64,000 nt of DNA, from positions 5,146,001 through 5,210,000 of the forward strand of contig NZ_CP114903.1 in NCBI RefSeq assembly GCF_027497255.1, read 5' to 3'. The stretch is from Micromonospora sp. WMMD882 (GTDB lineage Bacteria > Actinomycetota > Actinomycetes > Mycobacteriales > Micromonosporaceae). The notes beneath the pieces are model-generated. The model was given only the letters and a program-made list of their open reading frames with translations. It did not search any database and was not told the DNA's origin. The stretch's first letter is position 1. Each line of letters starts with the position of its first letter. A program made the position numbers and the translations under genes. Positions 1-64,000 of the stretch are shown in pieces.

Positions 1-113
1 CGTACCTGGGTCGGGTGGCCGACCTGGTCGACACGCTGCTGGTGGTGTCGATGGTGCCGGTGGCGTGCGCGGTGCTCGACCTGTACGACCGGGCCCGGGG
101 GCTGCTCGGCTGA
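1..113 (+). CDS. eccD: Type VII secretion membrane protein EccD, C-terminal end (partial)
   Basis: Only the last 36 codons lie in the window, read from base 3 to the stop at 111-113. They form a hydrophobic helix (LLVVSMVPVACAVL) followed by a short polar tail (DLYDRARGLLG). This is how EccD proteins, the multi-helix inner-membrane channel subunits of ESX/type VII secretion, usually end. The call rests on this tail alone. The rest of the gene, and presumably other ecc genes, lie to the left. It converges on ppa with a 29-bp gap. Confidence 0.55.
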   Translation, partial: YLGRVADLVDTLLVVSMVPVACAVLDLYDRARGLLG

Positions 114-142
114 GCGGCCCCCGGGCCCGGGTCGTCACGTGG

Positions 143-649
143 TCAGTGCGGGGACTCGCCCCGCGCCTCGGCCTCCTGGTGCCGCCGGTACGACGCCCGG
201 ATCTCCGCCTCGGCCTCCGTCCGGCCGACCCAGGTCGCGCCCTCGACCGACTTGCCGGGCTCCAGGTCCTTGTACACCTCGAAGAAGTGCTGGATCTCCA
301 GTCGGTCGAACTCGCCCAGGTGGTGGATGTCGCGCAGATGCTCCTGCCGCGGGTCCTCGTAGGGCACGCAGAGGACCTTGTCGTCGCCGCCCTTCTCGTC
401 CGTCATCCGGAACATGCCGATGGTGCGGCACCGGATCAGGCAGCCTGGGAAGGTCGGCTCGGGGACGAGCACCAGGGCGTCCAGCGGGTCGCCGTCCTCG
501 CCCAGGGTGCCCTCGATGAACCCGTAGTCGGCCGGATACTGGGTGGACGTGAAGAGCGTGCGGTCCAGCCTGATCCGGCCGGTCGCGTGGTCCACCTCGT
601 ACTTGTTGCGGTGACCCTTGGGGATCTCAACCGTGACGTCGAAATCCAT
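143..649 (-). CDS. ppa: Inorganic pyrophosphatase (family I)
   Basis: Cytoplasmic soluble pyrophosphatase that hydrolyses PPi to two phosphates and so pulls biosynthetic reactions forward. The 168-residue protein has the family I signature E51-D-G-D-P-L-D57, whose aspartates bind the catalytic Mg2+ ions, and the usual N-terminal KGHRNKYE segment. Length is normal for actinobacterial Ppa. The ATG at 649 was chosen because the family begins [10 protein letters not shown] and a GGGAG-type ribosome site precedes it; the longer upstream frame adds 30 unrelated residues. It is divergent from dacB, with 147 bp between the two starts. Confidence 0.96.
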
Positions 650-796
650 CTCACGCTCCCTACGTTTGCCGACGCTGGCTACCGAACAGTGACGGCACCC
701 GGACAGGCGAAGCGCACCCGCCGGCGTCGGGCGCCGCATAGTCTTCGGACCGAAGTAGTGTCGCCCAAGCCGTTTTCAGTGGGGGAGGAGGGGGCT

Positions 797-2557
797 GTGG
801 GGAGGGAAGACTCACACTACCGCCCGGAGGGCGACCGCGCGTCGGGGAAACCCGCGCCGGTCACCGGGCGGGTGGTGGTGCCCGGCGCGCAGGGGCCGGG
901 GAGGACGCCGGGGGTCACCGGGGAACCACCGCGCCAGGTCGGGTCGTCGGGCGGGCAGCCTCCGCCGCCGGTCTACCGTCCGCCGGCGCGTGCCGGCCAG
1001 CCGGGCGGCCCGGACGCCGCGCCGCCATCCGGCGAGCCGACCGCGCCCACCGCTGCGTCCGGCCGTGAGTTCTTCGCCGCGGAGCCGCCGCCGGCGGCGA
1101 CGCCCCCGGACGAGCCGGTCACGCCGGCCCCCCGACGCCGGCGGACCCTGCTGGTCGCCCTGGCCGGCGTGCTGCTGGTGATCGCGGGCGCCGGGCTGGT
1201 GGTGGTCCGGCCCGGCCCGGTCGCCGGCTGGCTCGGCGACGACGACACCGGCCGCGCCGCCCCCCGACCGTCGGAGCCCGCGCCCGTGCCGGTGCTGGCC
1301 GGGCCGTCCACGGCGGTTCCCGTGCCCACCCCCGCCGGCCTGGCCGCCGCCCTGGACCCACTGCTGCGGGCGGCCGCCCTGGGCAGCCGGGTCAACGTCT
1401 CGGTGACCGACGTCGGCACCGGTCAGGAGCTGTACGGCCGGGGCGCGGACGACGCCACCGTCCCGGCCTCGGTCACCAAGCTGGTCACCGGGGTGACCGT
1501 GCTGGCCGCGCGCGGCCCGGCGTACCGGATCGCCACCCGGGCGGTGGCCGGGGCGGCCCCCGGCGAGGTGGTGATCGTCGGTGGCGGTGACCCGACGCTG
1601 GCCGTCGACGGCAACGGCTACTACCCCGGCGCGGCCCGCCTGGACGACCTCGCCGGGCAGGTCCGGCAGGCGCTCGGCGGGGTGGCCCCGACCAGGGTGA
1701 CGGTCGACTCCACGCTCTTCCCCGGCCCGGTCTTCGAGCCCGGCTGGGACGCCGACATCCCCACCGGCGGGTACGGCGGCGCGGTCACCGCGCTGATGAC
1801 CGACGGCGCCCGGCGGGACCCGGACGCCGGCCCGAAGGCGGCGGCCCGTTTCCCGGACCCCGACCTGGCGGCCGGGCGGGCGTTCGCCCGGCTGCTCGGC
1901 GTGCCGGCGGACGCCAAGGTGACCCGGGGCGCCGCCCCGGCCGGCGCCGCCGGCGCCAGCCCCGGCGCGGCCCCCGCCCCCGGCGTCGAGCTGGGTCGGG
2001 TGGAGTCGCCGCCGATGATCCGACTGGTCGACATGATGATCAGCCACAGCGACAACCTGGTCGCCGAGGCGCTGGCCCGGCAGGTGGCGCTGGCCCGCGA
2101 CAAACCCGGGTCGTTCGTCGGCGCGGGGGCCGCGATGGACCAGGTGGCGGCCGAGCTGGGGCTGCCCGCCGACGAGCTGGCCCTGGCCGACGGCAGCGGG
2201 CTGTCCCGCGCCAACCGGATCAGCCCGTCCCTGCTCACCGACCTGATCGCGCTCGCCGGTGACGGCCGGCGTCCGGAGCTGGCCGGGATCTTCGGCGGGC
2301 TGCCGGTCGGCGGCTGGTCCGGCACCCTCGACGACCGGTACACGGCGGCGGCGACCCGGGCCGGCGCCGGCATGGTCCGGGCCAAGACCGGAACCCTGAC
2401 CGGCGTGCACGCCATCGCCGGGTTGGTCACCACGGTCGACGGCCGGCTGTTGAGCTTCGCCGTCCTCACCGACCGCGCGCCGGCCGGCTCGCCCGACCCC
2501 GCCCGGCTGGCGCTCGACCGGATCGGCGCGACCCTCGCCACCTGCGGCTGCCGCTGA
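797..2557 (+). CDS. dacB: D-alanyl-D-alanine carboxypeptidase/endopeptidase (PBP4/DacB, family S13)
   Basis: Penicillin-binding protein that trims or cleaves peptidoglycan stem peptides outside the membrane. The 586-residue product has a Pro-rich cytoplasmic N-terminus, one transmembrane anchor near residues 116-137 and a periplasm-facing S13 domain. The active-site motifs are visible: S225-V-T-K, S418-D-N and K530-T-G. GTG 797 was chosen because a strong GGAGGAGG-like site lies just upstream. An in-frame GTG at 779 is an alternative, and the open frame runs further upstream without a good start. The long disordered N-terminus is larger than in E. coli DacB but common in actinobacterial homologues. 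It lies next to the metalloprotease and tilS genes, as in mycobacteria. Confidence 0.93.
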   Translation: MGREDSHYRPEGDRASGKPAPVTGRVVVPGAQGPGRTPGVTGEPPRQVGSSGGQPPPPVYRPPARAGQPGGPDAAPPSGEPTAPTAASGREFFAAEPPPAATPPDEPVTPAPRRRRTLLVALAGVLLVIAGAGLVVVRPGPVAGWLGDDDTGRAAPRPSEPAPVPVLAGPSTAVPVPTPAGLAAALDPLLRAAALGSRVNVSVTDVGTGQELYGRGADDATVPASVTKLVTGVTVLAARGPAYRIATRAVAGAAPGEVVIVGGGDPTLAVDGNGYYPGAARLDDLAGQVRQALGGVAPTRVTVDSTLFPGPVFEPGWDADIPTGGYGGAVTALMTDGARRDPDAGPKAAARFPDPDLAAGRAFARLLGVPADAKVTRGAAPAGAAGASPGAAPAPGVELGRVESPPMIRLVDMMISHSDNLVAEALARQVALARDKPGSFVGAGAAMDQVAAELGLPADELALADGSGLSRANRISPSLLTDLIALAGDGRRPELAGIFGGLPVGGWSGTLDDRYTAAATRAGAGMVRAKTGTLTGVHAIAGLVTTVDGRLLSFAVLTDRAPAGSPDPARLALDRIGATLATCGCR

Positions 2558-2612
2558 CCTTCCGGTCCGCGAGGCGGGGCCCGGGTGTGCGGGCGCGGGT
2601 ACGGTGGGACGC

Positions 2613-3680
2613 ATGGCGCAGTTCGTGGACTGGGATCTGGCCGCCGCCACCGCGGGGGCCCTGGGCAAGTCGGGGCCCCGGGTCTCGTACACCGAGGCCA
2701 CCGAGGTGGTCGGTGAGCTGCGACGGCTGACCGACGAGGCGGCGGGGCACGTGGCCGCGTACACCGGGCTGCGCTCGCAGGTCGCGCACCCGCCGGTGCG
2801 GGTGGTGGACCGCCGGGACTGGGCGGCCACCAACATCGCCGGCCTGCGCGAGGTGATCAACCCGTTGGTCGACCGGTTCTCCGGCGACAAGCAGCCGGGC
2901 GCGTTCACCGAGGCGATCGGCTCCCGGCTGACCGGGGTGCAGGCCGGCACGGTGCTGGCCTACCTCTCCGGCCGGGTGCTCGGCCAGTACGAGGTCTTCT
3001 CCGCCGACCCGGGCCAGTTGCTGCTCGTCGCGCCGAACATCGTCGAGGTGGAACGGAAGCTGGCGGCCGACCCACGGGACTTCCGCCTCTGGGTGTGCCT
3101 GCACGAGGTGACCCACCGGACGCAGTTCACCGCCGTCCCGTGGATGCGCGCCTACTTCCTCGGCGAGGTGCAGGCGTTCGTGGACGCCTCGCAGGGCGGT
3201 GAGCACCTGGTGGAGCGGCTCCGGCGGGGCGTGGCGACGCTCGCCGACGCGGTCCGGGACCCGCAGAGCCGGGCCAGCGTGCTGGACATCGTCCAGACCC
3301 CGGCGCAGCGTGCCGTGCTCGACCGGCTGACCGCGCTGATGACCCTGCTGGAGGGGCACGCCGAGTTCGTCATGGACGGCGTCGGGCCGGAGGTCATCCC
3401 CAGCGTGGAGCGCATCCGCGCCGGGTTCAACCGCCGCCGGGAGGCGGGCAACCCGGTGGAGAAGGCGATCCGCCGGCTGCTCGGCGTGGACGTCAAGATG
3501 CGCCAGTACGCCGAGGGCCGCAAGTTCGTGCACGGCGTGGTCGAACGGGTCGGCATGGCCGGCTTCAACCGGATCTTCGCGTCCCCGCTGACCCTGCCCC
3601 GCCTGGACGAGCTGGGCGATCCGGACGCCTGGGTGGCGCGGGTGCACGGCCCGGCCGGGCCGCTGCCGACGGCCGACTGA
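2613..3680 (+). CDS. Zinc-dependent metalloprotease-like protein (F420-associated family)
   Basis: A 355-residue protein of an actinobacterial family often annotated 'coenzyme F420 biosynthesis associated' or zinc-dependent metalloprotease. It contains a classical zinc motif, H164-E-V-T-H168, followed by RTQF. The substrate is not known, and the F420 link comes from genome co-occurrence, not biochemistry. No signal peptide or membrane helix is visible, so it is probably cytoplasmic. ATG 2613 gives the normal MAQFVDWDL start; a GTG three codons earlier is less likely. It sits 55 bp after dacB and 10 bp before tilS, so the three probably form one transcript. Confidence 0.85.
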   Translation: MAQFVDWDLAAATAGALGKSGPRVSYTEATEVVGELRRLTDEAAGHVAAYTGLRSQVAHPPVRVVDRRDWAATNIAGLREVINPLVDRFSGDKQPGAFTEAIGSRLTGVQAGTVLAYLSGRVLGQYEVFSADPGQLLLVAPNIVEVERKLAADPRDFRLWVCLHEVTHRTQFTAVPWMRAYFLGEVQAFVDASQGGEHLVERLRRGVATLADAVRDPQSRASVLDIVQTPAQRAVLDRLTALMTLLEGHAEFVMDGVGPEVIPSVERIRAGFNRRREAGNPVEKAIRRLLGVDVKMRQYAEGRKFVHGVVERVGMAGFNRIFASPLTLPRLDELGDPDAWVARVHGPAGPLPTAD

Positions 3681-3690
3681 CCGCCACCAG

Positions 3691-4791
3691 GTGGGCACGC
3701 TCGCCCCGGCGGTGGCGGCGGTCCGGATCGCCGTCCGTCGGGCGTTGACCGGACTGGCCGGCGACGGGCCGGTCCTCGTCGCCTGCTCGGGCGGGGCCGA
3801 CTCGCTGGCGTTGGCCGCCGCCACCGCGTTCGTCGCCCCCCGACTGGGCCGGCCGGCCGGGCTGGTCACCATCGACCACGGACTCCAGGCCGGATCCGCC
3901 GAGCGGGCCGCCGCGGTGGCCCGCTGGGCCGGGCAGGCGGGCCTCGCGCCGGTCGAGGTGGTACGGGTACGCGTCGACGGGCCCGGCGGTCCCGAGGCGG
4001 CGGCCCGGGACGCCCGCTACCGGGCGCTGGTCGCGGCGGCCCACCGGCACGCGGCGGCGGCCCTGCTGACCGCGCACACCCGGGACGACCAGGCCGAGAC
4101 GGTGCTGCTCGCCCTGGCCCGGGGCGCGGGGCCACGTGGGCTGGCCGGGATGCCGTCGCGTCGGGATCTCGACCGGGTGCCGCTGCTGCGTCCGCTGCTC
4201 GACGTCGGCCGGGAGCAGACCCGGGCGGCGTGCCTGGCGCTGGGCCTCGTCGCGTGGCAGGACCCGCACAACGTCGACCCCTCGTACGCCCGGGCCCGGG
4301 TCCGGGCCGACGTGCTGCCGGCGCTGGTCCGCGCGCTCGGGCCGGCGGTGCTGGACAATCTCGCCCGGACGGCCCGACTGGTGGCCGCCGACAACGCCGC
4401 GCTCGACGAGCTGGCCGCCGTCGCGCTGGCCGCCGCGAGGACGCCGACCGTGGGGCCGGTCTCGGCGGCAGGCGGGGGGCCGACCGTGGGGCCGGTCGGG
4501 GAGCCGGCCGTGGCGGCGGAAGACGAGCCGACCGCGGGGCCGGCCGGGGCCCCGCCCGGGGGGTCGGGTGGCGGGTTGGCCGTGGCGGCGCTGGTCGGGC
4601 TCGCGCCCGCGCTGCGTACCCGGGTGCTGCATGCCTGGGCCCGGGAGCTGGGCGCGTCGCCGGCGGCGCTGTCGCACCGCCACGTCGCCGCGCTGGACGC
4701 GCTGGTGACCGACTGGCGGGGGCAGGGCGCCGTGCACCTGCCCGGCGGGCGGCGCGTCGTCCGCCGGGACGGCCGCCTCGGGGCGCTCTGA
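3691..4791 (+). CDS. tilS: tRNA(Ile)-lysidine synthase
   Basis: N-type ATP pyrophosphatase that converts C34 of tRNA-Ile2(CAU) to lysidine, so that it reads AUA codons. The PP-loop motif S33-G-G-A-D-S38 is intact, and the following DHGLQ and HTRDDQAET motifs are typical. The protein has 366 residues. Between the catalytic core and the C-terminal part, around 4440-4575, there is a low-complexity insert with two copies of PTVGPV and many Gly, Ala and Pro. The start is GTG 3691 with a weak ribosome site, only 10 bp after the metalloprotease stop, which suggests coupling. Confidence 0.95.
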   Translation: MGTLAPAVAAVRIAVRRALTGLAGDGPVLVACSGGADSLALAAATAFVAPRLGRPAGLVTIDHGLQAGSAERAAAVARWAGQAGLAPVEVVRVRVDGPGGPEAAARDARYRALVAAAHRHAAAALLTAHTRDDQAETVLLALARGAGPRGLAGMPSRRDLDRVPLLRPLLDVGREQTRAACLALGLVAWQDPHNVDPSYARARVRADVLPALVRALGPAVLDNLARTARLVAADNAALDELAAVALAAARTPTVGPVSAAGGGPTVGPVGEPAVAAEDEPTAGPAGAPPGGSGGGLAVAALVGLAPALRTRVLHAWARELGASPAALSHRHVAALDALVTDWRGQGAVHLPGGRRVVRRDGRLGAL

Positions 4792-4802
4792 GTCGTCGGC
4801 GC

Positions 4803-4822
4803 GGCCCGCCGGCCGGCGGGCC
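4803..4822. terminator. GC palindrome between convergent genes, possible bidirectional terminator
   Basis: A 20-bp perfect palindrome (half-site GGCCCGCCGG) sits 12 bp after the tilS stop and about 70 bp before the stop of the convergent GlxA-type gene. It can fold into a hairpin with a very short loop. No T-run follows, so terminator function is inferred from position only. Confidence 0.35.
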
Positions 4823-4894
4823 CGACCGGGTCGGTGGTCAAGGGGCGGCCCGGCCAGGCCGGTGGGTTGGGCGCGGCCGGGCCGGTGGGTGGGG

Positions 4895-5860
4895 TCAGCC
4901 GGGGAGGAGGGCCCGGTCCCGGAAGGTGGCCCGGTAGGCGGCCGGGGTCGCGCCGACCCGGCGGGTGAAGTGGTGCCGCAGGGCGGCGCCGTCGCCGAAA
5001 CCGGCCTGCTCGGCCACCGTCTCCACCGGGAGCCGGGTCTCCTCCAGCAGCCGCCGGGCCAGCAGCACCCGCTGGTTGGTCAACCAGTCGTGCGGGGTGG
5101 TGCCGGTCTCGGCCCGGAACCGGCGGGCGAAGGTACGCGACGCCATACCGGCCCGGGCGGCCAGCTCGTCCACGGTCAGCGGGCGGTCCAGGTGCCCCAT
5201 CAGCCAGCTCAGCACCGGCTCCAGGGTGGCCGCCTCCGGCGCCTGGGGGATCGGGGCCTCGACGTACTGCGCCTGCCCGCCGTCGCGGTGCGGGGGCATC
5301 ACCATCCGGCGGGCCAGCCGGGTGGCCACGGCGGAGCCGTGCTCCTGCCGGACCAGGTGCAGGCAGGCGTCGATGCCGGCGGTGGTGCCGGCGCTGGTGA
5401 GCAGCGGGCCGTCCGCAACGTAGAGCGAGTTGCCGCGGACCCGGGCGAGGGGGTGGCGGCGTTGCAGCTCGTCGACGTGCCGCCAGTGGGTGGTGCACTC
5501 GCGGCCGTCGAGCAGCCCGGCCTGACCGAGCACGAACGCGCCGGAGCAGACGCTCAACACCCGCGTCCCGCGCGCGGCGGCCCGGCGGAGCGCGTCCAGC
5601 ACCCGGGGCGGGACCTCGGCGCTGCTGTGGTACGCCGGCACGGCCACCAGGTCGGCCTCCTCCACCGGGGCCAGGTCGGCGTGCGGGGTCACCTGGAAAC
5701 CTGACGCGCTGCGCACCGGCGCCCCGTCGACCGAGCACACGGTGAACCGGTAGCCGGGGAACCCGTCGGCGGTCCGGTCGGTGCCGAACACCTCGCAGAG
5801 CACCCCGAGCTCGAAGGCGGCGACCGGGTCGAGGGCGATCACGGCGACATTTCGCAGCAT
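4895..5860 (-). CDS. GlxA-family transcriptional regulator (DJ-1/PfpI domain plus AraC helix-turn-helix)
   Basis: A 321-residue regulator with two parts. Residues about 1-190 form a DJ-1/PfpI-like (class I glutamine amidotransferase-like) domain starting MLRNVAVIALDPV, with the nucleophile-elbow region SVCSGAFVLG. Residues about 215-315 form a double helix-turn-helix AraC domain (ELAARAGMASRTFARRF, then VAEQAGFGD). Such proteins usually control nearby catabolic or stress genes in response to a small ligand; the ligand here is unknown. ATG 5860 gives the family start. The upstream extension of the frame looks non-coding. The gene is divergent from a 45-codon membrane ORF at 6006, its most likely regulatory neighbour. 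Confidence 0.9.
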   Translation of the reverse strand: MLRNVAVIALDPVAAFELGVLCEVFGTDRTADGFPGYRFTVCSVDGAPVRSASGFQVTPHADLAPVEEADLVAVPAYHSSAEVPPRVLDALRRAAARGTRVLSVCSGAFVLGQAGLLDGRECTTHWRHVDELQRRHPLARVRGNSLYVADGPLLTSAGTTAGIDACLHLVRQEHGSAVATRLARRMVMPPHRDGGQAQYVEAPIPQAPEAATLEPVLSWLMGHLDRPLTVDELAARAGMASRTFARRFRAETGTTPHDWLTNQRVLLARRLLEETRLPVETVAEQAGFGDGAALRHHFTRRVGATPAAYRATFRDRALLPG

Positions 5861-6005
5861 GTGACCACGGTAGCCGAAGGTGGCAGCTTTTCGAGGTCGG
5901 GTGGCTTTCCTGCCACTGTTCGGCCGTCCCGGTCCGGCGCAGACTGGATCCGTCCGGTGCGCACCGGCGGCGACAACGACCATCGACCGGAAAGCGGACG
6001 CCGCC

Positions 6006-6143
6006 ATGGAACTCGTTCTGCTCCTGCTCTTCTTCCTCGCCCTCGCGGTCGCCTCGATGCTCGGGCTGACCGCCGACAGTCGGGACTCGGCCGACTGGAA
6101 GCCCACCGACGACGGCCGCCGCTGGCGGTCCCGGGCCTGCTGA
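6006..6143 (+). CDS. Small single-helix membrane protein (hypothetical)
   Basis: A 45-residue ORF starting at ATG 6006. Residues 2-22 are an unbroken hydrophobic helix ([20 protein letters not shown]). A polar tail follows with a conserved-looking end, DSADWKPTDDGRRW. A GGAAAG ribosome-site-like stretch lies about 11 bases upstream. It is divergent from the GlxA-type gene and 121 bp before hpt. The hydrophobic/polar split and codon bias favour a real gene, but the function is unknown. Confidence 0.55.
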   Translation: MELVLLLLFFLALAVASMLGLTADSRDSADWKPTDDGRRWRSRAC

Positions 6144-6264
6144 CGCCGTACCCCCAGGGTCACCCCACGGTGGCGGTCCGGCGGACCGGGCCGGTCGGCG
6201 GGGATCGGCCACAAACCGACGGCCCCGCCGACGCCAGCCCGGCGGCGTACGGCAGGCTAGGGGC

Positions 6265-6840
6265 ATGGCTGACGGCTCCTGGTACGACGCCGACATCGAC
6301 CACGTGATCATTTCGGAGGCACAGATCCGCGAAAAGACCGCGGAGCTGGCCAAACAGGTCTCGGCGGACTACGTCGAGATCGAGGACGGGCTGCTGCTGG
6401 TCTGCGTGCTCAAGGGCGCGGTCATGTTCATGGCCGACTTCGCCCGGGCCCTCGGCCGACACGGGCCCCCCGCCGAGCTGGACTTCATGGCCATCTCCTC
6501 GTACGGCCAGGGCACCACCTCCTCCGGCGTGGTGCGGATCCTCAAGGACCTCGACCGGGACATCGCCGGTCGGCACGTGGTGGTGGTCGAGGACATCGTC
6601 GACTCCGGGCTGACCCTCTCCTGGCTGCTGCGTTACCTGGAGTCCCGCTCGGCGGCGAGCGTCGAGGTGGTGGCCCTGTTCCGCAAGCCCGACGCGGTCA
6701 AGGTCGAGGTGCCGGTGAAGTACGTCGGCTTCGACATCCCGACCGAGTTCGTCGTCGGGTACGGCCTCGACTTCGCCGAGCGCTACCGCGAGCTGCCCTA
6801 CGTCGGCGTGCTCAAGCCGCAGGTCTACGGCCGCTCCTGA
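6265..6840 (+). CDS. hpt: Hypoxanthine phosphoribosyltransferase
   Basis: Purine salvage enzyme that transfers ribose-5-phosphate from PRPP to hypoxanthine (and usually guanine). The 191-residue protein contains the PRPP-binding loop VVVVEDIVDSGLTL near residues 104-118, the LKGA motif near residue 50 and the conserved KYVGFDIP/FVVGYGLD C-terminal region. Length and start are standard. In this backbone hpt normally lies between tilS and ftsH, as here. It is separated from ftsH by about 415 bp. Confidence 0.97.
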   Translation: MADGSWYDADIDHVIISEAQIREKTAELAKQVSADYVEIEDGLLLVCVLKGAVMFMADFARALGRHGPPAELDFMAISSYGQGTTSSGVVRILKDLDRDIAGRHVVVVEDIVDSGLTLSWLLRYLESRSAASVEVVALFRKPDAVKVEVPVKYVGFDIPTEFVVGYGLDFAERYRELPYVGVLKPQVYGRS

Positions 6841-7255
6841 GCCGGCCGGGCCGCGCCGGTCGGTCCCCGGGCATCGAGCCGACGTACAGCGGACTTTCAG
6901 GTAGTCGGACTACGGTGAGGGTCCGGTGACGTGGGCGTGAACCCGCGCGGGCCAGCCCAGGTCCGGTCGCGGTGCCGACGTCGCGCCGGTACTCACCCGG
7001 CCCGGGTGGGTGGTGGGGGGCTGGCGGAGCCGGTCGTCACGCGCTGTCATGTCGGCGGTGCGTGACTGCGGCCCTCGCAAGCTCACTCGTCGCCCGCACG
7101 GTGTACCGTCGAATGACCGTGACGCGGTGATTCAGCGTCTCGGGGTCGAGGCCGGCCCGGACGGCGGCCCCGGCCGCCGCCTCGGCGGCGAAAAGCCATC
7201 AGACGGTCAGGACGTCGATCAGGAGGATCCGGGCGTTTCGGCGCTCGACAACAGT
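6841..7255. promoter_or_regulatory. hpt-ftsH intergenic region
   Basis: This 415-bp gap holds no convincing gene. The frame open into ftsH from 7010 has no family similarity before the MERTRFF start. A TACGGT box at about 6911-6916 and a TACCGT box near 7106 could be -10 elements for ftsH, but no clear -35 partner is seen. An AGGAGG at 7221-7226 is 29 bases from the ftsH ATG, too far to serve it directly. No obvious heat-shock operator (CIRCE or HAIR) was found. Confidence 0.35.
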
Positions 7256-9271
7256 ATGGAACGTACGCGTTTCTTCCGCCGCCCGGTGGTCTGGATCATC
7301 CTGGTGATCGCCGGCGCGATTCTGCTCAGCCAGCTGTTCACCGGCGGGCCGAGCTACCACAGGGTCGACACGTCGGTCGCGCTCGACCGGCTCAACACCG
7401 CCCAGATCGAGAAGGTGGTCTTCCAGGACAAGGAGCAGACGCTCCGGATCGACCTGAAGGACGAAGCCGAGTTCGGCGACACCACCACCGACAAGATCGA
7501 GGCGCAGTTCCCGTACGAGGTCGGCGACCAGGTCTGGGACCAGGCGCAGGCGGCCAAGGCGGCCAACCGGGTCTCCGGCCCGGTGGACACCGAGGTCTCC
7601 TCGGACAGCGTCCTGGTCACCCTGCTGGTCAACCTGCTGCCGATCGCCCTGCTCGTGCTCCTGCTGCTGTTCTTCATGTCGCAGATGCAGGGCGGCGGTT
7701 CCCGGGTGCTCAACTTCGGCAAGTCCAAGGCAAAGATGATCACCAAGGACACGCCGAAGACCACGTTCGCCGACGTGGCCGGGTCCGAGGAGGCCGTCGA
7801 GGAGCTGCACGAGATCAAGGACTTCCTCCAGAACCCGGCGAAGTACCAGGCGCTCGGGGCGAAGATCCCCAAGGGCGTCCTGCTCTTCGGCCCCCCCGGC
7901 ACCGGTAAGACGCTGCTCGCCCGGGCCGTCGCCGGCGAGGCCGGGGTGCCGTTCTACTCCATCTCCGGCTCCGATTTCGTCGAGATGTTCGTCGGTGTCG
8001 GCGCGAGCCGGGTCCGCGACCTGTTCGAGCAGGCCAAGGCGAACGCCCCGGCGATCGTCTTCGTCGACGAGATCGACGCCGTCGGCCGGCACCGGGGCGC
8101 CGGCATGGGCGGCGGCCACGACGAGCGTGAGCAGACCCTCAACCAGCTCCTCGTCGAGATGGACGGCTTCGACACCAAGGGCGGGGTCATCCTGATCGCC
8201 GCCACCAACCGGCCGGACATCCTCGACCCGGCGCTGCTGCGCCCGGGCCGGTTCGACCGGCAGATCCCGGTGGACGCCCCCGACATGGAGGGCCGCAAGG
8301 CGATCCTGCGGGTGCACGCCAAGGGCAAGCCGTTCGCCCCCGACGTCGACCTCGACTCGGTGGCCCGGCGTACCCCCGGCTTCAGCGGCGCCGACCTGGC
8401 CAACGTGATCAACGAGGCGGCCCTGCTCACCGCCCGTAAGGACGAGCGGGCGATCACCAACGACTCCCTCGAGGAGTCGATCGACCGGGTCGTCGCCGGC
8501 CCGCAGCGCCGGACCCGGGTGATGGGCGACCAGGAGAAGAAGATCACCGCGTACCACGAGGGTGGGCACGCGCTGGTCGCCTGGGCGCTGCCGCACGCCG
8601 CGCCGGTGCACAAGGTGACCATCCTGTCCCGGGGCCGGTCGCTGGGACACACCCTGGTGCTCCCCACCGAGGACAAGTACACCCAGACCCGGGCCGAGAT
8701 GATCGACACGCTCGCGTACGCGCTGGGCGGCCGGGCCGCCGAGGAGCTCGTCTTCCACGAGCCGACCACCGGCGCCGGCAACGACATCGAGAAGGCCACC
8801 CAGCTCGCCCGCGCGATGATCACGCAGTACGGCATGAGCTCCAAGCTCGGCGCGATCAAGTACGGCACCAGCGGCGACGAGCCGTTCCTCGGCCGCAACA
8901 TGGGCCACGAACGGGACTACTCCGACTCCGTGGCCGCCGAGATCGACAGCGAGATGCGGGCCCTGATCGAGCTGGCGCACGACGAGGCCTGGGAGATCCT
9001 GGTCGAGTACCGGGACGTCCTGGACAACATGGTCCTCGAACTCATCGAGAAGGAGACCCTGTCCACCGCCGACATGGCCCGGATCTGCGCCCGGGTGGTG
9101 AAGCGTCCGCCGATGGCCCCCTACAACGGCTTCGGCAAGCGGCAGCCCTCCACCGAGCCGCCGGTGCTCACCCCCGCCGAGAAGGACGCCCTCAAGGCGC
9201 AGGCCCAGGCCGACGGCGCGCAGGCGGCGGTCGGCGGCGGTTCCGCCAACCACTCGGACGGCACACACTGA
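7256..9271 (+). CDS. ftsH: ATP-dependent zinc metalloprotease FtsH
   Basis: Membrane-anchored AAA+ protease that degrades misassembled membrane proteins and short-lived regulators. The 671-residue protein has transmembrane helices near residues 11-28 and 117-142 flanking an extracytoplasmic segment, the Walker A motif G212-PPGTGK-T219, a Walker B motif (IVFVDEID), the AAA second region of homology, and the zinc site H434-E-G-G-H438. A Gly/Ala/Gln-rich tail ends the protein. ATG 7256 ([10 protein letters not shown]) is the usual actinobacterial start, although its ribosome site is weak. Downstream lie a strong hairpin and then folE. Confidence 0.96.
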
Positions 9272-9281
9272 GCGCGGAGTC

Positions 9282-9312
9282 GGCGGCCAGCCCCGAACGG
9301 GGGCTGGCCGCC
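9282..9312 (+). terminator. Strong hairpin between ftsH and folE
   Basis: A perfect 13-bp inverted repeat (GGCGGCCAGCCCC, loop GAACG, then its complement) starts 11 bp after the ftsH stop. There is no T-run, as is usual for actinobacterial terminators. It could end ftsH transcription or attenuate read-through into folE. It also argues that folE begins at GTG 9394 and not further upstream. Confidence 0.6.
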
Positions 9313-9393
9313 TCCTCCACGGAACCCGACGGTGACGACGGACTGGACTACCTCGCCGCTCGCCTGATCAACGGCAGGCTCAGCGGTCGCCCG

Positions 9394-9969
9394 GTGGAGG
9401 AGACCGTCGACCTCGACCGGATCGAGAAGGCCGTACGCGAGATCCTGATCGCGGTCGGCGAGGACCCGGACCGCGACGGCCTCGTACAGACCCCGGCCCG
9501 GGTGGCCCGGGCGTACGCGGAGCTCTTCGCCGGCCTACGGGTCGACCCCAGGCAGGTGCTCAACACCACCTTCGAGGCCCACCACGAGGAGCTGGTGCTG
9601 GTCCGGGACATCGACGTGATGAGCCTGTGCGAGCACCACCTGCTCCCCTTCCGGGGCAGCGCCCACATCGGCTACATCCCCGGCCCGGACGGACGGATCA
9701 CCGGCCTGTCCAAGCTCGCCCGCCTGGTCGAGGTCTACGCCCGTCGCCCCCAGGTGCAGGAACGGCTCACCTCCCAGATCGCCGACCTGCTGATGGAGCG
9801 CCTCGCGCCCCGGGGCGTGATCGTGGTGCTGGAGTGCGAGCACATGTGCATGGCCATGCGGGGCATCCAGAAGTCCGGCGCGCAGACCATCACCTCGGCC
9901 GTCCGGGGCACCCTGCAACGGGACGCCAAATCCCGGGCCGAAGCGATGGCCCTGATCCTGCCACGCTGA
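9394..9969 (+). CDS. folE: GTP cyclohydrolase I
   Basis: First enzyme of tetrahydrofolate synthesis: GTP to 7,8-dihydroneopterin triphosphate plus formate. The 191-residue protein carries the zinc ligands C79-E-H-H82 (in the motif CEHHLLPF) and C148 (in ECEHMCM), and the substrate motif [12 protein letters not shown]. The start chosen is GTG 9394, giving the usual length. The frame is open back to 9268, where a CTG overlaps the ftsH stop, and translates as plausible protein ([12 protein letters not shown]), so a longer form from a non-standard start cannot be excluded. In related genomes folP usually follows; here a 13.6 kb opposite-strand block intervenes. Confidence 0.95.
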
Positions 9970-9973
9970 CCCG

Positions 9974-10717
9974 TCAACCGGCCGCGCCGAACAGCAGGAT
10001 CCCGGCGGCGGTCAGCACCGCCGGAAGACCGCACACCAGCACGCCGAGCCAGCGGCTGCGGTCCCGGCGGTCGTCCACCCCGGTCGGCCGACGGAACGCG
10101 CCCACCACGGTCGACCGCCCCAGGAGCAGCGCAACCGCGGCCACCGGCAGCCCGAGCAACGCCGCGAGCACGCCACCAGCGCCGTCGACCCCGACCAACC
10201 CGAGGACGATCGCCTGCGCCACCGGCGCGAGCAGCGCCAACACCCCGCAGACCAACAGGTCACGCACGCCCGTCCACCCCGCCGACCGGAACGCTCGCCG
10301 GGCGTCGAGGATCCCCTCCGCCGTGTCCGCGCACTGCCGGGCCGTCCGCAGCTCCGCCAGCACCGCCGCCGGGCCAGCCGTCATCGACCGGGCCGACGCG
10401 CTCACCTCCGGCGGTGACGGCACCAGGGACATCGCCGGTACGCCCAGCTCACGCAGCCGCGACTGCTGGTGGACCAACCGGGCGCGTACGACGTCCAACT
10501 CGTCCCGCGCGGCCCGGACGGAACGGGCCTGCTCGCCGGCGGCGAGCGACGAGCCACGGCGTATCCCGTCGAGCTGACGGGCCGCGGCCAGGTACTCGGT
10601 CCACGCCGTGGCCCCCTGGCCGTGGGCGGACGACCCCGTCGGCTCCCCGGTTCCGCCGGTCCGCCCGGCTTCTCCGCCCGTGCCGGCCACCCCGGACGCG
10701 CTGACGTCTCCGCTCAT
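9974..10717 (-). CDS. Membrane protein with helical N-terminal domain (hypothetical, secretion-locus associated)
   Basis: A 247-residue protein of unknown function. Residues about 1-38 are Gly/Ser-rich. Residues 40-140 are charged and helical, suggesting a coiled coil (ARDELDVVRARLVHQQSRL). The C-terminal third has three hydrophobic segments (LLVCGVLALLAPVAQAIVLGLVG, VLAALLGLPVAAVALLLG and VLVCGLPAVLTAAGILLFG). Its ATG overlaps the stop of the FtsK-like gene as ATGA, so the two are translationally coupled and probably cooperate. It converges on folE with a 4-bp gap. Confidence 0.75.
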   Translation of the reverse strand: MSGDVSASGVAGTGGEAGRTGGTGEPTGSSAHGQGATAWTEYLAAARQLDGIRRGSSLAAGEQARSVRAARDELDVVRARLVHQQSRLRELGVPAMSLVPSPPEVSASARSMTAGPAAVLAELRTARQCADTAEGILDARRAFRSAGWTGVRDLLVCGVLALLAPVAQAIVLGLVGVDGAGGVLAALLGLPVAAVALLLGRSTVVGAFRRPTGVDDRRDRSRWLGVLVCGLPAVLTAAGILLFGAAG

Positions 10718-13700
10718 GCCGGCTGCCCCGGTCGCACCTGTTCCTCCGGCCGTGCCTGCTTCTGCGGTCGTGCCGGCTCCCCGGGCGGTGCTGGCGTCCC
10801 GGACCGTGGCTGCCGCTTCGGCGCCTTCTGCTTCGGTGGCGCCGGCCTCCCCGGTCGTGCCTGCTGGTCCGGTGGCGCCGGCGTCTCCGGGGTCGCCGGC
10901 TTCTCAGGTGCTGCCTGCTGGTCCGGTGGCGCCGGTGGCTCTGGGGTCGCCGGATCCCGGTGGTTGGCGAACGGCACCAGCACCCGCCCCGGCCCGCCCG
11001 GCGAATCCCAGCACAGCGCCCGGCCCGGCCGGGGCGACCAGTGCACGGCGCGGCCGACCACCGGCGTCAACTGACTGCCCGGCACGTCGACCACGACCAA
11101 CGTGGCCAACCTGGTGACGTCGTCCTCCCGGTCGAGCAGCGCGCCGAGCGACGAAGCCGACCGCCACCAGCCCAGCAGATGCCGACCGGCCGTCGGGCCG
11201 GCGCGCAGCAGAGCGCGCAGCGGCTCGTCCGGAACCCCACCCGGACCATCCGCCCCGAACACCACCAGGTAGGCGGGACGGTCGTCGCGGAACGCGGTAA
11301 GCAACCCGGCCAGGTCGACCGTCTCGACGTCCTGCCGGTCGGCCAACTCGACGGCGAGATCTCCGGCGACACCGGCCGCGCTGGCCGTCAGCGCGGCCAC
11401 CACGAACCGGGCCGTACCCGGCCGGTGGTGCGCCGCGACACTCCGGGCAGCGGTCACCAGCATGCCGGTCGCCTCCGAGCCGGTGCCCAACACCACCAGA
11501 TTCCGGCCGGACGCCGGGACGAGGGGCACCGACACCGTGGTCCGGAACACGTCCACCGCCCGGCCGAGCAGCGCCGCCGGAGGACGGCTCGGGTCCGCGA
11601 GGGCGGCCCGGTGACACGGATCGTTGTCCAGTACCGGGCGGGCGTAGCCGGCGAAGACCACCGGCGGGGACGAATCCGTCGGCCGGGCCGCCCAGAGCCG
11701 GCGTCGCAGGCCGGTCAGCGCCGCCGGATCGTCCAACGGATCCGGGAACCGCACCATCCGCTCGTGCCCACGCGTCGCGCCACGCGGACCGCCGAGACCA
11801 CCCGCCGTGTTGATCACCGCGCTGCCCAGGGCCAGCCCGGCGGCAGCATCGTTCGTCGGCTCCAGCACCGCGGCGCCGCCCGGCAACGCCACCCGCACCG
11901 GGAACTGACCGAGCACCGAGTCACGGCCCGTCGCCCCGTCCCGGCCCGTCGCCCCGGAGCGACCCGCGGCACCGTCCCGGGCGGTGGACGCCAACCCGAG
12001 ATCCCCGTCGCCACACAGGATCAGATGAACCCCGTACGAGCGTCCGAGCCGGGCCAACGCCTCCAACCGGCAGGCCAGATCGACGGCGAGCCGGTCCCGC
12101 TGCGACGGACGGTGCCCCGGATCGGTCGCCCGGAACAGCAACGGAAGATTGTCGACCACGCAGACGATCCGGGGCAGCGGCTGATGCTGCCGCAACTCGG
12201 CGAAACGTTGCCCACCGGCCCGTTGGCCGGCCTCCTCACGCCGACGTGCCTCGGCCTCCAGATGACCCAGGAGATCCTGCACGTACTCCCGGTCGGCGGC
12301 GAGCGCGGCCGTTCTGACCTGCGGAACCCACGACCGGTCCCGCCGGGTCTGCAGGAACTCGGTGAACGACTCGCTGTCGGCCATGTCGACCAGGTGCAGG
12401 ACCAACTCGTCCGGGCCGTACCGGGTGGCGAGACCGAAGAGCACGTTGGTCAGGAAATCCACCCGACCGCTGCCCGGTCGACCACTGACCAACCAGTGCG
12501 GGGTCAGCTCGGTCAGCCCCAGGGTCACCGACCGCCCGTCCGCGTCCCCGACCACCGTGGAAAGTCCTTCGGCGGAACTGGCCGACCAGAGCGGCGTCTC
12601 CGCGTCCGGCAACAGCGTGGCCAGGGTGAGGTGCGCGCCGGCCGCGACCCGGCGGGCCAGCCGACGGCAGACCGAGTCGACCAGCTCGACAGGCGGGTCC
12701 GTCTCGGGCAGGACCGGAGAGTTCAGGCCCACCGGCGGCGCCGCGCCCGGCCCGGCGAACGACGTCCCGGGCGGATCGCCCAGCAGCGCGTACCCGTCAC
12801 GGATCGTGAGGGTCGTACCGTACGGGAGGGGGGTAGCGCCGGAGAGGCCGGCCTCGACTCCAGCAGCGTCCGCCGGCCCCACCCGGGCTCCGACGGCGTG
12901 GTCGGGGCCCGCCGTGGCGTCCCTGGTTAACGTACGGTCGACGGCGGACCGGGGGGCGGGGGGCGCCGCCGACCCGGAAGCGGAACGTCGACGCGCACGC
13001 GACGGCGCCGACCCGCCGGCGCCGGTCGGAGCCGTGACGCCGGGCGGGGCCGTGACGCCGGGCGGAGCGGTGCCGGCGGTGGCGGAAGCCACCGAGGTGA
13101 GAGCGGGGGTGGACGCGTCGACGACGGACGCGGACCCCGAAGTGATCGCCCCGGCCGCAGTGGGCGGGCCCGGCCAGCCGACGACGACGAGATGCAGACC
13201 CGAGTGATGGCCGCACCGCGCCAACGCCCTGACCCGCGTCAACTCGTCCGGGCCGGTCCCCTCCGGCCACCGGGCGACGACGAGCAGCATCCGCCGATCG
13301 TGTCGACGCTGCCCGGTGACCCCGGCCGCGACCCACTGCTCGGCCTCGTCCAGCACCCACCGCAGACCGGTCAGATCGGTGGCTGGCGGCGGCAGCAGAC
13401 CGGCGTCCGCCAACGCCGCGAACGGCGCGAACGTCCCGCTTGACGGAGCGGTCGCCGACGTGCCCGGCGAACCGACGCCCCGGCCGCCGGCCCGCTCCTC
13501 GTCCCCGGCGGGAGGCGTCGAAACCGGGACCGCGCGGACGCCGCGCCCCGGTCCTCCCAGGCCCCTTCCGGAGGACGTCCGATCGTCCTCCCGGCCGGCG
13601 ACGGTCGGGGCGTCGTCCAGGCGGGCGCTGGCGCGGTCGTCGTCCGTGCCGTCGCGAGCCGGGTCGATGCCGGCGCCGTAGGCGGTCGGGTCGTCGCCGG

Positions 13701-14217
13701 TATCGGCGGTGGTCGCGCCGTCGGCGCCGGTGCTCGTCGGGCCGTCGATGATCGTCGGGTCGTCGGTGGTCGGGGCGCCAGCCCCGTCGACTGCGCGCAC
13801 CAGCAGCGCGCCGGCCGGCGCGGCGGCCAGCAGCCGTAGCAGCACCGCACGGAGCAGGCCGGACACCTGAGGGTCGCCGGCATCGGCGTCGATGGCCAGG
13901 TGGCCGGTGTCGAACAGGGGCACCAGGGCGGGAAAACGCGCGTCGTCCAGCGGGACGGCCGTGCCGACCCGGACGAAGGCGGGTACCCGGTCGGAGGCTG
14001 GCACGTCCAGCGTGAGCGTGTCCAGAGCGTCCCCCGCCCAGCCCGGCGCCAGCACCTCCGCGGCACGGCGCAGCCGGTCGGCCAGCTCGTGTTGCCGGCG
14101 CTGATCGGCAGGAGCCGGTCGGGTGTCTTCGAGCAGGCCGGCGGCGGCGGTCGCCACGGCGGCGGCCCGGCGGTGCAGGGCGGCGGCGCGGCTGGTACGA
14201 CCCCTCATGTCGGCCAC
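10714..14217 (-). CDS. FtsK/SpoIIIE-domain protein with degenerate ATP sites
   Basis: A 1,167-residue protein. The central and C-terminal parts resemble the tandem RecA-like folds of FtsK/SpoIIIE, EccC and TcpA motors. One typical stretch is HWLVSGRPGSGRVDFLTNV, followed by a VPQVRTAALAADREYVQDLL..EAEARRREE region. The first P-loop reads GRPGSGR (the invariant Lys is Arg) and its Walker B is VCVVDN without the acidic pair. The second P-loop position reads GTGSEATG, with no Lys. Long Asp/Thr/Ala-rich and Pro-rich linkers and a Pro/Gln-rich tail are present. GTG 14217 was chosen for its GAGGTGG ribosome site; ATG 14208 is the alternative. It could be a coupling or scaffold protein of the adjacent secretion locus. 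Confidence 0.8.
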   Translation of the reverse strand: MADMRGRTSRAAALHRRAAAVATAAAGLLEDTRPAPADQRRQHELADRLRRAAEVLAPGWAGDALDTLTLDVPASDRVPAFVRVGTAVPLDDARFPALVPLFDTGHLAIDADAGDPQVSGLLRAVLLRLLAAAPAGALLVRAVDGAGAPTTDDPTIIDGPTSTGADGATTADTGDDPTAYGAGIDPARDGTDDDRASARLDDAPTVAGREDDRTSSGRGLGGPGRGVRAVPVSTPPAGDEERAGGRGVGSPGTSATAPSSGTFAPFAALADAGLLPPPATDLTGLRWVLDEAEQWVAAGVTGQRRHDRRMLLVVARWPEGTGPDELTRVRALARCGHHSGLHLVVVGWPGPPTAAGAITSGSASVVDASTPALTSVASATAGTAPPGVTAPPGVTAPTGAGGSAPSRARRRSASGSAAPPAPRSAVDRTLTRDATAGPDHAVGARVGPADAAGVEAGLSGATPLPYGTTLTIRDGYALLGDPPGTSFAGPGAAPPVGLNSPVLPETDPPVELVDSVCRRLARRVAAGAHLTLATLLPDAETPLWSASSAEGLSTVVGDADGRSVTLGLTELTPHWLVSGRPGSGRVDFLTNVLFGLATRYGPDELVLHLVDMADSESFTEFLQTRRDRSWVPQVRTAALAADREYVQDLLGHLEAEARRREEAGQRAGGQRFAELRQHQPLPRIVCVVDNLPLLFRATDPGHRPSQRDRLAVDLACRLEALARLGRSYGVHLILCGDGDLGLASTARDGAAGRSGATGRDGATGRDSVLGQFPVRVALPGGAAVLEPTNDAAAGLALGSAVINTAGGLGGPRGATRGHERMVRFPDPLDDPAALTGLRRRLWAARPTDSSPPVVFAGYARPVLDNDPCHRAALADPSRPPAALLGRAVDVFRTTVSVPLVPASGRNLVVLGTGSEATGMLVTAARSVAAHHRPGTARFVVAALTASAAGVAGDLAVELADRQDVETVDLAGLLTAFRDDRPAYLVVFGADGPGGVPDEPLRALLRAGPTAGRHLLGWWRSASSLGALLDREDDVTRLATLVVVDVPGSQLTPVVGRAVHWSPRPGRALCWDSPGGPGRVLVPFANHRDPATPEPPAPPDQQAAPEKPATPETPAPPDQQARPGRPAPPKQKAPKRQPRSGTPAPPGEPARPQKQARPEEQVRPGQPA

Positions 14218-14414
14218 CGGCGCCACCTCTCTTCCCGACAGACCCTCCCGAGCAGAGACGGTATCCCAGGCGGATGTGGTGTTCCGGGAAGCGCGGCGGC
14301 GCGCGCGCCGAGATGTGACGAACGTCGTCGATCCGGCGAAGTCGGACAAGTCAACCACCCCGTCGGCCGGATCCGGGCATTGGGTACGGAGCCGCCAACC
14401 GATAGCCTCAGGGG

Positions 14415-14981
14415 GTGGAATCAGTGCAGCCCTCCGCCGGTTCCCAGGTGTCCCGCGTCCCGGTGCAGCGGGCCCCCTCCGAGCAGCCGGCGCCACCCCC
14501 GGGCCAGCCGGCTCCGGTGCCACCACGCCGTCGCCTTCGGACGGCGCTTACGGTGGCGGGGGTGTCGCTCGCGGTGCTTCTGCTCAGTGGAGCGGTGACC
14601 GTGTTCGTCCTCTACGACCGCGCCAGCGCCCCCGACCGCACCTCCCCCGACGTCGTGGTGGTGAAGTATCTGCAAAACTTTCTGGTTGATCGTAACGATG
14701 CGCGCGCTGATTTGCTCACGTGCGACGGAGTGGAAGGCCTGGCTGCGATCGAGCAGTTCCGCAAAGATCTGATTGATCGAGAACGAGCGTTAAATGTGTC
14801 GGTTTCAATCAATATTGAAGGATTGCTCGTCTTGGAGGCGACAGAGTCGACTGCCGTGGTAACTGCGGTCATAAGAAGAAGTGCTCTGATCGACGGAGTA
14901 CAGCAGAGCCTGACCGACCGGTGGCGTTTCGACCTTCAAGAGTTGGACGGCTGGCGTATCTGCACCGCGATCAAATCCTGA
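14415..14981 (+). CDS. Single-pass membrane protein with NTF2/VirB8-like extracytoplasmic domain
   Basis: A 188-residue protein with a Pro-rich cytoplasmic N-terminus, one transmembrane helix at residues about 43-67 (TALTVAGVSLAVLLLSGAVTVFVLYD) and a compact exported domain. The pattern of helix pair then strands ending ..SLTDRWRFDLQELDGWRICTA resembles NTF2-fold domains such as VirB8/TcpC. That assignment is by pattern only. From about 14650 to the stop the base composition drops sharply (about 46% GC over 14761-14880), unlike its own first half and its neighbours. GTG 14415 follows a TAGCCT -10-like box at 14403, so the transcript may be nearly leaderless. It is divergent from the FtsK-like gene. 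Confidence 0.7.
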   Translation: MESVQPSAGSQVSRVPVQRAPSEQPAPPPGQPAPVPPRRRLRTALTVAGVSLAVLLLSGAVTVFVLYDRASAPDRTSPDVVVVKYLQNFLVDRNDARADLLTCDGVEGLAAIEQFRKDLIDRERALNVSVSINIEGLLVLEATESTAVVTAVIRRSALIDGVQQSLTDRWRFDLQELDGWRICTAIKS

Positions 14982-14986
14982 ATCCT

Positions 14987-15580
14987 CTACTCGGTCCAGA
15001 GCAGGTGAGCGGGCACTTCGATGGTGCTCGGGAGGGCACCGCGCCAGGCCCAGCGGTACCAGTCCAGCTCTGCCATTACCCGGAGGTGGATGTCCCCGTC
15101 GCTGCCCGGGTACGGCTCGCTGACCGCGCGCAGGTCACGGCGTTCCGCCGGTCCCACCACCTGTACCACCCGGCGGCCGGTGACCGGGCCAGCCTCGACG
15201 ACCGGCGTCGGCCGTGGAGGCGTCGGGCCGCCCGGGAAGACCGGTCGAGTGTCGGGCGAGGTGCCGGTGGTCGGGCGGTGCCCCAACTTCTCCACCCAGA
15301 TCTGCTCGATCGGCACCAGCGGCGCGAACATCTCCACCAGCTCGGACTCGGCTCGGTACCACTCCCCTTCGGGGAGGACCGGGACGTAGGTCCGGCTGTT
15401 CTGCGTCACCCGCTGGTCGGCCCGCAGATCACCCCGCCAGCCCGTACCGGGCAGCCCGACCACGACCCGCCGGCCGCGCAACTCCACCTGCCCGGTCGCA
15501 GGCACCAACTGCACCGGCCGGGGCGGAAGCGGTGCCCAGGCCTGCGGCGCGACGAACGGGCCGGGCCGGTGGCCGGTCAC
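14987..15580 (-). CDS. Hypothetical protein at the end of the secretion operon
   Basis: A 197-residue protein with no recognised domain. It is rich in Pro, Arg and Trp, has no signal peptide or membrane helix, and contains stretches such as WYRAESELVEMFAPLVPIEQ and LDWYRWAWRGALPS that suggest a folded, possibly protein-binding module. The start is GTG 15580, 13 bp after the stop of the peptidoglycan hydrolase gene, so it is the last gene of the leftward operon. It converges on the 14415 gene with a 5-bp gap. The role is unknown. Confidence 0.6.
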   Translation of the reverse strand: MTGHRPGPFVAPQAWAPLPPRPVQLVPATGQVELRGRRVVVGLPGTGWRGDLRADQRVTQNSRTYVPVLPEGEWYRAESELVEMFAPLVPIEQIWVEKLGHRPTTGTSPDTRPVFPGGPTPPRPTPVVEAGPVTGRRVVQVVGPAERRDLRAVSEPYPGSDGDIHLRVMAELDWYRWAWRGALPSTIEVPAHLLWTE

Positions 15581-15593
15581 CTCGACGGACGCC

Positions 15594-16772
15594 TCACGCC
15601 GCGCCCTTCAACGGCGCGCCCCGTTCCTTCATGAACGGCACCGGGTTCACCGCCCCGCGACTGGTCCGGTCTTCGTTGACGTGCACCTCGAAGTGCAGGT
15701 GCGGGCCGGAGGAGTTGCCGCTGCTGCCCACCTCGCCGATGACGTCGCCCGCCTTCACCAGTTGACCGGAGGCGACCCGGGGCTGCTTCACCATGTGACA
15801 GTAGCGGGTGACGTACCCGCCGGCGTGCAGCATGTCGACGAACCAGCCGCAGCCGCCCTTGTTCGGCCAGCCGTCGACGTTGCAGCTCAGCCGGCCCCGG
15901 TTGTCCGGGTCGCACCGCGACACCAGGACCCGCCCGCTGGCGGCGGCCCGGATCAGCGTGCCCTTGGGGGCCGCGATGTCGACGCCGTTATGCCGGGGGC
16001 GTTCGGCCGTCCGGAAACCGGACCCGACACCGCCGGGGATGGGCGCCGTCCACCCCGACGCGGCGATCTCCCCACTGGCCGCGGCGTCACAGACCGCCCT
16101 GCCGGAAATCTGCACCGTCCGGGCGGCTCCGCCGGCCAGCGCGTCCACGATCCGGCTGGCCAGCTCCTCGTGTTTGGCGTACGCGTCGGGAAAGGCGCTG
16201 ATCTGCACCTTCTGCGCGGCGCGGGTCAGCGGCAGTTGCTGCCAGTTGTCGACCTTGACGAGTTTCTCGTAGAACTTCCGGGCCGCGTAGGCGGGATCCA
16301 TCCGTTGCCGTGCCGTACCCCAGCCGGCCCGCTGCTGGAACAGGCCCAGTGAGTCGTGATCCCAACCGACGCCTTCGTTGGGAATGTCCTTGGAGCCGGC
16401 GACGGTCGGGTTCGCCAGATTGCGCAACCCGGACTCCTGCATCGCGGTGGCCACCGCGATGACCCAGGCCCGGGCAGGTAGACCCATGTCCTGGCCGACC
16501 TTGATGATTACTGCCGCGTTGCGTAGCTGCCGGTCACCGTACCGACTGAACCGTGGCATGTCGCCGGTCACGTCGACGCTGTTCTCGGTGCCGCAGCTCA
16601 ACGCGCCCGCGTTGACCACCTGCTCGGTCTCGCCACCGAGTTCGGTGAGGAGGAAGGCGCCGGCCCCACCGGTGCAGCAGAGCAGCGCCAGCGCCGCGGT
16701 GAGCGCCGCTGCCAGCGCACCGACCCTGACCTTGCGGCGGGGAGACACGGATCCCCCGGTGAGACCGCTCAT
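15594..16772 (-). CDS. Peptidoglycan hydrolase: transglycosylase-like plus M23/LytM endopeptidase
   Basis: A 392-residue membrane-anchored enzyme. A hydrophobic anchor or signal spans residues about 17-42. It is followed by a lysozyme-like module (AVATAMQESGLRN, GLFQQRAGWG) near residues 105-190, and a C-terminal M23 domain with zinc-site motifs H261-N-G-V-D265 and H358-L-H360. Such enzymes open the wall for envelope-spanning machines and fill the VirB1/TcpG role in type IV systems. Its ATG overlaps the stop of the upstream gene (ATGA), tying it to the VirB-like operon. Confidence 0.88.
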   Translation of the reverse strand: MSGLTGGSVSPRRKVRVGALAAALTAALALLCCTGGAGAFLLTELGGETEQVVNAGALSCGTENSVDVTGDMPRFSRYGDRQLRNAAVIIKVGQDMGLPARAWVIAVATAMQESGLRNLANPTVAGSKDIPNEGVGWDHDSLGLFQQRAGWGTARQRMDPAYAARKFYEKLVKVDNWQQLPLTRAAQKVQISAFPDAYAKHEELASRIVDALAGGAARTVQISGRAVCDAAASGEIAASGWTAPIPGGVGSGFRTAERPRHNGVDIAAPKGTLIRAAASGRVLVSRCDPDNRGRLSCNVDGWPNKGGCGWFVDMLHAGGYVTRYCHMVKQPRVASGQLVKAGDVIGEVGSSGNSSGPHLHFEVHVNEDRTSRGAVNPVPFMKERGAPLKGAA

Positions 16773-17323
16773 GCCCGCTCCCAGTCCACCACGTCAACCA
16801 GCCAGCGTCCTTCGGACGCCACGAGTTCCAGTCGGAGTCGACCGGTGTCCAGCGGAACCGACGCTTCGACGAACGACTCGGTGCGCGGCCGTAGCGTCGA
16901 CGGCCCGGTGGCCCGCTCGGCCGGCACGGCAGCCGGCTCCGCCCCGTCCATCTTGTCCAGCAGGCCGGGCGTCGCGAACGGGCGCAGAGTCGACAGCCAC
17001 TCCTCGCTGGTCGCCCCCCGACCGCCGAGCCAGGCGCTGACGAAGCGATCGGTGACCTGCTCCGGCGGATCGGCCCCCGGGCTGGTCACCGGGGACGGAG
17101 GCGCGGCCGTGGCGATCGCGCCGTCGTCACCGAAGTTCGGGTCGACGGTCGTGATCGGCTCGTCGGGTCGGTTGCTGAGTCCGGCCCCGGGGTCGAGCGG
17201 GCCGGCGACCAGCCGGGCGGCTCCGATGACCCCGAGGACCAGCACGGCGATACCCAGCGCGACGCCCACCCGGGATCTCAGCACCCGGGTCAGCAGGAAC
17301 TCGACCGCCCGTCGCACCACCAT
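16769..17323 (-). CDS. VirB8/TcpC-like single-pass membrane protein
   Basis: A 184-residue protein with one N-terminal transmembrane helix (VALGIAVLVLGVIGAARLVAG, residues about 20-40), a Pro-rich linker and an exported domain. The exported domain reads like an NTF2/VirB8 fold: VTDRFVSAWLGG, then LSTLRPFATPGLLDKM, then strand-rich LRLELVASEGRWLVDVV. VirB8-type proteins nucleate the inner-membrane complex of type IV systems. The fold call is inferred from pattern and gene context. ATG 17323 forms a TGATG junction with the VirB6-like gene; GTG 17326 is an alternative start. Confidence 0.7.
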   Translation of the reverse strand: MVVRRAVEFLLTRVLRSRVGVALGIAVLVLGVIGAARLVAGPLDPGAGLSNRPDEPITTVDPNFGDDGAIATAAPPSPVTSPGADPPEQVTDRFVSAWLGGRGATSEEWLSTLRPFATPGLLDKMDGAEPAAVPAERATGPSTLRPRTESFVEASVPLDTGRLRLELVASEGRWLVDVVDWERA

Positions 17324-19296
17324 CACCTCGTCTCGGTGCGCACCCGCGCCTCGGTACGCACCCGCGGGGCCGACGGCTCAGGAGCCCGGCCCGGAGTGGA
17401 TCCCGGCCGGTAGATCACGAAGGACGGGCTCTCCTCGGGTACGTCCGGCTCCGTCCAGGTGGCCGGTTGCCGCCTACGCGGCCGCGGCACGGCTGCCGGA
17501 CGCCCGGTGCGGTCCGGCGGCTCGGTCCCGACGGTGGTCTCGTCCGGTCGTTCGTGACCATCCGGACGTTTCCGGTTCTCCAGTCGCGGCTCGGCCCGCC
17601 GTGCCGGGGCGTGCGCGGGATCCTCCAACCGGGCCTCGGGTCGGAGACGTCCCGGTTCGGCCACCACACCCCGCTTCCGGTCTGCCGGCGACTCCCGGCG
17701 AGCTGTCTCGGACTCCTCGATCCGGGCTGCGGTGCGTACGTCCCGGAAGAGCTTCCGGTGCCAGGACGCCCCGGCCGCCTCGCCGCCTTCCTTTCCGCCG
17801 AGCTGGGTGATCCGGCGGTACGGCCGCAGCAACAACCAGCCGACCACGCCGCAGAGCCACACCAGCACCACCTGGAGCCAGCCGGGAAGTGTGGGAGTGT
17901 TCATGATCAGGTCGACTGCGAAGAGGTAGATCGCTGCCCCGGTGCCGAAGATGGCGATGTTGAACACCGCCGCGACCACGGCGTTGCCGAGGCGGCGAAG
18001 ACCGGCGCTGGCCGGCCGCATCAGGCCGATGGTGCCGAGAATCGGCGCCGCGATCACCGCCCACCGGAAGATCAGGAAGCCGAGCAGCACCAGCAGGGAG
18101 GCGGTCAGGTCGAACATCGCGAAGAGCACTGCAGCGAGGACCCCGATGAAGCCGGCCCCGATTCGGTCCATGTCTCGAATCCCTTGCAGGTACTCGTACG
18201 CTTCCGGATCTTCGGTCTTGATCTGCTCGGCGACCTTCCTCCATTGCTGCTGTTTGGCTTCGATAACGGTCGTCCGGGTGGCTGGGTTGGCTCGGATGGA
18301 CTGAACTTCTCCCCAGGTCAACGAGCGAGAGTCGTAGAGAGCTGGACCGTACTTCTTGGCGGTTTCGCTATCGGCTGAGCCGAGTAGACCGCGCAGCCAG
18401 TTCCGGTACAGCATGGTCTCGGTAACGGTGTCGCTTGCCCTTGTGGCCGGAGGGCGGAGATCTTTGCACTTGTTGGGGTCAGGGTCGATGCATCGCCCAG
18501 GAGCAGGTTCCTTCGACTGAGGTCCAACCGCATCGTGTACGACACCCAGCGTCGTCACCAGCGTTCCATCGGCAATATTGGCAGATTTGACTGGCCATGC
18601 TGCCAGCGCGGTCACTGCGACCATTACGAGCAGTGCCCAACCGGCGGTGGTCATCGCATTGCTCAGATCTGACTGGCGAGATCGCCACAGGAGGTATAGG
18701 CCGACAACGCAGAGGGTGACGATGCCGAAGACGCTGAAAACTTTCTCGTAGACAGCCTTTGTGGCCTGGTCCACCAGTGGGTCGGCCCAGCCCCACATGG
18801 CCTGTGGGCCCCAAGCTCGTTCGCGTAGGGCGTTCGACGCACCAATGATGGCCGTCGCGATCATAAATTCGCCGTTAGCGACGGTAGTGGTGAACTTGTA
18901 GTCAGGGTGGAGGATGCCCGAGGCGCAACCACCGTCTACGTCGTAGGTGGAATAGCCATAGCCGGCATAGCCGTAAAGACTATAACGGCCCGCAACGCCG
19001 CCGGCGGTGTCTGCGCTGGGTGCGCTCGCAAACCAGCCAGCCAAACCAGCATCAGGCGCGCCTGGGGTTGGCGGCGACAAGCATGCGGCTCGCGCGGCGG
19101 TAACGTCCTCCAGCTTGGCGACGCAGGCGCGGAAGTCGGCCTGCCATTCCTGCGTGGTGCATAGCTCCGCCCGCGCCTGGGCCACCGGGGGTGGAGCCGC
19201 CGCCGCTCCGACCGCGGGCCAGACGATCGTGGCCACCGCGAGTACGCCGACGGTGAGGAGGAGTGCCGCGATCCGTGCCGGGGCCCTCGCCACCAT
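17323..19296 (-). CDS. VirB6/TrbL-like polytopic membrane protein
   Basis: A 657-residue protein with a signal-like first helix (residues about 8-35), a Cys-containing exported segment, and at least six further hydrophobic segments. Two are near 185-235. A dense set lies near 375-490, including GFIGVLAAVLFAMFDLTAS and VVLVWLCGVVGWLLL. The C-terminal 160 residues are hydrophilic, Arg/Glu/Pro-rich and probably cytoplasmic. This layout, its size and its place after the VirB4-like gene fit a VirB6/TrbL channel subunit. The middle of the gene (roughly 18125-18990) is clearly less GC-rich than the ends. ATG 19296 begins one base after the upstream stop. Confidence 0.75.
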   Translation of the reverse strand: MVARAPARIAALLLTVGVLAVATIVWPAVGAAAAPPPVAQARAELCTTQEWQADFRACVAKLEDVTAARAACLSPPTPGAPDAGLAGWFASAPSADTAGGVAGRYSLYGYAGYGYSTYDVDGGCASGILHPDYKFTTTVANGEFMIATAIIGASNALRERAWGPQAMWGWADPLVDQATKAVYEKVFSVFGIVTLCVVGLYLLWRSRQSDLSNAMTTAGWALLVMVAVTALAAWPVKSANIADGTLVTTLGVVHDAVGPQSKEPAPGRCIDPDPNKCKDLRPPATRASDTVTETMLYRNWLRGLLGSADSETAKKYGPALYDSRSLTWGEVQSIRANPATRTTVIEAKQQQWRKVAEQIKTEDPEAYEYLQGIRDMDRIGAGFIGVLAAVLFAMFDLTASLLVLLGFLIFRWAVIAAPILGTIGLMRPASAGLRRLGNAVVAAVFNIAIFGTGAAIYLFAVDLIMNTPTLPGWLQVVLVWLCGVVGWLLLRPYRRITQLGGKEGGEAAGASWHRKLFRDVRTAARIEESETARRESPADRKRGVVAEPGRLRPEARLEDPAHAPARRAEPRLENRKRPDGHERPDETTVGTEPPDRTGRPAAVPRPRRRQPATWTEPDVPEESPSFVIYRPGSTPGRAPEPSAPRVRTEARVRTETR

Positions 19297-19297
19297 G

Positions 19298-22200
19298 TCA
19301 CGCCTCCAGGTCCGACAGGATGCTCGGTAGGTTCGCGGCGTTCGGGCTGGCCGCGGGGGTGGTGTCGAGGTGTTCCAGCAGCCCGTCGACGTACGAGACG
19401 TCTACCCGGACCTTCTGCACCCGGCCGTCCACGTCCCGCATGACGAACTCGCGGAACCCGAGTCGGGCGGCGGACGACGCGTCGGCGGCCGACAGGGACG
19501 CCAGGGTCGCCTCGTAGCCGTCGTCGACCGGCACCCGGAGCAGCCGGAGCGCCTCGGAGGCGATCTCGGCGTCCTCGGCGATCCGCCCGACGAAGACGGT
19601 GGAGACGAGGTTCTGTACGTCCAGGCCGAGAATGTCGCGGGGGTTCTGTGAGGCGACCAGCGCGGCGAGGTTCCACTTCCGGGAGTCCCGGGCGAGCCGG
19701 ACCAGGAACGACCGGCCGGAGCGCCAGCCCTCCATGAAGTGCGCCTCGTCGAGGCCGACCAGTTTCCGCGACGACATGGAACCGCCGTAGCAGCGGCGTA
19801 CGGCCAGCCGGTGCGCGGTGTGCAGCATCGGCAGGGCCAGGGACTCCTCAGCGGACCAGTACTCCCGTTCGATCTTGAGGTCGGGCAGTCGTAGCCCGGC
19901 CATGGTGATCACGGTGAGCGCGGCGTCCGCGCCGAGCAGACCCTCCTGCGGCCGGCCGAAGAACAGCAGAGCCAGCGGCATCTCGGCGGTGTCCAGCAGG
20001 AGGTTCGCCAGCTCCCGGCCGGCGTCGTCGTCGAGCTGCCCCAGGCAGGCGACCACGTCGTCCAGGGTGGACGTCTCCTCGGCGGGCACCTGGCGCACGG
20101 CGTGCCGGAACAGGGTGGCGGTGGACGCCTCCCGGGCCACCTGCGGCGGCACCAGCATCATGCAGATGTCCTGTACCAGCATGCGCCGTTCGGCCCGGGC
20201 GTTGGAGACCGCGATCTCGAACTCCCGGTCGCCGGCCGCCCCGCTGGCGAACTCCGTCCGCAGTGGCGTCGGGATCAGCGAGTACGGCGCGAGCGTGCCG
20301 TGCTCGGAGCCGGTCAGGTTCAACACCCGGGAGTACGGTCGCAGCTCGGGCATCTGGCAGAGCCGGGCCAACGGGCCGGACGGGTCGAGCAGGGTCACCT
20401 GGACGCCCCGCCGGGCGGCGAGGTAGCCGAGCGCGCCCAGCAGGGTCGACTTGCCGCCACCGGGCTCGGCGACGAAGACCGCGAGGCCGGAGCGTTCCCG
20501 TACCTCCATCGGGAAGTGCAGGTCGAGGAAGACCGGTCGGCGGCAGGTGCCGGCGGTCCGGCCGATCAGGTCACCACGCCGGTCACCGACCGTGGAGGCG
20601 GCCTGTGGCAGGGCGGCGGCGAGCAGGTTGACAGGCATCCGGCGGACGTAGCCGGTGTTGGCGATGGGTTCGCCGGGGATGAACTCCCGGGCCAGCCAGT
20701 CCTGGTTCTTGGGGTGCTGCAACGAGATGCGTAGCTCCCGGGAGTAGAGCTGGATCAGCCGGCGGGCCCGTTCCAGGCACTCCTCCCGGGTCCGGCCACC
20801 GACGGCGATCCGGTGCCAGCCGTGCGCGCGCGCCGAGTCGACCGGCAGCCCGGTAGTCATCTCGTCACCGATCACCAGCGCCCGCTTGGCGAGCCGTTCC
20901 AGCTCGGGCGGGGCGTCGATGCCGTGCTCGGCGTAGTCGAGCTGCTGTGAGCGGATCATCCGTAGCCGGTGCTCCAGGTTACGGAAGGAGTCACCGGAGC
21001 CGAGGATGTCGACCCGGGTGGAGATCTCCATCGGCCAGGGCAGTCGTTCGTGGAAGTGCAGCCACGGCTCGTGCTTCTCGGGGATCTCCAGCGGCTCCAT
21101 CCGGCCCACGGCGAGCACGGCGACGTGCCGTTCCTCGCCGGTCATCCGGTTGACCAGCTTGACCGTGGAGCCGTACGGGGTGCGGTACCGCTCGACCTGC
21201 TCGGTGAGGGCGAGCAGGTCGCCGCGTTCCCAGTGCCCGTTGGTGACCGGGGAGAGCTGCCCGGGCGGCGCCATGCAGAGCGCGACCGAGCGGTAGAGCA
21301 GCCATTCCAGCTCACCGGAGGTGACCCGGCGACCGCGCATGCCGAACGCGGCGAGCACCTCGTCGAACTGCTCGACCGTCCGACCGAGCTTGCGCCGTTC
21401 GCCGTCGGCGGTGCCCCGCCCGAAGGCGCGCAGCAGCCGTTCGGTCAGGGAGTCGCCGAGCGACCGCCGGGCGAAGGTGACCCCGAGGTAGGTCTGCCCT
21501 TCGGCGTGGTTCACCGAGAGCAGGTGCCGTTGGGCGGCGACGAGGTGGTCGCTCCATCCGGCGGTGCCCGGCACGTCGGGCAGCGGGCTCGGGGTGTACG
21601 AGTCGATGGTGCGCGCCCACTCGTCGGCGGGGAACGGCCGGGTGGTGCGGCGCAGGTGCAGCCGGAAGCCGGCGAGGCCGGCGTACTGCTCGGAGATCGC
21701 GGAGAGCAGCGCCTCGCGTTCGGCGTCCGGGCGGAAGGCCCAGCGCACCTCGGGGAGCCAGTACCAGGCGGTGACCGTGTTGGGGGTGAAGGTGAGGTGC
21801 CCGGCGATCTCGGTGATGGCCAGTTCGACGGACGGGTCCCGGTCGCCGAACTTGATCTTCGGTGGCCGGATCCGGGTGGGCTGGGTGGGCTTGGCGGATC
21901 GCTCCCGCCTGCCGTCGGTCGAGCGTTGCCGGGGCGGCACCCGCCGGCGCGTCGCCGGCTCGGGTTCTTCCCCGTCGTCGTGGTGGGTCGGCGGGGGCGG
22001 GGTGGGCTCGACCGGTGGTCGGGCGTACGGCAGCCGTTCGCCGACCTGTTCCGGCACCCGTGGCGGTGCGGCGGCCTCCGGGTCGGCCAACGCGGCGGGA
22101 CCGGCCGACCAGGCCTGCGCCGCCGGTTCACCGACCGGGGCCGGAGCCGGGGCCGACGCCGGGGGCGGGGCCGGAGCCGAGGCCGGGGGCGGGGTCGAGG

Positions 22201-22804
22201 CCGGGGCGATGACCGCGGGGGGAAGGGGTGAGGCCGGCGGGCGGGGCGCCGGGGCGCCCGGCGAGGGCCGGGTGGGCGCCGGCTCGACACCCGGAGCAGA
22301 CCGGCCCAGGGGTGGCTCGGCGGGGCGGTCGGCGCCCGGCCCGGGGCCGGGTCGGGCCGGGGCCGGGTGGGGGCGGACGGGGGTCGGCTCGGTGACCGGG
22401 CCGGACCGGGAGGCCGTCGGCTCCACGGGGGCCGGCGCCGGCTGGTGCGGGATCGGCAGCGGGTCACGCCCGGGTCGGCGCAGGGGCGCGATCGGCTGCC
22501 GGTTGCCGCCCGGCCGGGTGCCGCCGAAGAGGTCGAGGAAGGGGGAGTCGATGTCCGGGCTGTCCGGCGCAGTGGCCGGCGTGGTCGGCTCTGGGCCGGC
22601 CGGGGCGGGGCGGCCCCGGGCCGGTCGGGGCGCCTGGAAGACGCCGACCCCGCCGTGCCCGGGCGAGGTGACCAGCGCCGGGTCGAGGCTCATCTCGTCA
22701 CCCGGCCCCGGGTCGGGGTAGTCGAACGAGCGCGCACGGTGACCGCGCGGGGCGGCGTGCTGCCCTGCCGGGTGCGAAGGCCCCGGCGTCGCTGCGCGGC
22801 TCAT
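19298..22804 (-). CDS. VirB4/TraC-like type IV secretion ATPase
   Basis: A 1,168-residue protein. The first ~310 residues are Pro/Ala/Arg-rich and disordered. The rest is a VirB4-type core ending in a RecA-like motor with Walker A at about residues 779-788 (AEPGGGKSTL) and Walker B LVGLDEAHF near residue 1019, followed by the VirB4/TraC-like stretch LVRLARDSRKWNLAALVASQ. Unlike the FtsK-like neighbour, the ATP site is intact, so this is the likely energy source of the machine. It acts at the inner face of the membrane with VirB3- and VirB6-type partners. ATG 22804 overlaps the stop of an 18-codon ORF. Confidence 0.85.
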   Translation of the reverse strand: MSRAATPGPSHPAGQHAAPRGHRARSFDYPDPGPGDEMSLDPALVTSPGHGGVGVFQAPRPARGRPAPAGPEPTTPATAPDSPDIDSPFLDLFGGTRPGGNRQPIAPLRRPGRDPLPIPHQPAPAPVEPTASRSGPVTEPTPVRPHPAPARPGPGPGADRPAEPPLGRSAPGVEPAPTRPSPGAPAPRPPASPLPPAVIAPASTPPPASAPAPPPASAPAPAPVGEPAAQAWSAGPAALADPEAAAPPRVPEQVGERLPYARPPVEPTPPPPTHHDDGEEPEPATRRRVPPRQRSTDGRRERSAKPTQPTRIRPPKIKFGDRDPSVELAITEIAGHLTFTPNTVTAWYWLPEVRWAFRPDAEREALLSAISEQYAGLAGFRLHLRRTTRPFPADEWARTIDSYTPSPLPDVPGTAGWSDHLVAAQRHLLSVNHAEGQTYLGVTFARRSLGDSLTERLLRAFGRGTADGERRKLGRTVEQFDEVLAAFGMRGRRVTSGELEWLLYRSVALCMAPPGQLSPVTNGHWERGDLLALTEQVERYRTPYGSTVKLVNRMTGEERHVAVLAVGRMEPLEIPEKHEPWLHFHERLPWPMEISTRVDILGSGDSFRNLEHRLRMIRSQQLDYAEHGIDAPPELERLAKRALVIGDEMTTGLPVDSARAHGWHRIAVGGRTREECLERARRLIQLYSRELRISLQHPKNQDWLAREFIPGEPIANTGYVRRMPVNLLAAALPQAASTVGDRRGDLIGRTAGTCRRPVFLDLHFPMEVRERSGLAVFVAEPGGGKSTLLGALGYLAARRGVQVTLLDPSGPLARLCQMPELRPYSRVLNLTGSEHGTLAPYSLIPTPLRTEFASGAAGDREFEIAVSNARAERRMLVQDICMMLVPPQVAREASTATLFRHAVRQVPAEETSTLDDVVACLGQLDDDAGRELANLLLDTAEMPLALLFFGRPQEGLLGADAALTVITMAGLRLPDLKIEREYWSAEESLALPMLHTAHRLAVRRCYGGSMSSRKLVGLDEAHFMEGWRSGRSFLVRLARDSRKWNLAALVASQNPRDILGLDVQNLVSTVFVGRIAEDAEIASEALRLLRVPVDDGYEATLASLSAADASSAARLGFREFVMRDVDGRVQKVRVDVSYVDGLLEHLDTTPAASPNAANLPSILSDLEA

Positions 22805-22857
22805 GCGATCGCCTCACCCGGATCACTCGACCGTTCGATCGGCGTACGACCGGTCAT
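22801..22857 (-). CDS. 18-codon bridging ORF between VirB3-like and VirB4-like genes
   Basis: An ATG at 22857 overlaps the stop of the VirB3-like gene (ATGA), and the TGA at 22803-22801 overlaps the VirB4-like ATG (ATGA). The peptide would be MTGRTPIERSSDPGEAIA. It may be a real micropeptide or only a coupling device that carries ribosomes across the gap. No similarity is recognised. Confidence 0.4.
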   Translation of the reverse strand: MTGRTPIERSSDPGEAIA

Positions 22858-23216
22858 GCCAGCTCCTCCCGGATCCTGATCCGGCTGCCGACCAGACGTG
22901 GGTCGCGGAACTCGGCGGCCGGCTCCCGGGTCCGTCGCCAGTCGGTCAGCGCGGTGCGGATCACCATGCGCGCCGGCCGGTCCGGGTCGACGTACCGGAA
23001 GATGAACGAGGTCGTCACGATGGCGAGCGCGATCTCCCAGGCCGGAAAGAGCTCGACCTGCAGCGTGAACAACCAGTGGATGAACATGTAGAGGGGGACG
23101 AGCAGGATGAACAGGCCGTACTGCGCGTACGGCAGGTGAACGGGAAGGGTGTATCCCGGCGGGCCGAGGTAGACCAGGCGGGCCCGGTAGATGTCGTCGT
23201 CGGTGCGCAGCCGCAT
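22854..23216 (-). CDS. VirB3/PrgI-like small membrane protein
   Basis: A 120-residue protein with a short polar N-terminus, two adjacent hydrophobic segments at residues about 30-70 (YGLFILLVPLYMFIHWLFTL and AWEIALAIVTTSFIFRYV) and a basic cytoplasmic tail. A two-helix protein encoded just before VirB4 is the hallmark position of VirB3 (PrgI in actinobacterial and Gram-positive systems). ATG 23216 has a GGTAGAG-like ribosome site and lies 11 bp after the pilin-like gene. Confidence 0.7.
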   Translation of the reverse strand: MRLRTDDDIYRARLVYLGPPGYTLPVHLPYAQYGLFILLVPLYMFIHWLFTLQVELFPAWEIALAIVTTSFIFRYVDPDRPARMVIRTALTDWRRTREPAAEFRDPRLVGSRIRIREELA

Positions 23217-23227
23217 CTCTACCGGGC

Positions 23228-23542
23228 CTATTCGAAGATCAGGTCGATCAGGTAGTCACCGACGAAGAAGAGCGTGGCGGCTCCGGCGATGAAGGCCAAC
23301 CCGATGATCGCGATGGCCGAGCTGGTCAGCACCTTCGACACCTCGCCGCGACTGGCCCGGCCGATGAAGATGACGCCGAGCACGGCGAGGAGGATCGGTG
23401 CGATCTTGCTGGCGAAGAAGGTGACGACACCGTCGGTGTCGATCCCCTTGGGGGCCGGCTCGGCGAGCGGGGTCGACGCCAGGGCGTGGAGCAGCGTGCC
23501 GACACCTGTCGACACCGTCTCCACGAGCGCTGTGGCGATCAC
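23228..23542 (-). CDS. VirB2-like pilin or small two-helix membrane protein
   Basis: A 104-residue protein and the first gene of the leftward secretion operon. It has two hydrophobic helices separated by a short basic loop (GRASRGEVSK): VVTFFASKIAPILLAVLGVIFI near residues 38-60 and SAIAIIGLAFIAGAATLFFVG near 74-95. This two-helix, short-loop layout matches VirB2/TrbC pilins. The GTG start at 23542 was chosen because GGGGAGG lies 5 bases upstream; the longer open frame is not coding-like. No classical signal peptidase site is obvious. Confidence 0.65.
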   Translation of the reverse strand: MIATALVETVSTGVGTLLHALASTPLAEPAPKGIDTDGVVTFFASKIAPILLAVLGVIFIGRASRGEVSKVLTSSAIAIIGLAFIAGAATLFFVGDYLIDLIFE

Positions 23543-23889
23543 TTGAACCTCCCCATGACGCGGCCGGCGGAGCCGCGGCGTTACGTGAGTGAACCTGACG
23601 GGAATGCTGCTCGACGCGTCGTCACTGACGCTGCGTCGCCCCGAACGCCACCCAAGGTGGCGGATTGTGGGCTTTTCCTCCCGCTTTGGCCCCCCTTCGA
23701 GCTCCGACGGTCTCGGTGCCGAAGCAATTCCAAAGCGTACGGGCCGCCCCCCTCTGGAACAAGCGGCGAGGGGTATGCCCGTTTCCGCCCCGGCGTCCGA
23801 TCGTACACGTGTTCCAATACGCACGTCAGGGCCGTGCCGGTCGCCCCCGGGCCGACCCGGGCCGACGCCCCGACGGGTACGGTGCACCG
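23543..23889. promoter_or_regulatory. Divergent control region between the secretion operon and folP
   Basis: This 347-bp gap has no gene. It must hold the promoters of both the leftward secretion operon and the rightward fol operon. It contains an operator-like inverted repeat, CGCCACC-CAA-GGTGGCG, at 23646-23662. It is less GC-rich than the flanking genes in places (around 23660-23745). No confident -35/-10 pair could be assigned. Confidence 0.5.
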
Positions 23890-24807
23890 GTGACCGACCT
23901 GGTAGGCGCGGACGACCCCGTGGTGATGGGCGTCCTCAACGTCACGCCCGACTCGTTCTCCGACGGCGGCCGGTACGCGGACCTGGCCGCCGCGGTCCGG
24001 CACGGCACGCGGCTGCACGCCAGCGGGGCGCACCTGGTCGACGTGGGCGGTGAGTCCACCCGGCCCGGCGCGGACCGGGTCGACGCCGACACCGAGGCGG
24101 CCCGGGTGCTGCCGGTGGTCCGGGAGCTCACCGCCGCCGGAGTGCCGGTCAGTATCGACACCACCCGGGCCCGGGTCGCCGAGGCGGCGCTGGACGCCGG
24201 CGCCGCGGTGGTCAACGACGTCTCCGGTGGCCTGGCCGACCCGGACATGGCCCGGGTGGTCCGGGACGCCGGCCGCCCCTGGGTGCTGATGCACTGGCGT
24301 GGCCACTCCCGGGGCATGCGCGACCTGGCGACGTACGGCGACGTGGTGACCGACGTACGGACCGAGCTGGCCCGGCGGATCGACGACGCGCTCGCGGCCG
24401 GGGTGGCGGCCGACCGGATCGTCGTCGACCCCGGTCTGGGCTTCGCGAAGACCGCCGACCACAACTGGGAGCTCACCCGGCGGCTGCCCGAGCTGCTGAG
24501 CCTCGGCTTCCCGCTGCTGTTCGCCGCGAGCCGCAAGTCGTACCTGGGACGGCTGCTCGCCGGCCCGGACGGCGAGCCGCGCCCCACCGACGGACGGGAG
24601 GCGGCCACCATCGCCACCAGCCTGCTCGCCGTGGCGGCCGGGGCCTGGGGGGTACGGGTGCACGACGTGCGGGGCACCGTCGACGCGCTCGCGGTCTGGC
24701 GGGCCAGCGGCCGGCCCCGCCTCGCGGGCCGACCGACCTTGGCCGGGTTTCCGGCCGACGCGGCACGGGGTCCGGCGCGGCCGGACCGGATCGGGGAACG
24801 GGCATGA
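23890..24807 (+). CDS. folP: Dihydropteroate synthase
   Basis: Condenses 6-hydroxymethyl-7,8-dihydropterin pyrophosphate with p-aminobenzoate to give dihydropteroate; it is the sulfonamide target. The 305-residue TIM-barrel protein shows the pterin-site motif VMGVLNVTPDSFSDGG at its N-terminus, the DVGGESTRPGA loop near residue 51, and the GASRK-type region (FAASRKSYLG). The start is GTG 23890; other open codons upstream lack similarity. The stop overlaps folB (ATGA), starting a tightly coupled folP-folB-folK operon. Confidence 0.96.
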   Translation: MTDLVGADDPVVMGVLNVTPDSFSDGGRYADLAAAVRHGTRLHASGAHLVDVGGESTRPGADRVDADTEAARVLPVVRELTAAGVPVSIDTTRARVAEAALDAGAAVVNDVSGGLADPDMARVVRDAGRPWVLMHWRGHSRGMRDLATYGDVVTDVRTELARRIDDALAAGVAADRIVVDPGLGFAKTADHNWELTRRLPELLSLGFPLLFAASRKSYLGRLLAGPDGEPRPTDGREAATIATSLLAVAAGAWGVRVHDVRGTVDALAVWRASGRPRLAGRPTLAGFPADAARGPARPDRIGERA

Positions 24808-25169
24808 GCGACCGGATCGTCCTCACCGGACTGCGGGCCCGGGGCCGGCACGGCGTCTACGACTTCGAACGCGAGCAGGGTCAGGATTTCGTGGTCGACG
24901 TGGCCCTCGACCTGGATCTCGCGCCCGCGGCGCGTTCGGACGAGGTGACCGACACCGTCCACTACGGCGAGCTCGCCGACCGGCTGGTGGCGGTGGTGAC
25001 CGGCGAGCCGGTCAACCTGATCGAGACGCTCGCGGACCGGCTGCTCGACGTGTGCCTGGTCGACCCGCGGGTGACCGCGGCCACGGTGACCGTGCACAAG
25101 CCCGAGGCGCCCGTCCCGCACGCCTTCACCGACGTGGCGGTGACCATGACCCGGACGCGTGCCCGGTGA
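24804..25169 (+). CDS. folB: Dihydroneopterin aldolase
   Basis: Converts 7,8-dihydroneopterin to 6-hydroxymethyl-7,8-dihydropterin and glycolaldehyde. The 121-residue protein has the family signature GLRARGRHGVYDFER near its N-terminus, NLIETLADRL, and the C-terminal VHKPEAPVP motif with the catalytic Lys. It is coupled to folP by ATGA and to folK by GTGA overlaps. Confidence 0.95.
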   Translation: MSDRIVLTGLRARGRHGVYDFEREQGQDFVVDVALDLDLAPAARSDEVTDTVHYGELADRLVAVVTGEPVNLIETLADRLLDVCLVDPRVTAATVTVHKPEAPVPHAFTDVAVTMTRTRAR

Positions 25170-25693
25170 CCCGGGCCGTGCTCTCGCTGGGCAGCAACCT
25201 CGGCGACCGGCTGGCCCACCTGCGTACCGCGGTCGAGGAGCTCGGCGATCTGGTCCGGGTGGTCTCCGGGGTGTACGAGACGCCCCCGTGGGGCGACGCC
25301 GACCAGCCGACGTACCTGAACGCGGCGCTGCTGGCCGAGGACCCGACCGGGACCGCCCGGGACTGGCTCGACCGGGCCCGCGCGGCCGAGCGGGCGGCGG
25401 GCCGTACCCGGGATCCGGGGCGGCGCTTCGGCCCGCGGACGCTCGACGTGGACGTGGTGGCGGTCTGGGCCGACGACGGCACGCCGGTGCTCAGTGACGA
25501 TCCCGAGCTCACCCTGCCGCACCCCCGGGCCCACCTGCGGGCCTTCGTGCTGCGGCCGTGGATCGACATCCAGCCGTACGGGCGACTGCCGGGGCACGGT
25601 TGGCTGACCGACCTGCTGACCGCCGACCCGGTCGCCGGGGACGCCCTGGAACTGCGTGCCCGACCGGATCTGACGTTAGAGTCGACGTCATGA
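25166..25693 (+). CDS. folK: 2-amino-4-hydroxy-6-hydroxymethyldihydropteridine pyrophosphokinase
   Basis: Transfers pyrophosphate from ATP to 6-hydroxymethyl-7,8-dihydropterin, making the FolP substrate. The 175-residue protein begins with the diagnostic LSLGSNLGDR and contains the FGPRTLDVDVV metal/ATP motif and LPHPRAHLRAFVL. GTG 25166 overlaps the folB stop. Note that the FolP substrate is made by the last gene of the three. Confidence 0.95.
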   Translation: MTRAVLSLGSNLGDRLAHLRTAVEELGDLVRVVSGVYETPPWGDADQPTYLNAALLAEDPTGTARDWLDRARAAERAAGRTRDPGRRFGPRTLDVDVVAVWADDGTPVLSDDPELTLPHPRAHLRAFVLRPWIDIQPYGRLPGHGWLTDLLTADPVAGDALELRARPDLTLESTS

Positions 25694-25712
25694 CCCATCG
25701 GAGCCGGGTGGC

Positions 25713-26249
25713 ATGAGCCCGCCGCAGTCCCCGTCGCCCCGCGGTCCGGGGCCCGACCGTGACCGGATGGGCCCGACCCGCCCCGCCTCGCTGGTGGTGG
25801 CCGGGCTCGCCGCGGCCGCTCTGGCCTGGCTGCTGATCAGCTTCCTCTACCAGTCGATGCCGGCGCTGCCCTGGCTGCCGGTGGTCACCCTGGCCGGTCT
25901 GGCCGTCATCGAGGCGTACGCGGCGGTCAACACCAAGGGCCGGATCGAGCGCAGGCCCGGCCGGGATCCGGTGAACCCGCTGGTGGTGGCCCGGTTCGTG
26001 GTCCTGGCCAAGGCGTCCGCCCTGGCCGGGGCGATCTTCGCCGGGTTCTACGCCGGGGTGGCCGGCTGGCTGTTCGTGGAGCGCACCACCCGGGCGGCGG
26101 TCGCCGACCGGGTTCCCGCGCTCGGCGGTTTGGCCGCCTCGTTGACGCTGGTGGCGGCGGCTCTCTGGCTGGAACGGTCCTGCCGGGTGCCGAAACGGCC
26201 CGAGGACGAACGGGAGTCCGACGACCGGGACGACCCCCGAAGCTATTGA
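25713..26249 (+). CDS. DUF3180-family membrane protein
   Basis: A 178-residue integral membrane protein with four hydrophobic segments (residues about 18-40, 46-66, 85-108 and 118-140) and a charged Asp/Arg/Glu-rich tail. Its place directly after folK is characteristic of the actinobacterial DUF3180 family. The function is unknown; it is usually co-transcribed with the fol genes, and the ATG is 19 bp after the folK stop. Confidence 0.85.
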   Translation: MSPPQSPSPRGPGPDRDRMGPTRPASLVVAGLAAAALAWLLISFLYQSMPALPWLPVVTLAGLAVIEAYAAVNTKGRIERRPGRDPVNPLVVARFVVLAKASALAGAIFAGFYAGVAGWLFVERTTRAAVADRVPALGGLAASLTLVAAALWLERSCRVPKRPEDERESDDRDDPRSY

Positions 26250-26434
26250 CGAACCGTTGCGTCACGCATTGATCACGGCGTTACCTCTTCGCCCCGGGCC
26301 GCGGGTACGGTGCGTGCGACCGGGCAGTCGAGGCCGACCGGGGCCACGCTGCGCAAGCGGTTAGCCGCGGCCTGGGACGGGCGGCCCGGCCCACCGCGCG
26401 CGCCGGGCCGGGTGGGCCACCGTGGGAGGCGTGC

Positions 26435-27643
26435 GTGGGGTACGAGCCGGGCCGGGGTGAGTCCGTCCACCGGGAGCAGTCGGGTACGACCGTCGCGACC
26501 GCCGTGCCCGACGAGACGCTCGATGGCGAGCCGGGGCCCGACCGGGTCGCCGTGCACGTCGCCTGGGAGGGGGCGCTCGCGGCCAAGGTCGTCGTCCTGG
26601 GCCTGCTGCTCTGGTTGCAGAGCCCGCAGGAGTTGCGCGGCAACAGCCTGCGTGAGCTGCTCGTCGGCGTGGTGGGTCTGGGGCTGCTGGCGCTCGCGGC
26701 CGGCGTGAGCCTGCGCACCGCGGCGCCGAATCTGGCGATCGGCCCGGTCGCGGTCGCCGGCGCGCTGCACTTCGCCGAGCAGGGCGACCGTGGGGTGGTC
26801 GAGTCGGTCCTCCCGGCGCTCGTGGTCGCCACCGTCGGTGGTCTGGCGGTCGCGCTGTTCGTGGTGCTGCTGCACGTGCCGGCCTGGGCGGCCAGCCTGG
26901 CCGCCGTCGCGGCGGTGGTGGTCTACATCGACCAGCGGTCACTGCCGGTCACCGTGCAGGCCGACTACGACCCGCGGACCGGCGCCTACTACCTCTTCGC
27001 CGGCTTCGCCGCCGTCGCCGTCCTCGGGGGACTCTTCGGCGCGATCAGGTCGGTCCGCCGGCTGGTGGGCCGGTTCCGGCCGGTAGACGACCCGGCCCGG
27101 CGGCGCGGCGTGGGGGCCGCGATCGTCACCGCCGGCGCGCTCACCGTCTCCACCGTGCTGGCCATGCTGGCCGGCGTGCTGCTCGCCGCGAACGGGTCCG
27201 GCCGGGTGGTCCCCGACGCCGGCCTGGACTGGACGGCGCTCGCGGTGGGCATGGCGCTGCTCGGTGGCACCAGCGCGTTCGGCCGTCGGGGCGGGGTGAG
27301 CGGAACCCTGCTGGTGGTGGTGCTGGTCAATCTCCTCTTCGTCTACACCGAGGCGGCCGGTCACCAGGTCAACCGGTGGGGGATCGCCGGCGCCGCCATC
27401 GGCCTCGGCCTGGTCGTCACCAGGTTGGTCGAGACGTACGGGCGGCCCCGGCCGACGGCGGAGGGGCGGGCGGAGACCGGCCCGCCCGGGGACGCCTCGA
27501 TCAGCGCGGGCTGGACGCTGCCCCGGGCCGGGACGCCGGCCGCCTGGCCACCGGCCATGCCGGCACGCTCCACCGAGGAACCCACCGACCCGTGGGGGCG
27601 GTGGGACGGCGAACGTGACAGGCGACGCGACGACTCCCGCTGA
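26435..27643 (+). CDS. Solitary ABC-type permease of the RbsC-like (BPD_transp_2) class
   Basis: A 402-residue membrane protein with about eight to ten hydrophobic segments. It includes SLRTAAPNLAIGPVAVAGAL, which resembles the substrate-path signature of ribose/branched-chain permeases. It has a hydrophilic N-terminus of ~45 residues and a Pro/Arg-rich tail of ~60. No ATPase or binding protein gene is next to it, so it may work with distant partners or have another role. GTG 26435 was chosen for the GGGAGG site 5 bases upstream. Confidence 0.7.
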   Translation: MGYEPGRGESVHREQSGTTVATAVPDETLDGEPGPDRVAVHVAWEGALAAKVVVLGLLLWLQSPQELRGNSLRELLVGVVGLGLLALAAGVSLRTAAPNLAIGPVAVAGALHFAEQGDRGVVESVLPALVVATVGGLAVALFVVLLHVPAWAASLAAVAAVVVYIDQRSLPVTVQADYDPRTGAYYLFAGFAAVAVLGGLFGAIRSVRRLVGRFRPVDDPARRRGVGAAIVTAGALTVSTVLAMLAGVLLAANGSGRVVPDAGLDWTALAVGMALLGGTSAFGRRGGVSGTLLVVVLVNLLFVYTEAAGHQVNRWGIAGAAIGLGLVVTRLVETYGRPRPTAEGRAETGPPGDASISAGWTLPRAGTPAAWPPAMPARSTEEPTDPWGRWDGERDRRRDDSR

Positions 27644-27688
27644 GTGACTCGGCGGGCCGACGCTGATCTCGCCCGTTACGCTCGCCGC

Positions 27689-27997
27689 ATGACGGACGCA
27701 TCAGCCCCGGCCCCGGACGGCCGCTCCTTCGCCGAGCTGGACGCGCTCTCCACCGAGGAGCTCCGACAGCAGGCGTTCACGCTGGCCAGGGAACGTCACG
27801 ACGTGAGGTTCTTCTGGTCGGTCCTGCGGCACCTGCCCAACGCCGACGAGGCGGCGGCGCTGGACGGCGCGCCGAACTCGGTCGGTCCGACCCTCGACGA
27901 GGCCGCGGCCCTGTGGCGGGAGCTGACCGGGCACGGGTACGAAGAGTCCGCGCCGCTGCTGCGGGCGGCCTTCATCGACTACCTGATGAAGCACTGA
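27689..27997 (+). CDS. Small acidic hypothetical protein
   Basis: A 102-residue, mostly helical, soluble protein, for example FAELDALSTEELRQQAFTLA and ALWRELTGHGYEESAPLL. No motif is recognised. ATG 27689 is preceded by GTTACGCT about 16 bp upstream, which could be a -10 element of a nearly leaderless transcript. A 17-bp tandem duplication covers its stop codon, so a second copy of its last codons and stop follows immediately. Confidence 0.7.
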   Translation: MTDASAPAPDGRSFAELDALSTEELRQQAFTLARERHDVRFFWSVLRHLPNADEAAALDGAPNSVGPTLDEAAALWRELTGHGYEESAPLLRAAFIDYLMKH

Positions 27998-28004
27998 GCC
28001 CGAC

Positions 28005-28021
28005 GAAGCACTGAGCCCGAC
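28005..28021 (+). repeat. Second copy of a 17-bp tandem duplication spanning a stop codon
   Basis: Bases 27988-28004 (the last three sense codons, stop and following bases of the small acidic protein gene) are repeated exactly at 28005-28021. Confidence 0.95.
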
Positions 28022-28118
28022 CGACGACTGGGCCGACCGGGCCGGACCCGGACTGCTCGGCCAGGCGGGCGCCCCTGGCCGGGTTTGCCCGGCCACGGCG
28101 GCGGGGACTGGACGCGAC

Positions 28119-28619
28119 ATGCCGTCGACCAGCCGCACCGGAACCGACCGCCAGCGCAGCACCGCGACCGGTACGGGCACCCTCGCCGCGCTGGTCCTGG
28201 TCGCTGTCTGTGGCAGCTCCGGCTACACCCGGTGGGCCGAACGGAGCGCCGACCCGAACTCGGCCAGCGGCTGGTTCCTGCGCCTGCTGGCCTGGCCCTC
28301 CTGGCGGTTGGATCCGGCCGCGCCGGTCGAGACCCTGTTCACCGACGGGCTGCGCGCCCTGCTGCTGGTCGGGTTCACCGCGGTGCTGCTCTACCTGCTG
28401 CCCGGCCCGCAGGCCAGCCCGGCCAGCGGTCTGCTCAGCCAGTTCTTCTCCGGCTGGGGCGCGTACGTCTTCGCGGCCGGGTTCGCGGCCGTGCTCGGCA
28501 CCCTGTTCGGCGGCGATCCGTCGCTGTTCGCCGCCGTGCAGGCGGCCGGCACCGCGGCGGCGTACGGCCTCTTCGCCGGCTGGATCGTCGGCGTCGCCAG
28601 CCTCGGCGGCCGGGCCTGA
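28119..28619 (+). CDS. Membrane protein (hypothetical)
   Basis: A 166-residue protein with a Thr/Arg-rich N-terminus and four hydrophobic segments (residues about 22-36, 78-95, 110-130 and 142-160), including VLLYLLPG and GWGAYVFAAGFAAVLG. No family is recognised. It is convergent with the opuCA-like gene. A 24-bp tandem duplication spans its stop codon. Confidence 0.7.
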   Translation: MPSTSRTGTDRQRSTATGTGTLAALVLVAVCGSSGYTRWAERSADPNSASGWFLRLLAWPSWRLDPAAPVETLFTDGLRALLLVGFTAVLLYLLPGPQASPASGLLSQFFSGWGAYVFAAGFAAVLGTLFGGDPSLFAAVQAAGTAAAYGLFAGWIVGVASLGGRA

Positions 28620-28651
28620 GCCGGCCCCGGCGGCCGGGCCTGAGCCGGCCC
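28604..28651 (+). repeat. 24-bp perfect tandem duplication across a stop codon
   Basis: Unit 28604-28627 contains the last codons and TGA of the membrane protein gene. Unit 28628-28651 is identical, so the stop region is present twice in a row. Confidence 0.95.
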
Positions 28652-28685
28652 GACCCGGGCCGGGCGGGAGCCCTGGCTGATCCGG

Positions 28686-29711
28686 TCAGTCGGTGGGGCG
28701 GTCCAGGTCGAGCAGGTGCTGCCGGGTCAGCGTGCCGACCGGCCCGTCGTCGTCCACCACCACCGCCCGGTCGGCGGCCGAGGTGAGCAGGAGGGCCAGC
28801 GCGTCGTACGCCGAACCGCCCAACCGGACCTGCGGCAACCCGGCCGGGTCGGCGGCGGCCAGCGGCCGAAGGTCCGCCCGGGTGACCGGGGTGACGACGA
28901 GCCGGCGGATGCCCCGGTCGGCCCCGACGAACTCCTGCACGAACGTCGACGCCGGCTCGCTCAGCAGCCGGGCCGGGGTGTCGTACTGCTCCAGCCGCCC
29001 GCCCTGGGAGAGCACCGCGATCCGGTCGCCGAGCCGGACCGCCTCGTCCAGGTCGTGGGTGACCAGCACGATCGTCTTGCGCACCTCGGCCTGCAACCGG
29101 AGGAACTCCTCCTGCAACCTGCCCCGGGCGATCGGGTCGACGGCCGAGAACGGCTCGTCCATCAGCAGCACCACCGGGTCGGCGGCCAGCGCCCGGGCCA
29201 CCCCGACCCGCTGCCGTTGCCCGCCGGAGAGCTCGTGCGGGTAACGCCGGCCGAACTGCCCCGGGTCGAGCCCGACCAGCTCCAGCAACTCGTCCACCCG
29301 TCGCCGGGTGCGCTCGGACGACCAGCCGAGCAGCCCGGGCACCGTCCCGACGTTGGCCCGTACGGTCTGGTGCGGAAACAGACCGACGTTCTGGATGACG
29401 TACCCGATCCGGCGGCGTAGCCGTACCGGGTCGACCGTGGTGACGTCCTCCTCGCCGATCCGGATCCGGCCGGAGGTCGGCTCGACCAACCGGTTGATCA
29501 TCCGCAGCACGGTGGACTTTCCGCAGCCGGACGGGCCGATCAGGACGGTCAGCTCACCGGCGCGCACGGCCAGGCTGAGGTCACGTACCGCCTCGGTGCC
29601 GTCCGGGTAACGCTTGCCGATGCCCTCCAGGGTGATCGACGCGGCGCCGGGTCGGCCGCCGGGGCCGGCGCCGGCGGCCGTACCGGGCTCGGAATCCGGG
29701 GTAACGTCCAC
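28686..29711 (-). CDS. Glycine betaine/choline-type ABC transporter ATPase (OpuCA-like)
   Basis: A 341-residue ATP-binding subunit of an osmoprotectant importer. It has Walker A G59-PSGCGKS-T67, the signature LSGGQRQRVGVARAL, Walker B VVLLMDEPFSAVD, and the switch His region VTHDLDEAVRLG. The C-terminal ~75 residues resemble a CBS domain (VVVDDDGPVGTLTRQHLLDL), as in OpuCA/OpuAA proteins that sense ionic strength. GTG 29711 is preceded by GGAAGG. This start lies 3 bp from the ATG of the divergent permease gene, so each gene's promoter must lie inside the other. Confidence 0.92.
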   Translation of the reverse strand: MDVTPDSEPGTAAGAGPGGRPGAASITLEGIGKRYPDGTEAVRDLSLAVRAGELTVLIGPSGCGKSTVLRMINRLVEPTSGRIRIGEEDVTTVDPVRLRRRIGYVIQNVGLFPHQTVRANVGTVPGLLGWSSERTRRRVDELLELVGLDPGQFGRRYPHELSGGQRQRVGVARALAADPVVLLMDEPFSAVDPIARGRLQEEFLRLQAEVRKTIVLVTHDLDEAVRLGDRIAVLSQGGRLEQYDTPARLLSEPASTFVQEFVGADRGIRRLVVTPVTRADLRPLAAADPAGLPQVRLGGSAYDALALLLTSAADRAVVVDDDGPVGTLTRQHLLDLDRPTD

Positions 29712-29713
29712 GC

Positions 29714-30400
29714 ATGTCCTTCCGCCTGAGCTACCGGGCCGATCCGGGTAACCCGTGGTTCTCCTGGCAGTACGTGCGGGACAACTCTGACACGATCGTC
29801 GCCGCGTTGGGGGAGCACGTCTCGCTGACCGCCCGCGCGGTGGTGATCGCCGCGCTGGTGGCCCTGCCGTTGGCGGTGCTGGCCCACTGGTACCGGCCAC
29901 TCACCGGCCCGATTCTCGCATTTACCGGTGTGCTGTACACCGTCCCGTCGTTGGCGTTGTTCGCGTTCCTCGCGCCCTACCTCGGGATCGGGGCGGTGAC
30001 GGTGCTCAGCGTGGTCGCGCTGTACGCGCTGCTGGTGATCGTCCGCAACGCGCTGGCGGGGCTGGCCCAGGTGCCGGCCGAGGTCCGGGAGGCGGCCGAG
30101 GGCATGGGGTACGGCCGCTGGGGCCGGCTGACCCGCGTGGAGCTGCCGCTGGCGCTGCCCGGCATCCTCACCGGGCTGCGGCTGGCCACCGTCTCGACGG
30201 TCGCGCTGGTGACGGTCGGGGTGGTGGTCGGGCGGGGCGGGCTGGGCCAGCTCATCTTCGCCGGCTTCCAGAACAACTTCTACAAGGCGCAGATCATGAC
30301 CGGCACGCTGCTCTGCGTGCTGCTGGCGCTCCTGCTCGACCTGCTGCTGGCCGGGCTGGGCCGGCTGCTCACCCCCTGGCTGCGGAGGAGGCACCCGTGA
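29714..30400 (+). CDS. Osmoprotectant ABC transporter permease (OpuCB-like)
   Basis: A 228-residue inner-membrane permease with five to six helices and the binding-protein-dependent transport motif EAAEGMGYGRWGRLTRVELPLALPG (EAA loop, near residues 122-146) that contacts the ATPase. It probably imports glycine betaine, carnitine or choline-type solutes. Its ATG is at 29714 and its end overlaps the second permease gene (GTGA). Confidence 0.92.
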   Translation: MSFRLSYRADPGNPWFSWQYVRDNSDTIVAALGEHVSLTARAVVIAALVALPLAVLAHWYRPLTGPILAFTGVLYTVPSLALFAFLAPYLGIGAVTVLSVVALYALLVIVRNALAGLAQVPAEVREAAEGMGYGRWGRLTRVELPLALPGILTGLRLATVSTVALVTVGVVVGRGGLGQLIFAGFQNNFYKAQIMTGTLLCVLLALLLDLLLAGLGRLLTPWLRRRHP

Positions 30401-31119
30401 GCGTGATCGAGCAGGCGGTGCTCTGGCTGAACGATCCGCTCAACTGGACCAACCCGGGCGGGGTGCTGGACCGGCTGACCGAGCACCTGACCATGTCGGC
30501 GGCGGCCGTCGCGCTGGGCTGCCTGCTGGCCTGGCCGGTCGGGCTGTGGCTCGGGCACACCGGCCGGGGCGGCGGCCTGGTGGTGCTGGTCTCCAACGTC
30601 TCGCTCGCCGTGCCGACGCTGGCCCTGCTGACCATCCTCCCGTTGACCTTTCTCGGGTTCGGTCAGCCCTCGGTGGTGGTGGCGCTGGCCGTCTTCGCCG
30701 TGCCGCCGCTGCTCGCGAACGCGTACACCGGGATCCGGCAGGCCGACCCGGAGGCCCGGGACGCCGCGCGGGGGATGGGTCTGTCCGGTTGGCAGGTGTT
30801 GCGTCGGGTGGAGATGCCGCTGGCGGTGCCGTACCTCGCGGCGGGGTTCCGGACCGCGGCCGTGCAGGTGGTGGCGACCGCCGCGCTGGCCTCGTTCGTC
30901 AACGGCGGCGGGTTGGGGCAGATCATCCGGGCCGGCTTCGGGTTGGACATCGCCGCCGGCGGCGGCCAGATCATCGCGGGCGGGCTGCTCGTGGCCGGGC
31001 TGGCGATCCTCGTCGAGCTGGTGCTGGCGGTGGTCGAACGCCTGGTCACCCCGCGTCCGCTGCGCCGCGCCCGGCGTCGGGCGGCGCGTCGTGCGGCGAG
31101 CGCGGTGGCCGGCGACTGA
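30397..31119 (+). CDS. Osmoprotectant ABC transporter permease (OpuCD-like)
   Basis: Second permease of the pair, 240 residues, with the same fold and an EAA-type loop (DAARGMGLSGWQVLRRVEMP). The GTG start overlaps the preceding stop. OpuC-type systems use two different permeases, one ATPase and one lipoprotein, and all four are present here. The C-terminus is Arg-rich. Confidence 0.92.
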   Translation: MSVIEQAVLWLNDPLNWTNPGGVLDRLTEHLTMSAAAVALGCLLAWPVGLWLGHTGRGGGLVVLVSNVSLAVPTLALLTILPLTFLGFGQPSVVVALAVFAVPPLLANAYTGIRQADPEARDAARGMGLSGWQVLRRVEMPLAVPYLAAGFRTAAVQVVATAALASFVNGGGLGQIIRAGFGLDIAAGGGQIIAGGLLVAGLAILVELVLAVVERLVTPRPLRRARRRAARRAASAVAGD

Positions 31120-31421
31120 GCCGTCGCGTCGGGCCCGGCGACCGGTGTCCGAGCCGTCGCGGGGCCGACGGCGGGCGGTGGCCGGTGGGATTCCCCTCAC
31201 GTTCGGGTGACGATCCGGCGACAACCGGCTTCCCGAGTTGTCACTTCCGCTCCGGAACATGTTTCGTGGACCTTCCGTGAGGAAGTCTCGGACGGTTCCG
31301 CGAGGATGTCTCGTGGGATTCCCGCGACTTGATCGCGGCGGACAGCGGGCGACCGGACGATCGCCCGTCGGACACGCGGCCGGCCCCGCCGGGGTCGCGC
31401 CGGGACACGGGAGGCGGGCAG
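31120..31421. promoter_or_regulatory. Region before the binding-protein gene, with three 23-bp imperfect repeats
   Basis: This 302-bp gap has no gene. Three imperfect direct repeats start at 31273, 31296 and 31319, each beginning TTCC followed by a GAG/GCGA core, with an exact 23-bp period (about two DNA turns). They could be operator sites controlling the solute-binding protein gene separately from the permeases. The motif GAGCCGTCGCG also occurs twice near the permease stop. Confidence 0.45.
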
Positions 31422-32426
31422 ATGCGCGCACGTACTCGACTCATGATCGGCGCGGTGGGGGCCCTCGCCGCCGCCGGGTTCCTCACCGGCTGCGGCGACG
31501 CCGGCTCCTCGGGCACCGAGGCGCCGGAGGCGGGGGCCTCGGGCGCCGGCTGCGCCCCGGTCGCCGGGGACCAGCTCGTCGTGCTGGACGACGACAAGAA
31601 GCTCCAGGACACCGACAACGTCATTCCGGCGATCAACGCGAAGGCGGCGACCCCGCCGCTGGTCGCCGCGCTCGACAAGGTCTCCGCCGCGCTCGACACG
31701 CCGAAGCTGATCGAGCTGAACAAGGCCGTCGACGTGGACCGGAAGACGCCGAAGGTCGCCGCCGGCGAGTTCGCCGCCGCGAACGACCTCACCGCCGGCA
31801 TCGCCAAGGGGCCGGGCGGCCCGATCGTGGTCGGCGCCGCCAACTTCAGCGAGAGCGAGACCCTCGCCGAGCTGTACGCGATCACGCTCACCGCCGCCGG
31901 CTACGAGGTGCGGGTGCAGCAGATCGGCAGCCGCGAGCTGTACGAGCCGGCCCTGGAGAAGGGCGAGATCCAGGTGGTCCCGGAGTACGCCGCCACCCTG
32001 GCCGAGTTCCTGAACACCAAGACCAACGGGCAGGACGCCCAGCCGGTCTCCTCGCCCGAACTGGACAAGACGGTCGCGGCGCTCAAGGCCGTCGGGGAGA
32101 GGTCCGGCCTGGCCTTCGGCGCCCCCTCGGCCGCCCAGGACCAGAACGCCTTCGCCGTCACCAGGGCCTTCGCCGACAAGTACGGGGTGAGCACCCTCAC
32201 CCAGCTCGCCGAGAAGTGCTCCGGGGCGGACACCGTCCTGGCCGGCCCGCCGGAGTGCCCGCAGCGGCCGAAGTGCCAGGCCGGTCTGGTCGAGGTGTAC
32301 GACTTCAAGGCCGGCTCGTTCAGCTCCCTGGACGCGGGCGGCCCGCAGACGAAGAACGCCCTGAAGACCGGCACCGCCAGCGTCGGTCTGGTCCTCTCGT
32401 CGGACGCCTCGCTCGCCGTGAACTGA
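31422..32426 (+). CDS. Osmoprotectant-binding lipoprotein (OpuCC/ProX-like), apparently circularly permuted
   Basis: A 334-residue exported lipoprotein; signal residues 1-23 end in the lipobox L-T-G-C24. The segment at residues 134-334 (IVVGAANFSESETLAELYA, then LDAGGP, then VGLVLSSDAS) matches the usual first three quarters of OpuCC/ProX proteins. The piece that normally follows it (VVLDDDKKLQDTDNVIP, then ALDTPKLIELNKAVDVD) is instead found at residues 50-123, ahead of it. So the family's C-terminal segment has moved to the N-terminus. ATG 31422 follows GGGAGG. It acts outside the membrane, delivering the solute to the two permeases. Confidence 0.88.
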   Translation: MRARTRLMIGAVGALAAAGFLTGCGDAGSSGTEAPEAGASGAGCAPVAGDQLVVLDDDKKLQDTDNVIPAINAKAATPPLVAALDKVSAALDTPKLIELNKAVDVDRKTPKVAAGEFAAANDLTAGIAKGPGGPIVVGAANFSESETLAELYAITLTAAGYEVRVQQIGSRELYEPALEKGEIQVVPEYAATLAEFLNTKTNGQDAQPVSSPELDKTVAALKAVGERSGLAFGAPSAAQDQNAFAVTRAFADKYGVSTLTQLAEKCSGADTVLAGPPECPQRPKCQAGLVEVYDFKAGSFSSLDAGGPQTKNALKTGTASVGLVLSSDASLAVN

Positions 32427-32547
32427 CCCGGGCGTCCGCGTCCACCGCGCCCGAACCAGGGCCGACGACGCCCGACGACGCGCCCGGAGCGAAGTCCGAC
32501 GGCGCCAGGAACAAGGTCGCCGACTTCCGGCGGCGCCCGGAACGAAC

Positions 32548-32585
32548 GCCGACGGCGTACCGTTTCGGGCACCGTCGGCCTTTTT
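32548..32585 (+). terminator. Intrinsic terminator with T-tail
   Basis: Stem GCCGACGG/CCGTCGGC (8 bp) around a 16-base loop with a small inner hairpin, followed by C and five Ts. It lies 121 bp after the binding-protein stop and just before the next gene. This is one of the few classical T-tailed terminators in the window. Confidence 0.75.
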
Positions 32586-32618
32586 CCGCGGCCGGTGCGC
32601 TCGGTAAGCTACGCACCC

Positions 32619-34778
32619 ATGCCCTCCCCGGTGCTCTCCGATGACAAGCGCGCGCTGCCGAGGTCGACGCTCCTCTTCTGGGGCGGTGTGGCGCTCGCCG
32701 CCCTCGCGGCGCTGCTGCTGCTGGTCGCGGACGGCAACGGCACCCTGCGGATCGCCGCGGTGCTCGCGCTCGGCTCGGTGGTGGCTATCGGGCTGTCGAT
32801 CACCCTCCGTCCGGACAACGCCGCCGTCACCCGGGAACTTCTCGACGAGGTGGAGGAGCTACGGGCGGAGATCACCGCGGTCAGCCGGTCGCAGCAGCAG
32901 GCCGCCGAGTCGGCGTACCGGGGCGGAGCAGTGGTGGCGACGGCCGCGCCGCGCCGCGAAGCGGACGATCCACCGGTGGCCGACCGGGTGGCGCACGGGT
33001 CGGGTCGGGCCCGGGTGCCGGCCGCCGGGCCCCCGGGTCGCTCCGACGAGCCGACCCCGTTCCGGTCCGCCGACGCCGCCGAGCCGTTCCGGGCGACCCA
33101 GACCGCCGAGCCCTATCAGGCCGCCGAGCCGTTCCGGACGGTTGATGCCGCCGAGCCTTATGGGCCGGCGGAGGGCCCTGAGGCGTACCGGGCGGCGGAG
33201 GGCCCTGAGTCGTACGGGCGTGCGGACAGCCCGGAGCGCGACCGCTGGGCAGCCGAGGAGCCCGCGCCCCGCCGTGCCGCGGTCGGCCAGTGGCGCGGGG
33301 CGGAGGAACTACCCGGGGAGGACCGGCGCGGGGCCGGCGTGGACGACTCCCGCCGCTGGGCGGAGGAACCGTCGGGTGGCGGACGACGGCGGGACGACGT
33401 GTCCGGTGGCCGCCGTCGCCGGCCCGACCCGGAGGAAGACTCCCGTCCGGAGGACCGGCCCGCCGGCCGCCGCCCCGCCCAGACCCGGCCCGCCGGCCGC
33501 CGTTCTGCCGAGGAACAGCCCGGCCGCCGCTCTGCCGAGGAGCAGCCCGGTCGACGACGGATCCCGGAGGAACGGTCCGGCGGGCGACGCCGGCAGGACG
33601 ACCAGCCCGGCGGGCGGCGTCGACCACCCGAGACCGACGAGGAGCGGTTCGACGTCCACCGGGAGGACGACGGGGACCGCGACCACTACCGCGCCCGCCG
33701 CCGGCACGACGACGAGGAGGAACCGGGCCGCCGATCGCGTCCGGCCGCCCGGTACGCCGCCGAACGGCCGCCCCCGGGGGTGTACGGCGCGTCGTCCCGG
33801 CACGACGAGCCCGAGGGACGCCAAGGCCCGGCTCCGGGGCCCGAGTTGCCGCCCCGACCGGTCGGCGTGGTCCGGCACACCGAGACGGTGCACGTGACGA
33901 CCCGACACACCATCGTCGACGGCGCCGCCCCGGAGCCGGTGCCCGGCAACGTCTACGGGCGGTGGACGCCGCCGCCGGAGGAGCAGCCCTGGCCGGCGTC
34001 CGGGCAGGCGGCGGCCGACCACTGGGACGGGTACCCGCCCCGACCGGACGCCCGTTCCCGGTCCGGCCGTCCCCGGGAGTCGACCTGGCCGGCGCCGGAG
34101 CGGGACGACCGACACTCGCCGGGTGGCTGGGCCGGGCCGGAGGAGACCCGGGAGCACGCGCCGTGGCCGGAGCCGGGCCGGTACGGTCGGCCTGCCGCCG
34201 GCCCGGACCGCTCCGACGACGACCGGGGTTGGGACGCCCCGGACGAGCGCCCGGGGCGGGGCCGGCAGTACCCGGCGCAGGAGGACGGCGGGCAACGCTG
34301 GTCCGACGTCCGGGCCGGGGACCGGTGGGCCGCGGTGCGGGCCGACGAGCACGGCCGTGAGCTGCGGATGGGTGAGCGTCGCGCCGAGGTGCGCGCCGAC
34401 GGGGCCGGCACCGAGCTGCGGGTGGAGGACCGCTGGGCGACGGTACGGCAGGACGATCCCCGGCGGGACCACCGGGACGCCGGCGGGTCGCGGTCCGATT
34501 CCGGTCACCCGGACCGGGGCGCCCGCTGGACGGAGCCGCACCACGCGCTGCCTCCGGGTGGCGTGCCGGTGCCGGAGGCGTGGCGTACGCCCCGGCAGCA
34601 CCAGCCGGTCGACGACTGGTCGGCGGGTCGGGGCGGGGGCCCGGAGCCCGAGCCGGACGGCTACCCGCCGCGCCGGGCCGAGGGTTACCCGCCGCGCGGG
34701 GCCGGGGATCATGCGCCGCGCGCCCGCGAGGGCCGTCCGCCGCGCGGGCCGGAGGGCCACCCCGACCGCTGGCGCTGA
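32619..34778 (+). CDS. Large disordered Arg/Glu/Pro-rich membrane protein
   Basis: A 719-residue protein. The first ~75 residues hold two transmembrane helices (LLFWGGVALAALAALLLLV and IAAVLALGSVVAIGLSITL), followed by a short coiled coil (LLDEVEELRAEI). The remaining ~600 residues are low complexity: AEPFR/AEPYQ-type repeats near residues 150-200, GRRSAEEQP repeats near 300-315, and degraded repeats of the type RWAAVRAD near 565-620. No enzyme domain is recognised. Such proteins may organise the membrane or cell pole, but the function is unknown. Confidence 0.75.
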   Translation: MPSPVLSDDKRALPRSTLLFWGGVALAALAALLLLVADGNGTLRIAAVLALGSVVAIGLSITLRPDNAAVTRELLDEVEELRAEITAVSRSQQQAAESAYRGGAVVATAAPRREADDPPVADRVAHGSGRARVPAAGPPGRSDEPTPFRSADAAEPFRATQTAEPYQAAEPFRTVDAAEPYGPAEGPEAYRAAEGPESYGRADSPERDRWAAEEPAPRRAAVGQWRGAEELPGEDRRGAGVDDSRRWAEEPSGGGRRRDDVSGGRRRRPDPEEDSRPEDRPAGRRPAQTRPAGRRSAEEQPGRRSAEEQPGRRRIPEERSGGRRRQDDQPGGRRRPPETDEERFDVHREDDGDRDHYRARRRHDDEEEPGRRSRPAARYAAERPPPGVYGASSRHDEPEGRQGPAPGPELPPRPVGVVRHTETVHVTTRHTIVDGAAPEPVPGNVYGRWTPPPEEQPWPASGQAAADHWDGYPPRPDARSRSGRPRESTWPAPERDDRHSPGGWAGPEETREHAPWPEPGRYGRPAAGPDRSDDDRGWDAPDERPGRGRQYPAQEDGGQRWSDVRAGDRWAAVRADEHGRELRMGERRAEVRADGAGTELRVEDRWATVRQDDPRRDHRDAGGSRSDSGHPDRGARWTEPHHALPPGGVPVPEAWRTPRQHQPVDDWSAGRGGGPEPEPDGYPPRRAEGYPPRGAGDHAPRAREGRPPRGPEGHPDRWR

Positions 34779-34842
34779 CCGGCCCGACGGTCCGGCGTCC
34801 GTCACCCGCGCGACCAGCCGGGGAACCCGGCCGGCGCGCCGG

Positions 34843-36006
34843 TCACTTGTCGATGTCGCCGACCACGAAGAACATCGAGCCGAGGATGGCGATCAGGTCG
34901 GGCACCAGGCACCCGGGCAGCAGGGTCGCCAGCGCCTGCACGTTCGCGTACGAGGCGGTGCGCAGCTTGAGCCGCCACGGCGTCTTCTCGCCCCGCGAGA
35001 CCAGGTAGTAGCCGTTGATGCCGAGCGGGTTCTCGGTCCAGGCGTAGGTGTGCCCCTCGGGGGCCTTGACCACCTTCGGCAGCCGGGTGTTGACCGGCCC
35101 GGTGAGCCGGTCGACCCGGTCCAGGCACTGCCGGGCGAGGTCGAGGGAGACGCGTACCTGGTCGAGCAGCACGTCGAAGCGGGCGTGGCAGTCCCCGGTG
35201 GTGCGGGTGACCACCGGCACGTCCAGCTCGCCGTAGGCGAGGTACGGCTCGTCGCGGCGCAGGTCGAGGTCGAGGCCGGAGGCGCGGGCGACGGGCCCGG
35301 ACGCCCCGTACGCGGCGGCGTCGGCGGCGGAGAGCACCCCGACCCCGACGGTACGGGCCAGGAAGATCTCGTTACGCCGGATCAGGAGGTCCAGGTCGGG
35401 CAGGCGACGGCGTACCTCGTCGATGGCGGCGCGGGCCCGACCGGTCCAGCCGGCCGGCACCTCTTCCTTGAGGCCGCCGATCCGGTTGAACATGTAGTGG
35501 ATCCGGCCGCCGGAGACCTCCTCCATGACCGCCTGGAGGGTTTCCCGTTCCCGGAAGGCGTAGAACATCGGGGTGATCGCGCCGATCTCCAGCGGGTACG
35601 AGCCGAGGAACATCAGGTGGTTGAGCACCCGGTTCAGCTCGGCCAGCGCGGTACGCAGCCAGACGGCCCGCTCCGGCACCTCCAACCCCATCAGCCGCTC
35701 GACGGCCAGCACCACGCCCAGCTCGTTGGCGAAGGCGGACAGCCAGTCGTGCCGGTTGGCCAGCACGATGATCTGCCGGTAGTCGCGGACCTCGAAGAGC
35801 TTCTCCGCGCCCCGGTGCATGTACCCGATGACCGGGTCGCAGGAGACCACCCGTTCGCCGTCGAGGACCAGTTTCAACCGGAGCACCCCGTGGGTGGACG
35901 GGTGCTGCGGGCCGATGTTGAGCACCATGTCCGCGGTGTCCAACCCGGTCCCGGTGCCGACGGTCAGCTCACGCAGGCTCCCGGCGTCGGTGGTCATGCC
36001 CGTCAT
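34843..36006 (-). CDS. nuoD: NADH-quinone oxidoreductase subunit D (stand-alone nuoD paralogue)
   Basis: A 387-residue complex I 49-kDa-type subunit. The quinone-site motif GPQHPSTHG (H35, H39) and the [11 protein letters not shown] segment are intact, and the protein ends with the conserved FVVGDIDK. No other nuo gene is nearby, so this is probably an extra copy or an orphan subunit. It starts 10 bp after a MidA/NDUFAF7-type methyltransferase gene. NDUFAF7 methylates the equivalent subunit in mitochondria, and the target Arg (human Arg85) aligns with Arg65 here. ATG 36006 was used; ATG 35997 is possible. Confidence 0.93.
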
Positions 36007-36016
36007 CGTGCCACGT

Positions 36017-37174
36017 TCACCGCCGCTCGAAGGTGGTCGGCCCGGCGGAGCGAGGTGGGTTCCGGTCGGGGGTCGCCGGGCCTGGGCCGCCGCCGGCCGA
36101 ACCGGCCACCGTGAGCGGCGGTGGCATGCCCACCGGTTGCAGCAGCCACCAGTGCCCACCGAGCCCGGCCGGGTCGGTCAGCTCGGCGACCTCGGACGCG
36201 GTGGCGAGCGCGTGCAGGTAACCGGCCGGGTCGGCGTGGGCCAGCGTCAGCGGCGGTCGTCCGCCGTCGGCCCCGAGCGCGCGCAGCGCCTCCCGCTGCC
36301 GGAGCAGCGCGTACGGTGTGTCGCGCGCCGGCCCGCCGCCACGAGCCTGGCCGGCGGCGGCCGTCCCCCCGGCTCCGGCGGCGATCGCGCCGGCGGTGGC
36401 GACGGCGTCGATGGCGACGTGCGCGGTCAGGTCGCGGGAGCCGTCCGGCGTCGGCGGCGTCTGCCGGCCGTCGCGGTACCCGGTGAGCGTCCCGTCGACC
36501 GGGCGGCTGGTCCGCAGGTGCCCGTAGTCCACGGCCAGGGCCAGCCCCCGGTCCACCGCCCGGACGGCGTCCGCCCAGGCGACGTCCCGGGGCCGGCCGA
36601 TCTCGGCCCGGGCGCCCGGCGTCGGGTCCGGCCACCAGGCGGCGAGCCATTCGGCGTCGGCCGGCTCGACCGGCCCGCCCACCGACTCCCGCCCGGCCGG
36701 GTCGACCAGGACGGTCCGCCAGCCGTCGTCGCCGGCCACCGCCACGTCCAGGGGTACGTTGTCCAGCCACTCCGTCGCCACCAGCAGCCCGGTGATCCGC
36801 TGCGGCAGCCGGTCCCGCCAGCCGATCGGCGTGGGCAGGCCCGGCGGACGGGCCGCCAACTCGACCCCGGTCAGCCGGAGCCGGTCGAGCAGCGCCGGCC
36901 GGCCGCCGCCATCACCCGCCGGTCGGGCGACGACCAGCCGGGCCAGGGTGGTCAGCAGCTCGCCACGCCCCGCGCCGACGTCCACCACGTCCAGCCGGTC
37001 GGGGTGGCCGAGGGCGGCGTCGACCCGTTCGACCAGGCGCAGCAGGGCCGTCCCGAACGCCGGGGACGCGTGCACGCTGGTCCGGAAGTGCGCGGCCGGT
37101 CCCGCCCCGGCGACGAAGAACCCACCGGGGCCGTAGAGGGCGCCGGTCATCGCCGCCCGCCAACCGACGCTCAT
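36017..37174 (-). CDS. SAM-dependent methyltransferase, MidA/NDUFAF7 family
   Basis: A 385-residue class I methyltransferase with the SAM-binding motif [17 protein letters not shown] near residues 61-77 and the family start GPGGFF ([10 protein letters not shown]). Mitochondrial NDUFAF7 dimethylates an arginine of the complex I subunit NDUFS2. The gene here is directly upstream of, and probably co-transcribed with, the NDUFS2 homologue nuoD. An Ala/Gly-rich insert ([22 protein letters not shown]) lies near residue 265. It is divergent from the phytase gene. Confidence 0.85.
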
Positions 37175-37228
37175 CAGTTCATCCCGGGTTCAGCTCGTGT
37201 CACCGTGCCGACCCTACGGTGAGGCGGT

Positions 37229-38518
37229 ATGCGACGACTCCTGATCCCCGCCCTGGCGGTGACTCCCCTGCTGGTGGCCGGAACGACGGTGGTCGCCGCG
37301 CCGGCGGCGGCCCACCGGGCCGGCCTGCTCACGTCCGTCCGCGCCGTGACCGAGACGCCGTCGCTGTTCGACGACGGGGCGGGCGGTGACGCCGACGCCG
37401 ACGACCCGGCGATCTGGCTGCACCCGACCGACCGGGCACGGAGCCTGGTCGTCCTCACCGCCAAGAACGGTGGCCTGCGGGTCTACGACCTGGCGGCCCG
37501 GGAACGGCAGGCGGTCCCCGCCCCGCCCGCGCCGGGGCCGGCCGACGAGGCGGGCCGGTTCAACAACGTCGACCTGGTCACCAACTTCCGCCTGGCGGGG
37601 CGGACGGTGGACCTGGCCGTGGTCACCGACCGGGGTCGGGACCAGCTCCGGTTCTACCGGATCGACCCGGTCACCCGGTCGCTCACCGACGTCACCGCCG
37701 CGCGCGTGCCGTACGCGTTCAGCGCCGACCAGGCCGAGGTCAACGAGCAGCGCACCGCGTACGGCCTGGGCGTGCACACCGGACCGGACGGCGTGTCGTA
37801 CGCGGTGGTGAGCCGCCGGAGCACACCGGAGGTGGGTGTCTTCCGGATCGTGGCCCAGGGGGACCGGGTCGGTTACCTGCCGGTGGACCGGTTGGCCCTG
37901 CCGTCGACGTTCACCCTGCCGGACGGCCGGCCCTGGTCGCCGTGCGCCGACCCGGGTGACGGGCCGCAGGTGGAGGGGACGGTGGTGGACCCGGCCACCG
38001 GCACGGTGTACCTGGCCCAGGAGACGGTGGGGCTGTGGCGGGTGTCACTGCGGGGCGGCCGGTTCGCCGGTACCCCCCAGGTGGTGGAACACACCCGCGA
38101 GTTCGGCATCCCGGCGGTCTTCGACGTCGAGGAGGACGACTGCGTGGTCGACTACGCCGCCGACCCGGGTTTCGGCGGCCGGATCGCCGCCGACGTGGAG
38201 GGGCTGACCATCTACCGGACCGGCCGGTTCACCGGCGCCCTCGTGGTCTCCAGTCAGGGCGACGACACCTTCTACACGTACGACCGGCGGAGCAACCGGC
38301 CGACGGGGCGGTTCGCGGTGGTCGACGGCCCGGTGGACGGGGCGCAGGAGTGCGACGGCGCGGCGGTGGTGTCCACCCCGCTGCCCGGGTACCCCGGGGG
38401 TCTGCTGGTGGTGCACGACGGGCAGAACACCCCGACTGTGCCGGACGGGGACGGCGAGCCCCGACCGGCGACGAACGTGAAGTTCCTCGACGCCGGATTC
38501 CTCCGCGCGACCCGTTGA
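37229..38518 (+). CDS. Secreted beta-propeller phytase
   Basis: A 429-residue protein with an N-terminal signal peptide (RRLLIPALAVTPLLVAGTTVVAAPAAAHR) and a beta-propeller phytase (3-phytase, alkaline, Ca2+-dependent) domain. Typical stretches are DADDPAIWLHPTD, FNNVDLVTNF, YGLGVH, EGTVVDPATG, DVEGLTIY and SSQGDDTFYTYDR. It would release phosphate from phytate outside the cell. ATG 37229 has GTGAGG upstream, and TACGGT at 37213 could be the -10. A strong hairpin follows the gene. Confidence 0.92.
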   Translation: MRRLLIPALAVTPLLVAGTTVVAAPAAAHRAGLLTSVRAVTETPSLFDDGAGGDADADDPAIWLHPTDRARSLVVLTAKNGGLRVYDLAARERQAVPAPPAPGPADEAGRFNNVDLVTNFRLAGRTVDLAVVTDRGRDQLRFYRIDPVTRSLTDVTAARVPYAFSADQAEVNEQRTAYGLGVHTGPDGVSYAVVSRRSTPEVGVFRIVAQGDRVGYLPVDRLALPSTFTLPDGRPWSPCADPGDGPQVEGTVVDPATGTVYLAQETVGLWRVSLRGGRFAGTPQVVEHTREFGIPAVFDVEEDDCVVDYAADPGFGGRIAADVEGLTIYRTGRFTGALVVSSQGDDTFYTYDRRSNRPTGRFAVVDGPVDGAQECDGAAVVSTPLPGYPGGLLVVHDGQNTPTVPDGDGEPRPATNVKFLDAGFLRATR

Positions 38519-38519
38519 C

Positions 38520-38559
38520 CACCGGACGGGGCCGACCCCGCGCACGGCCCCGTCCGGTG
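38520..38559 (+). terminator. Perfect 14-bp hairpin after the phytase gene
   Basis: CACCGGACGGGGCC, a 12-base loop, then the exact complement, beginning 2 bp after the phytase stop. There is no T-run. It is very likely the phytase terminator. Confidence 0.7.
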
Positions 38560-38653
38560 CCGGTGAAGGTTTTCACATGACCTGGGTCCGTCGATGATCG
38601 CGGCGCATACTTGCGCTTGACCGGTACCCAGCATCGAGGACTGGATCACCCAC

Positions 38654-39703
38654 ATGAGCGCATCGTCGCGCCCGCGTCCGGCCGCCCCCGTCGGGGCCGC
38701 CGGCTCACCGGGCCGCTCCGCAGCCGTTTCCCGCAGCCTCACCGTCGGTGTGCTCGGCGCCGGCCGGGTGGGCGCCGTGCTGGGCGCGGCGCTCGCCGCC
38801 GCCGGGCACCGGGTGGCCGCCGTGTCCGGCGGCGGCTCGACCGGCTCTGCCGCCACGGTTTCGGTCTCCGCCACCACCTCGGTCACCGTGTCCACCGCCA
38901 CCGCCACCGCTTCCGCGGCGCGGGCCGCGCTGCTGCTGCCGGAGGCGCCCCGCCGCCCGGCGGTCGAGGTCGCCCGGGCCGCCACCGACCTGCTGCTGGT
39001 CGCGGTCCCCGACGACGCGCTCGCCGGCGTGATGGCCGGGCTCGCCGGGGCGGGCGCGCTGCGCCCCGGCCAGGTGGTCGCGCACACCTCCGGCGCGCAC
39101 GGGCTGGCCGTGCTCGCCCCGGCCGTCGCGGCGGGGGCCCGGCCGCTCGCGCTGCACCCCGCGATGACCTTCACCGGTACGCCCGACGACCTGGACCGCC
39201 TGCCCGGCGTCTCGTACGGGGTGACCGCCCCGGCGGAGCTGCGCGCGCTGGCCGCCCGGTTGGTCACCGACCTGGGGGGCGTGCCGGAGTGGATCCCGGA
39301 GGCGGAGCGCCCGCTCTACCACGCGGCCCTGGCGCACGGCGCGAACCATCTGGTCACCCTGGTCAACGAGGCGGCCGACCGGCTGCGTGACGCCGGGGTG
39401 GACGAGCCGGCCCGGGTGCTCGCCCCGCTGCTGCGGGCCGCCCTGGCCAACGCGCTGCGGCTCGGCGACGACGCGCTGACCGGCCCGGTGTCCCGGGGCG
39501 ACGCCGGCACCGTGGCCCGCCACCTCGACCGGTTGACCGCCACCGCGCCCGACTCGGTCGAGGCGTACCTGGCTCTGGCCCGGCGGACCGCCGACCGGGC
39601 GATCGCGGCCGGGCGGCTCCGCCCGGCCGACGCGGAGCCGTTGCTCGGCGTGCTGGACGTCGCGCGCCGGGAGGCGGCCGCGAACCGGGAGGTGATGGCA
39701 TGA
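38654..39703 (+). CDS. Rossmann-fold / DUF2520 protein (pantothenate-operon associated)
   Basis: A 349-residue protein with an N-terminal NADP-binding Rossmann fold ([22 protein letters not shown]) and a C-terminal DUF2520 helical domain ([27 protein letters not shown]). It resembles small ketopantoate reductase-like or pyrroline-carboxylate reductase-like proteins and is encoded with panC/panD in actinobacteria. No panE is in the window, so a ketopantoate reductase-like role is possible but unproven. A Ser/Thr/Val-rich insert of ~25 residues lies after the first beta-alpha unit. The end overlaps panC (ATGA). Confidence 0.85.
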
Positions 39704-40548
39704 CCGACGTGGCGCACACCCGCGCCGAGCTGGCCGCGCTGCGGGCCGGGCTGACCGGCACGGTCGGCGTGGTGATGACCATGGGCGCGTTGCACGACGG
39801 GCACGAGGCGCTGCTGCGCGCCGCCCGGGAGCAGGCCGACCACGTGCTGGTGACGATCTTCGTCAACCCGCTCCAGTTCGGCCCGAACGAGGACTTCGAC
39901 AGGTACCCGCGCACCCTGGACGCGGACCTGGCGGTCTGCCGGCGGGCCGGCGCGGACGCGGTCTTCGCCCCGTCGGTGGCGGAGATGTACCCGGGCGGGC
40001 AGCCGACGGTCCGGCTCGACCCGGGGCCGCCCGGCGCCGAGCTGGAGGGCGAGAGCCGACCCGGCTTCTTCCACGGCGTGCTCACCGTCGTCCTGAAGCT
40101 GCTCCAGCTCACCCGGCCCGACGTGGCCTTCTTCGGCGAGAAGGACTACCAGCAGCTCACCCTGGTCCGGCGGATGGTCCGGGACCTCGACGTGCCGGTC
40201 CGGATCGTCGGGGTGCCCACCGTCCGGGAGCCGGACGGGCTGGCCCTGTCCAGCCGTAACCGGTACCTCTCACCGACCGAACGGAAGGCCGCCCTGGCCC
40301 TGTCCGCCGCGCTGTCGGCGGGCGACGAGGCGGCCCGGGACGGCTGCTCCGCGCAGGACGTGCTGGCCACCGCGCACGTCACGTTCGACCTGGCCGCCGG
40401 GGCGGACGCGAGGCTGGACTACCTCGCGCTCACCGACCCGGAGCTGGAGCCCGGGCCGGGCCCCGGCCCGGCCCGGCTGCTGATCGCCGCCCGGGTCGGA
40501 GCCACCAGACTCATCGACAACGTGGAGATCCGGCTCGGTCCCCGGTGA
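39700..40548 (+). CDS. panC: Pantothenate synthetase
   Basis: ATP-dependent ligase joining pantoate and beta-alanine. The 282-residue protein has the HxGH adenylation motif in [13 protein letters not shown] (residues about 27-39), the [10 protein letters not shown] motif and the KMSKS-like [10 protein letters not shown]. Its start overlaps the DUF2520 stop. The beta-alanine it uses is made by PanD, encoded 51 bp downstream. Confidence 0.97.
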
Positions 40549-40599
40549 CCATCCCACCCGGGCCGACCGGCCCGGGTCGAACCGCGAGAGGCGTATCCG

Positions 40600-41025
40600 A
40601 TGTACCGCACGATGCTCAAGTCGAAGATCCACCGGGCCACGGTGACCCAGGCCGACCTGCACTACGTCGGCTCGGTCACCGTCGACCAGGATCTCCTCGA
40701 CGCCGCCGACCTGCTCCCCGGCGAGCAGGTGGCGATCGTGGACATCACCAACGGCGCGCGGCTGGAGACGTACGTGATCCCGGGCGTGCGGGGCAGTGGC
40801 GTGATCGGCATCAACGGGGCCGCCGCGCACCTGGTGCACCCCGGTGACCTCGTCATCCTCATCTCGTACGGGCAGATGGACGACGTCGAGGCGCGCACGT
40901 ACCAGCCCCGGGTGGTGCACGTGGACGCCGACAACCGGGTGATCGAGTTGAACGCGGACGCGGCCGGGGTGGCCCCGGGCATGGTGGGCGACCCGGTACG
41001 CGGGGACCTGCTGGCCGCCCGCTGA
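40600..41025 (+). CDS. panD: Aspartate 1-decarboxylase proenzyme
   Basis: Makes beta-alanine from L-aspartate. The 141-residue proenzyme self-cleaves between Gly24 and Ser25 (HYVGSVTVD), Ser25 becoming the pyruvoyl cofactor. Other conserved stretches are [10 protein letters not shown] and [22 protein letters not shown] lies upstream of ATG 40600. It completes a DUF2520-panC-panD unit, with coaX a few kb downstream. Confidence 0.97.
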
Positions 41026-41151
41026 GGCGCGACCCCGTCGGCGCGGGCGTCCGGTTTCGGCCTGCCCCTGCGGTCTGTTACCGGAGGGTCATTTCTGGTT
41101 ACCCTTACCGCGCGCCGTCGGGGCGACGGCCGTTGGCTGGGGGAGGCCACG

Positions 41152-42054
41152 ATGGGCCGTACGGGAAGAGGGCTGGCGGCGGCTTTGCTGACGGTCGCCC
41201 TGCTGGCGTCGACCGGCTGCGCCGGCTCCGACGGCCTCGACGGTGACCTGGTCGACGACTGGCGGCCGATGGCCGCGCCGGGGCCGTTCGTCCCGCCCGC
41301 CGGGGTCTGCCAGGTGGCCGACTTCGCCGACGTGGTCACCCTCGCCGCGTTCGCGCCGGTGGACTGCGGCGTCCCGCACCGGCTGGAGGTGGCGCACGTC
41401 GGCACGTTCCCGCCGGCCGTGACGGCCCCACCGGCGGTGGACTCGGCGGCGATGCGGGAGGCGTTCGCCACCTGCGACACCCGGGCCTCGCAGTACGTGG
41501 GGGACGAGTGGCGGGTGGGTCGGCTGCGGCTGGGGGTGGCGTTGCCGTCGAAGCCGGCGTGGGCGGCCGGGGCCCGCTGGTACCGCTGCGACCTGACCGA
41601 GCTGGACACCGTCGAGCAGGCGGCCCGGACGGTGCTGCGCTCGGGCAGCCTGCGGGACGCGTTGAAGGGCGCCTCGCCGCTGCGGCTGGGCTGCCACGAC
41701 GCGCAGACCGCCCGGCAGTTGGGCGTGCAGCGGCTGGTCCCGGTGGACTGCGCGAAGGCGCACGACGCCGAGTTCGCCGGGGTGTGGAAGGCGCCGGACC
41801 GACCGTACCCGGGCAAGCCCGCCGACTGGGCCCCGGTCTACACCGGCTGCCGGTCGGCCCTGGCCCGGTACGCCGGGCTGCCGGTCGACGACTACCTGCG
41901 GTTCCGTACCGACGTGGTGGTCCGTCCGCCCGCGCCGACCCGGTGGAAGGTCGGCGACCGGGGGGTCCGCTGCTACCTGTGGCTCAGCGACCGTACGGTG
42001 ACCCGTTCCCTCAAGGGCGCCGGCCCGGCCGCCCTGCCCATCCGTTCCCGCTGA
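41152..42054 (+). CDS. Septum_form-type exported lipoprotein
   Basis: A 300-residue lipoprotein; the lipobox S-T-G-C23 follows the hydrophobic signal. Two related modules are visible, DCGVPHRLEVAHVG near residue 75 and DCAKAHDAEFAGVW near residue 200, each with the C..H..E/D pattern of the actinobacterial septum-formation (Septum_form) domain. Additional paired cysteines suggest disulfides. The gene lies between panD and nadB, and its own promoter may include the TTACCCTTAC stretch near 41100. The role is not established. Confidence 0.75.
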   Translation: MGRTGRGLAAALLTVALLASTGCAGSDGLDGDLVDDWRPMAAPGPFVPPAGVCQVADFADVVTLAAFAPVDCGVPHRLEVAHVGTFPPAVTAPPAVDSAAMREAFATCDTRASQYVGDEWRVGRLRLGVALPSKPAWAAGARWYRCDLTELDTVEQAARTVLRSGSLRDALKGASPLRLGCHDAQTARQLGVQRLVPVDCAKAHDAEFAGVWKAPDRPYPGKPADWAPVYTGCRSALARYAGLPVDDYLRFRTDVVVRPPAPTRWKVGDRGVRCYLWLSDRTVTRSLKGAGPAALPIRSR

Positions 42055-42056
42055 TC

Positions 42057-42118
42057 CCGCCCGGCGGCAGGCGTCGGGCCCCCGGTTGCCCACGGTCGGG
42101 CCTGCCGGGAGGGCGGGT
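42057..42118 (+). terminator. Imperfect hairpin before nadB
   Basis: CGGCAGGC at 42065-42072 pairs with GCCTGCCG at 42100-42107, and flanking CCCGCC/GGCGGG can extend the stem across small bulges. It follows the lipoprotein stop directly, so a terminator role is plausible. Confidence 0.4.
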
Positions 42119-42202
42119 CGGGAAGGTGCTCTTGCCGACATTCGGGCAGCCCGGACCGGCCCCGGCGGTGCGTCGGCCGGGGCGGCGCGGTTGACTGTGC
42201 TC

Positions 42203-43948
42203 ATGGAGCTGTCGACCGTCGAGCTGCCCCGGCTTCCGCACCTGCTGGCCGCGCCCGCGCCCGGCTGGGTGGAGACCACCGACGTGATCGTGGTGGGGTC
42301 CGGGGTCGCCGGGCTGACCGCCGCGCTGCACCTGCGGGAGGCGGGGCTGCACGTCACCGTGGTCACCAAGGTCAACATCGACGAGGGCTCGACCCGCTGG
42401 GCGCAGGGCGGCATCGCCGCCGTGCTCGACCCGGCGGACACCCCGGCCGCCCACGCGTACGACACCGAGGTCGCCGGGGTGGGGCTCTGCGACCCGACGG
42501 CGGTGCGGGTGCTGGTGGAGGAGGGCCCGGCCCGGCTGCGGGAGCTGATGCGGATCGGGGCGGAGTTCGACAGGCGCCCGGACGGCTCGCTGATGCTGAC
42601 CCGGGAGGGCGGGCACCGGGCGGACCGGATCGTGCACGCCGGCGGCGACGCCACCGGCGCCGAGGTGCAGCGCGCCCTGCACGCCGCGGTCCGCCGTGAC
42701 CCGTGGATCCGGCTGGTCGAGCACGCCCTGGTGCTGGACCTGCTGCGGGCCGCCGGCGACGGCCCGGACGGGCTGGGCCCGGCCTGCGGCATCACCCTGC
42801 ACGTGCTCGGCGAGGGCAGCGAGGACGGCGTCGGGGCGCTGCTGGCCCGCGCGGTGGTGCTGGCCACCGGCGGGATGGGGCAGGTCTTCTCGGCGACCAC
42901 CAACCCGGCCGTGTCGACCGGGGACGGCGTGGCGCTGGCGCTGCGGGCCGGCGCGGCCGTCACCGACGTGGAGTTCGTCCAGTTCCATCCGACCGCGCTG
43001 ATCGTGCCGGAGCCCACCCGGGTGCCCGGGGCCGGGCACGCCCAGCAGCCGCTGGTCTCCGAGGCGCTGCGGGGTGAGGGCGCGCACCTGGTCGACGCGG
43101 ACGGCAAGCGGTTCATGGTCGGGCAGCACGAGCTGGCCGAGCTGGCTCCCCGGGACGTGGTCGCCAAGGGCATCCACCGGGTGCTGCTGGCCACCGGCGC
43201 GGACCACGTCCACCTGGACGCCCGGCACCTGGGCGGCGAGCGGCTGGCCCGTCGGTTCCCGACCATCGTGGCGTCCTGCCTGGCCATCGGGGTGGACCCG
43301 GCGACCGACCTGATCCCGGTGGCCCCGGCCGCCCACTACGCGTCCGGCGGCGTCCGCACCGACCTGCGCGGTCGGACCACCATCCCCGGCCTGTACGCGT
43401 GCGGCGAGGTCGCCTGCACGGGCGTGCACGGCGCGAACCGGCTGGCCAGCAACTCTCTGCTGGAGGGGCTGGTGTTCTCCCGCCGGATCGCCGAGGACAT
43501 CGCCCGGGGGCTGCCGGAGCAGGTCCAGCCCGCGCCGACCGGGGCGTGGGTCGGCGGTGGCGGCTGGGTGGTGTCGCCGGAGGCGACGCCGGCGTTGCAG
43601 CGGGCGATGACCCGGGGCGCCGGGGTGCTCCGGTCGGCCGCCACCCTGGCCGGGACGGCCGCGGCGCTGACCGGGGTCGGCGCTGGCCGGGCCGAGCCGG
43701 GGACGCCGAGCTGGGAGGCGACGAACCTGGTCACCGTGGCGTCGGCGCTGGTCGCCGCCGCGTACGCCCGCCGGGAGACCCGTGGCTGCCACTGGCGGGA
43801 GGACTTCCCGACCGCCGACGGATCCTGGCGTGGCCACCTGGTCGGCTCGATCGGGTCGGCCGGCGGGCTGACGCACCGGTGGGAGGAGTCGCCGGATCCG
43901 GCGGACGCGCCCGTCCGGGGCGCCCGACAGGGGGAGGGAACAGCGTGA
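42203..43948 (+). CDS. nadB: L-aspartate oxidase
   Basis: FAD enzyme oxidising L-aspartate to iminoaspartate in de novo NAD synthesis. The 581-residue protein has the dinucleotide-binding motif VVGSGVAGLTAAL near residues 33-45, GSTRWAQGGIAA, the substrate-site region FVQFHPTA, and the C-terminal helical domain. ATG 42203 is taken as the start although no good ribosome site precedes it; GTG 42197 is possible. It overlaps nadC by GTGA. The partner nadA is not in the window. Confidence 0.95.
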   Translation: MELSTVELPRLPHLLAAPAPGWVETTDVIVVGSGVAGLTAALHLREAGLHVTVVTKVNIDEGSTRWAQGGIAAVLDPADTPAAHAYDTEVAGVGLCDPTAVRVLVEEGPARLRELMRIGAEFDRRPDGSLMLTREGGHRADRIVHAGGDATGAEVQRALHAAVRRDPWIRLVEHALVLDLLRAAGDGPDGLGPACGITLHVLGEGSEDGVGALLARAVVLATGGMGQVFSATTNPAVSTGDGVALALRAGAAVTDVEFVQFHPTALIVPEPTRVPGAGHAQQPLVSEALRGEGAHLVDADGKRFMVGQHELAELAPRDVVAKGIHRVLLATGADHVHLDARHLGGERLARRFPTIVASCLAIGVDPATDLIPVAPAAHYASGGVRTDLRGRTTIPGLYACGEVACTGVHGANRLASNSLLEGLVFSRRIAEDIARGLPEQVQPAPTGAWVGGGGWVVSPEATPALQRAMTRGAGVLRSAATLAGTAAALTGVGAGRAEPGTPSWEATNLVTVASALVAAAYARRETRGCHWREDFPTADGSWRGHLVGSIGSAGGLTHRWEESPDPADAPVRGARQGEGTA

Positions 43949-44901
43949 GGGAACAGACACGGCAGGCGCTGCGGGAGGCCGACCTGGACCCGGCCGAGGT
44001 GCGACGGGTCGTCGGGACCGCCCTGCTGGAGGACCTCGGGCCGACGTACCGGGACGTCACCAGCCTGGCCACCATCCCGGCCGGGCAGACCGACACGGCC
44101 GACCTGGTGGCCCGGGCGGACGGCGTGGTCGCCGGCCTGGCCGTGGCCGCGGCGGTCTTCGAGATGGTCGACGCGGTGAGCGACACGGCGGGCGACGGCC
44201 GGCGGGACGCGTCGGGCGGCACGGGGGGCCACGCGGGGACCGGCGGCGGCCGTACGGTCGAGGTGTCGCTGGTCGCGGTCGACGGCGCGCGGGTGGCCCG
44301 CGGCGACGTGCTGGCCACGGTGACCGGCCCGACCCGCGCCCTGCTGACCGCCGAGCGGACGGCGCTGAACCTGCTCTGCCGGATGTCCGGCGTGGCCACC
44401 CACACCCGGGCCTGGGCGGACGCGCTCGCCGGCACGAAGGCGATGGTGCTGGACACCCGGAAGACCACCCCGGGTCTGCGCGCCCTGGAGAAGTACGCGG
44501 TCCGGGCCGGCGGCGGCACCAACAAGCGGATGGGTCTGTACGACGTCGCGATGATCAAGGACAACCACAAGTACGCGGCCGGCGGGATCGCCGCCGCCTA
44601 CCACCGGGTCCGGGCGGCGTTCCCGCAGGTGCCGGTGCAGGTGGAGGTGGACACCCTGGCCGAGGCGGTGGAGGCGGTGGAGGCCGGCGCGGACTTCCTC
44701 CTGCTGGACAACATGACCCCGGCAACGCTGGCCGAGGTGGTGGCCGCGGTCGGGGACCGGGCCGAGCTGGAGGCGACCGGCGGGCTGACCCTGGAGGTGG
44801 CGCCCGCGTACGCGGCCACCGGCGTCGACTACCTCTCGGTGGGCGCGCTGACCCACTCCTCGCCGATCCTGGACATCGCCCTCGACCTGCGTTCCCGGTA
44901 G
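43945..44901 (+). CDS. nadC: Nicotinate-nucleotide pyrophosphorylase (carboxylating)
   Basis: Quinolinate phosphoribosyltransferase that forms nicotinate mononucleotide. The 318-residue protein has LEDLGPTYRDVTS, the conserved DTRKTTPGLRALEKYAV block, and MIKDNH. It is ~30 residues longer than most family members because of a Gly/Asp/Ala-rich insert (residues about 80-108, SDTAGDGRRDASGGTGGHAG). GTG 43945 overlaps the nadB stop. Confidence 0.95.
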   Translation: MREQTRQALREADLDPAEVRRVVGTALLEDLGPTYRDVTSLATIPAGQTDTADLVARADGVVAGLAVAAAVFEMVDAVSDTAGDGRRDASGGTGGHAGTGGGRTVEVSLVAVDGARVARGDVLATVTGPTRALLTAERTALNLLCRMSGVATHTRAWADALAGTKAMVLDTRKTTPGLRALEKYAVRAGGGTNKRMGLYDVAMIKDNHKYAAGGIAAAYHRVRAAFPQVPVQVEVDTLAEAVEAVEAGADFLLLDNMTPATLAEVVAAVGDRAELEATGGLTLEVAPAYAATGVDYLSVGALTHSSPILDIALDLRSR

Positions 44902-44904
44902 CGC

Positions 44905-44947
44905 CGCTCCGGCCGGCGGCCCGGTCGGCGTGTCGTCGGCCGGAGCG
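44905..44947 (+). terminator. Hairpin after nadC
   Basis: CGCTCCGGCCG at 44905-44915 pairs perfectly with CGGCCGGAGCG at 44937-44947 over a 21-base loop, starting 3 bp after the nadC stop. Confidence 0.6.
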
Positions 44948-45000
44948 TCGACGCGCTCGCCGCCCGCGTCCGCTCCGGCGGCGTTGTCTAGGCTGCGTTC

Positions 45001-45759
45001 GTGCTGCTCTGCATCGACATCGGAAACACCAACACCGTGCTGGCGACCTTCGACGGCGACAAGCTGGCGCACTCCTGGCGGGTGAAGACCGACGCCCGGT
45101 CCACCGCCGACGAGCTGGGCCTGATGTTCCGGGGGCTGCTGGCCGGCGACGCCGTGGAGATCACCGGGGTGGCCGCCTGTTCCACCGTGCCGGCCGCGCT
45201 GCGCTCGCTGCGGACGATGCTGGCCCGCTACTACGGCGACCTGCCCAGCGTGGTCGTGGAGCCCGGGGTGCGCACGGGGGTGCAGCTCGCCATCGACAAC
45301 CCGAAGGAGGTCGGCGCGGACCGGGTGGTGAACACCCTGGCCGCGCACACCCTCTACGGCGGCCCGTCGATCGTGGTCGACTTCGGCACCACCACCAACT
45401 TCGACGTGATCAGCGCCCGGGGCGAGTTCCTCGGCGGGGCGTTCGCGCCGGGCATCGAGATCTCCTTCGACGCGCTCGCCGCGCGCGCCGCCCAGCTCCG
45501 CAAGGTGGAGGCGGCCCGGCCCCGGTCGGTGATCGGCAAGAACACCGTGGAGTGCCTGCAGTCCGGGCTCTACTTCGGGTTCGCCGGTCAGGTGGACCGG
45601 ATCGTCGAGCGGATGACGGAGGAGATCGGCGAGGTGAAGGCGGTCATCGCCACCGGCGGACTGGCCGCCCTGGTGATCAAGGAGTGCCGCACCATCACCC
45701 ACCACGAGCCCATGATCACCCTGATCGGTCTGCGTCTGGTCTACGAGCGCAACCTCTGA
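45001..45759 (+). CDS. coaX: Type III pantothenate kinase
   Basis: First step of CoA synthesis, ATP plus pantothenate to 4'-phosphopantothenate. The 252-residue ASKHA-fold protein starts with the phosphate-binding motif DIGNTNTV (residues 5-12) and has GADRVVNTLAAH and VDFGTTTNFDV. The start is GTG 45001. It works directly downstream of PanC/PanD in the same biosynthetic route. Confidence 0.96.
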   Translation: MLLCIDIGNTNTVLATFDGDKLAHSWRVKTDARSTADELGLMFRGLLAGDAVEITGVAACSTVPAALRSLRTMLARYYGDLPSVVVEPGVRTGVQLAIDNPKEVGADRVVNTLAAHTLYGGPSIVVDFGTTTNFDVISARGEFLGGAFAPGIEISFDALAARAAQLRKVEAARPRSVIGKNTVECLQSGLYFGFAGQVDRIVERMTEEIGEVKAVIATGGLAALVIKECRTITHHEPMITLIGLRLVYERNL

Positions 45760-45892
45760 GGGCGCGGGACGGGCCGCCCCGCCGCAGGCCGCGCGGGAAG
45801 GGTACGGCCGGGTAATCGGCTGCTGGGGGCCGCAGGGCCTTGAGTACGCTCTGCCGTGAACCCACCCGATTTCTCCGCTGAGGAAGCATGCC

Positions 45893-47401
45893 GTGAGCGA
45901 GCAGAACCCCGTGCCGATCGACCCCGCCGACGACCTTCCCGAGCAGATGAAGGTCCGCCGGGAGAAGCGCGACCGGCTGCTCGCCGACGGCGTCGAGCCG
46001 TACCCGGTGGGCTACCCGCGGACCACCACCCTGGCCGCCGTCCGCGCCACCTACGCCGAGCTGCCCACCGACACCGCCAGCGGCGACACCGTGTCGGTCA
46101 CCGGCCGGGTGATCTTCGTACGGAACACCGGCAAGCTCTGCTTCGCCACCCTGCGGGACGGTGACGGCACCGAGTTGCAGGCGATGCTCTCGCTGGACCG
46201 GGTCGGCGCGGAGCGGCTGGAGGACTGGAAGCGCCTGGTCGACCTGGGCGACCACGTCGGCGTCACCGGCGAGGTGATCACCAGCCGGCGGGGCGAGTTG
46301 TCGGTGCTGGCCGAGACGTGGGCGGTCACCGCCAAGGCGCTGCGCCCGCTGCCGGTGGCGCACAAGCCGCTCAGCGAGGAGGCCCGGGTCCGCCAGCGGT
46401 ACGTCGACCTGATCGTCCGGCCGCAGGCGCGCCAGATGGTACGCACCCGGGCCGCCACGGTGCGTAGTCTCCGGGACGGTCTGCACGAGCAGGGCTTCAT
46501 CGAGGTGGAGACGCCGATGCTGCAGCTCCTGCACGGTGGCGCCACGGCCCGGCCATTCGTGACGCACAGCAATGCATTGAGCACGGATCTCTATCTGCGA
46601 ATCGCCCCGGAACTGTTTCTCAAGCGGGCCGTGGTCGGGGGCGTCGACCGGGTCTTCGAGATCAACCGCAACTTCCGTAATGAGGGCATCGACTCTTCGC
46701 ACTCGCCCGAGTTCGCCATGCTGGAGGCGTACGAGGCGTACGGCGACTACGACACGATGGCCGAGCTGACCCGGAATCTGGTGCAGCGGGCGGCGATCGC
46801 CGTCGCCGGGTCGACCACGGTGACGCACGCCGACGGCCGGGAGTTCGACCTGGGCGGCCAGTGGCGCTCGGTCACCCTCTTCGGGGTCCTTTCCGAAGCG
46901 CTCGGCGAGGAGGTCACCGTCCGCACCGACCGGGCCCGGCTGGTCGAGTACGCGGACAAGGTCGGTGTCTCCGTCGACCCGAAGTGGGGGCCCGGCAAGC
47001 TCGCCGAGGAGCTCTTCGAGGAGCTGGTGGTGCCGGGGCTGACCGAGCCGACCTTCGTGCGCGACTACCCGGAGGAGACCAGCCCGCTGACCCGGGCCCA
47101 TCGCGACGAGCCGGGCCTGGCCGAGAAGTGGGACCTCTACGTCCTCGGCTTCGAGCTGGCCACCGCGTACTCCGAGCTGGTCGACCCGGTGGTGCAGCGG
47201 GAGCGGCTGGTGGCCCAGGCGTCGCTCGCCGCCCGCGGCGACGACGAGGCGATGCGGCTGGACGAGGACTTCCTCCGGGCCATGGAGTACGGAATGCCGC
47301 CGGCCGGGGGCATGGGAATGGGAATCGACCGGCTGTTGATGGCCCTGACCGGCCTGGGAATTCGGGAAACGATCCTGTTCCCCTTGGTCCGGCCGGAGTA
47401 G
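45893..47401 (+). CDS. lysS: Lysyl-tRNA synthetase, class II
   Basis: Charges tRNA-Lys. The 502-residue protein has an N-terminal OB-fold anticodon-binding domain (residues about 60-170) and a class II core with motif 2 ([13 protein letters not shown]) and motif 3 ([15 protein letters not shown]). It lacks the extra membrane domain found in LysX. The start is GTG 45893. It precedes lsr2 and clpC as in other actinobacteria. Confidence 0.96.
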
Positions 47402-47474
47402 TTCCCCCGGCGCCGCCCGGAGTAGCGAGCCTACCCGTTCCGGGGAATCCACGGCCCTCGAATCGCTCGTCCTA

Positions 47475-47505
47475 TTGACGAGCGCAGCATCGCGCCCGCT
47501 ATTGT
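47475..47505 (+). promoter_or_regulatory. Putative lsr2 promoter
   Basis: TTGACG at 47475-47480 and TATTGT at 47500-47505 resemble -35 and -10 boxes with a 19-bp spacer (18 bp if the -10 is CTATTG). They lie about 40 bp before the lsr2 start in an AT-richer stretch. Confidence 0.45.
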
Positions 47506-47545
47506 GCTCTTGTTAGCAGGCGAACCTGCTCGAAAGGAATGGCAC

Positions 47546-47896
47546 GTGGCCAAGCAGATCATTCACAAGCTGGTCGATGACCTGGACGGCGGAGACGCCG
47601 ACGAGACCGTCAAGTTCGCGCTCGACGGCGTTCAGTACGAGATCGACCTCTCCAACAAGAACGCCGAGAAATTGCGGGACCTATTCGCCCCGTACGTGGC
47701 GGCCGGCTCGAAGGTCGGTCGAGGCGGCGTGGTGGTCGGTGGTCGGGCCGCGCGCGGCCGGGGCGGCGCCACCGCGGACCGGGCCCAGAACAAGGCGATC
47801 CGGGACTGGGCGAAGGGTCAGGGTCGGGAGATCTCCGACCGGGGGCGTATCCCGCAGGAGATCGTCGACGAGTTCCACGCGAAGGCCGGTCACTGA
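47546..47896 (+). CDS. lsr2: Lsr2 nucleoid-associated protein
   Basis: H-NS-like DNA-bridging protein that coats AT-rich DNA and silences foreign genes in actinobacteria. The 116-residue protein has the N-terminal oligomerisation domain (VKFALDGVQYEIDLS) and the C-terminal DNA-binding domain with the minor-groove motif R99-G100-R101 (SDRGRIPQEI). GTG 47546 follows an AAAGGA ribosome site. Its silencing role is relevant to the AT-richer patches in the secretion locus of this window. Confidence 0.95.
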   Translation: MAKQIIHKLVDDLDGGDADETVKFALDGVQYEIDLSNKNAEKLRDLFAPYVAAGSKVGRGGVVVGGRAARGRGGATADRAQNKAIRDWAKGQGREISDRGRIPQEIVDEFHAKAGH

Positions 47897-47920
47897 CGCC
47901 GACCGTCGCGACGAGTCACC

Positions 47921-47958
47921 CGACGTCGGCCCGGGGCGCCCGCTCCGGGCCGACGTCG
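47921..47958 (+). terminator. Perfect 14-bp hairpin after lsr2
   Basis: CGACGTCGGCCCGG (47921-47934) and its exact complement (47945-47958) flank a 10-base loop, 24 bp after the lsr2 stop; TT follows. It is very likely the lsr2 terminator. Confidence 0.75.
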
Positions 47959-48492
47959 TTCCACCTCACCCGCCGGCCGGCTGCGGCTCCACCGCCGGCG
48001 GCTTCGGCCCGTCCCCGGGCGGCTTCGGCCCGTTCCCGGGCGGTCGCGGTCCGCCCGCCGGCAACTTCACCTCGCCCGCCGGGCGGCCCCGGCCCGCCCG
48101 CCGGTGGCGCTGCCCGCCCGCCGGTGGCGCTGCCCACCCGGGGAATGAGGTCGCCGGGGCGGGCGTTGTCCACAGCCGGTGAAGGAGTTGTCCACAGCCG
48201 GTGAAGGAGTTGTCCACAGCCTGTGGAGGGCTGTCCGGGGCGCTGTCGGCCCGTCCACCGACCAACGGAATTTCGCTCTGCGCGTACACGCCGGGGCCCC
48301 GGAACACCTCCTGAGCGTGGACGGTTGGGTAAAACGACGCGAACCGGGCCCCGCCCGGAGACACACGACCTCAGCGGAGTCGGTCCGCGGCGATAGAGTA
48401 ATGAGGCAAGGACGCCCACCCCGGTCGTCCGCGCACCGGCCCCGCCAAGATCTTGGCTATCAAGGCGCACGGCACGTGAGGAGCACGAGGGC
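47959..48492. promoter_or_regulatory. Long clpC upstream region with GC-rich repeats and DnaA boxes
   Basis: About 530 bp without a supported gene. The first part (47985-48140) holds degenerate tandem repeats of about 21 bp built on GGCGGCTTCGGCCCG and a second pair built on CCGGTGGCGCTGCCC. Three DnaA boxes follow (separate entry). A TAGAGT at 48394-48399 could be the clpC -10, and a GAGGAG ribosome site precedes ATG 48493. Reverse-strand frames across this region are low-complexity repeats and look non-coding. Confidence 0.5.
48166..48218 (+). promoter_or_regulatory. Cluster of three DnaA boxes
   Basis: TTGTCCACA, the consensus DnaA box of high-GC actinobacteria, occurs exactly at 48166-48174, 48188-48196 and 48210-48218. 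All have the same orientation with a 22-bp period, embedded in a 22-bp tandem repeat. A partial inverted box (CTGTGGA) follows at 48221-48227. The cluster lies about 275 bp upstream of clpC. Confidence 0.7.
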
Positions 48493-51030
<2,538 letters not shown>

Positions 51031-51051
51031 CCCCTCGACGGTCGACGACAA

Positions 51052-51092
51052 CGGGTGGGGCCCGACGGCTGACAGCCGCCGGGCCCCACCCG
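51052..51092 (+). terminator. Perfect 12-bp hairpin after clpC
   Basis: CGGGTGGGGCCC (51052-51063) pairs with its exact complement (51081-51092). The loop itself contains a CGGC/GCCG pair. It begins 22 bp after the clpC stop. Confidence 0.75.
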
Positions 51093-51148
51093 TCTGCGCT
51101 CACTCGACTCACGGACGCGCGCCCCGCTGACCGGCGGCGCGACGTTCA

Positions 51149-51194
51149 CCTGGATGTGGGGGCATCCTCCCCGCCCGACACCCCCACATCCAGG
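51149..51194. repeat. 14-bp perfect inverted repeat in the clpC-mutY gap
   Basis: CCTGGATGTGGGGG (51149-51162) and its exact complement (51181-51194) flank an 18-base spacer. It sits between convergent genes and could terminate either or bind a protein. The long spacer and the existing clpC terminator make a second role plausible. Confidence 0.7.
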
Positions 51195-51216
51195 AAACGG
51201 TGGCACCCGCTTCGGC

Positions 51217-51253
51217 GGGGCGGGGCGGGGCGGGGCGGGGTAGGCGGGGCGGG
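51217..51253 (+). repeat. GGGGC tandem tract with quadruplex potential
   Basis: Five consecutive GGGG runs separated by single Cs (51217-51240), followed by two more G-runs up to 51253. The plus strand could form a G-quadruplex. It abuts the stop of the convergent mutY gene. Confidence 0.8.
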
Positions 51254-51257
51254 CGGC

Positions 51258-52163
51258 TCAGGGGAGTGGGGTGGCCTGGGGTGGGGCGTCGCCGCGCAGG
51301 CGGTAGGCGGCCTCGCCGACCGGCTCCACCAGACCGTCGGTGACCAGGGCGGCCAGCGCCCGGGAACGCTGCACGTCGTCCGCCCACACCTGGTCCAACC
51401 GGAGCCGGGTCACCGGGCCGGTCGCCTCCCGCAGCACCGCCAGCAGCAGTCCACGTACCTGACGGTCGGTGCCCGCGTACCGCTGGGGGCGGCGGGTCGG
51501 CCCGGTCGGGGCGGACCGTCCGGAGGCCCGCCAGGCGCACACCGACTCCACCGGGCAGTCCGCGCAGCGCGGTGACCGGGCAGTGCACACCACCGCGCTC
51601 AGCTCCATGAACGCCGCGCTGGCCAGCGCCGCGGCGGCCGGCTCGACGGGCAGCAGCTCCTCGGTGGCGACCAGGTCGGCCGGTCGGGTGGTGGGGCCGG
51701 CGTCAGGCTCACCGGCCACCGCGCGGGCCACCACCCGTCGGACGTTCGTGTCGACCACCGGATGCCGCTGCCCGTACGCGAAGGCCGCCACCGCCCGCGC
51801 CGTGTACGTGCCGACGCCAGGCAGGGCGAGCAACTGGTCGAGCCGTTCGGGCACCTCTCCGCCGTGGCGTTCGACGAGCGCCACGGCGCACTCGTGCAGC
51901 CGTACCGCCCGGCGGGGGTAGCCGAGCCGCCCCCACATCCGGATCGCGTCCGCGGGGCTCTCGGCGGCCAGCGCGGCCGGCACCGGCCAGCGGGCCAGCC
52001 AGGCCTCCCAGGCCGGCAGCACCCGGACCACCGGGGTCTGCTGGAGCATGACCTCGCTGACCAGGATCGCCCACGGGCTGGTCCCCGGCTTGCGCCACGG
52101 CAGGTCCCGGGCGTTCTCCTCGTACCACCGGCTGATCCGGCCGGCGAAACTGTGCTCTGTCAT
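51258..52163 (-). CDS. mutY: A/G-specific adenine glycosylase
   Basis: Base-excision repair enzyme that removes A mispaired with 8-oxoguanine. The 301-residue protein has the catalytic Glu in SEVMLQQTPV (E37), the helix-hairpin-helix LPGVGTYTARAVAAFA followed by the catalytic Asp in VDTNVRRV, and the 4Fe-4S ligands C-x6-C-x2-C-x5-C in CTARSPRCADCPVESVC. The NUDIX-like 8-oxoG recognition domain is short or absent, as in many actinobacterial MutY proteins. ATG 52163 lacks a clear ribosome site. Confidence 0.93.
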   Translation of the reverse strand: MTEHSFAGRISRWYEENARDLPWRKPGTSPWAILVSEVMLQQTPVVRVLPAWEAWLARWPVPAALAAESPADAIRMWGRLGYPRRAVRLHECAVALVERHGGEVPERLDQLLALPGVGTYTARAVAAFAYGQRHPVVDTNVRRVVARAVAGEPDAGPTTRPADLVATEELLPVEPAAAALASAAFMELSAVVCTARSPRCADCPVESVCAWRASGRSAPTGPTRRPQRYAGTDRQVRGLLLAVLREATGPVTRLRLDQVWADDVQRSRALAALVTDGLVEPVGEAAYRLRGDAPPQATPLP

Positions 52164-52260
52164 CGCGCCGCTGATGATGCCATGTCCGCAATGTCCCGCA
52201 GCGTGGGCGGTCCGGGTGGCCCGGCGCGGAGCCGAACCGCAGGTCGGGGAGAATGCCGGC

Positions 52261-52773
52261 ATGAACGAGCTGGCGATCACCGTCATCGGCCGGGACCGTC
52301 CGGGCATCGTGGCCGATGTCGCGGAGGTGCTCTCCGGGCTCGGGGCGAACCTGACCGACTCCACCATGACGCGGCTGCGTGGGCACTTCGCGATGACGCT
52401 GGTCTGTGTCGGCCCGGCCGCCGCCGAGGTCGAGGCCGCGCTCGCGGCGTTGTCCGCCGACGGCCAGCTCCTGGCGACGGTACGCGAGGTCGTCGCGGAC
52501 GGGGCCACGACCACCGGCGGCGAGCCGTACGTGGTGGCGGTGCACGGCGGGGACCGGCTCGGCATCGTCGCGTCGATGACCCGGGTGCTGGCCGACGCCG
52601 GTGGCAACGTCACCGACCTGACGACCCGGCTGACCGGGGACCTCTACGTCGTGGTGGCCGAGGTCGACCTGCCGCCGGGCGCCGCCGAGATGGTCCGGGA
52701 ACGACTGACCCGTACCGCCGCCGACCTGGGTGTCGGGGTCACTCTCCGGCCGGCCGACCCGGACCTGCTGTGA
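52261..52773 (+). CDS. Tandem ACT-domain protein (GcvR-like)
   Basis: A 170-residue protein made of two ACT domains: ITVIGRDRPGIVADVAEVLSG at residues 5-25 and VAVHGGDRLGIVASMTRVLAD at residues about 92-112. ACT pairs bind amino acids and regulate metabolism, as in GcvR of the glycine cleavage system, but the ligand here is unknown. Its stop overlaps the peptide deformylase start (GTGA), so the two are coupled. Confidence 0.88.
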   Translation: MNELAITVIGRDRPGIVADVAEVLSGLGANLTDSTMTRLRGHFAMTLVCVGPAAAEVEAALAALSADGQLLATVREVVADGATTTGGEPYVVAVHGGDRLGIVASMTRVLADAGGNVTDLTTRLTGDLYVVVAEVDLPPGAAEMVRERLTRTAADLGVGVTLRPADPDLL

Positions 52774-53330
52774 CCGCCCAGGACGTCGGCCTGGCCGGCT
52801 GGACACCGGAGGCGCTGCCCGTACCCGGCGCGGTGCGGCCGGTGGTGGCCGCCCCGCACGGCGTGCTCGGCCGGGCCGGCGACGAGGTCGACCCGACCGC
52901 CGAGGAGGTGGTCCGGCTCGCCGCCGACCTGGTGGCCACGATGCGGGTGTCGCCCGGCTGCGTCGGGCTGGCGGCGCCGCAGGTCGGTGTGGGCGCCCAG
53001 GTCTTCGCGGTGGACGTGACCGGCCATCCCAAGGCGGTGACGGCGCACGGCCCGTTCGTGCTCTGCAACGCGCGGGTGGTGGAGGCCAGCCGGTGGAAGG
53101 TCGGCCGGGAGGGCTGCATGTCGGTGCCCGATCTCACCGGTGACGTCAAGCGGGCCAGCCGGCTGGTGGTGGAGGGGCTGCTGCCCGGTTCCGGTCGTCG
53201 GGTCCGGCTGACCACCGACGCGTTCGAGGCCCGCGCCCTCCAGCACGAGATCGACCACTGTGCCGGGTTGCTCTTCCTGGACCGGGTGGCCGGCGCGCAC
53301 GCCGTCTACCAACGCAAGGTGTATCTCTGA
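52770..53330 (+). CDS. def: Peptide deformylase
   Basis: Removes the N-formyl group from nascent proteins. The 186-residue metalloenzyme has motif 1 GCVGLAAPQVG (residues 63-73), motif 2 E114-G-C116-M-S, and motif 3 H159-E-I-D-H163; C116, H159 and H163 bind the metal. GTG 52770 gives a slightly longer N-terminus than E. coli Def. It overlaps the ACT-protein gene. Confidence 0.94.
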   Translation: MTAQDVGLAGWTPEALPVPGAVRPVVAAPHGVLGRAGDEVDPTAEEVVRLAADLVATMRVSPGCVGLAAPQVGVGAQVFAVDVTGHPKAVTAHGPFVLCNARVVEASRWKVGREGCMSVPDLTGDVKRASRLVVEGLLPGSGRRVRLTTDAFEARALQHEIDHCAGLLFLDRVAGAHAVYQRKVYL

Positions 53331-53418
53331 CGGCCGGAAAGGTTGGCGCAGTGAGCCGTTCTCGCTCCGGCGCGTCGTGCCCGGTGGGCGCCCGTAACGC
53401 CGCTACCGTGGGGGCATC

Positions 53419-54183
53419 ATGCGTCTGACGGTTGGCCCTCTGCCGCCCGCCGTGTACTGGCGGCGTCGTGCCGTCGTACTTGGAGCGGGGATCCTCTTCC
53501 TCATCGTCGTGCTGTACTCGTGCACCGGGTCGCGCGACGACACCGCGGCTCCGGAGCAGCCGGGGCCGAGCCGGTCGGCGGGTGACCCCTCGCCGAGTGG
53601 TTCGGTGCTGACTCCGCAGTCAGGCGCTCCGCCGTCGCCCGTCGTGCCGGACGGAGGCGGTCCGGGGGGCGCCGGTGAGCCGTCCGCGACCGGCGCCGCG
53701 CCGCCGGCCGCCGGTGGTCCGGGTGGCGCCGGTCCGGGTGGTGGTGGCCCGGGGTCGGGTGGCACTGCCGCGCCGGGCAGCGACGACGGTGGCTGCGCCG
53801 ACGCCGAGATCTCGGTGACGCCGGTGGCGTTGCCCGCATCGGTCTCCCCGGGCGCTCCGGTCGACCTGCTTCTCAAGATCAAGAACATTTCGGACCGGAC
53901 GTGCAGCCGGGACGTCGGCGCGGACCTCCAGGAGCTCTTCGTCAAGGTCGGCGCGGAGAAGATCTGGTCCTCGGACACCTGCGGTACGGCGAAGGGGTCG
54001 GACGTGCAGTCCTTCACCCCCGGCTTCGAGCGCTCCTACACGGTGACCTGGAACGGCAGGGACGCCAGCAAGTGCGCCAGCGGGGAGGCCAGCGGCCCGG
54101 CGGTCGCGCCCGGCGCGTACCAGGTCTTCGGCCGGCTCGGCACCAAGCTCAGCGCCCCGACGAAGCTGACCATCACCGGCTGA
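53419..54183 (+). CDS. Membrane-anchored exported protein with Gly/Pro linker (hypothetical)
   Basis: A 254-residue protein with a transmembrane anchor at residues about 18-34 (VVLGAGILFLIVVLYSC), a Gly/Pro/Ala/Ser-rich linker to about residue 125, and a ~125-residue C-terminal domain with beta character and paired cysteines (SPGAPVDLLLKIKNISDRTC, then SYTVTWNGRDASKC). The domain resembles immunoglobulin-like or DUF4232-type exported modules, but the match is weak. The function is unknown. Confidence 0.75.
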   Translation: MRLTVGPLPPAVYWRRRAVVLGAGILFLIVVLYSCTGSRDDTAAPEQPGPSRSAGDPSPSGSVLTPQSGAPPSPVVPDGGGPGGAGEPSATGAAPPAAGGPGGAGPGGGGPGSGGTAAPGSDDGGCADAEISVTPVALPASVSPGAPVDLLLKIKNISDRTCSRDVGADLQELFVKVGAEKIWSSDTCGTAKGSDVQSFTPGFERSYTVTWNGRDASKCASGEASGPAVAPGAYQVFGRLGTKLSAPTKLTITG

Positions 54184-54243
54184 ACCGCGCCCACGGCAGC
54201 GCCGACCGGGTCGAGGGGGCGGACGCCGGGGGCGAGGGCAGGT

Positions 54244-55431
54244 CTAGACGTACCGCTCCAGGATCGACGCCTCGGCGAGCCGGGACAGGCCCTCCCGGAC
54301 GCCGCGGGCGCGGGCGTCGCCGACGCCGTCGACGGCCTGGAGGTCCTCCACGGTCGCGCCGAGCAGCCGCTGGAGGCTGCCGAAGTGCAGCACCAGCCGG
54401 TCGACGATGGCCACCGGCAGCCGGGGCACCTTGGCCAGCAGCCGGAAGCCGCGCGGGCTGACCGCCGAGTCCAGCGCGTCGGACGCGCCCGGGTAACCGA
54501 TGGCCTTGGCCACCGCCACCAGGTCGATCAGCTCGGTGGCGCCGAGGAGATCCAGCTCGACCAGGGCTTCGTCCAGGGTGCGGGACTTGCGCCCGGCGGG
54601 GAGGTAGTCCCGGATGACCAACGTGCGGTCGGCGTCCACACCGGCCATCAGCTCGTCCAACTGGAGAGCGAGCAGCCGGCCGTCGGTGCCCAGCTCGACC
54701 ACGTAACCGGCGATCTCGTCGGCGATCCGACGGACCATCTCCAGCCGCTGCACCACCGCCACCGCGTCACGTACGGTGACCAGATCCTCGATCTCCAGCG
54801 CGGAGAGGGTGCCGGAGACCTCGTCCAGCCGGAGCTTGTAGCGCTCCAGCGTGGCGAGAGCCTGGTTGGCCCGGGACAGGATCGCGGCCGAATCGTCAAG
54901 CACGTGGCGCTGGCCGTTGACGTAGAGGCTGATGATCCGCATGGACTGACTGACCGAGATGACCGGGTAGCCGGTCTGCCGGGCCACCCGCTCGGCGGTG
55001 CGGTGCCGGGTGCCGGACTCCTCCGTCGGGATGGTCGGGTCGGGCATCAGGTGCACCGCCGCCCGGACGATCCGGGTGCCGTCGCTGGACAGCACCACCG
55101 CACCGTCCATCTTGCAGAGCTCGCGGACCCGGGTGGCGGAGAACTCCACGTCGAGCGGGAAGCCGCCGGTGCACAGGGTCTCGACGACCTTGTCGTACCC
55201 CAGCACGATCAACGCTCCGGTGCGGCCCCGCAGGATGCGCTCCAGGCCGTCGCGCAGCGCGGTGCCGGGCGCCATCAGGGCGAGATTGGCCCGGAGCGGG
55301 TCACCGGCCCCGCCGGTGGTGACGCCGCCGGTCACGCTGACGCTGATCGGTCGGGCCGGCGAGCCCAGCGCGCCACCGCGGGCGTGCGGGGTCGCGCCGG
55401 CTGGCTTGGTGGCATCGCGGTCGGTCGGCAC
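54244..55431 (-). CDS. disA: DNA integrity scanning diadenylate cyclase DisA
   Basis: Makes the second messenger c-di-AMP from two ATP while scanning DNA for damage. The 395-residue protein has the DAC active-site motifs D109-G-A and R142-H-R, a helical spine, and a C-terminal helix-hairpin-helix DNA-binding region ([19 protein letters not shown]). The N-terminus is ~40 residues longer than in M. tuberculosis DisA if GTG 55431 is the start; an internal GTG near residue 33 would shorten it. It follows radA on the same strand; RadA is known to bind and regulate DisA in other bacteria. Confidence 0.95.
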
Positions 55432-55539
55432 GCGGACAGTCTACGGACTGGCATGCGTTCGGTGCTGCCGTGGTTACTGTGATGTGTCACCTGCCCGACA
55501 CCCCTTTCACCTGCGGCGGCGCGCCCTGCGACCGGCCGG

Positions 55540-56991
55540 TCACTCCGCCGAGGCGCGGGCCGCGGCCTGCAACGCCGACCGTACGTCAGCGACCTCGACC
55601 ACGCGCATGCCCTCCGGGGCGGTGACGCCGGACGCGTCCGGCCCGCAACCGGTGGGCACCAGGGCCAGCCGGAAACCCAGCCGGGCCGCCTCGGCCAGCC
55701 GGCGGGGGACCGCCCCCACCCGGCGCACCTCGCCGGTCAACCCGACCTCGCCGATCGCCACCAGGTGCGGGGCGATGGCCAGGTTGAGCCCACCGGAGGC
55801 CACCGCCAGCGCCACCGCCAGGTCGGCGGCCGGCTCGACCACCCGGATGCCGCCGACGGTCGCCGCGAAGACCTCCCGGTCGTGCAGGGTCAGCCGCTCG
55901 GCGCGCCGCTGGAGCACGGCGAGGACCATCGCCAGCCGGGCGCCGTCCAGCCCCGAGACCGTACGCCTCGGCGAGCCGGCCACCGTCGCCCCGATCAACG
56001 CCTGGACCTCGGTGACCAGGGCCCGCCGCCCCTCCATCGCCACCGTCACGCAGGTGCCCGGCACGGGCTCGGCGTAGCGGGTCAGGAACAGCCCGGACGG
56101 GTCGGCGAGGCTGCTGATGCCCCGCTCGTGCATCTCGAAGCAGCCGACCTCGTCGGCCGCGCCGAAGCGGTTCTTCACGCCGCGGACCAGCCGCAGCGAG
56201 GAGTGCTTGTCGCCCTCGAAGTGCAGCACCACGTCGACCAGGTGCTCCAGCACCCGGGGGCCGGCGACCTGGCCGTCCTTGGTGACGTGACCGACCAGGA
56301 CGGTGGCGATGCCGCGATCCTTGGCCACCGACACCAGCGCGGCGGTGACCGCCCGGACCTGGGTCACCCCGCCGGGCACGCCGTCGGTGCCGGGGGTGGA
56401 GATGGTCTGCACCGAGTCGAGCACCAGCAGGCCCGGCTTGACCGCGTCGAGGTGCCCGAGCACCGCGCCGAGGTCGCTCTCGGCGGCCAGGTAGAGCTGG
56501 TCGTGCAGGGCGTCCATCCGCTCGGCCCGCAGCCGCACCTGGCTGACCGACTCCTCGCCGCTGACCACCAGGGACGGGCTGCCCGCCCCGGCCGCCCACT
56601 GCTGGGCGACGTCGAGCAGCAGGGTGGACTTGCCGACACCCGGCTCGCCGGCGAGCAGCACCACCGCGCCCGGCACCAGGCCGCCGCCGAGGACCCGGTC
56701 GAGCTCGGCGACGCCGGTCGGCCGGGCCTTCGCCGGGGCGGCGCTGATGGTGGCGATCGGGCGGGCCGGCTCGGCCGGCGCCCGGGAGCTGACCACCCGC
56801 CCGGAAACCGTCGGGCCGGTGACCGTGCGCTCCACCACCGAGCCCCACTCGCCGCACTCCGGGCAGCGCCCGACCCATTTCGGCGGCTGGTGGCCGCAGG
56901 CGTCGCACTCGTACGCCGGGCGTGGCTCGCGGGCCGCCCGGGATCGGGCGGGACCGGCCGCGCCGCGCGGGGTCGCTCGGGAGGTCGTCAC
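55540..56991 (-). CDS. radA: DNA repair protein RadA
   Basis: RecA-like helicase that processes recombination intermediates. The 483-residue protein has a C4 zinc finger (C29, C32, C43, C46), Walker A G115-EPGVGKS-T123, the RadA-specific KNRFG motif, and a C-terminal Lon-like fold. GTG 56991 is the start. The lpqE-radA-disA order on one strand is conserved in actinobacteria. Confidence 0.96.
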   Translation of the reverse strand: MTTSRATPRGAAGPARSRAAREPRPAYECDACGHQPPKWVGRCPECGEWGSVVERTVTGPTVSGRVVSSRAPAEPARPIATISAAPAKARPTGVAELDRVLGGGLVPGAVVLLAGEPGVGKSTLLLDVAQQWAAGAGSPSLVVSGEESVSQVRLRAERMDALHDQLYLAAESDLGAVLGHLDAVKPGLLVLDSVQTISTPGTDGVPGGVTQVRAVTAALVSVAKDRGIATVLVGHVTKDGQVAGPRVLEHLVDVVLHFEGDKHSSLRLVRGVKNRFGAADEVGCFEMHERGISSLADPSGLFLTRYAEPVPGTCVTVAMEGRRALVTEVQALIGATVAGSPRRTVSGLDGARLAMVLAVLQRRAERLTLHDREVFAATVGGIRVVEPAADLAVALAVASGGLNLAIAPHLVAIGEVGLTGEVRRVGAVPRRLAEAARLGFRLALVPTGCGPDASGVTAPEGMRVVEVADVRSALQAAARASAE

Positions 56992-57019
56992 ACCGCGACG
57001 CTAGCCAACCCGTACGACG

Positions 57020-57058
57020 AAAACACCGCCGGCGTGGGGTTGACCACGCCGGCGGTGT
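57020..57058 (-). terminator. Intrinsic terminator of lpqE
   Basis: A perfect 15-bp stem (57023-57037 with 57044-57058, 6-base loop) lies between lpqE and radA. On the minus strand it is followed by TTTTC, giving a classical intrinsic terminator just before radA. Confidence 0.85.
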
Positions 57059-57083
57059 CGTCGGTGTCCGGGGGAGGGCCGCG

Positions 57084-57854
57084 TCAGTGGCCGTCCTCCT
57101 CGCCGCCCTCGCCGCCGTGCCGCTCGATGATCGGCGACGGCGGGGCCTGCGGCGACAGCGGCACGCCGACCGGGGCCGGGGTGCTGATCCGCTTGCCGCC
57201 GAAGTCGAAGACCAGCTCCACCTGCTGCCCGGCCCGCAGGTCCTCGTTGAGGCCGACGAGCTGGAGGAACCGGCCGCCCTGCTGGTTGAGCTGGGCGTAC
57301 CCGAACGGGGGCAGCTCCACGACGGGCGGGACGCCGGCGGGGGCCGTCTCGGTGGGCGTCGGGCTCGCCGTCCCGGTCGCGCCCGGGCTGGCGGTGTCGG
57401 TGGGCGTCGCGCCAGGGCTGGCCGGGTCGGTGGGCGTCGCGCCCGGGCTGGCGGTGTCGGTCGGGCTCGGGCCGGCCGTCTCCGACGGGGTGGCCGAGGC
57501 GGACCCGTCCGGGGTGGCGGACGGCGATGCGCCCGCGCCGGCCAGCACGACCTGCCGGGCGCTCTCGGTGCTGACGGTCACCCGCACCGCCTCCGGCGTC
57601 TCGTTGTAGAGCACCACGCTGAGCGGGGCGGTGCCCCCGGCCGGGTAGCCCTCGCTGCCCGGGAAGTCGACCACCAGGCCACGGACCAGGTAGGCGCCGT
57701 CCGGGGTGCCGGTGTTCACGCCCTGGACCGACGCCTCCTTCATGGCGGTCTCGGCGACCTGCCCGGCGCCACAGCCGGACACCAGCAGCGTCGCTGCCGC
57801 CGTGCCGGCCAGCAGCACGGCCGCCCGTCGGGAGCCCCTGATCGAGCGCGTCAC
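57084..57854 (-). CDS. lpqE: LpqE-like lipoprotein (copper chaperone PCu(A)C-like)
   Basis: A 256-residue exported lipoprotein with lipobox V-S-G-C after a hydrophobic signal. Its position upstream of radA-disA and its segments (GTPDGAYLVRGLVVDF, PLSVVLYNETPEAVRVTV, FGYAQL) match actinobacterial LpqE, a relative of PCu(A)C chaperones. The middle carries a repetitive Thr/Pro/Ser/Ala region (SPGATPTD-type repeats, residues about 120-165) that looks expandable. No clear Met/His copper site is seen apart from a C-terminal His/Glu-rich end. GTG 57854 follows GAGGAGG. Confidence 0.8.
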   Translation of the reverse strand: MTRSIRGSRRAAVLLAGTAAATLLVSGCGAGQVAETAMKEASVQGVNTGTPDGAYLVRGLVVDFPGSEGYPAGGTAPLSVVLYNETPEAVRVTVSTESARQVVLAGAGASPSATPDGSASATPSETAGPSPTDTASPGATPTDPASPGATPTDTASPGATGTASPTPTETAPAGVPPVVELPPFGYAQLNQQGGRFLQLVGLNEDLRAGQQVELVFDFGGKRISTPAPVGVPLSPQAPPSPIIERHGGEGGEEDGH

Positions 57855-57991
57855 GTCGGTCCTCCTCGTTGCGATCCCCACCCGGGGCGTACGCCCGGTG
57901 CGGTGGCCATACCCGCGCAGACCGCGGTCCAGCGTAGTTGGGGCTGATCGAGGCCCGCACGGCGACCCGGCAAAGCCCGCCGCAGGAGGCG

Positions 57992-58831
57992 TCACACGAC
58001 CCGACCGCTCGCCACCAGCAGCACCACGTCGACCACCGCGATCAGCAGCACCGCCCGGAAGGCGGCCGGGTGCCGGCCACCGGCGCGGGCCGCGCGGCGT
58101 CCGACGTACCAGCTCAGCGGCGGGACCAGGGCGGCGGCGACGATCGCCGCGAGCCCGGCCCAGGACGGCGGCCCGGCTGGCCCGAGGGCCAGCGCGACGG
58201 TGGCGGCGAGCAGCAGCGCGGCGGCCGCCGCCGCGCTGCCGGTCGCGCCCAGCCGGTGCGGCAGCCCGCGTACCCCGGTGCGGGCGTCGTCGGTCAGGTC
58301 GGGCAGCACGTTGGCGAAGTGCGCGCCGGCGCCGAGCAGCGCTCCGGCGGCCACCAGCCAGCCCGGCGGGGTGGGCGCGCCGGGCAGGGCCAGCACCACG
58401 AACGCGGGCAGCGCGCCGAAGGAGACCGCGTACGGCAGCACCGAGACCGGGCTGGACTTCAACGGCCAGTTGTAGAGCAGGGCGGAGAGCAGGGCGACGG
58501 TGAGGCACGCCGCGGCGGCCGGGTTGGTGGTCGACGCCAGCGCGGGGCAGGCCACCGCGGCCACCACCGTGCCGACGGTCAGCGCCCGACGGCTGACCGT
58601 CCCGGTCACCACCGGTTTGTCGGCCCGGCCGACCAGCGCGTCCCGGCCGGCGTCGAGGAGGTCGTTGGACCAGCCGACGGCGAGTTGGCTGGCGAGCACG
58701 CTGGCGGCCACCGTGGCGACCCCCGCCGGGTCGTGCCCCACCCCCAGGGCGAGCAGCCCGGCGACCACGGTCACCGCGAGGGCAGGTTCCGGATGGCTCG
58801 CCTTGACCAGCCCTAACACCGTTCGCCGCAT
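57992..58831 (-). CDS. UbiA-family prenyltransferase
   Basis: A 279-residue polytopic membrane enzyme of the UbiA superfamily. It has the first Asp-rich motif N-D-L-L-D (in SNDLLDAGRDALVGRADKP) and a second D-x-x-D region (NVLPDLTDDARTG). It would attach an isoprenoid chain to an aromatic acceptor. It is divergent, by only 45 bp, from a methyltransferase and a type III PKS gene, which suggests the acceptor is their phenolic product. ATG 58831. Confidence 0.9.
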   Translation of the reverse strand: MRRTVLGLVKASHPEPALAVTVVAGLLALGVGHDPAGVATVAASVLASQLAVGWSNDLLDAGRDALVGRADKPVVTGTVSRRALTVGTVVAAVACPALASTTNPAAAACLTVALLSALLYNWPLKSSPVSVLPYAVSFGALPAFVVLALPGAPTPPGWLVAAGALLGAGAHFANVLPDLTDDARTGVRGLPHRLGATGSAAAAAALLLAATVALALGPAGPPSWAGLAAIVAAALVPPLSWYVGRRAARAGGRHPAAFRAVLLIAVVDVVLLVASGRVV

Positions 58832-58876
58832 AACGGAAGTCTGGTCGTTACCGGCTGGTCGTGCCACGCTCGTTCC

Positions 58877-59647
58877 ATGCGAGACGGTTCGCCGCCCGTG
58901 CCCACCCGCCCGCGTGTCCTGCCGCCCAACGACCCCCGCCAGTACGACGACCTGGCCGGCGAGTGGTGGCGGCCGGACGGGGCCTTCGCCCTGCTGCAGT
59001 GGCTCGCCGAGGCACGCGCCGCGCTGGTGCCCCCGGCCCGCCGCGACGGCGCGCTCCTGGTCGACCTGGGCTGCGGGGGTGGCCTGCTCGCCCCGTACCT
59101 GGCCGGCAAGGGCTACCGGCACGTCGGGGTGGACCTGACCCGGTCCGCGTTGGAGCAGGCCGCCGCGCACGGCGTCACAGTGGTCAACGCCGACGCCACG
59201 GCGGTGCCCCTGGCGGACGGCTGCGCCGACGTGGTCGCCGCCGGTGAGCTGCTCGAACACGTGCCCGACTGGCGGCGGGTGGTGGCCGAGGCGTGCCGGC
59301 TGCTGCGTCCCGGCGGCCTGCTCGTGCTGGACACCCTGAACGACACCGCGCTGAGCCGGCTGGTCGCCGTCCGGATCGGCGAGCGACTGCCGGCGGTGCC
59401 GCGCGGGATCCACGACCCGGCCCTCTTCGTGGACGCCGGGGAACTCGTCCGCGAGTGCGCCCGGCACGGCGTCACGTTGCGGGTGCGCGGCGTCCGCCCG
59501 GCGGTCGGCGGACTGGTCGGCTGGCTGGTCCGGCGGGCCGTGCCCGGGATGGCGGCCCGCGCCGACCACCGGCCCGGCCGCCGCCGGATCGTCCCGACCC
59601 GTTCCGTCGCCGTGCTCTACCAGGGACGCGGGACGCGGAACGGCTAG
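58877..59647 (+). CDS. UbiG-like SAM-dependent methyltransferase
   Basis: A 256-residue class I methyltransferase with motif I VDLGCGGGLLAPYLAG (residues about 57-72), motif post-I HVGVDLTRSAL, and ELLEHVPDW. It most resembles 3-demethylubiquinone O-methyltransferases, so O-methylation of a phenol is likely. It lies between the prenyltransferase and the type III PKS. Its last codons and stop are followed by an imperfect duplicate (59651-59670). Confidence 0.88.
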   Translation: MRDGSPPVPTRPRVLPPNDPRQYDDLAGEWWRPDGAFALLQWLAEARAALVPPARRDGALLVDLGCGGGLLAPYLAGKGYRHVGVDLTRSALEQAAAHGVTVVNADATAVPLADGCADVVAAGELLEHVPDWRRVVAEACRLLRPGGLLVLDTLNDTALSRLVAVRIGERLPAVPRGIHDPALFVDAGELVRECARHGVTLRVRGVRPAVGGLVGWLVRRAVPGMAARADHRPGRRRIVPTRSVAVLYQGRGTRNG

Positions 59648-59670
59648 CGCGCGGGACGTGGAACGGGTAG
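59628..59670 (+). repeat. Imperfect 23-bp-period duplication across a stop codon
   Basis: The 20 bases ending with the methyltransferase stop TAG (59628-59647) recur at 59651-59670 with two substitutions, again ending in TAG. Confidence 0.85.
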
Positions 59671-59770
59671 TCGGCCGGGCGGCGGGTAAAGGGGACGCCA
59701 GGACGGACGGTCCGGGACGACCCGGTGCCTCGTTGGTCTACAGCAGTGACGCTCGACGAGAGGTGGGACC

Positions 59771-60820
59771 ATGGCCGTGCCGGTGATCGCGGGTCTCGGT
59801 ACGGCGCAACCGCCGTCCGCGACCCAGGACGAACTCTGGGACGGCTTCTTCGCCCGGCACTACGCCGACGGCCCGCTCGCGCTGGCCGAGCGGATCTTCA
59901 CGAACTCCGGGGTGACCCGGCGGCAGGCGGCGGTGAACCCGCTGATCGAGGACGTCTCCGACTGGCCCACCGAGCGGCGGATGCGCCGCTACCAGGTGGA
60001 GGCGCTGCCGTTGGGCAAGGAGGCGGTCGGCCGGGCGTTGACCTCGGCCGGGCTGGCCGCCAGCGACATCGGTCTCTTCGTGGTCTGTTCCTGCACCGGT
60101 TACGCCACCCCGGGGCTGGACATCATGCTCGCCCGGGACCTCGGCATGGCCCCGGACACCCAGCGCATGTTCGTCGGCCACATGGGCTGTTACGCGGCGC
60201 TGCCCGGGCTCGGCGCGGCCGGCGACTTCGTCACCGCCCGGGGCCGTCCCGCGCTGCTGCTCTGCGCCGAGCTGACCAGCCTGCACATCCAGCCGGCCAC
60301 GGCCCGGGCGGACACCCAGCAGATCGTGTCGCACGCGCTCTTCTCCGACGCCGCGGTCGCCGCCGTGCTGGTTCCCGGCGGCCCCGGGTACGCGCTGCGT
60401 GAGGTCGCCGCGGTGACGGACACCTCCACCGCCGACCACATGACGTGGGAGGTCACCGACACCGGCTTCCGGATGGGACTCTCCCCGAAGGTGCCGCAGG
60501 TGCTGTCCGCGCACGTGGCAGGGCTGGTGGACGCGTTGCTGGCCCGGCACGGGGGCGACCGGTCCGGGGTGGACGGTTGGGCGGTGCACCCGGGCGGGCC
60601 GCGCATCCTCAACGTGACCGAACGGGAGCTGGGCCTGCCGCCGTCGGCGTTGGACGACTCCCGGGCGACGTTGGCCGAGCACGGCAACTGCTCGTCGACC
60701 ACGGTGCTGCTGATCCTCGACCGGATGCTGCGCCGGCCCACCCCGCCGGAGCGGATCGTCATGCTGGCCTTCGGTCCCGGCCTGACCCTCTACGCGACTC
60801 TGCTGGACCGCCGGGGGTGA
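59771..60820 (+). CDS. Type III polyketide synthase
   Basis: A 349-residue chalcone-synthase-fold homodimeric enzyme that extends an acyl-CoA starter with malonyl-CoA and cyclises the product. The catalytic triad is visible: C140 (GHMGCYAALPG), H273 (VHPGGPRIL) and N306 (GNCSS). Actinobacterial enzymes of this type commonly make alkylresorcinols, pyrones or tetrahydroxynaphthalene. With a UbiA prenyltransferase and a methyltransferase beside it, a prenylated, methylated phenolic lipid is a reasonable guess. Confidence 0.95.
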   Translation: MAVPVIAGLGTAQPPSATQDELWDGFFARHYADGPLALAERIFTNSGVTRRQAAVNPLIEDVSDWPTERRMRRYQVEALPLGKEAVGRALTSAGLAASDIGLFVVCSCTGYATPGLDIMLARDLGMAPDTQRMFVGHMGCYAALPGLGAAGDFVTARGRPALLLCAELTSLHIQPATARADTQQIVSHALFSDAAVAAVLVPGGPGYALREVAAVTDTSTADHMTWEVTDTGFRMGLSPKVPQVLSAHVAGLVDALLARHGGDRSGVDGWAVHPGGPRILNVTERELGLPPSALDDSRATLAEHGNCSSTTVLLILDRMLRRPTPPERIVMLAFGPGLTLYATLLDRRG

Positions 60821-60845
60821 GCGGTCCCGGCGTTACGCTCGATCG

Positions 60846-61529
60846 ATGACCCCCTCCGCCGAGAGCCGGCCCGGCACGCCGCTGCTGGCCGGGCTGACCG
60901 TGCTCGCGTCGCTCCTCGGCGGCTGGTGGTGGACGGCCGCCGACCCGCGCGCCGACGCCGGGGCCGAGAACGTCCCGGCCGTGGGGGAGGTGCTGGCCGG
61001 GCCGTTCGCCCGCCCCGACCCGGCCCGGCTGGCCGCCGCCCGCCGGGCCGCCTCGTCCTACCACGGCGGTGGGCCGGACCGACCGTCCCGTCCCGACCCC
61101 GTGTCGGTGGCCGAGCCCCGTCCCGGCCGGACGGCGGTGGTCGACCCGTCGTCGGGGGGGTCGACCGGGCGACGCTGGGGCGGTCTGGCGCGGGTGCTGA
61201 CCGATCCGGAGGCCGACGCGTCCCGGCTGGGCACCGTGCTGTGGCGGGAGGACGACCGGTTGCTCACCGCCGACGCCCCGGAGGCGAGCCGGCAGGTCAC
61301 CGGCGCCCCCGACGTCCGGTACCTGCTGTTGGCGCGTTGTGCGGGCCCGGGAGAGGTGACGGTCGCGGTGCACGAGGGCGGGATCGGCCGGAGTTGGCAG
61401 CCGGTCCGGTGTGACGGCGCTCTCCTGATGCAGATGGTGGAGGCGACCGGCGGCCCGTTGACCGTGCGGTTCTCCCACTCGGCGGACGGCGTGGTGGAGC
61501 TCGACGCGGTCCTGCTCCGCCAGGGCTGA
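60846..61529 (+). CDS. Anchored exported protein (hypothetical)
   Basis: A 227-residue protein with one N-terminal hydrophobic helix (LLAGLTVLASLLGGWWWTA), a Pro/Arg-rich linker and a C-terminal strand-rich domain (YLLLARCAGPGEVTVAVHEGG, then PLTVRFSHSADGVVELDAVLL). The domain could be a jelly-roll or carbohydrate-binding-like fold, but no family is recognised. It starts 25 bp after the PKS stop. A 14-bp sequence over its stop is repeated 24 bp downstream. Confidence 0.7.
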   Translation: MTPSAESRPGTPLLAGLTVLASLLGGWWWTAADPRADAGAENVPAVGEVLAGPFARPDPARLAAARRAASSYHGGGPDRPSRPDPVSVAEPRPGRTAVVDPSSGGSTGRRWGGLARVLTDPEADASRLGTVLWREDDRLLTADAPEASRQVTGAPDVRYLLLARCAGPGEVTVAVHEGGIGRSWQPVRCDGALLMQMVEATGGPLTVRFSHSADGVVELDAVLLRQG

Positions 61530-61556
61530 CGTTGCGGCCCCGGCCAGGGCTGACGT
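61519..61556 (+). repeat. 14-bp repeat across a stop codon, 24-bp period
   Basis: GCCAGGGCTGACGT occurs at 61519-61532, where TGA is the gene's stop, and again at 61543-61556. Confidence 0.95.
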
Positions 61557-61561
61557 CCCGG

Positions 61562-62263
61562 TCAGTCGGCCAGGTGGACCAGGTCCCGCCGGTAGTCCTC
61601 GGTCGAGCCGACCGTCGGCACCACCCGTACGACGGTGCCGGCGCGGTCGACCAGCAGCAGGCTCACCGTGCCGGGGACGGGGGCGGCGCCGATCAGGGCG
61701 CGTAGCCCGCCGGCCGGGTCGGCGAGCCGCCGCACGCCGGGCGCGACCGGGTCCGGGGCGACCGTACGGCCGCCGGTCACGGTGACCACCCGGACCCCCG
61801 GTGGCGCCGCGACCACCGCCTCGGCCACCCGCTCCGGGCAGGCGCACGCGTCCACCAGCACGATCGCCGCCGGCAGCAGGCCGCGCAGCGGCACCGGCGC
61901 CTGGGCGTCGTCGACCAGGTCGAGCGCCGGCAACGGGCGACCGACCGGGCCGGTCGGGCCGACCGGCGGGGCGGCCGTCGGGACGGTGGGCCGGCTCGAC
62001 CGGTCGGTGCGCGGCCAGGTGACGGTCACCAGCCCGGCGAGGGTGGTCAACACCGCCACGGCCAGCACCAGCAGCGGCAGGGCCAGCCGGGACGACAGCC
62101 GTCGACGGTGCGGACGGCGCGCGGCGCGCAGCTCACGGCGTACCTGCTCGGCCTCGGCGGCGAGCGCGGAGGCGTCGTCCGGCACGACCAGCCGGCCCCA
62201 CTCGGGCGGCAGGTCGGGCAGGCCGTCCGAGGCTCCGTGGCCATCAGGGTCAGGCATGCCCAT
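61562..62263 (-). CDS. Anchored thioredoxin-like protein (hypothetical)
   Basis: A 233-residue protein with a charged N-terminus (~60 residues, possibly cytoplasmic), one transmembrane helix (LALPLLVLAVAVLTTLAGLVTV) and an exported domain. The domain's order of strands, ACACPERV motif and VSLLLVDRAGTVVRVV end resemble a degenerate thioredoxin/peroxiredoxin fold. A redox role is speculative, since no standard CxxC is present. ATG 62263 follows GGAGG. The gene is divergent from carD. Confidence 0.65.
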   Translation of the reverse strand: MGMPDPDGHGASDGLPDLPPEWGRLVVPDDASALAAEAEQVRRELRAARRPHRRRLSSRLALPLLVLAVAVLTTLAGLVTVTWPRTDRSSRPTVPTAAPPVGPTGPVGRPLPALDLVDDAQAPVPLRGLLPAAIVLVDACACPERVAEAVVAAPPGVRVVTVTGGRTVAPDPVAPGVRRLADPAGGLRALIGAAPVPGTVSLLLVDRAGTVVRVVPTVGSTEDYRRDLVHLAD

Positions 62264-62631
62264 CGGACCTCCGCGTGCCGGGTGGGTGAGGGGAGCAACG
62301 GCGCTTCTCCAGCGTCCTCCACCAGCCGCTGGATGGCTACATCCGGGCGTGTCTTCGAACGGGCCGGTACCATGGAACGAGTGCATCCCCCTGGAACCCG
62401 CCCCCTGCGGGACAGCCTTGCGGCGGATGATCCGAAAACACCCGCACCGAGGCCCACGCCGGGACGTGTTCCACTTGTCACGGAGCGTGTTCGAATCATC
62501 GGTTTGACCGCCTGTCAAGCCGAAGAAATCCCTCTCACATGGCCCCTGAGCTGCGCTTACGGTCAGGACTGCGGTGAGACATCGGTGCCTGAGCGTGTTA
62601 CCCTAGACACAGCGAAAGGGGTTTCGAACCT
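62264..62631. promoter_or_regulatory. carD upstream region
   Basis: A 368-bp gap without a supported gene, noticeably less GC-rich near carD. TACCCT at 62599-62604 is a good -10 candidate with a GAAAGGGG ribosome site at 62613-62620. A TTGACC at 62503-62508 could be a -35 of an additional upstream promoter. Confidence 0.5.
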
Positions 62632-63117
62632 ATGGTTTTCAGTGTCGGCGAGACCGTTGTTTACCCCCACCACGGGGCCGCACTCATCGAGGCAATCGAG
62701 ACTCGGGTCATCAAGGGAGAGCCTAAGCAGTACCTCGTCCTGAGGGTTGCGCAGGGTGACCTCACGGTCCGGGTGCCCGCTGAGAACGCCGAGATCGTGG
62801 GCGTGCGCGAGGTGGTCGGCGAAGAGGGCCTGGGCAAGGTCTTCGACGTCCTCCGCGCTCCGCACACCGAGGAGCCGACCAACTGGTCGCGGCGTTACAA
62901 GGCGAATCTGGAGAAGCTGGCCTCCGGTAACCCGCTGAAGGTGGCCGAGGTGGTCCGCGACCTGTGGCGGCGGGAGCGGGAGCGGGGCCTCTCCGCGGGC
63001 GAGAAGCGGATGCTCGCCAAGGCCCGCGACATTCTGGTCGGCGAGGTCGCGCTGGCCGAGAAGAGCACCAAGGACGAGGCGGAGACGCTGCTCGACAAGG
63101 TTCTGACCGAGGCCTAG
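62632..63117 (+). CDS. carD: CarD-family RNA polymerase-binding transcription regulator
   Basis: Essential actinobacterial factor that binds the RNA polymerase beta subunit and stabilises open promoter complexes, notably at rRNA promoters. The 161-residue protein has the N-terminal RNAP-interacting domain ([16 protein letters not shown]) and a helical DNA-binding C-terminal domain with the promoter-contacting Trp85 ([10 protein letters not shown]). The length equals that of M. tuberculosis CarD. Confidence 0.97.
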
Positions 63118-63171
63118 TTCCACGGCATCGTCGTACCCACCCTGTAGCAGATGAAAAACGAGGACCGCGAC

Positions 63172-63867
63172 GTGACCGCGCAGCTCAATCCGCGCGGTGA
63201 CGTCGCGGTCCTTGTTCCTGCGGCCGGCGCCGGCGTCCGGCTCGGTCCCGGCGCTCCCAAGGCGCTGCGGCTGCTCGCCGGGGAGCCGCTGCTCGTGCAC
63301 GCGGTCCGCCGGATCGCCGCCGCGCCGTCGGTGCGCGCCGTCGTGGTGGCCGCCCCGGCGGGCGACGTGCCCTTCGTCCGGGAGCTGCTCGCGGCGGTCG
63401 CCCCGGTCACCGTGGTGGCGGGTGGCGCGCAACGACAGGATTCGGTCGCCGCCGCGTTGGCCGCCGTGCCGGACGGCGCCGAGATCGTCCTGGTGCACGA
63501 CGCCGCCCGGGCCCTGGTCCCGGCCGCCCTCGTCGAGTCGGTGGCGGCGGCGGTACGTGCCGGGCACGCCGCGGTCGTCCCGGCGCTCCCGGTGGTGGAC
63601 ACCATCAAGGAGGTCTCGACCGACGAGGTGGTGCGCGGCACGGTCGACCGCTCCGCGCTGCGTGCCGTGCAGACCCCGCAGGGCTTCCGTCGGGCGGTGC
63701 TGGCCGCCGCGCACGCCGCCGCGGCCGACCCGTTGACCGACGACGCGGGCCTGGTCGAGAAGCAGGGCGTGCCGGTGCTCTGCGTGCCCGGCTCGGAGTA
63801 CGCCCTGAAGATCACCCGACCGTTCGACCTGACGCTGGCCGAGCACCTGCTGGCCGTGGGCGCCTGA
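63172..63867 (+). CDS. ispD: 2-C-methyl-D-erythritol 4-phosphate cytidylyltransferase
   Basis: MEP pathway enzyme that forms CDP-methylerythritol from MEP and CTP. The 231-residue protein has the nucleotide-binding loop [28 protein letters not shown], and the conserved [11 protein letters not shown] 63172 was chosen because a GAGGA site lies 7 bases upstream; ATG 63151 would add seven residues. It lies between carD and ispF as in mycobacteria. Confidence 0.93.
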
Positions 63868-63883
63868 CGCGTACCCTGGCTCC

Positions 63884-64000
63884 ATGATCGTTCCCCGGGT
63901 GGCCGTCGGTACCGACATCCACGCGTTCGCCCCCGGTCGGCCCTGCTGGCTGGCCGGGTTGCACTGGCCGGGCGAGGTCGGGCTGGCCGGGCACTCCGAC
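63884..64000 (+). CDS. ispF: 2-C-methyl-D-erythritol 2,4-cyclodiphosphate synthase, N-terminal part (cut by window end)
   Basis: The first 39 residues show the IspF start with the metal-binding D-x-H (GTDIHAF), a GLHWPGE segment and the GLAGHSD motif. This is the MEP pathway step after IspD and IspE. ATG 63884 is 16 bp after the ispD stop. The gene continues beyond the window. Confidence 0.92.

Follow-up and report, generated by a model that had tools for sequence, protein, structure and literature searches.

In a 64,000-nucleotide window of the Micromonospora sp. WMMD882 chromosome, the six genes g10-g5 very probably specify a type IV channel of the Gram-positive (Tcp/Prg-like) kind, a former conjugation module that has been domesticated. 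The module runs leftward on the minus strand from 23542 to 15594. It forms part of a block of ten genes, all on the minus strand except g3, which is on the plus strand, between two genes that we take, following the initial annotation, to be folE and folP (Table 1). A leftward channel locus starting at 23542 between these fol genes had been described in the initial annotation; we confirm it, and the six genes are colinear, one to one, with four plasmid modules. The familiar type IV systems belong to plasmids, to other mobile elements or to pathogens. If our reading is true, a channel fixed across an antibiotic-producing soil family, kept by purifying selection and lacking linked parts for handling DNA, would show the fate of such channels once DNA movement stops.

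Table 1. Features of the folE-folP interval (positions in the window)
Feature	Position	Strand	Description	Basis
folE flank	9394..9969	+	presumed folE	no family scan behind name
g1	9974..10717	-	coiled-coil membrane protein, 247 aa, paired with g2	
g2	10714..14526	-	FtsK/EccC-like, 1270 aa, start uncertain	FtsK_SpoIIIE, E 1.3e-10
g3	14415..14981	+	membrane protein, 188 aa, weakly Rv0361-like	NCBIfam E 2.3e-4, below cut-off
g4	14987..15580	-	soluble neighbour, 197 aa	no family in profile scans
g5	15594..16772	-	wall hydrolase, 392 aa, one SLT-like and one M23 domain	Pfam M23
g6	16769..17326	-	VirB8-like, 185 aa	plasmid homology and predicted fold
g7	17323..19296	-	VirB6-like membrane protein, 657 aa	homology to plasmid counterparts
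g8	19298..22804	-	VirB4-like ATPase, 1168 aa	AAA_10 profile, Walker motifs, plasmid VirB4 homology
g9	22854..23216	-	VirB3/TcpE-like, 120 aa	homology to plasmid counterparts
g10	23228..23542	-	pilin-like two-helix membrane protein, 104 aa	homology to plasmid s1 genes
promoter-like block	23734..23762	-	conserved TTGTTC-N17-TACGCT, 192 nt before g10	
folP flank	23890..24807	+	presumed folP	no family scan behind name

Relatives of VirB4 were found on 292 plasmid records, none of them reaching 60% identity. By blastp and profile searches, four actinobacterial plasmid modules (Nonomuraea NZ_CP107854.1, Streptomyces NZ_CP029341.1 and NZ_CP029542.1, and Prescottella NZ_KX443401.1) contain counterparts of g10-g5, one to one and in unchanged order, and their VirB4 proteins are 32-37% identical to g8. 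They differ from the chromosomal module in having an FtsK- or VirD4-type gene in each stretch compared and, in three of the four, in a hydrolase with a C40/NlpC-type end where g5 has SLT and M23 parts. Prophage-like copies in two genomes (G153 and G164) also carry the same six genes, with VirB4 63-65% identical, but have phage tail genes and an FtsK-type ATPase in their vicinity. Among phage records, the VirB3 query found no match and the VirB4 query matched 2 of 50,697, neither confirmed by a viral-contig scan.

The g8 protein, the first 300 residues of which are proline-rich, matches the AAA_10 profile and aligns with plasmid VirB4 at a best blastp E-value of 5e-157. Its nearest named model, far below cut-off (70.5 against 1100 bits), is TcpF of the Tcp system of Clostridium perfringens pCW3, a plasmid type IV system. 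The plasmid counterparts of g9 are weakly TcpE-like; the module described here differs from Tcp in being chromosomally fixed and in the lack of any linked coupling protein found. A scan of species genomes yielded 246 relatives, the best of which we give as 79 distinct loci. In 78 of these 79 best loci the g8 Walker A (AEPGGGKS) and Walker B (LDEAH) motifs are intact, as the initial annotation had held for the ATPase of the window; the remaining locus (L058) has a broken frame.

The g10 protein, for which an alignment of 14 sequences has a mean column identity of 79%, aligns with plasmid s1 genes at blastp E-values of 7e-5 to 4e-3 and gave no family match in profile scans, which were run on a longer 219-aa frame. 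For g9 (15 sequences aligned, mean column identity 91%) the E-values to plasmid counterparts range from 3e-12 to 2e-5, and for g7 the best is 1e-56. Neither g9 nor g7 has a significant profile match in family scans, and their plasmid counterparts give only weak TcpE and TrbL profile matches. The VirB3, VirB6 and pilin labels are putative, drawn from homology to colinear plasmid genes and not from significant profiles. The initial annotation had named VirB4-, VirB3- and VirB6-like products; in profile searches the first assignment held (AAA_10, with TcpF below cut-off), and no significant VirB3 or VirB6 profile was obtained for g9 and g7. The structure model of g7 (mean pLDDT 45.7) was too poor for comparison. 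The g6 protein (best blastp E 2e-16 to plasmid counterparts) is predicted to have a VirB8-like fold, although other NTF2-like folds score almost equally, and its model gave no match at E <= 0.001 in Foldseek. PDB sequence searches returned nothing useful for g6, g7 or g8. The module includes a peptidoglycan hydrolase, as expected of a Gram-positive type IV channel: g5 matches Pfam M23 (E 1.1e-25), with SLT_3 below cut-off, and among the 79 loci (best of 246 relatives) the M23 motifs are kept in 79, while the SLT-like part retains its QES motif in 77.

We used the VirB3-like g9 as the marker of distribution. It is present in all 37 genomes of the genus, our own included, in 142 of the 150 Micromonosporaceae genomes sampled, representing 42 of 44 genera, and in 129 of 134 high-quality genomes of the family. 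The eight family genomes that lack g9 comprise three incomplete ones, all three of lineage g45 and two of the 15 of lineage g33; given its absence from the latter five, the module is dispensable. In wider samples, g9 was found in 83 of 397 genomes of an order-level sample at E 1e-20 (77 from the Micromonosporaceae, two from family f11 and four from f13), and in 3 of 394 genomes of a class-level sample at E 1e-12, all of them from our own genus. Our best reading is that the channel has probably been inherited vertically and is fixed in the chromosome of Micromonosporaceae; the channel-less lineages, together with changes of site along the tree, make this reading testable by comparison.

Among the 79 loci (best of 246 relatives), the order and strands of the genes present are unchanged in all 79, all six module genes are visible in 66, and folP, all ten genes and folE are present in 54, with a folP-folE match distance of 12.7-14.4 kb. 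Each of the 54 loci that show both folP and folE has the module between them; the synteny comparison across Micromonosporaceae proposed with the initial annotation bears out the arrangement in the window. In 13 of the 79 loci g9, g10 and folP are unseen; 12 of these start at a contig end, and L058 does not. The folE gene is unseen in 18 of the 79, several of which are cut-short stretches. In three of them (L008, L009 and L063) the g2 match is short only, and in three Asanoa loci (L055, L073 and L076) g1 is present and folE is absent from the stretch. Compared with the window, the loci have a median identity of 96% for g9 (66 loci), 91% for FolE (61 loci) and 82% for FolP (66 loci).

Median dN/dS for the six channel genes is 0.03-0.23 over nine chosen Micromonospora-group pairs and 0.07-0.19 over five chosen pairs from other genera, with fewer pairs for some genes. 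That the module is the decaying remnant of a conjugative element might be thought from the missing relaxase and plasmid-type coupling gene nearby and from its loss in some lineages. This is nevertheless highly improbable, since these ratios show all six genes to be under apparent purifying selection, the catalytic motifs are intact, and the marker persists in nearly every genus sampled.

The initial annotation had counted the adjacent FtsK-like gene and small membrane genes as parts of the machine, which our comparisons do not support. No convincing counterpart of g1, g3 or g4 was found in the four plasmid modules, and g2 gave weak, low-complexity-type matches only. In seven stretches (L109-L115, from lineages g33, g35 and g36 and families f11 and f13) the six channel genes occupy other chromosomal places with no g1-g4 match, two of these stretches (L109 and L110) covering just 0.8-1.2 kb past g5. 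In f13 and f11 the six genes lie between riboflavin/histidine-pathway genes and infC-rplT, names that were read from translations. Conversely, in a complete g45 genome that lacks the channel (G082, locus L104), g2-g1 adjoin folE. In the two other channel-less g45 genomes, folE is followed by other genes with no g1-g4 match within 18 kb (G112, L105) or by the contig end (G132, L106). In three g33 genomes (L107, L108 and L121) g4 lies near folE without the channel in the stretch. We conclude that the channel and the FtsK-like neighbourhood are two modules, not one, and judge g1-g4 to be neighbours from the folE region and not parts of the channel machine.

The motifs of g2 were counted in 72 sequences, 71 from the 79 loci (best of 246 relatives) plus the window, with truncated frames excluded. 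All 11 sequences from Actinoplanes, Winogradskya, Symbioplanes, Asanoa, Phytohabitans and Plantactinospora keep Walker A and Walker B intact. The 60 sequences of Micromonospora, Verrucosispora, Salinispora and a single additional Micromonosporaceae isolate, the window among them, have all lost both motifs, and M. pattaloongensis has lost Walker A alone. The motif-less copies have a dN/dS of ~0.15, a sign of purifying selection, so g2 seems to be retained there for a role other than ATP hydrolysis. A single machine of all ten genes, with g2 and g1 as its coupling complex, would account for their joint presence in every locus that shows both folP and folE and would parallel the FtsK-like coupling proteins beside three of the four plasmid modules. 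It is very unlikely, however, given the loss of Walker motifs in 60 of the 72 sequences, the occurrence of each part without the other and the lack of a convincing match between g2 and plasmid coupling proteins; on the same grounds, we judge g2 unlikely to be a coupling protein for the channel.

Against the EccC equivalog TIGR03924, g2 scores 45.1 bits (cut-off 509), which gives no type VII EccC assignment, and a PDB sequence search returned a weak YukB/EccC match. In a tree of FtsK-like proteins the 20 fol-linked rows form one clade. A second FtsK-like and coiled-coil pair, with motifs that read as intact, lies elsewhere in three Micromonospora-group genomes and falls outside this clade. A defence system was also considered and rejected; PADLOC yields only weak ATPase-domain matches, for g2 and g8.

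Five coupling-protein queries were searched against the 79 loci (best of 246 relatives) and 12 further chromosomal stretches at E 1e-6. One of the five matched 10 of the 91 chromosomal loci, and the six matches listed fall on g2, except that in L137 a different FtsK-like gene is matched. No plasmid-type coupling gene adjoins the module in the chromosomal stretches examined, and the linked coupling protein of a complete conjugation system appears to be missing. Profile scans found no integrase among the ten locus proteins. The locus has neither a tRNA target nor the attachment repeats of an integrative conjugative element, in keeping with the initial annotation: no tRNA was found and the longest exact flank match is 14 bases. 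A mobile element at the fol locus was rejected on these grounds and because the site is fixed. TrwC, the sole relaxase family searched, gave no match in our own genome, where a control query did give matches, and matched in 1 of 13 genomes of the genus. The initial annotation had read the locus as a domesticated type IV-like machine with neither a relaxase nor an integrase visible; the fixed site, the selection on its genes and the absence of TrwC from the genome all agree with this.

A TraG-D_C search of our own genome found two weak places: at 0.307 Mb an FtsK-like paralogue, and at 4.788 Mb a VirD4/HerA-like ATPase that has a T4SS pilin (E 7.4e-16) and, below cut-off, a TrbL-like gene close by. 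Strong TraG-D_C matches occur in 5 of 12 other genomes of the genus. Because VirD4-like ATPases exist in the genus, coupling in trans is possible, and the channel could serve as a DNA-transfer machine to which the relaxase of a mobile element and an unlinked VirD4- or FtsK-like ATPase couple DNA. The ancestry of the channel in conjugation modules and these ATPases themselves speak for such a machine. The sister copies beside an FtsK-type ATPase in prophage-like elements count against our main reading. We regard a DNA-transfer machine of this kind as unlikely, however: the channel is ubiquitous in a genus where TrwC is rare, and the gene at 4.78 Mb has its own kind of channel genes alongside.

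With the usual DNA-feeding parts missing, the channel probably serves some other export job. The chances are about even that this job is protein export or a pilus, which appears more likely than DNA movement; the missing linked coupling ATPase makes protein export, or the filament as product, likelier. By analogy with the known type IV family, from which the steps for VirB4, base and hydrolase are taken, g8 would power assembly of the VirB3/VirB6/VirB8 base and would also drive extraction of g10 subunits into a filament or conduit, and g5 would open the peptidoglycan wall for the channel. The machine might then export a protein that enters it from the membrane; alternatively, the filament itself might be the product. 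Either would work without a classical coupling ATPase. Ptl of Bordetella is a type IV channel said to function without a VirD4 coupling protein; unlike the module, it is Gram-negative and its toxin substrate is known.

A conduit that links hyphal compartments or spores during development or contact, in place of outward secretion, would suit both the housekeeping-like conservation of the module and its distribution, which is largely limited to a single family and two relatives of that family. We consider it quite unlikely, as no linked developmental gene was found. Somewhat doubtful, but possible, is a broader proposal, namely that the module is a family-wide core type IV organelle without any coupling ATPase, serving the hyphae or spores as a contact, developmental or protein-export conduit, with the neighbouring FtsK-like motor as a retained dead ATPase.

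The initial annotation had stated that the fol genes are normally adjacent in actinobacteria, and ftsH-folE-folP-folB-folK is continuous in four of four outgroup genomes outside the family (L092, L099, L100 and L101; folB and folK read from translations). In g33, g35 and g36 folP was not found beside folE although the channel sits elsewhere, so the fol operon may have split before the channel arrived. In a VirB4 tree of 27 rows, the fol, other chromosomal, infC, prophage-like and plasmid groups each form one clade, with a minimum of four changes of site; the placement of the plasmid rows is unsure because of very long branches. This grouping fits a single acquisition by an ancestor, followed by a few moves and vertical inheritance, plus a prophage-like branch. 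Separate captures from related mobile elements are a conceivable alternative history.

No known structured RNA reached its gathering score within 9000-24500. Of 67 upstream regions, 24 were aligned; on the 12 rows read from this alignment, and without a statistic, the conserved block before g10 looks like a housekeeping promoter.

Both Walker motifs of g2, the FtsK-like protein on the folE side of the six-gene channel module, are lost in all 60 of 60 sequences from the Micromonospora/Verrucosispora/Salinispora group. Despite this loss, the dN/dS of g2 is about 0.15. Judged from its sequence, g2 is a candidate dead ATPase. A second FtsK/EccC-like gene paired with a coiled-coil gene, paralogous to g2-g1 (g1 being the coiled-coil membrane protein), is found in three of the compared chromosomal stretches (L126, L128 and L129), and its ATPase motifs appear to be intact.

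The soluble neighbour g4 is well conserved (mean column identity 71%), with a dN/dS of 0.06-0.09. It is present in the folE vicinity even in stretches that lack the channel module.

Coordinates of g2, g4 and related loci
Feature	Stretch and coordinates	Genome position
g2, FtsK-like protein, candidate dead ATPase	window 10714-14526	
g4, soluble protein matching no known family	window 14987-15580	
Second FtsK/EccC-like and coiled-coil pair	L126 6599-9983	WMMD882, about 0.306-0.309 Mb
Different type IV-like locus	L127 2273-8836	WMMD882, about 4.782-4.789 Mb
Channel module, WXG100/T7SS-like genes close by	L111 1278-5363; L112	genus g33
Second six-gene channel module copy, prophage-like surroundings	L116, L134, L135	G153 C35
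Second six-gene channel module copy, prophage-like surroundings	L117, L132, L133	G164 C1, about 3.60-3.66 Mb

The different type IV-like locus of WMMD882 comprises T4SS_pilin, a TrbL-like protein and a VirD4/HerA-like ATPase. In g33, a genus of Micromonosporaceae, the WXG100/T7SS-like label reflects weak Pfam matches, below the cut-off.

Carriage of a type IV channel by a phage-like element, if that is what the second module copies in two Micromonosporaceae genomes (G153 and G164) represent, would be unusual. Near the G164 copy are genes for a helicase and for phage tail components, tape measure protein included, and near the G153 copy one for a primase/polymerase; an FtsK-type ATPase (phrog_1358) lies a few kb beyond the module copy in both.
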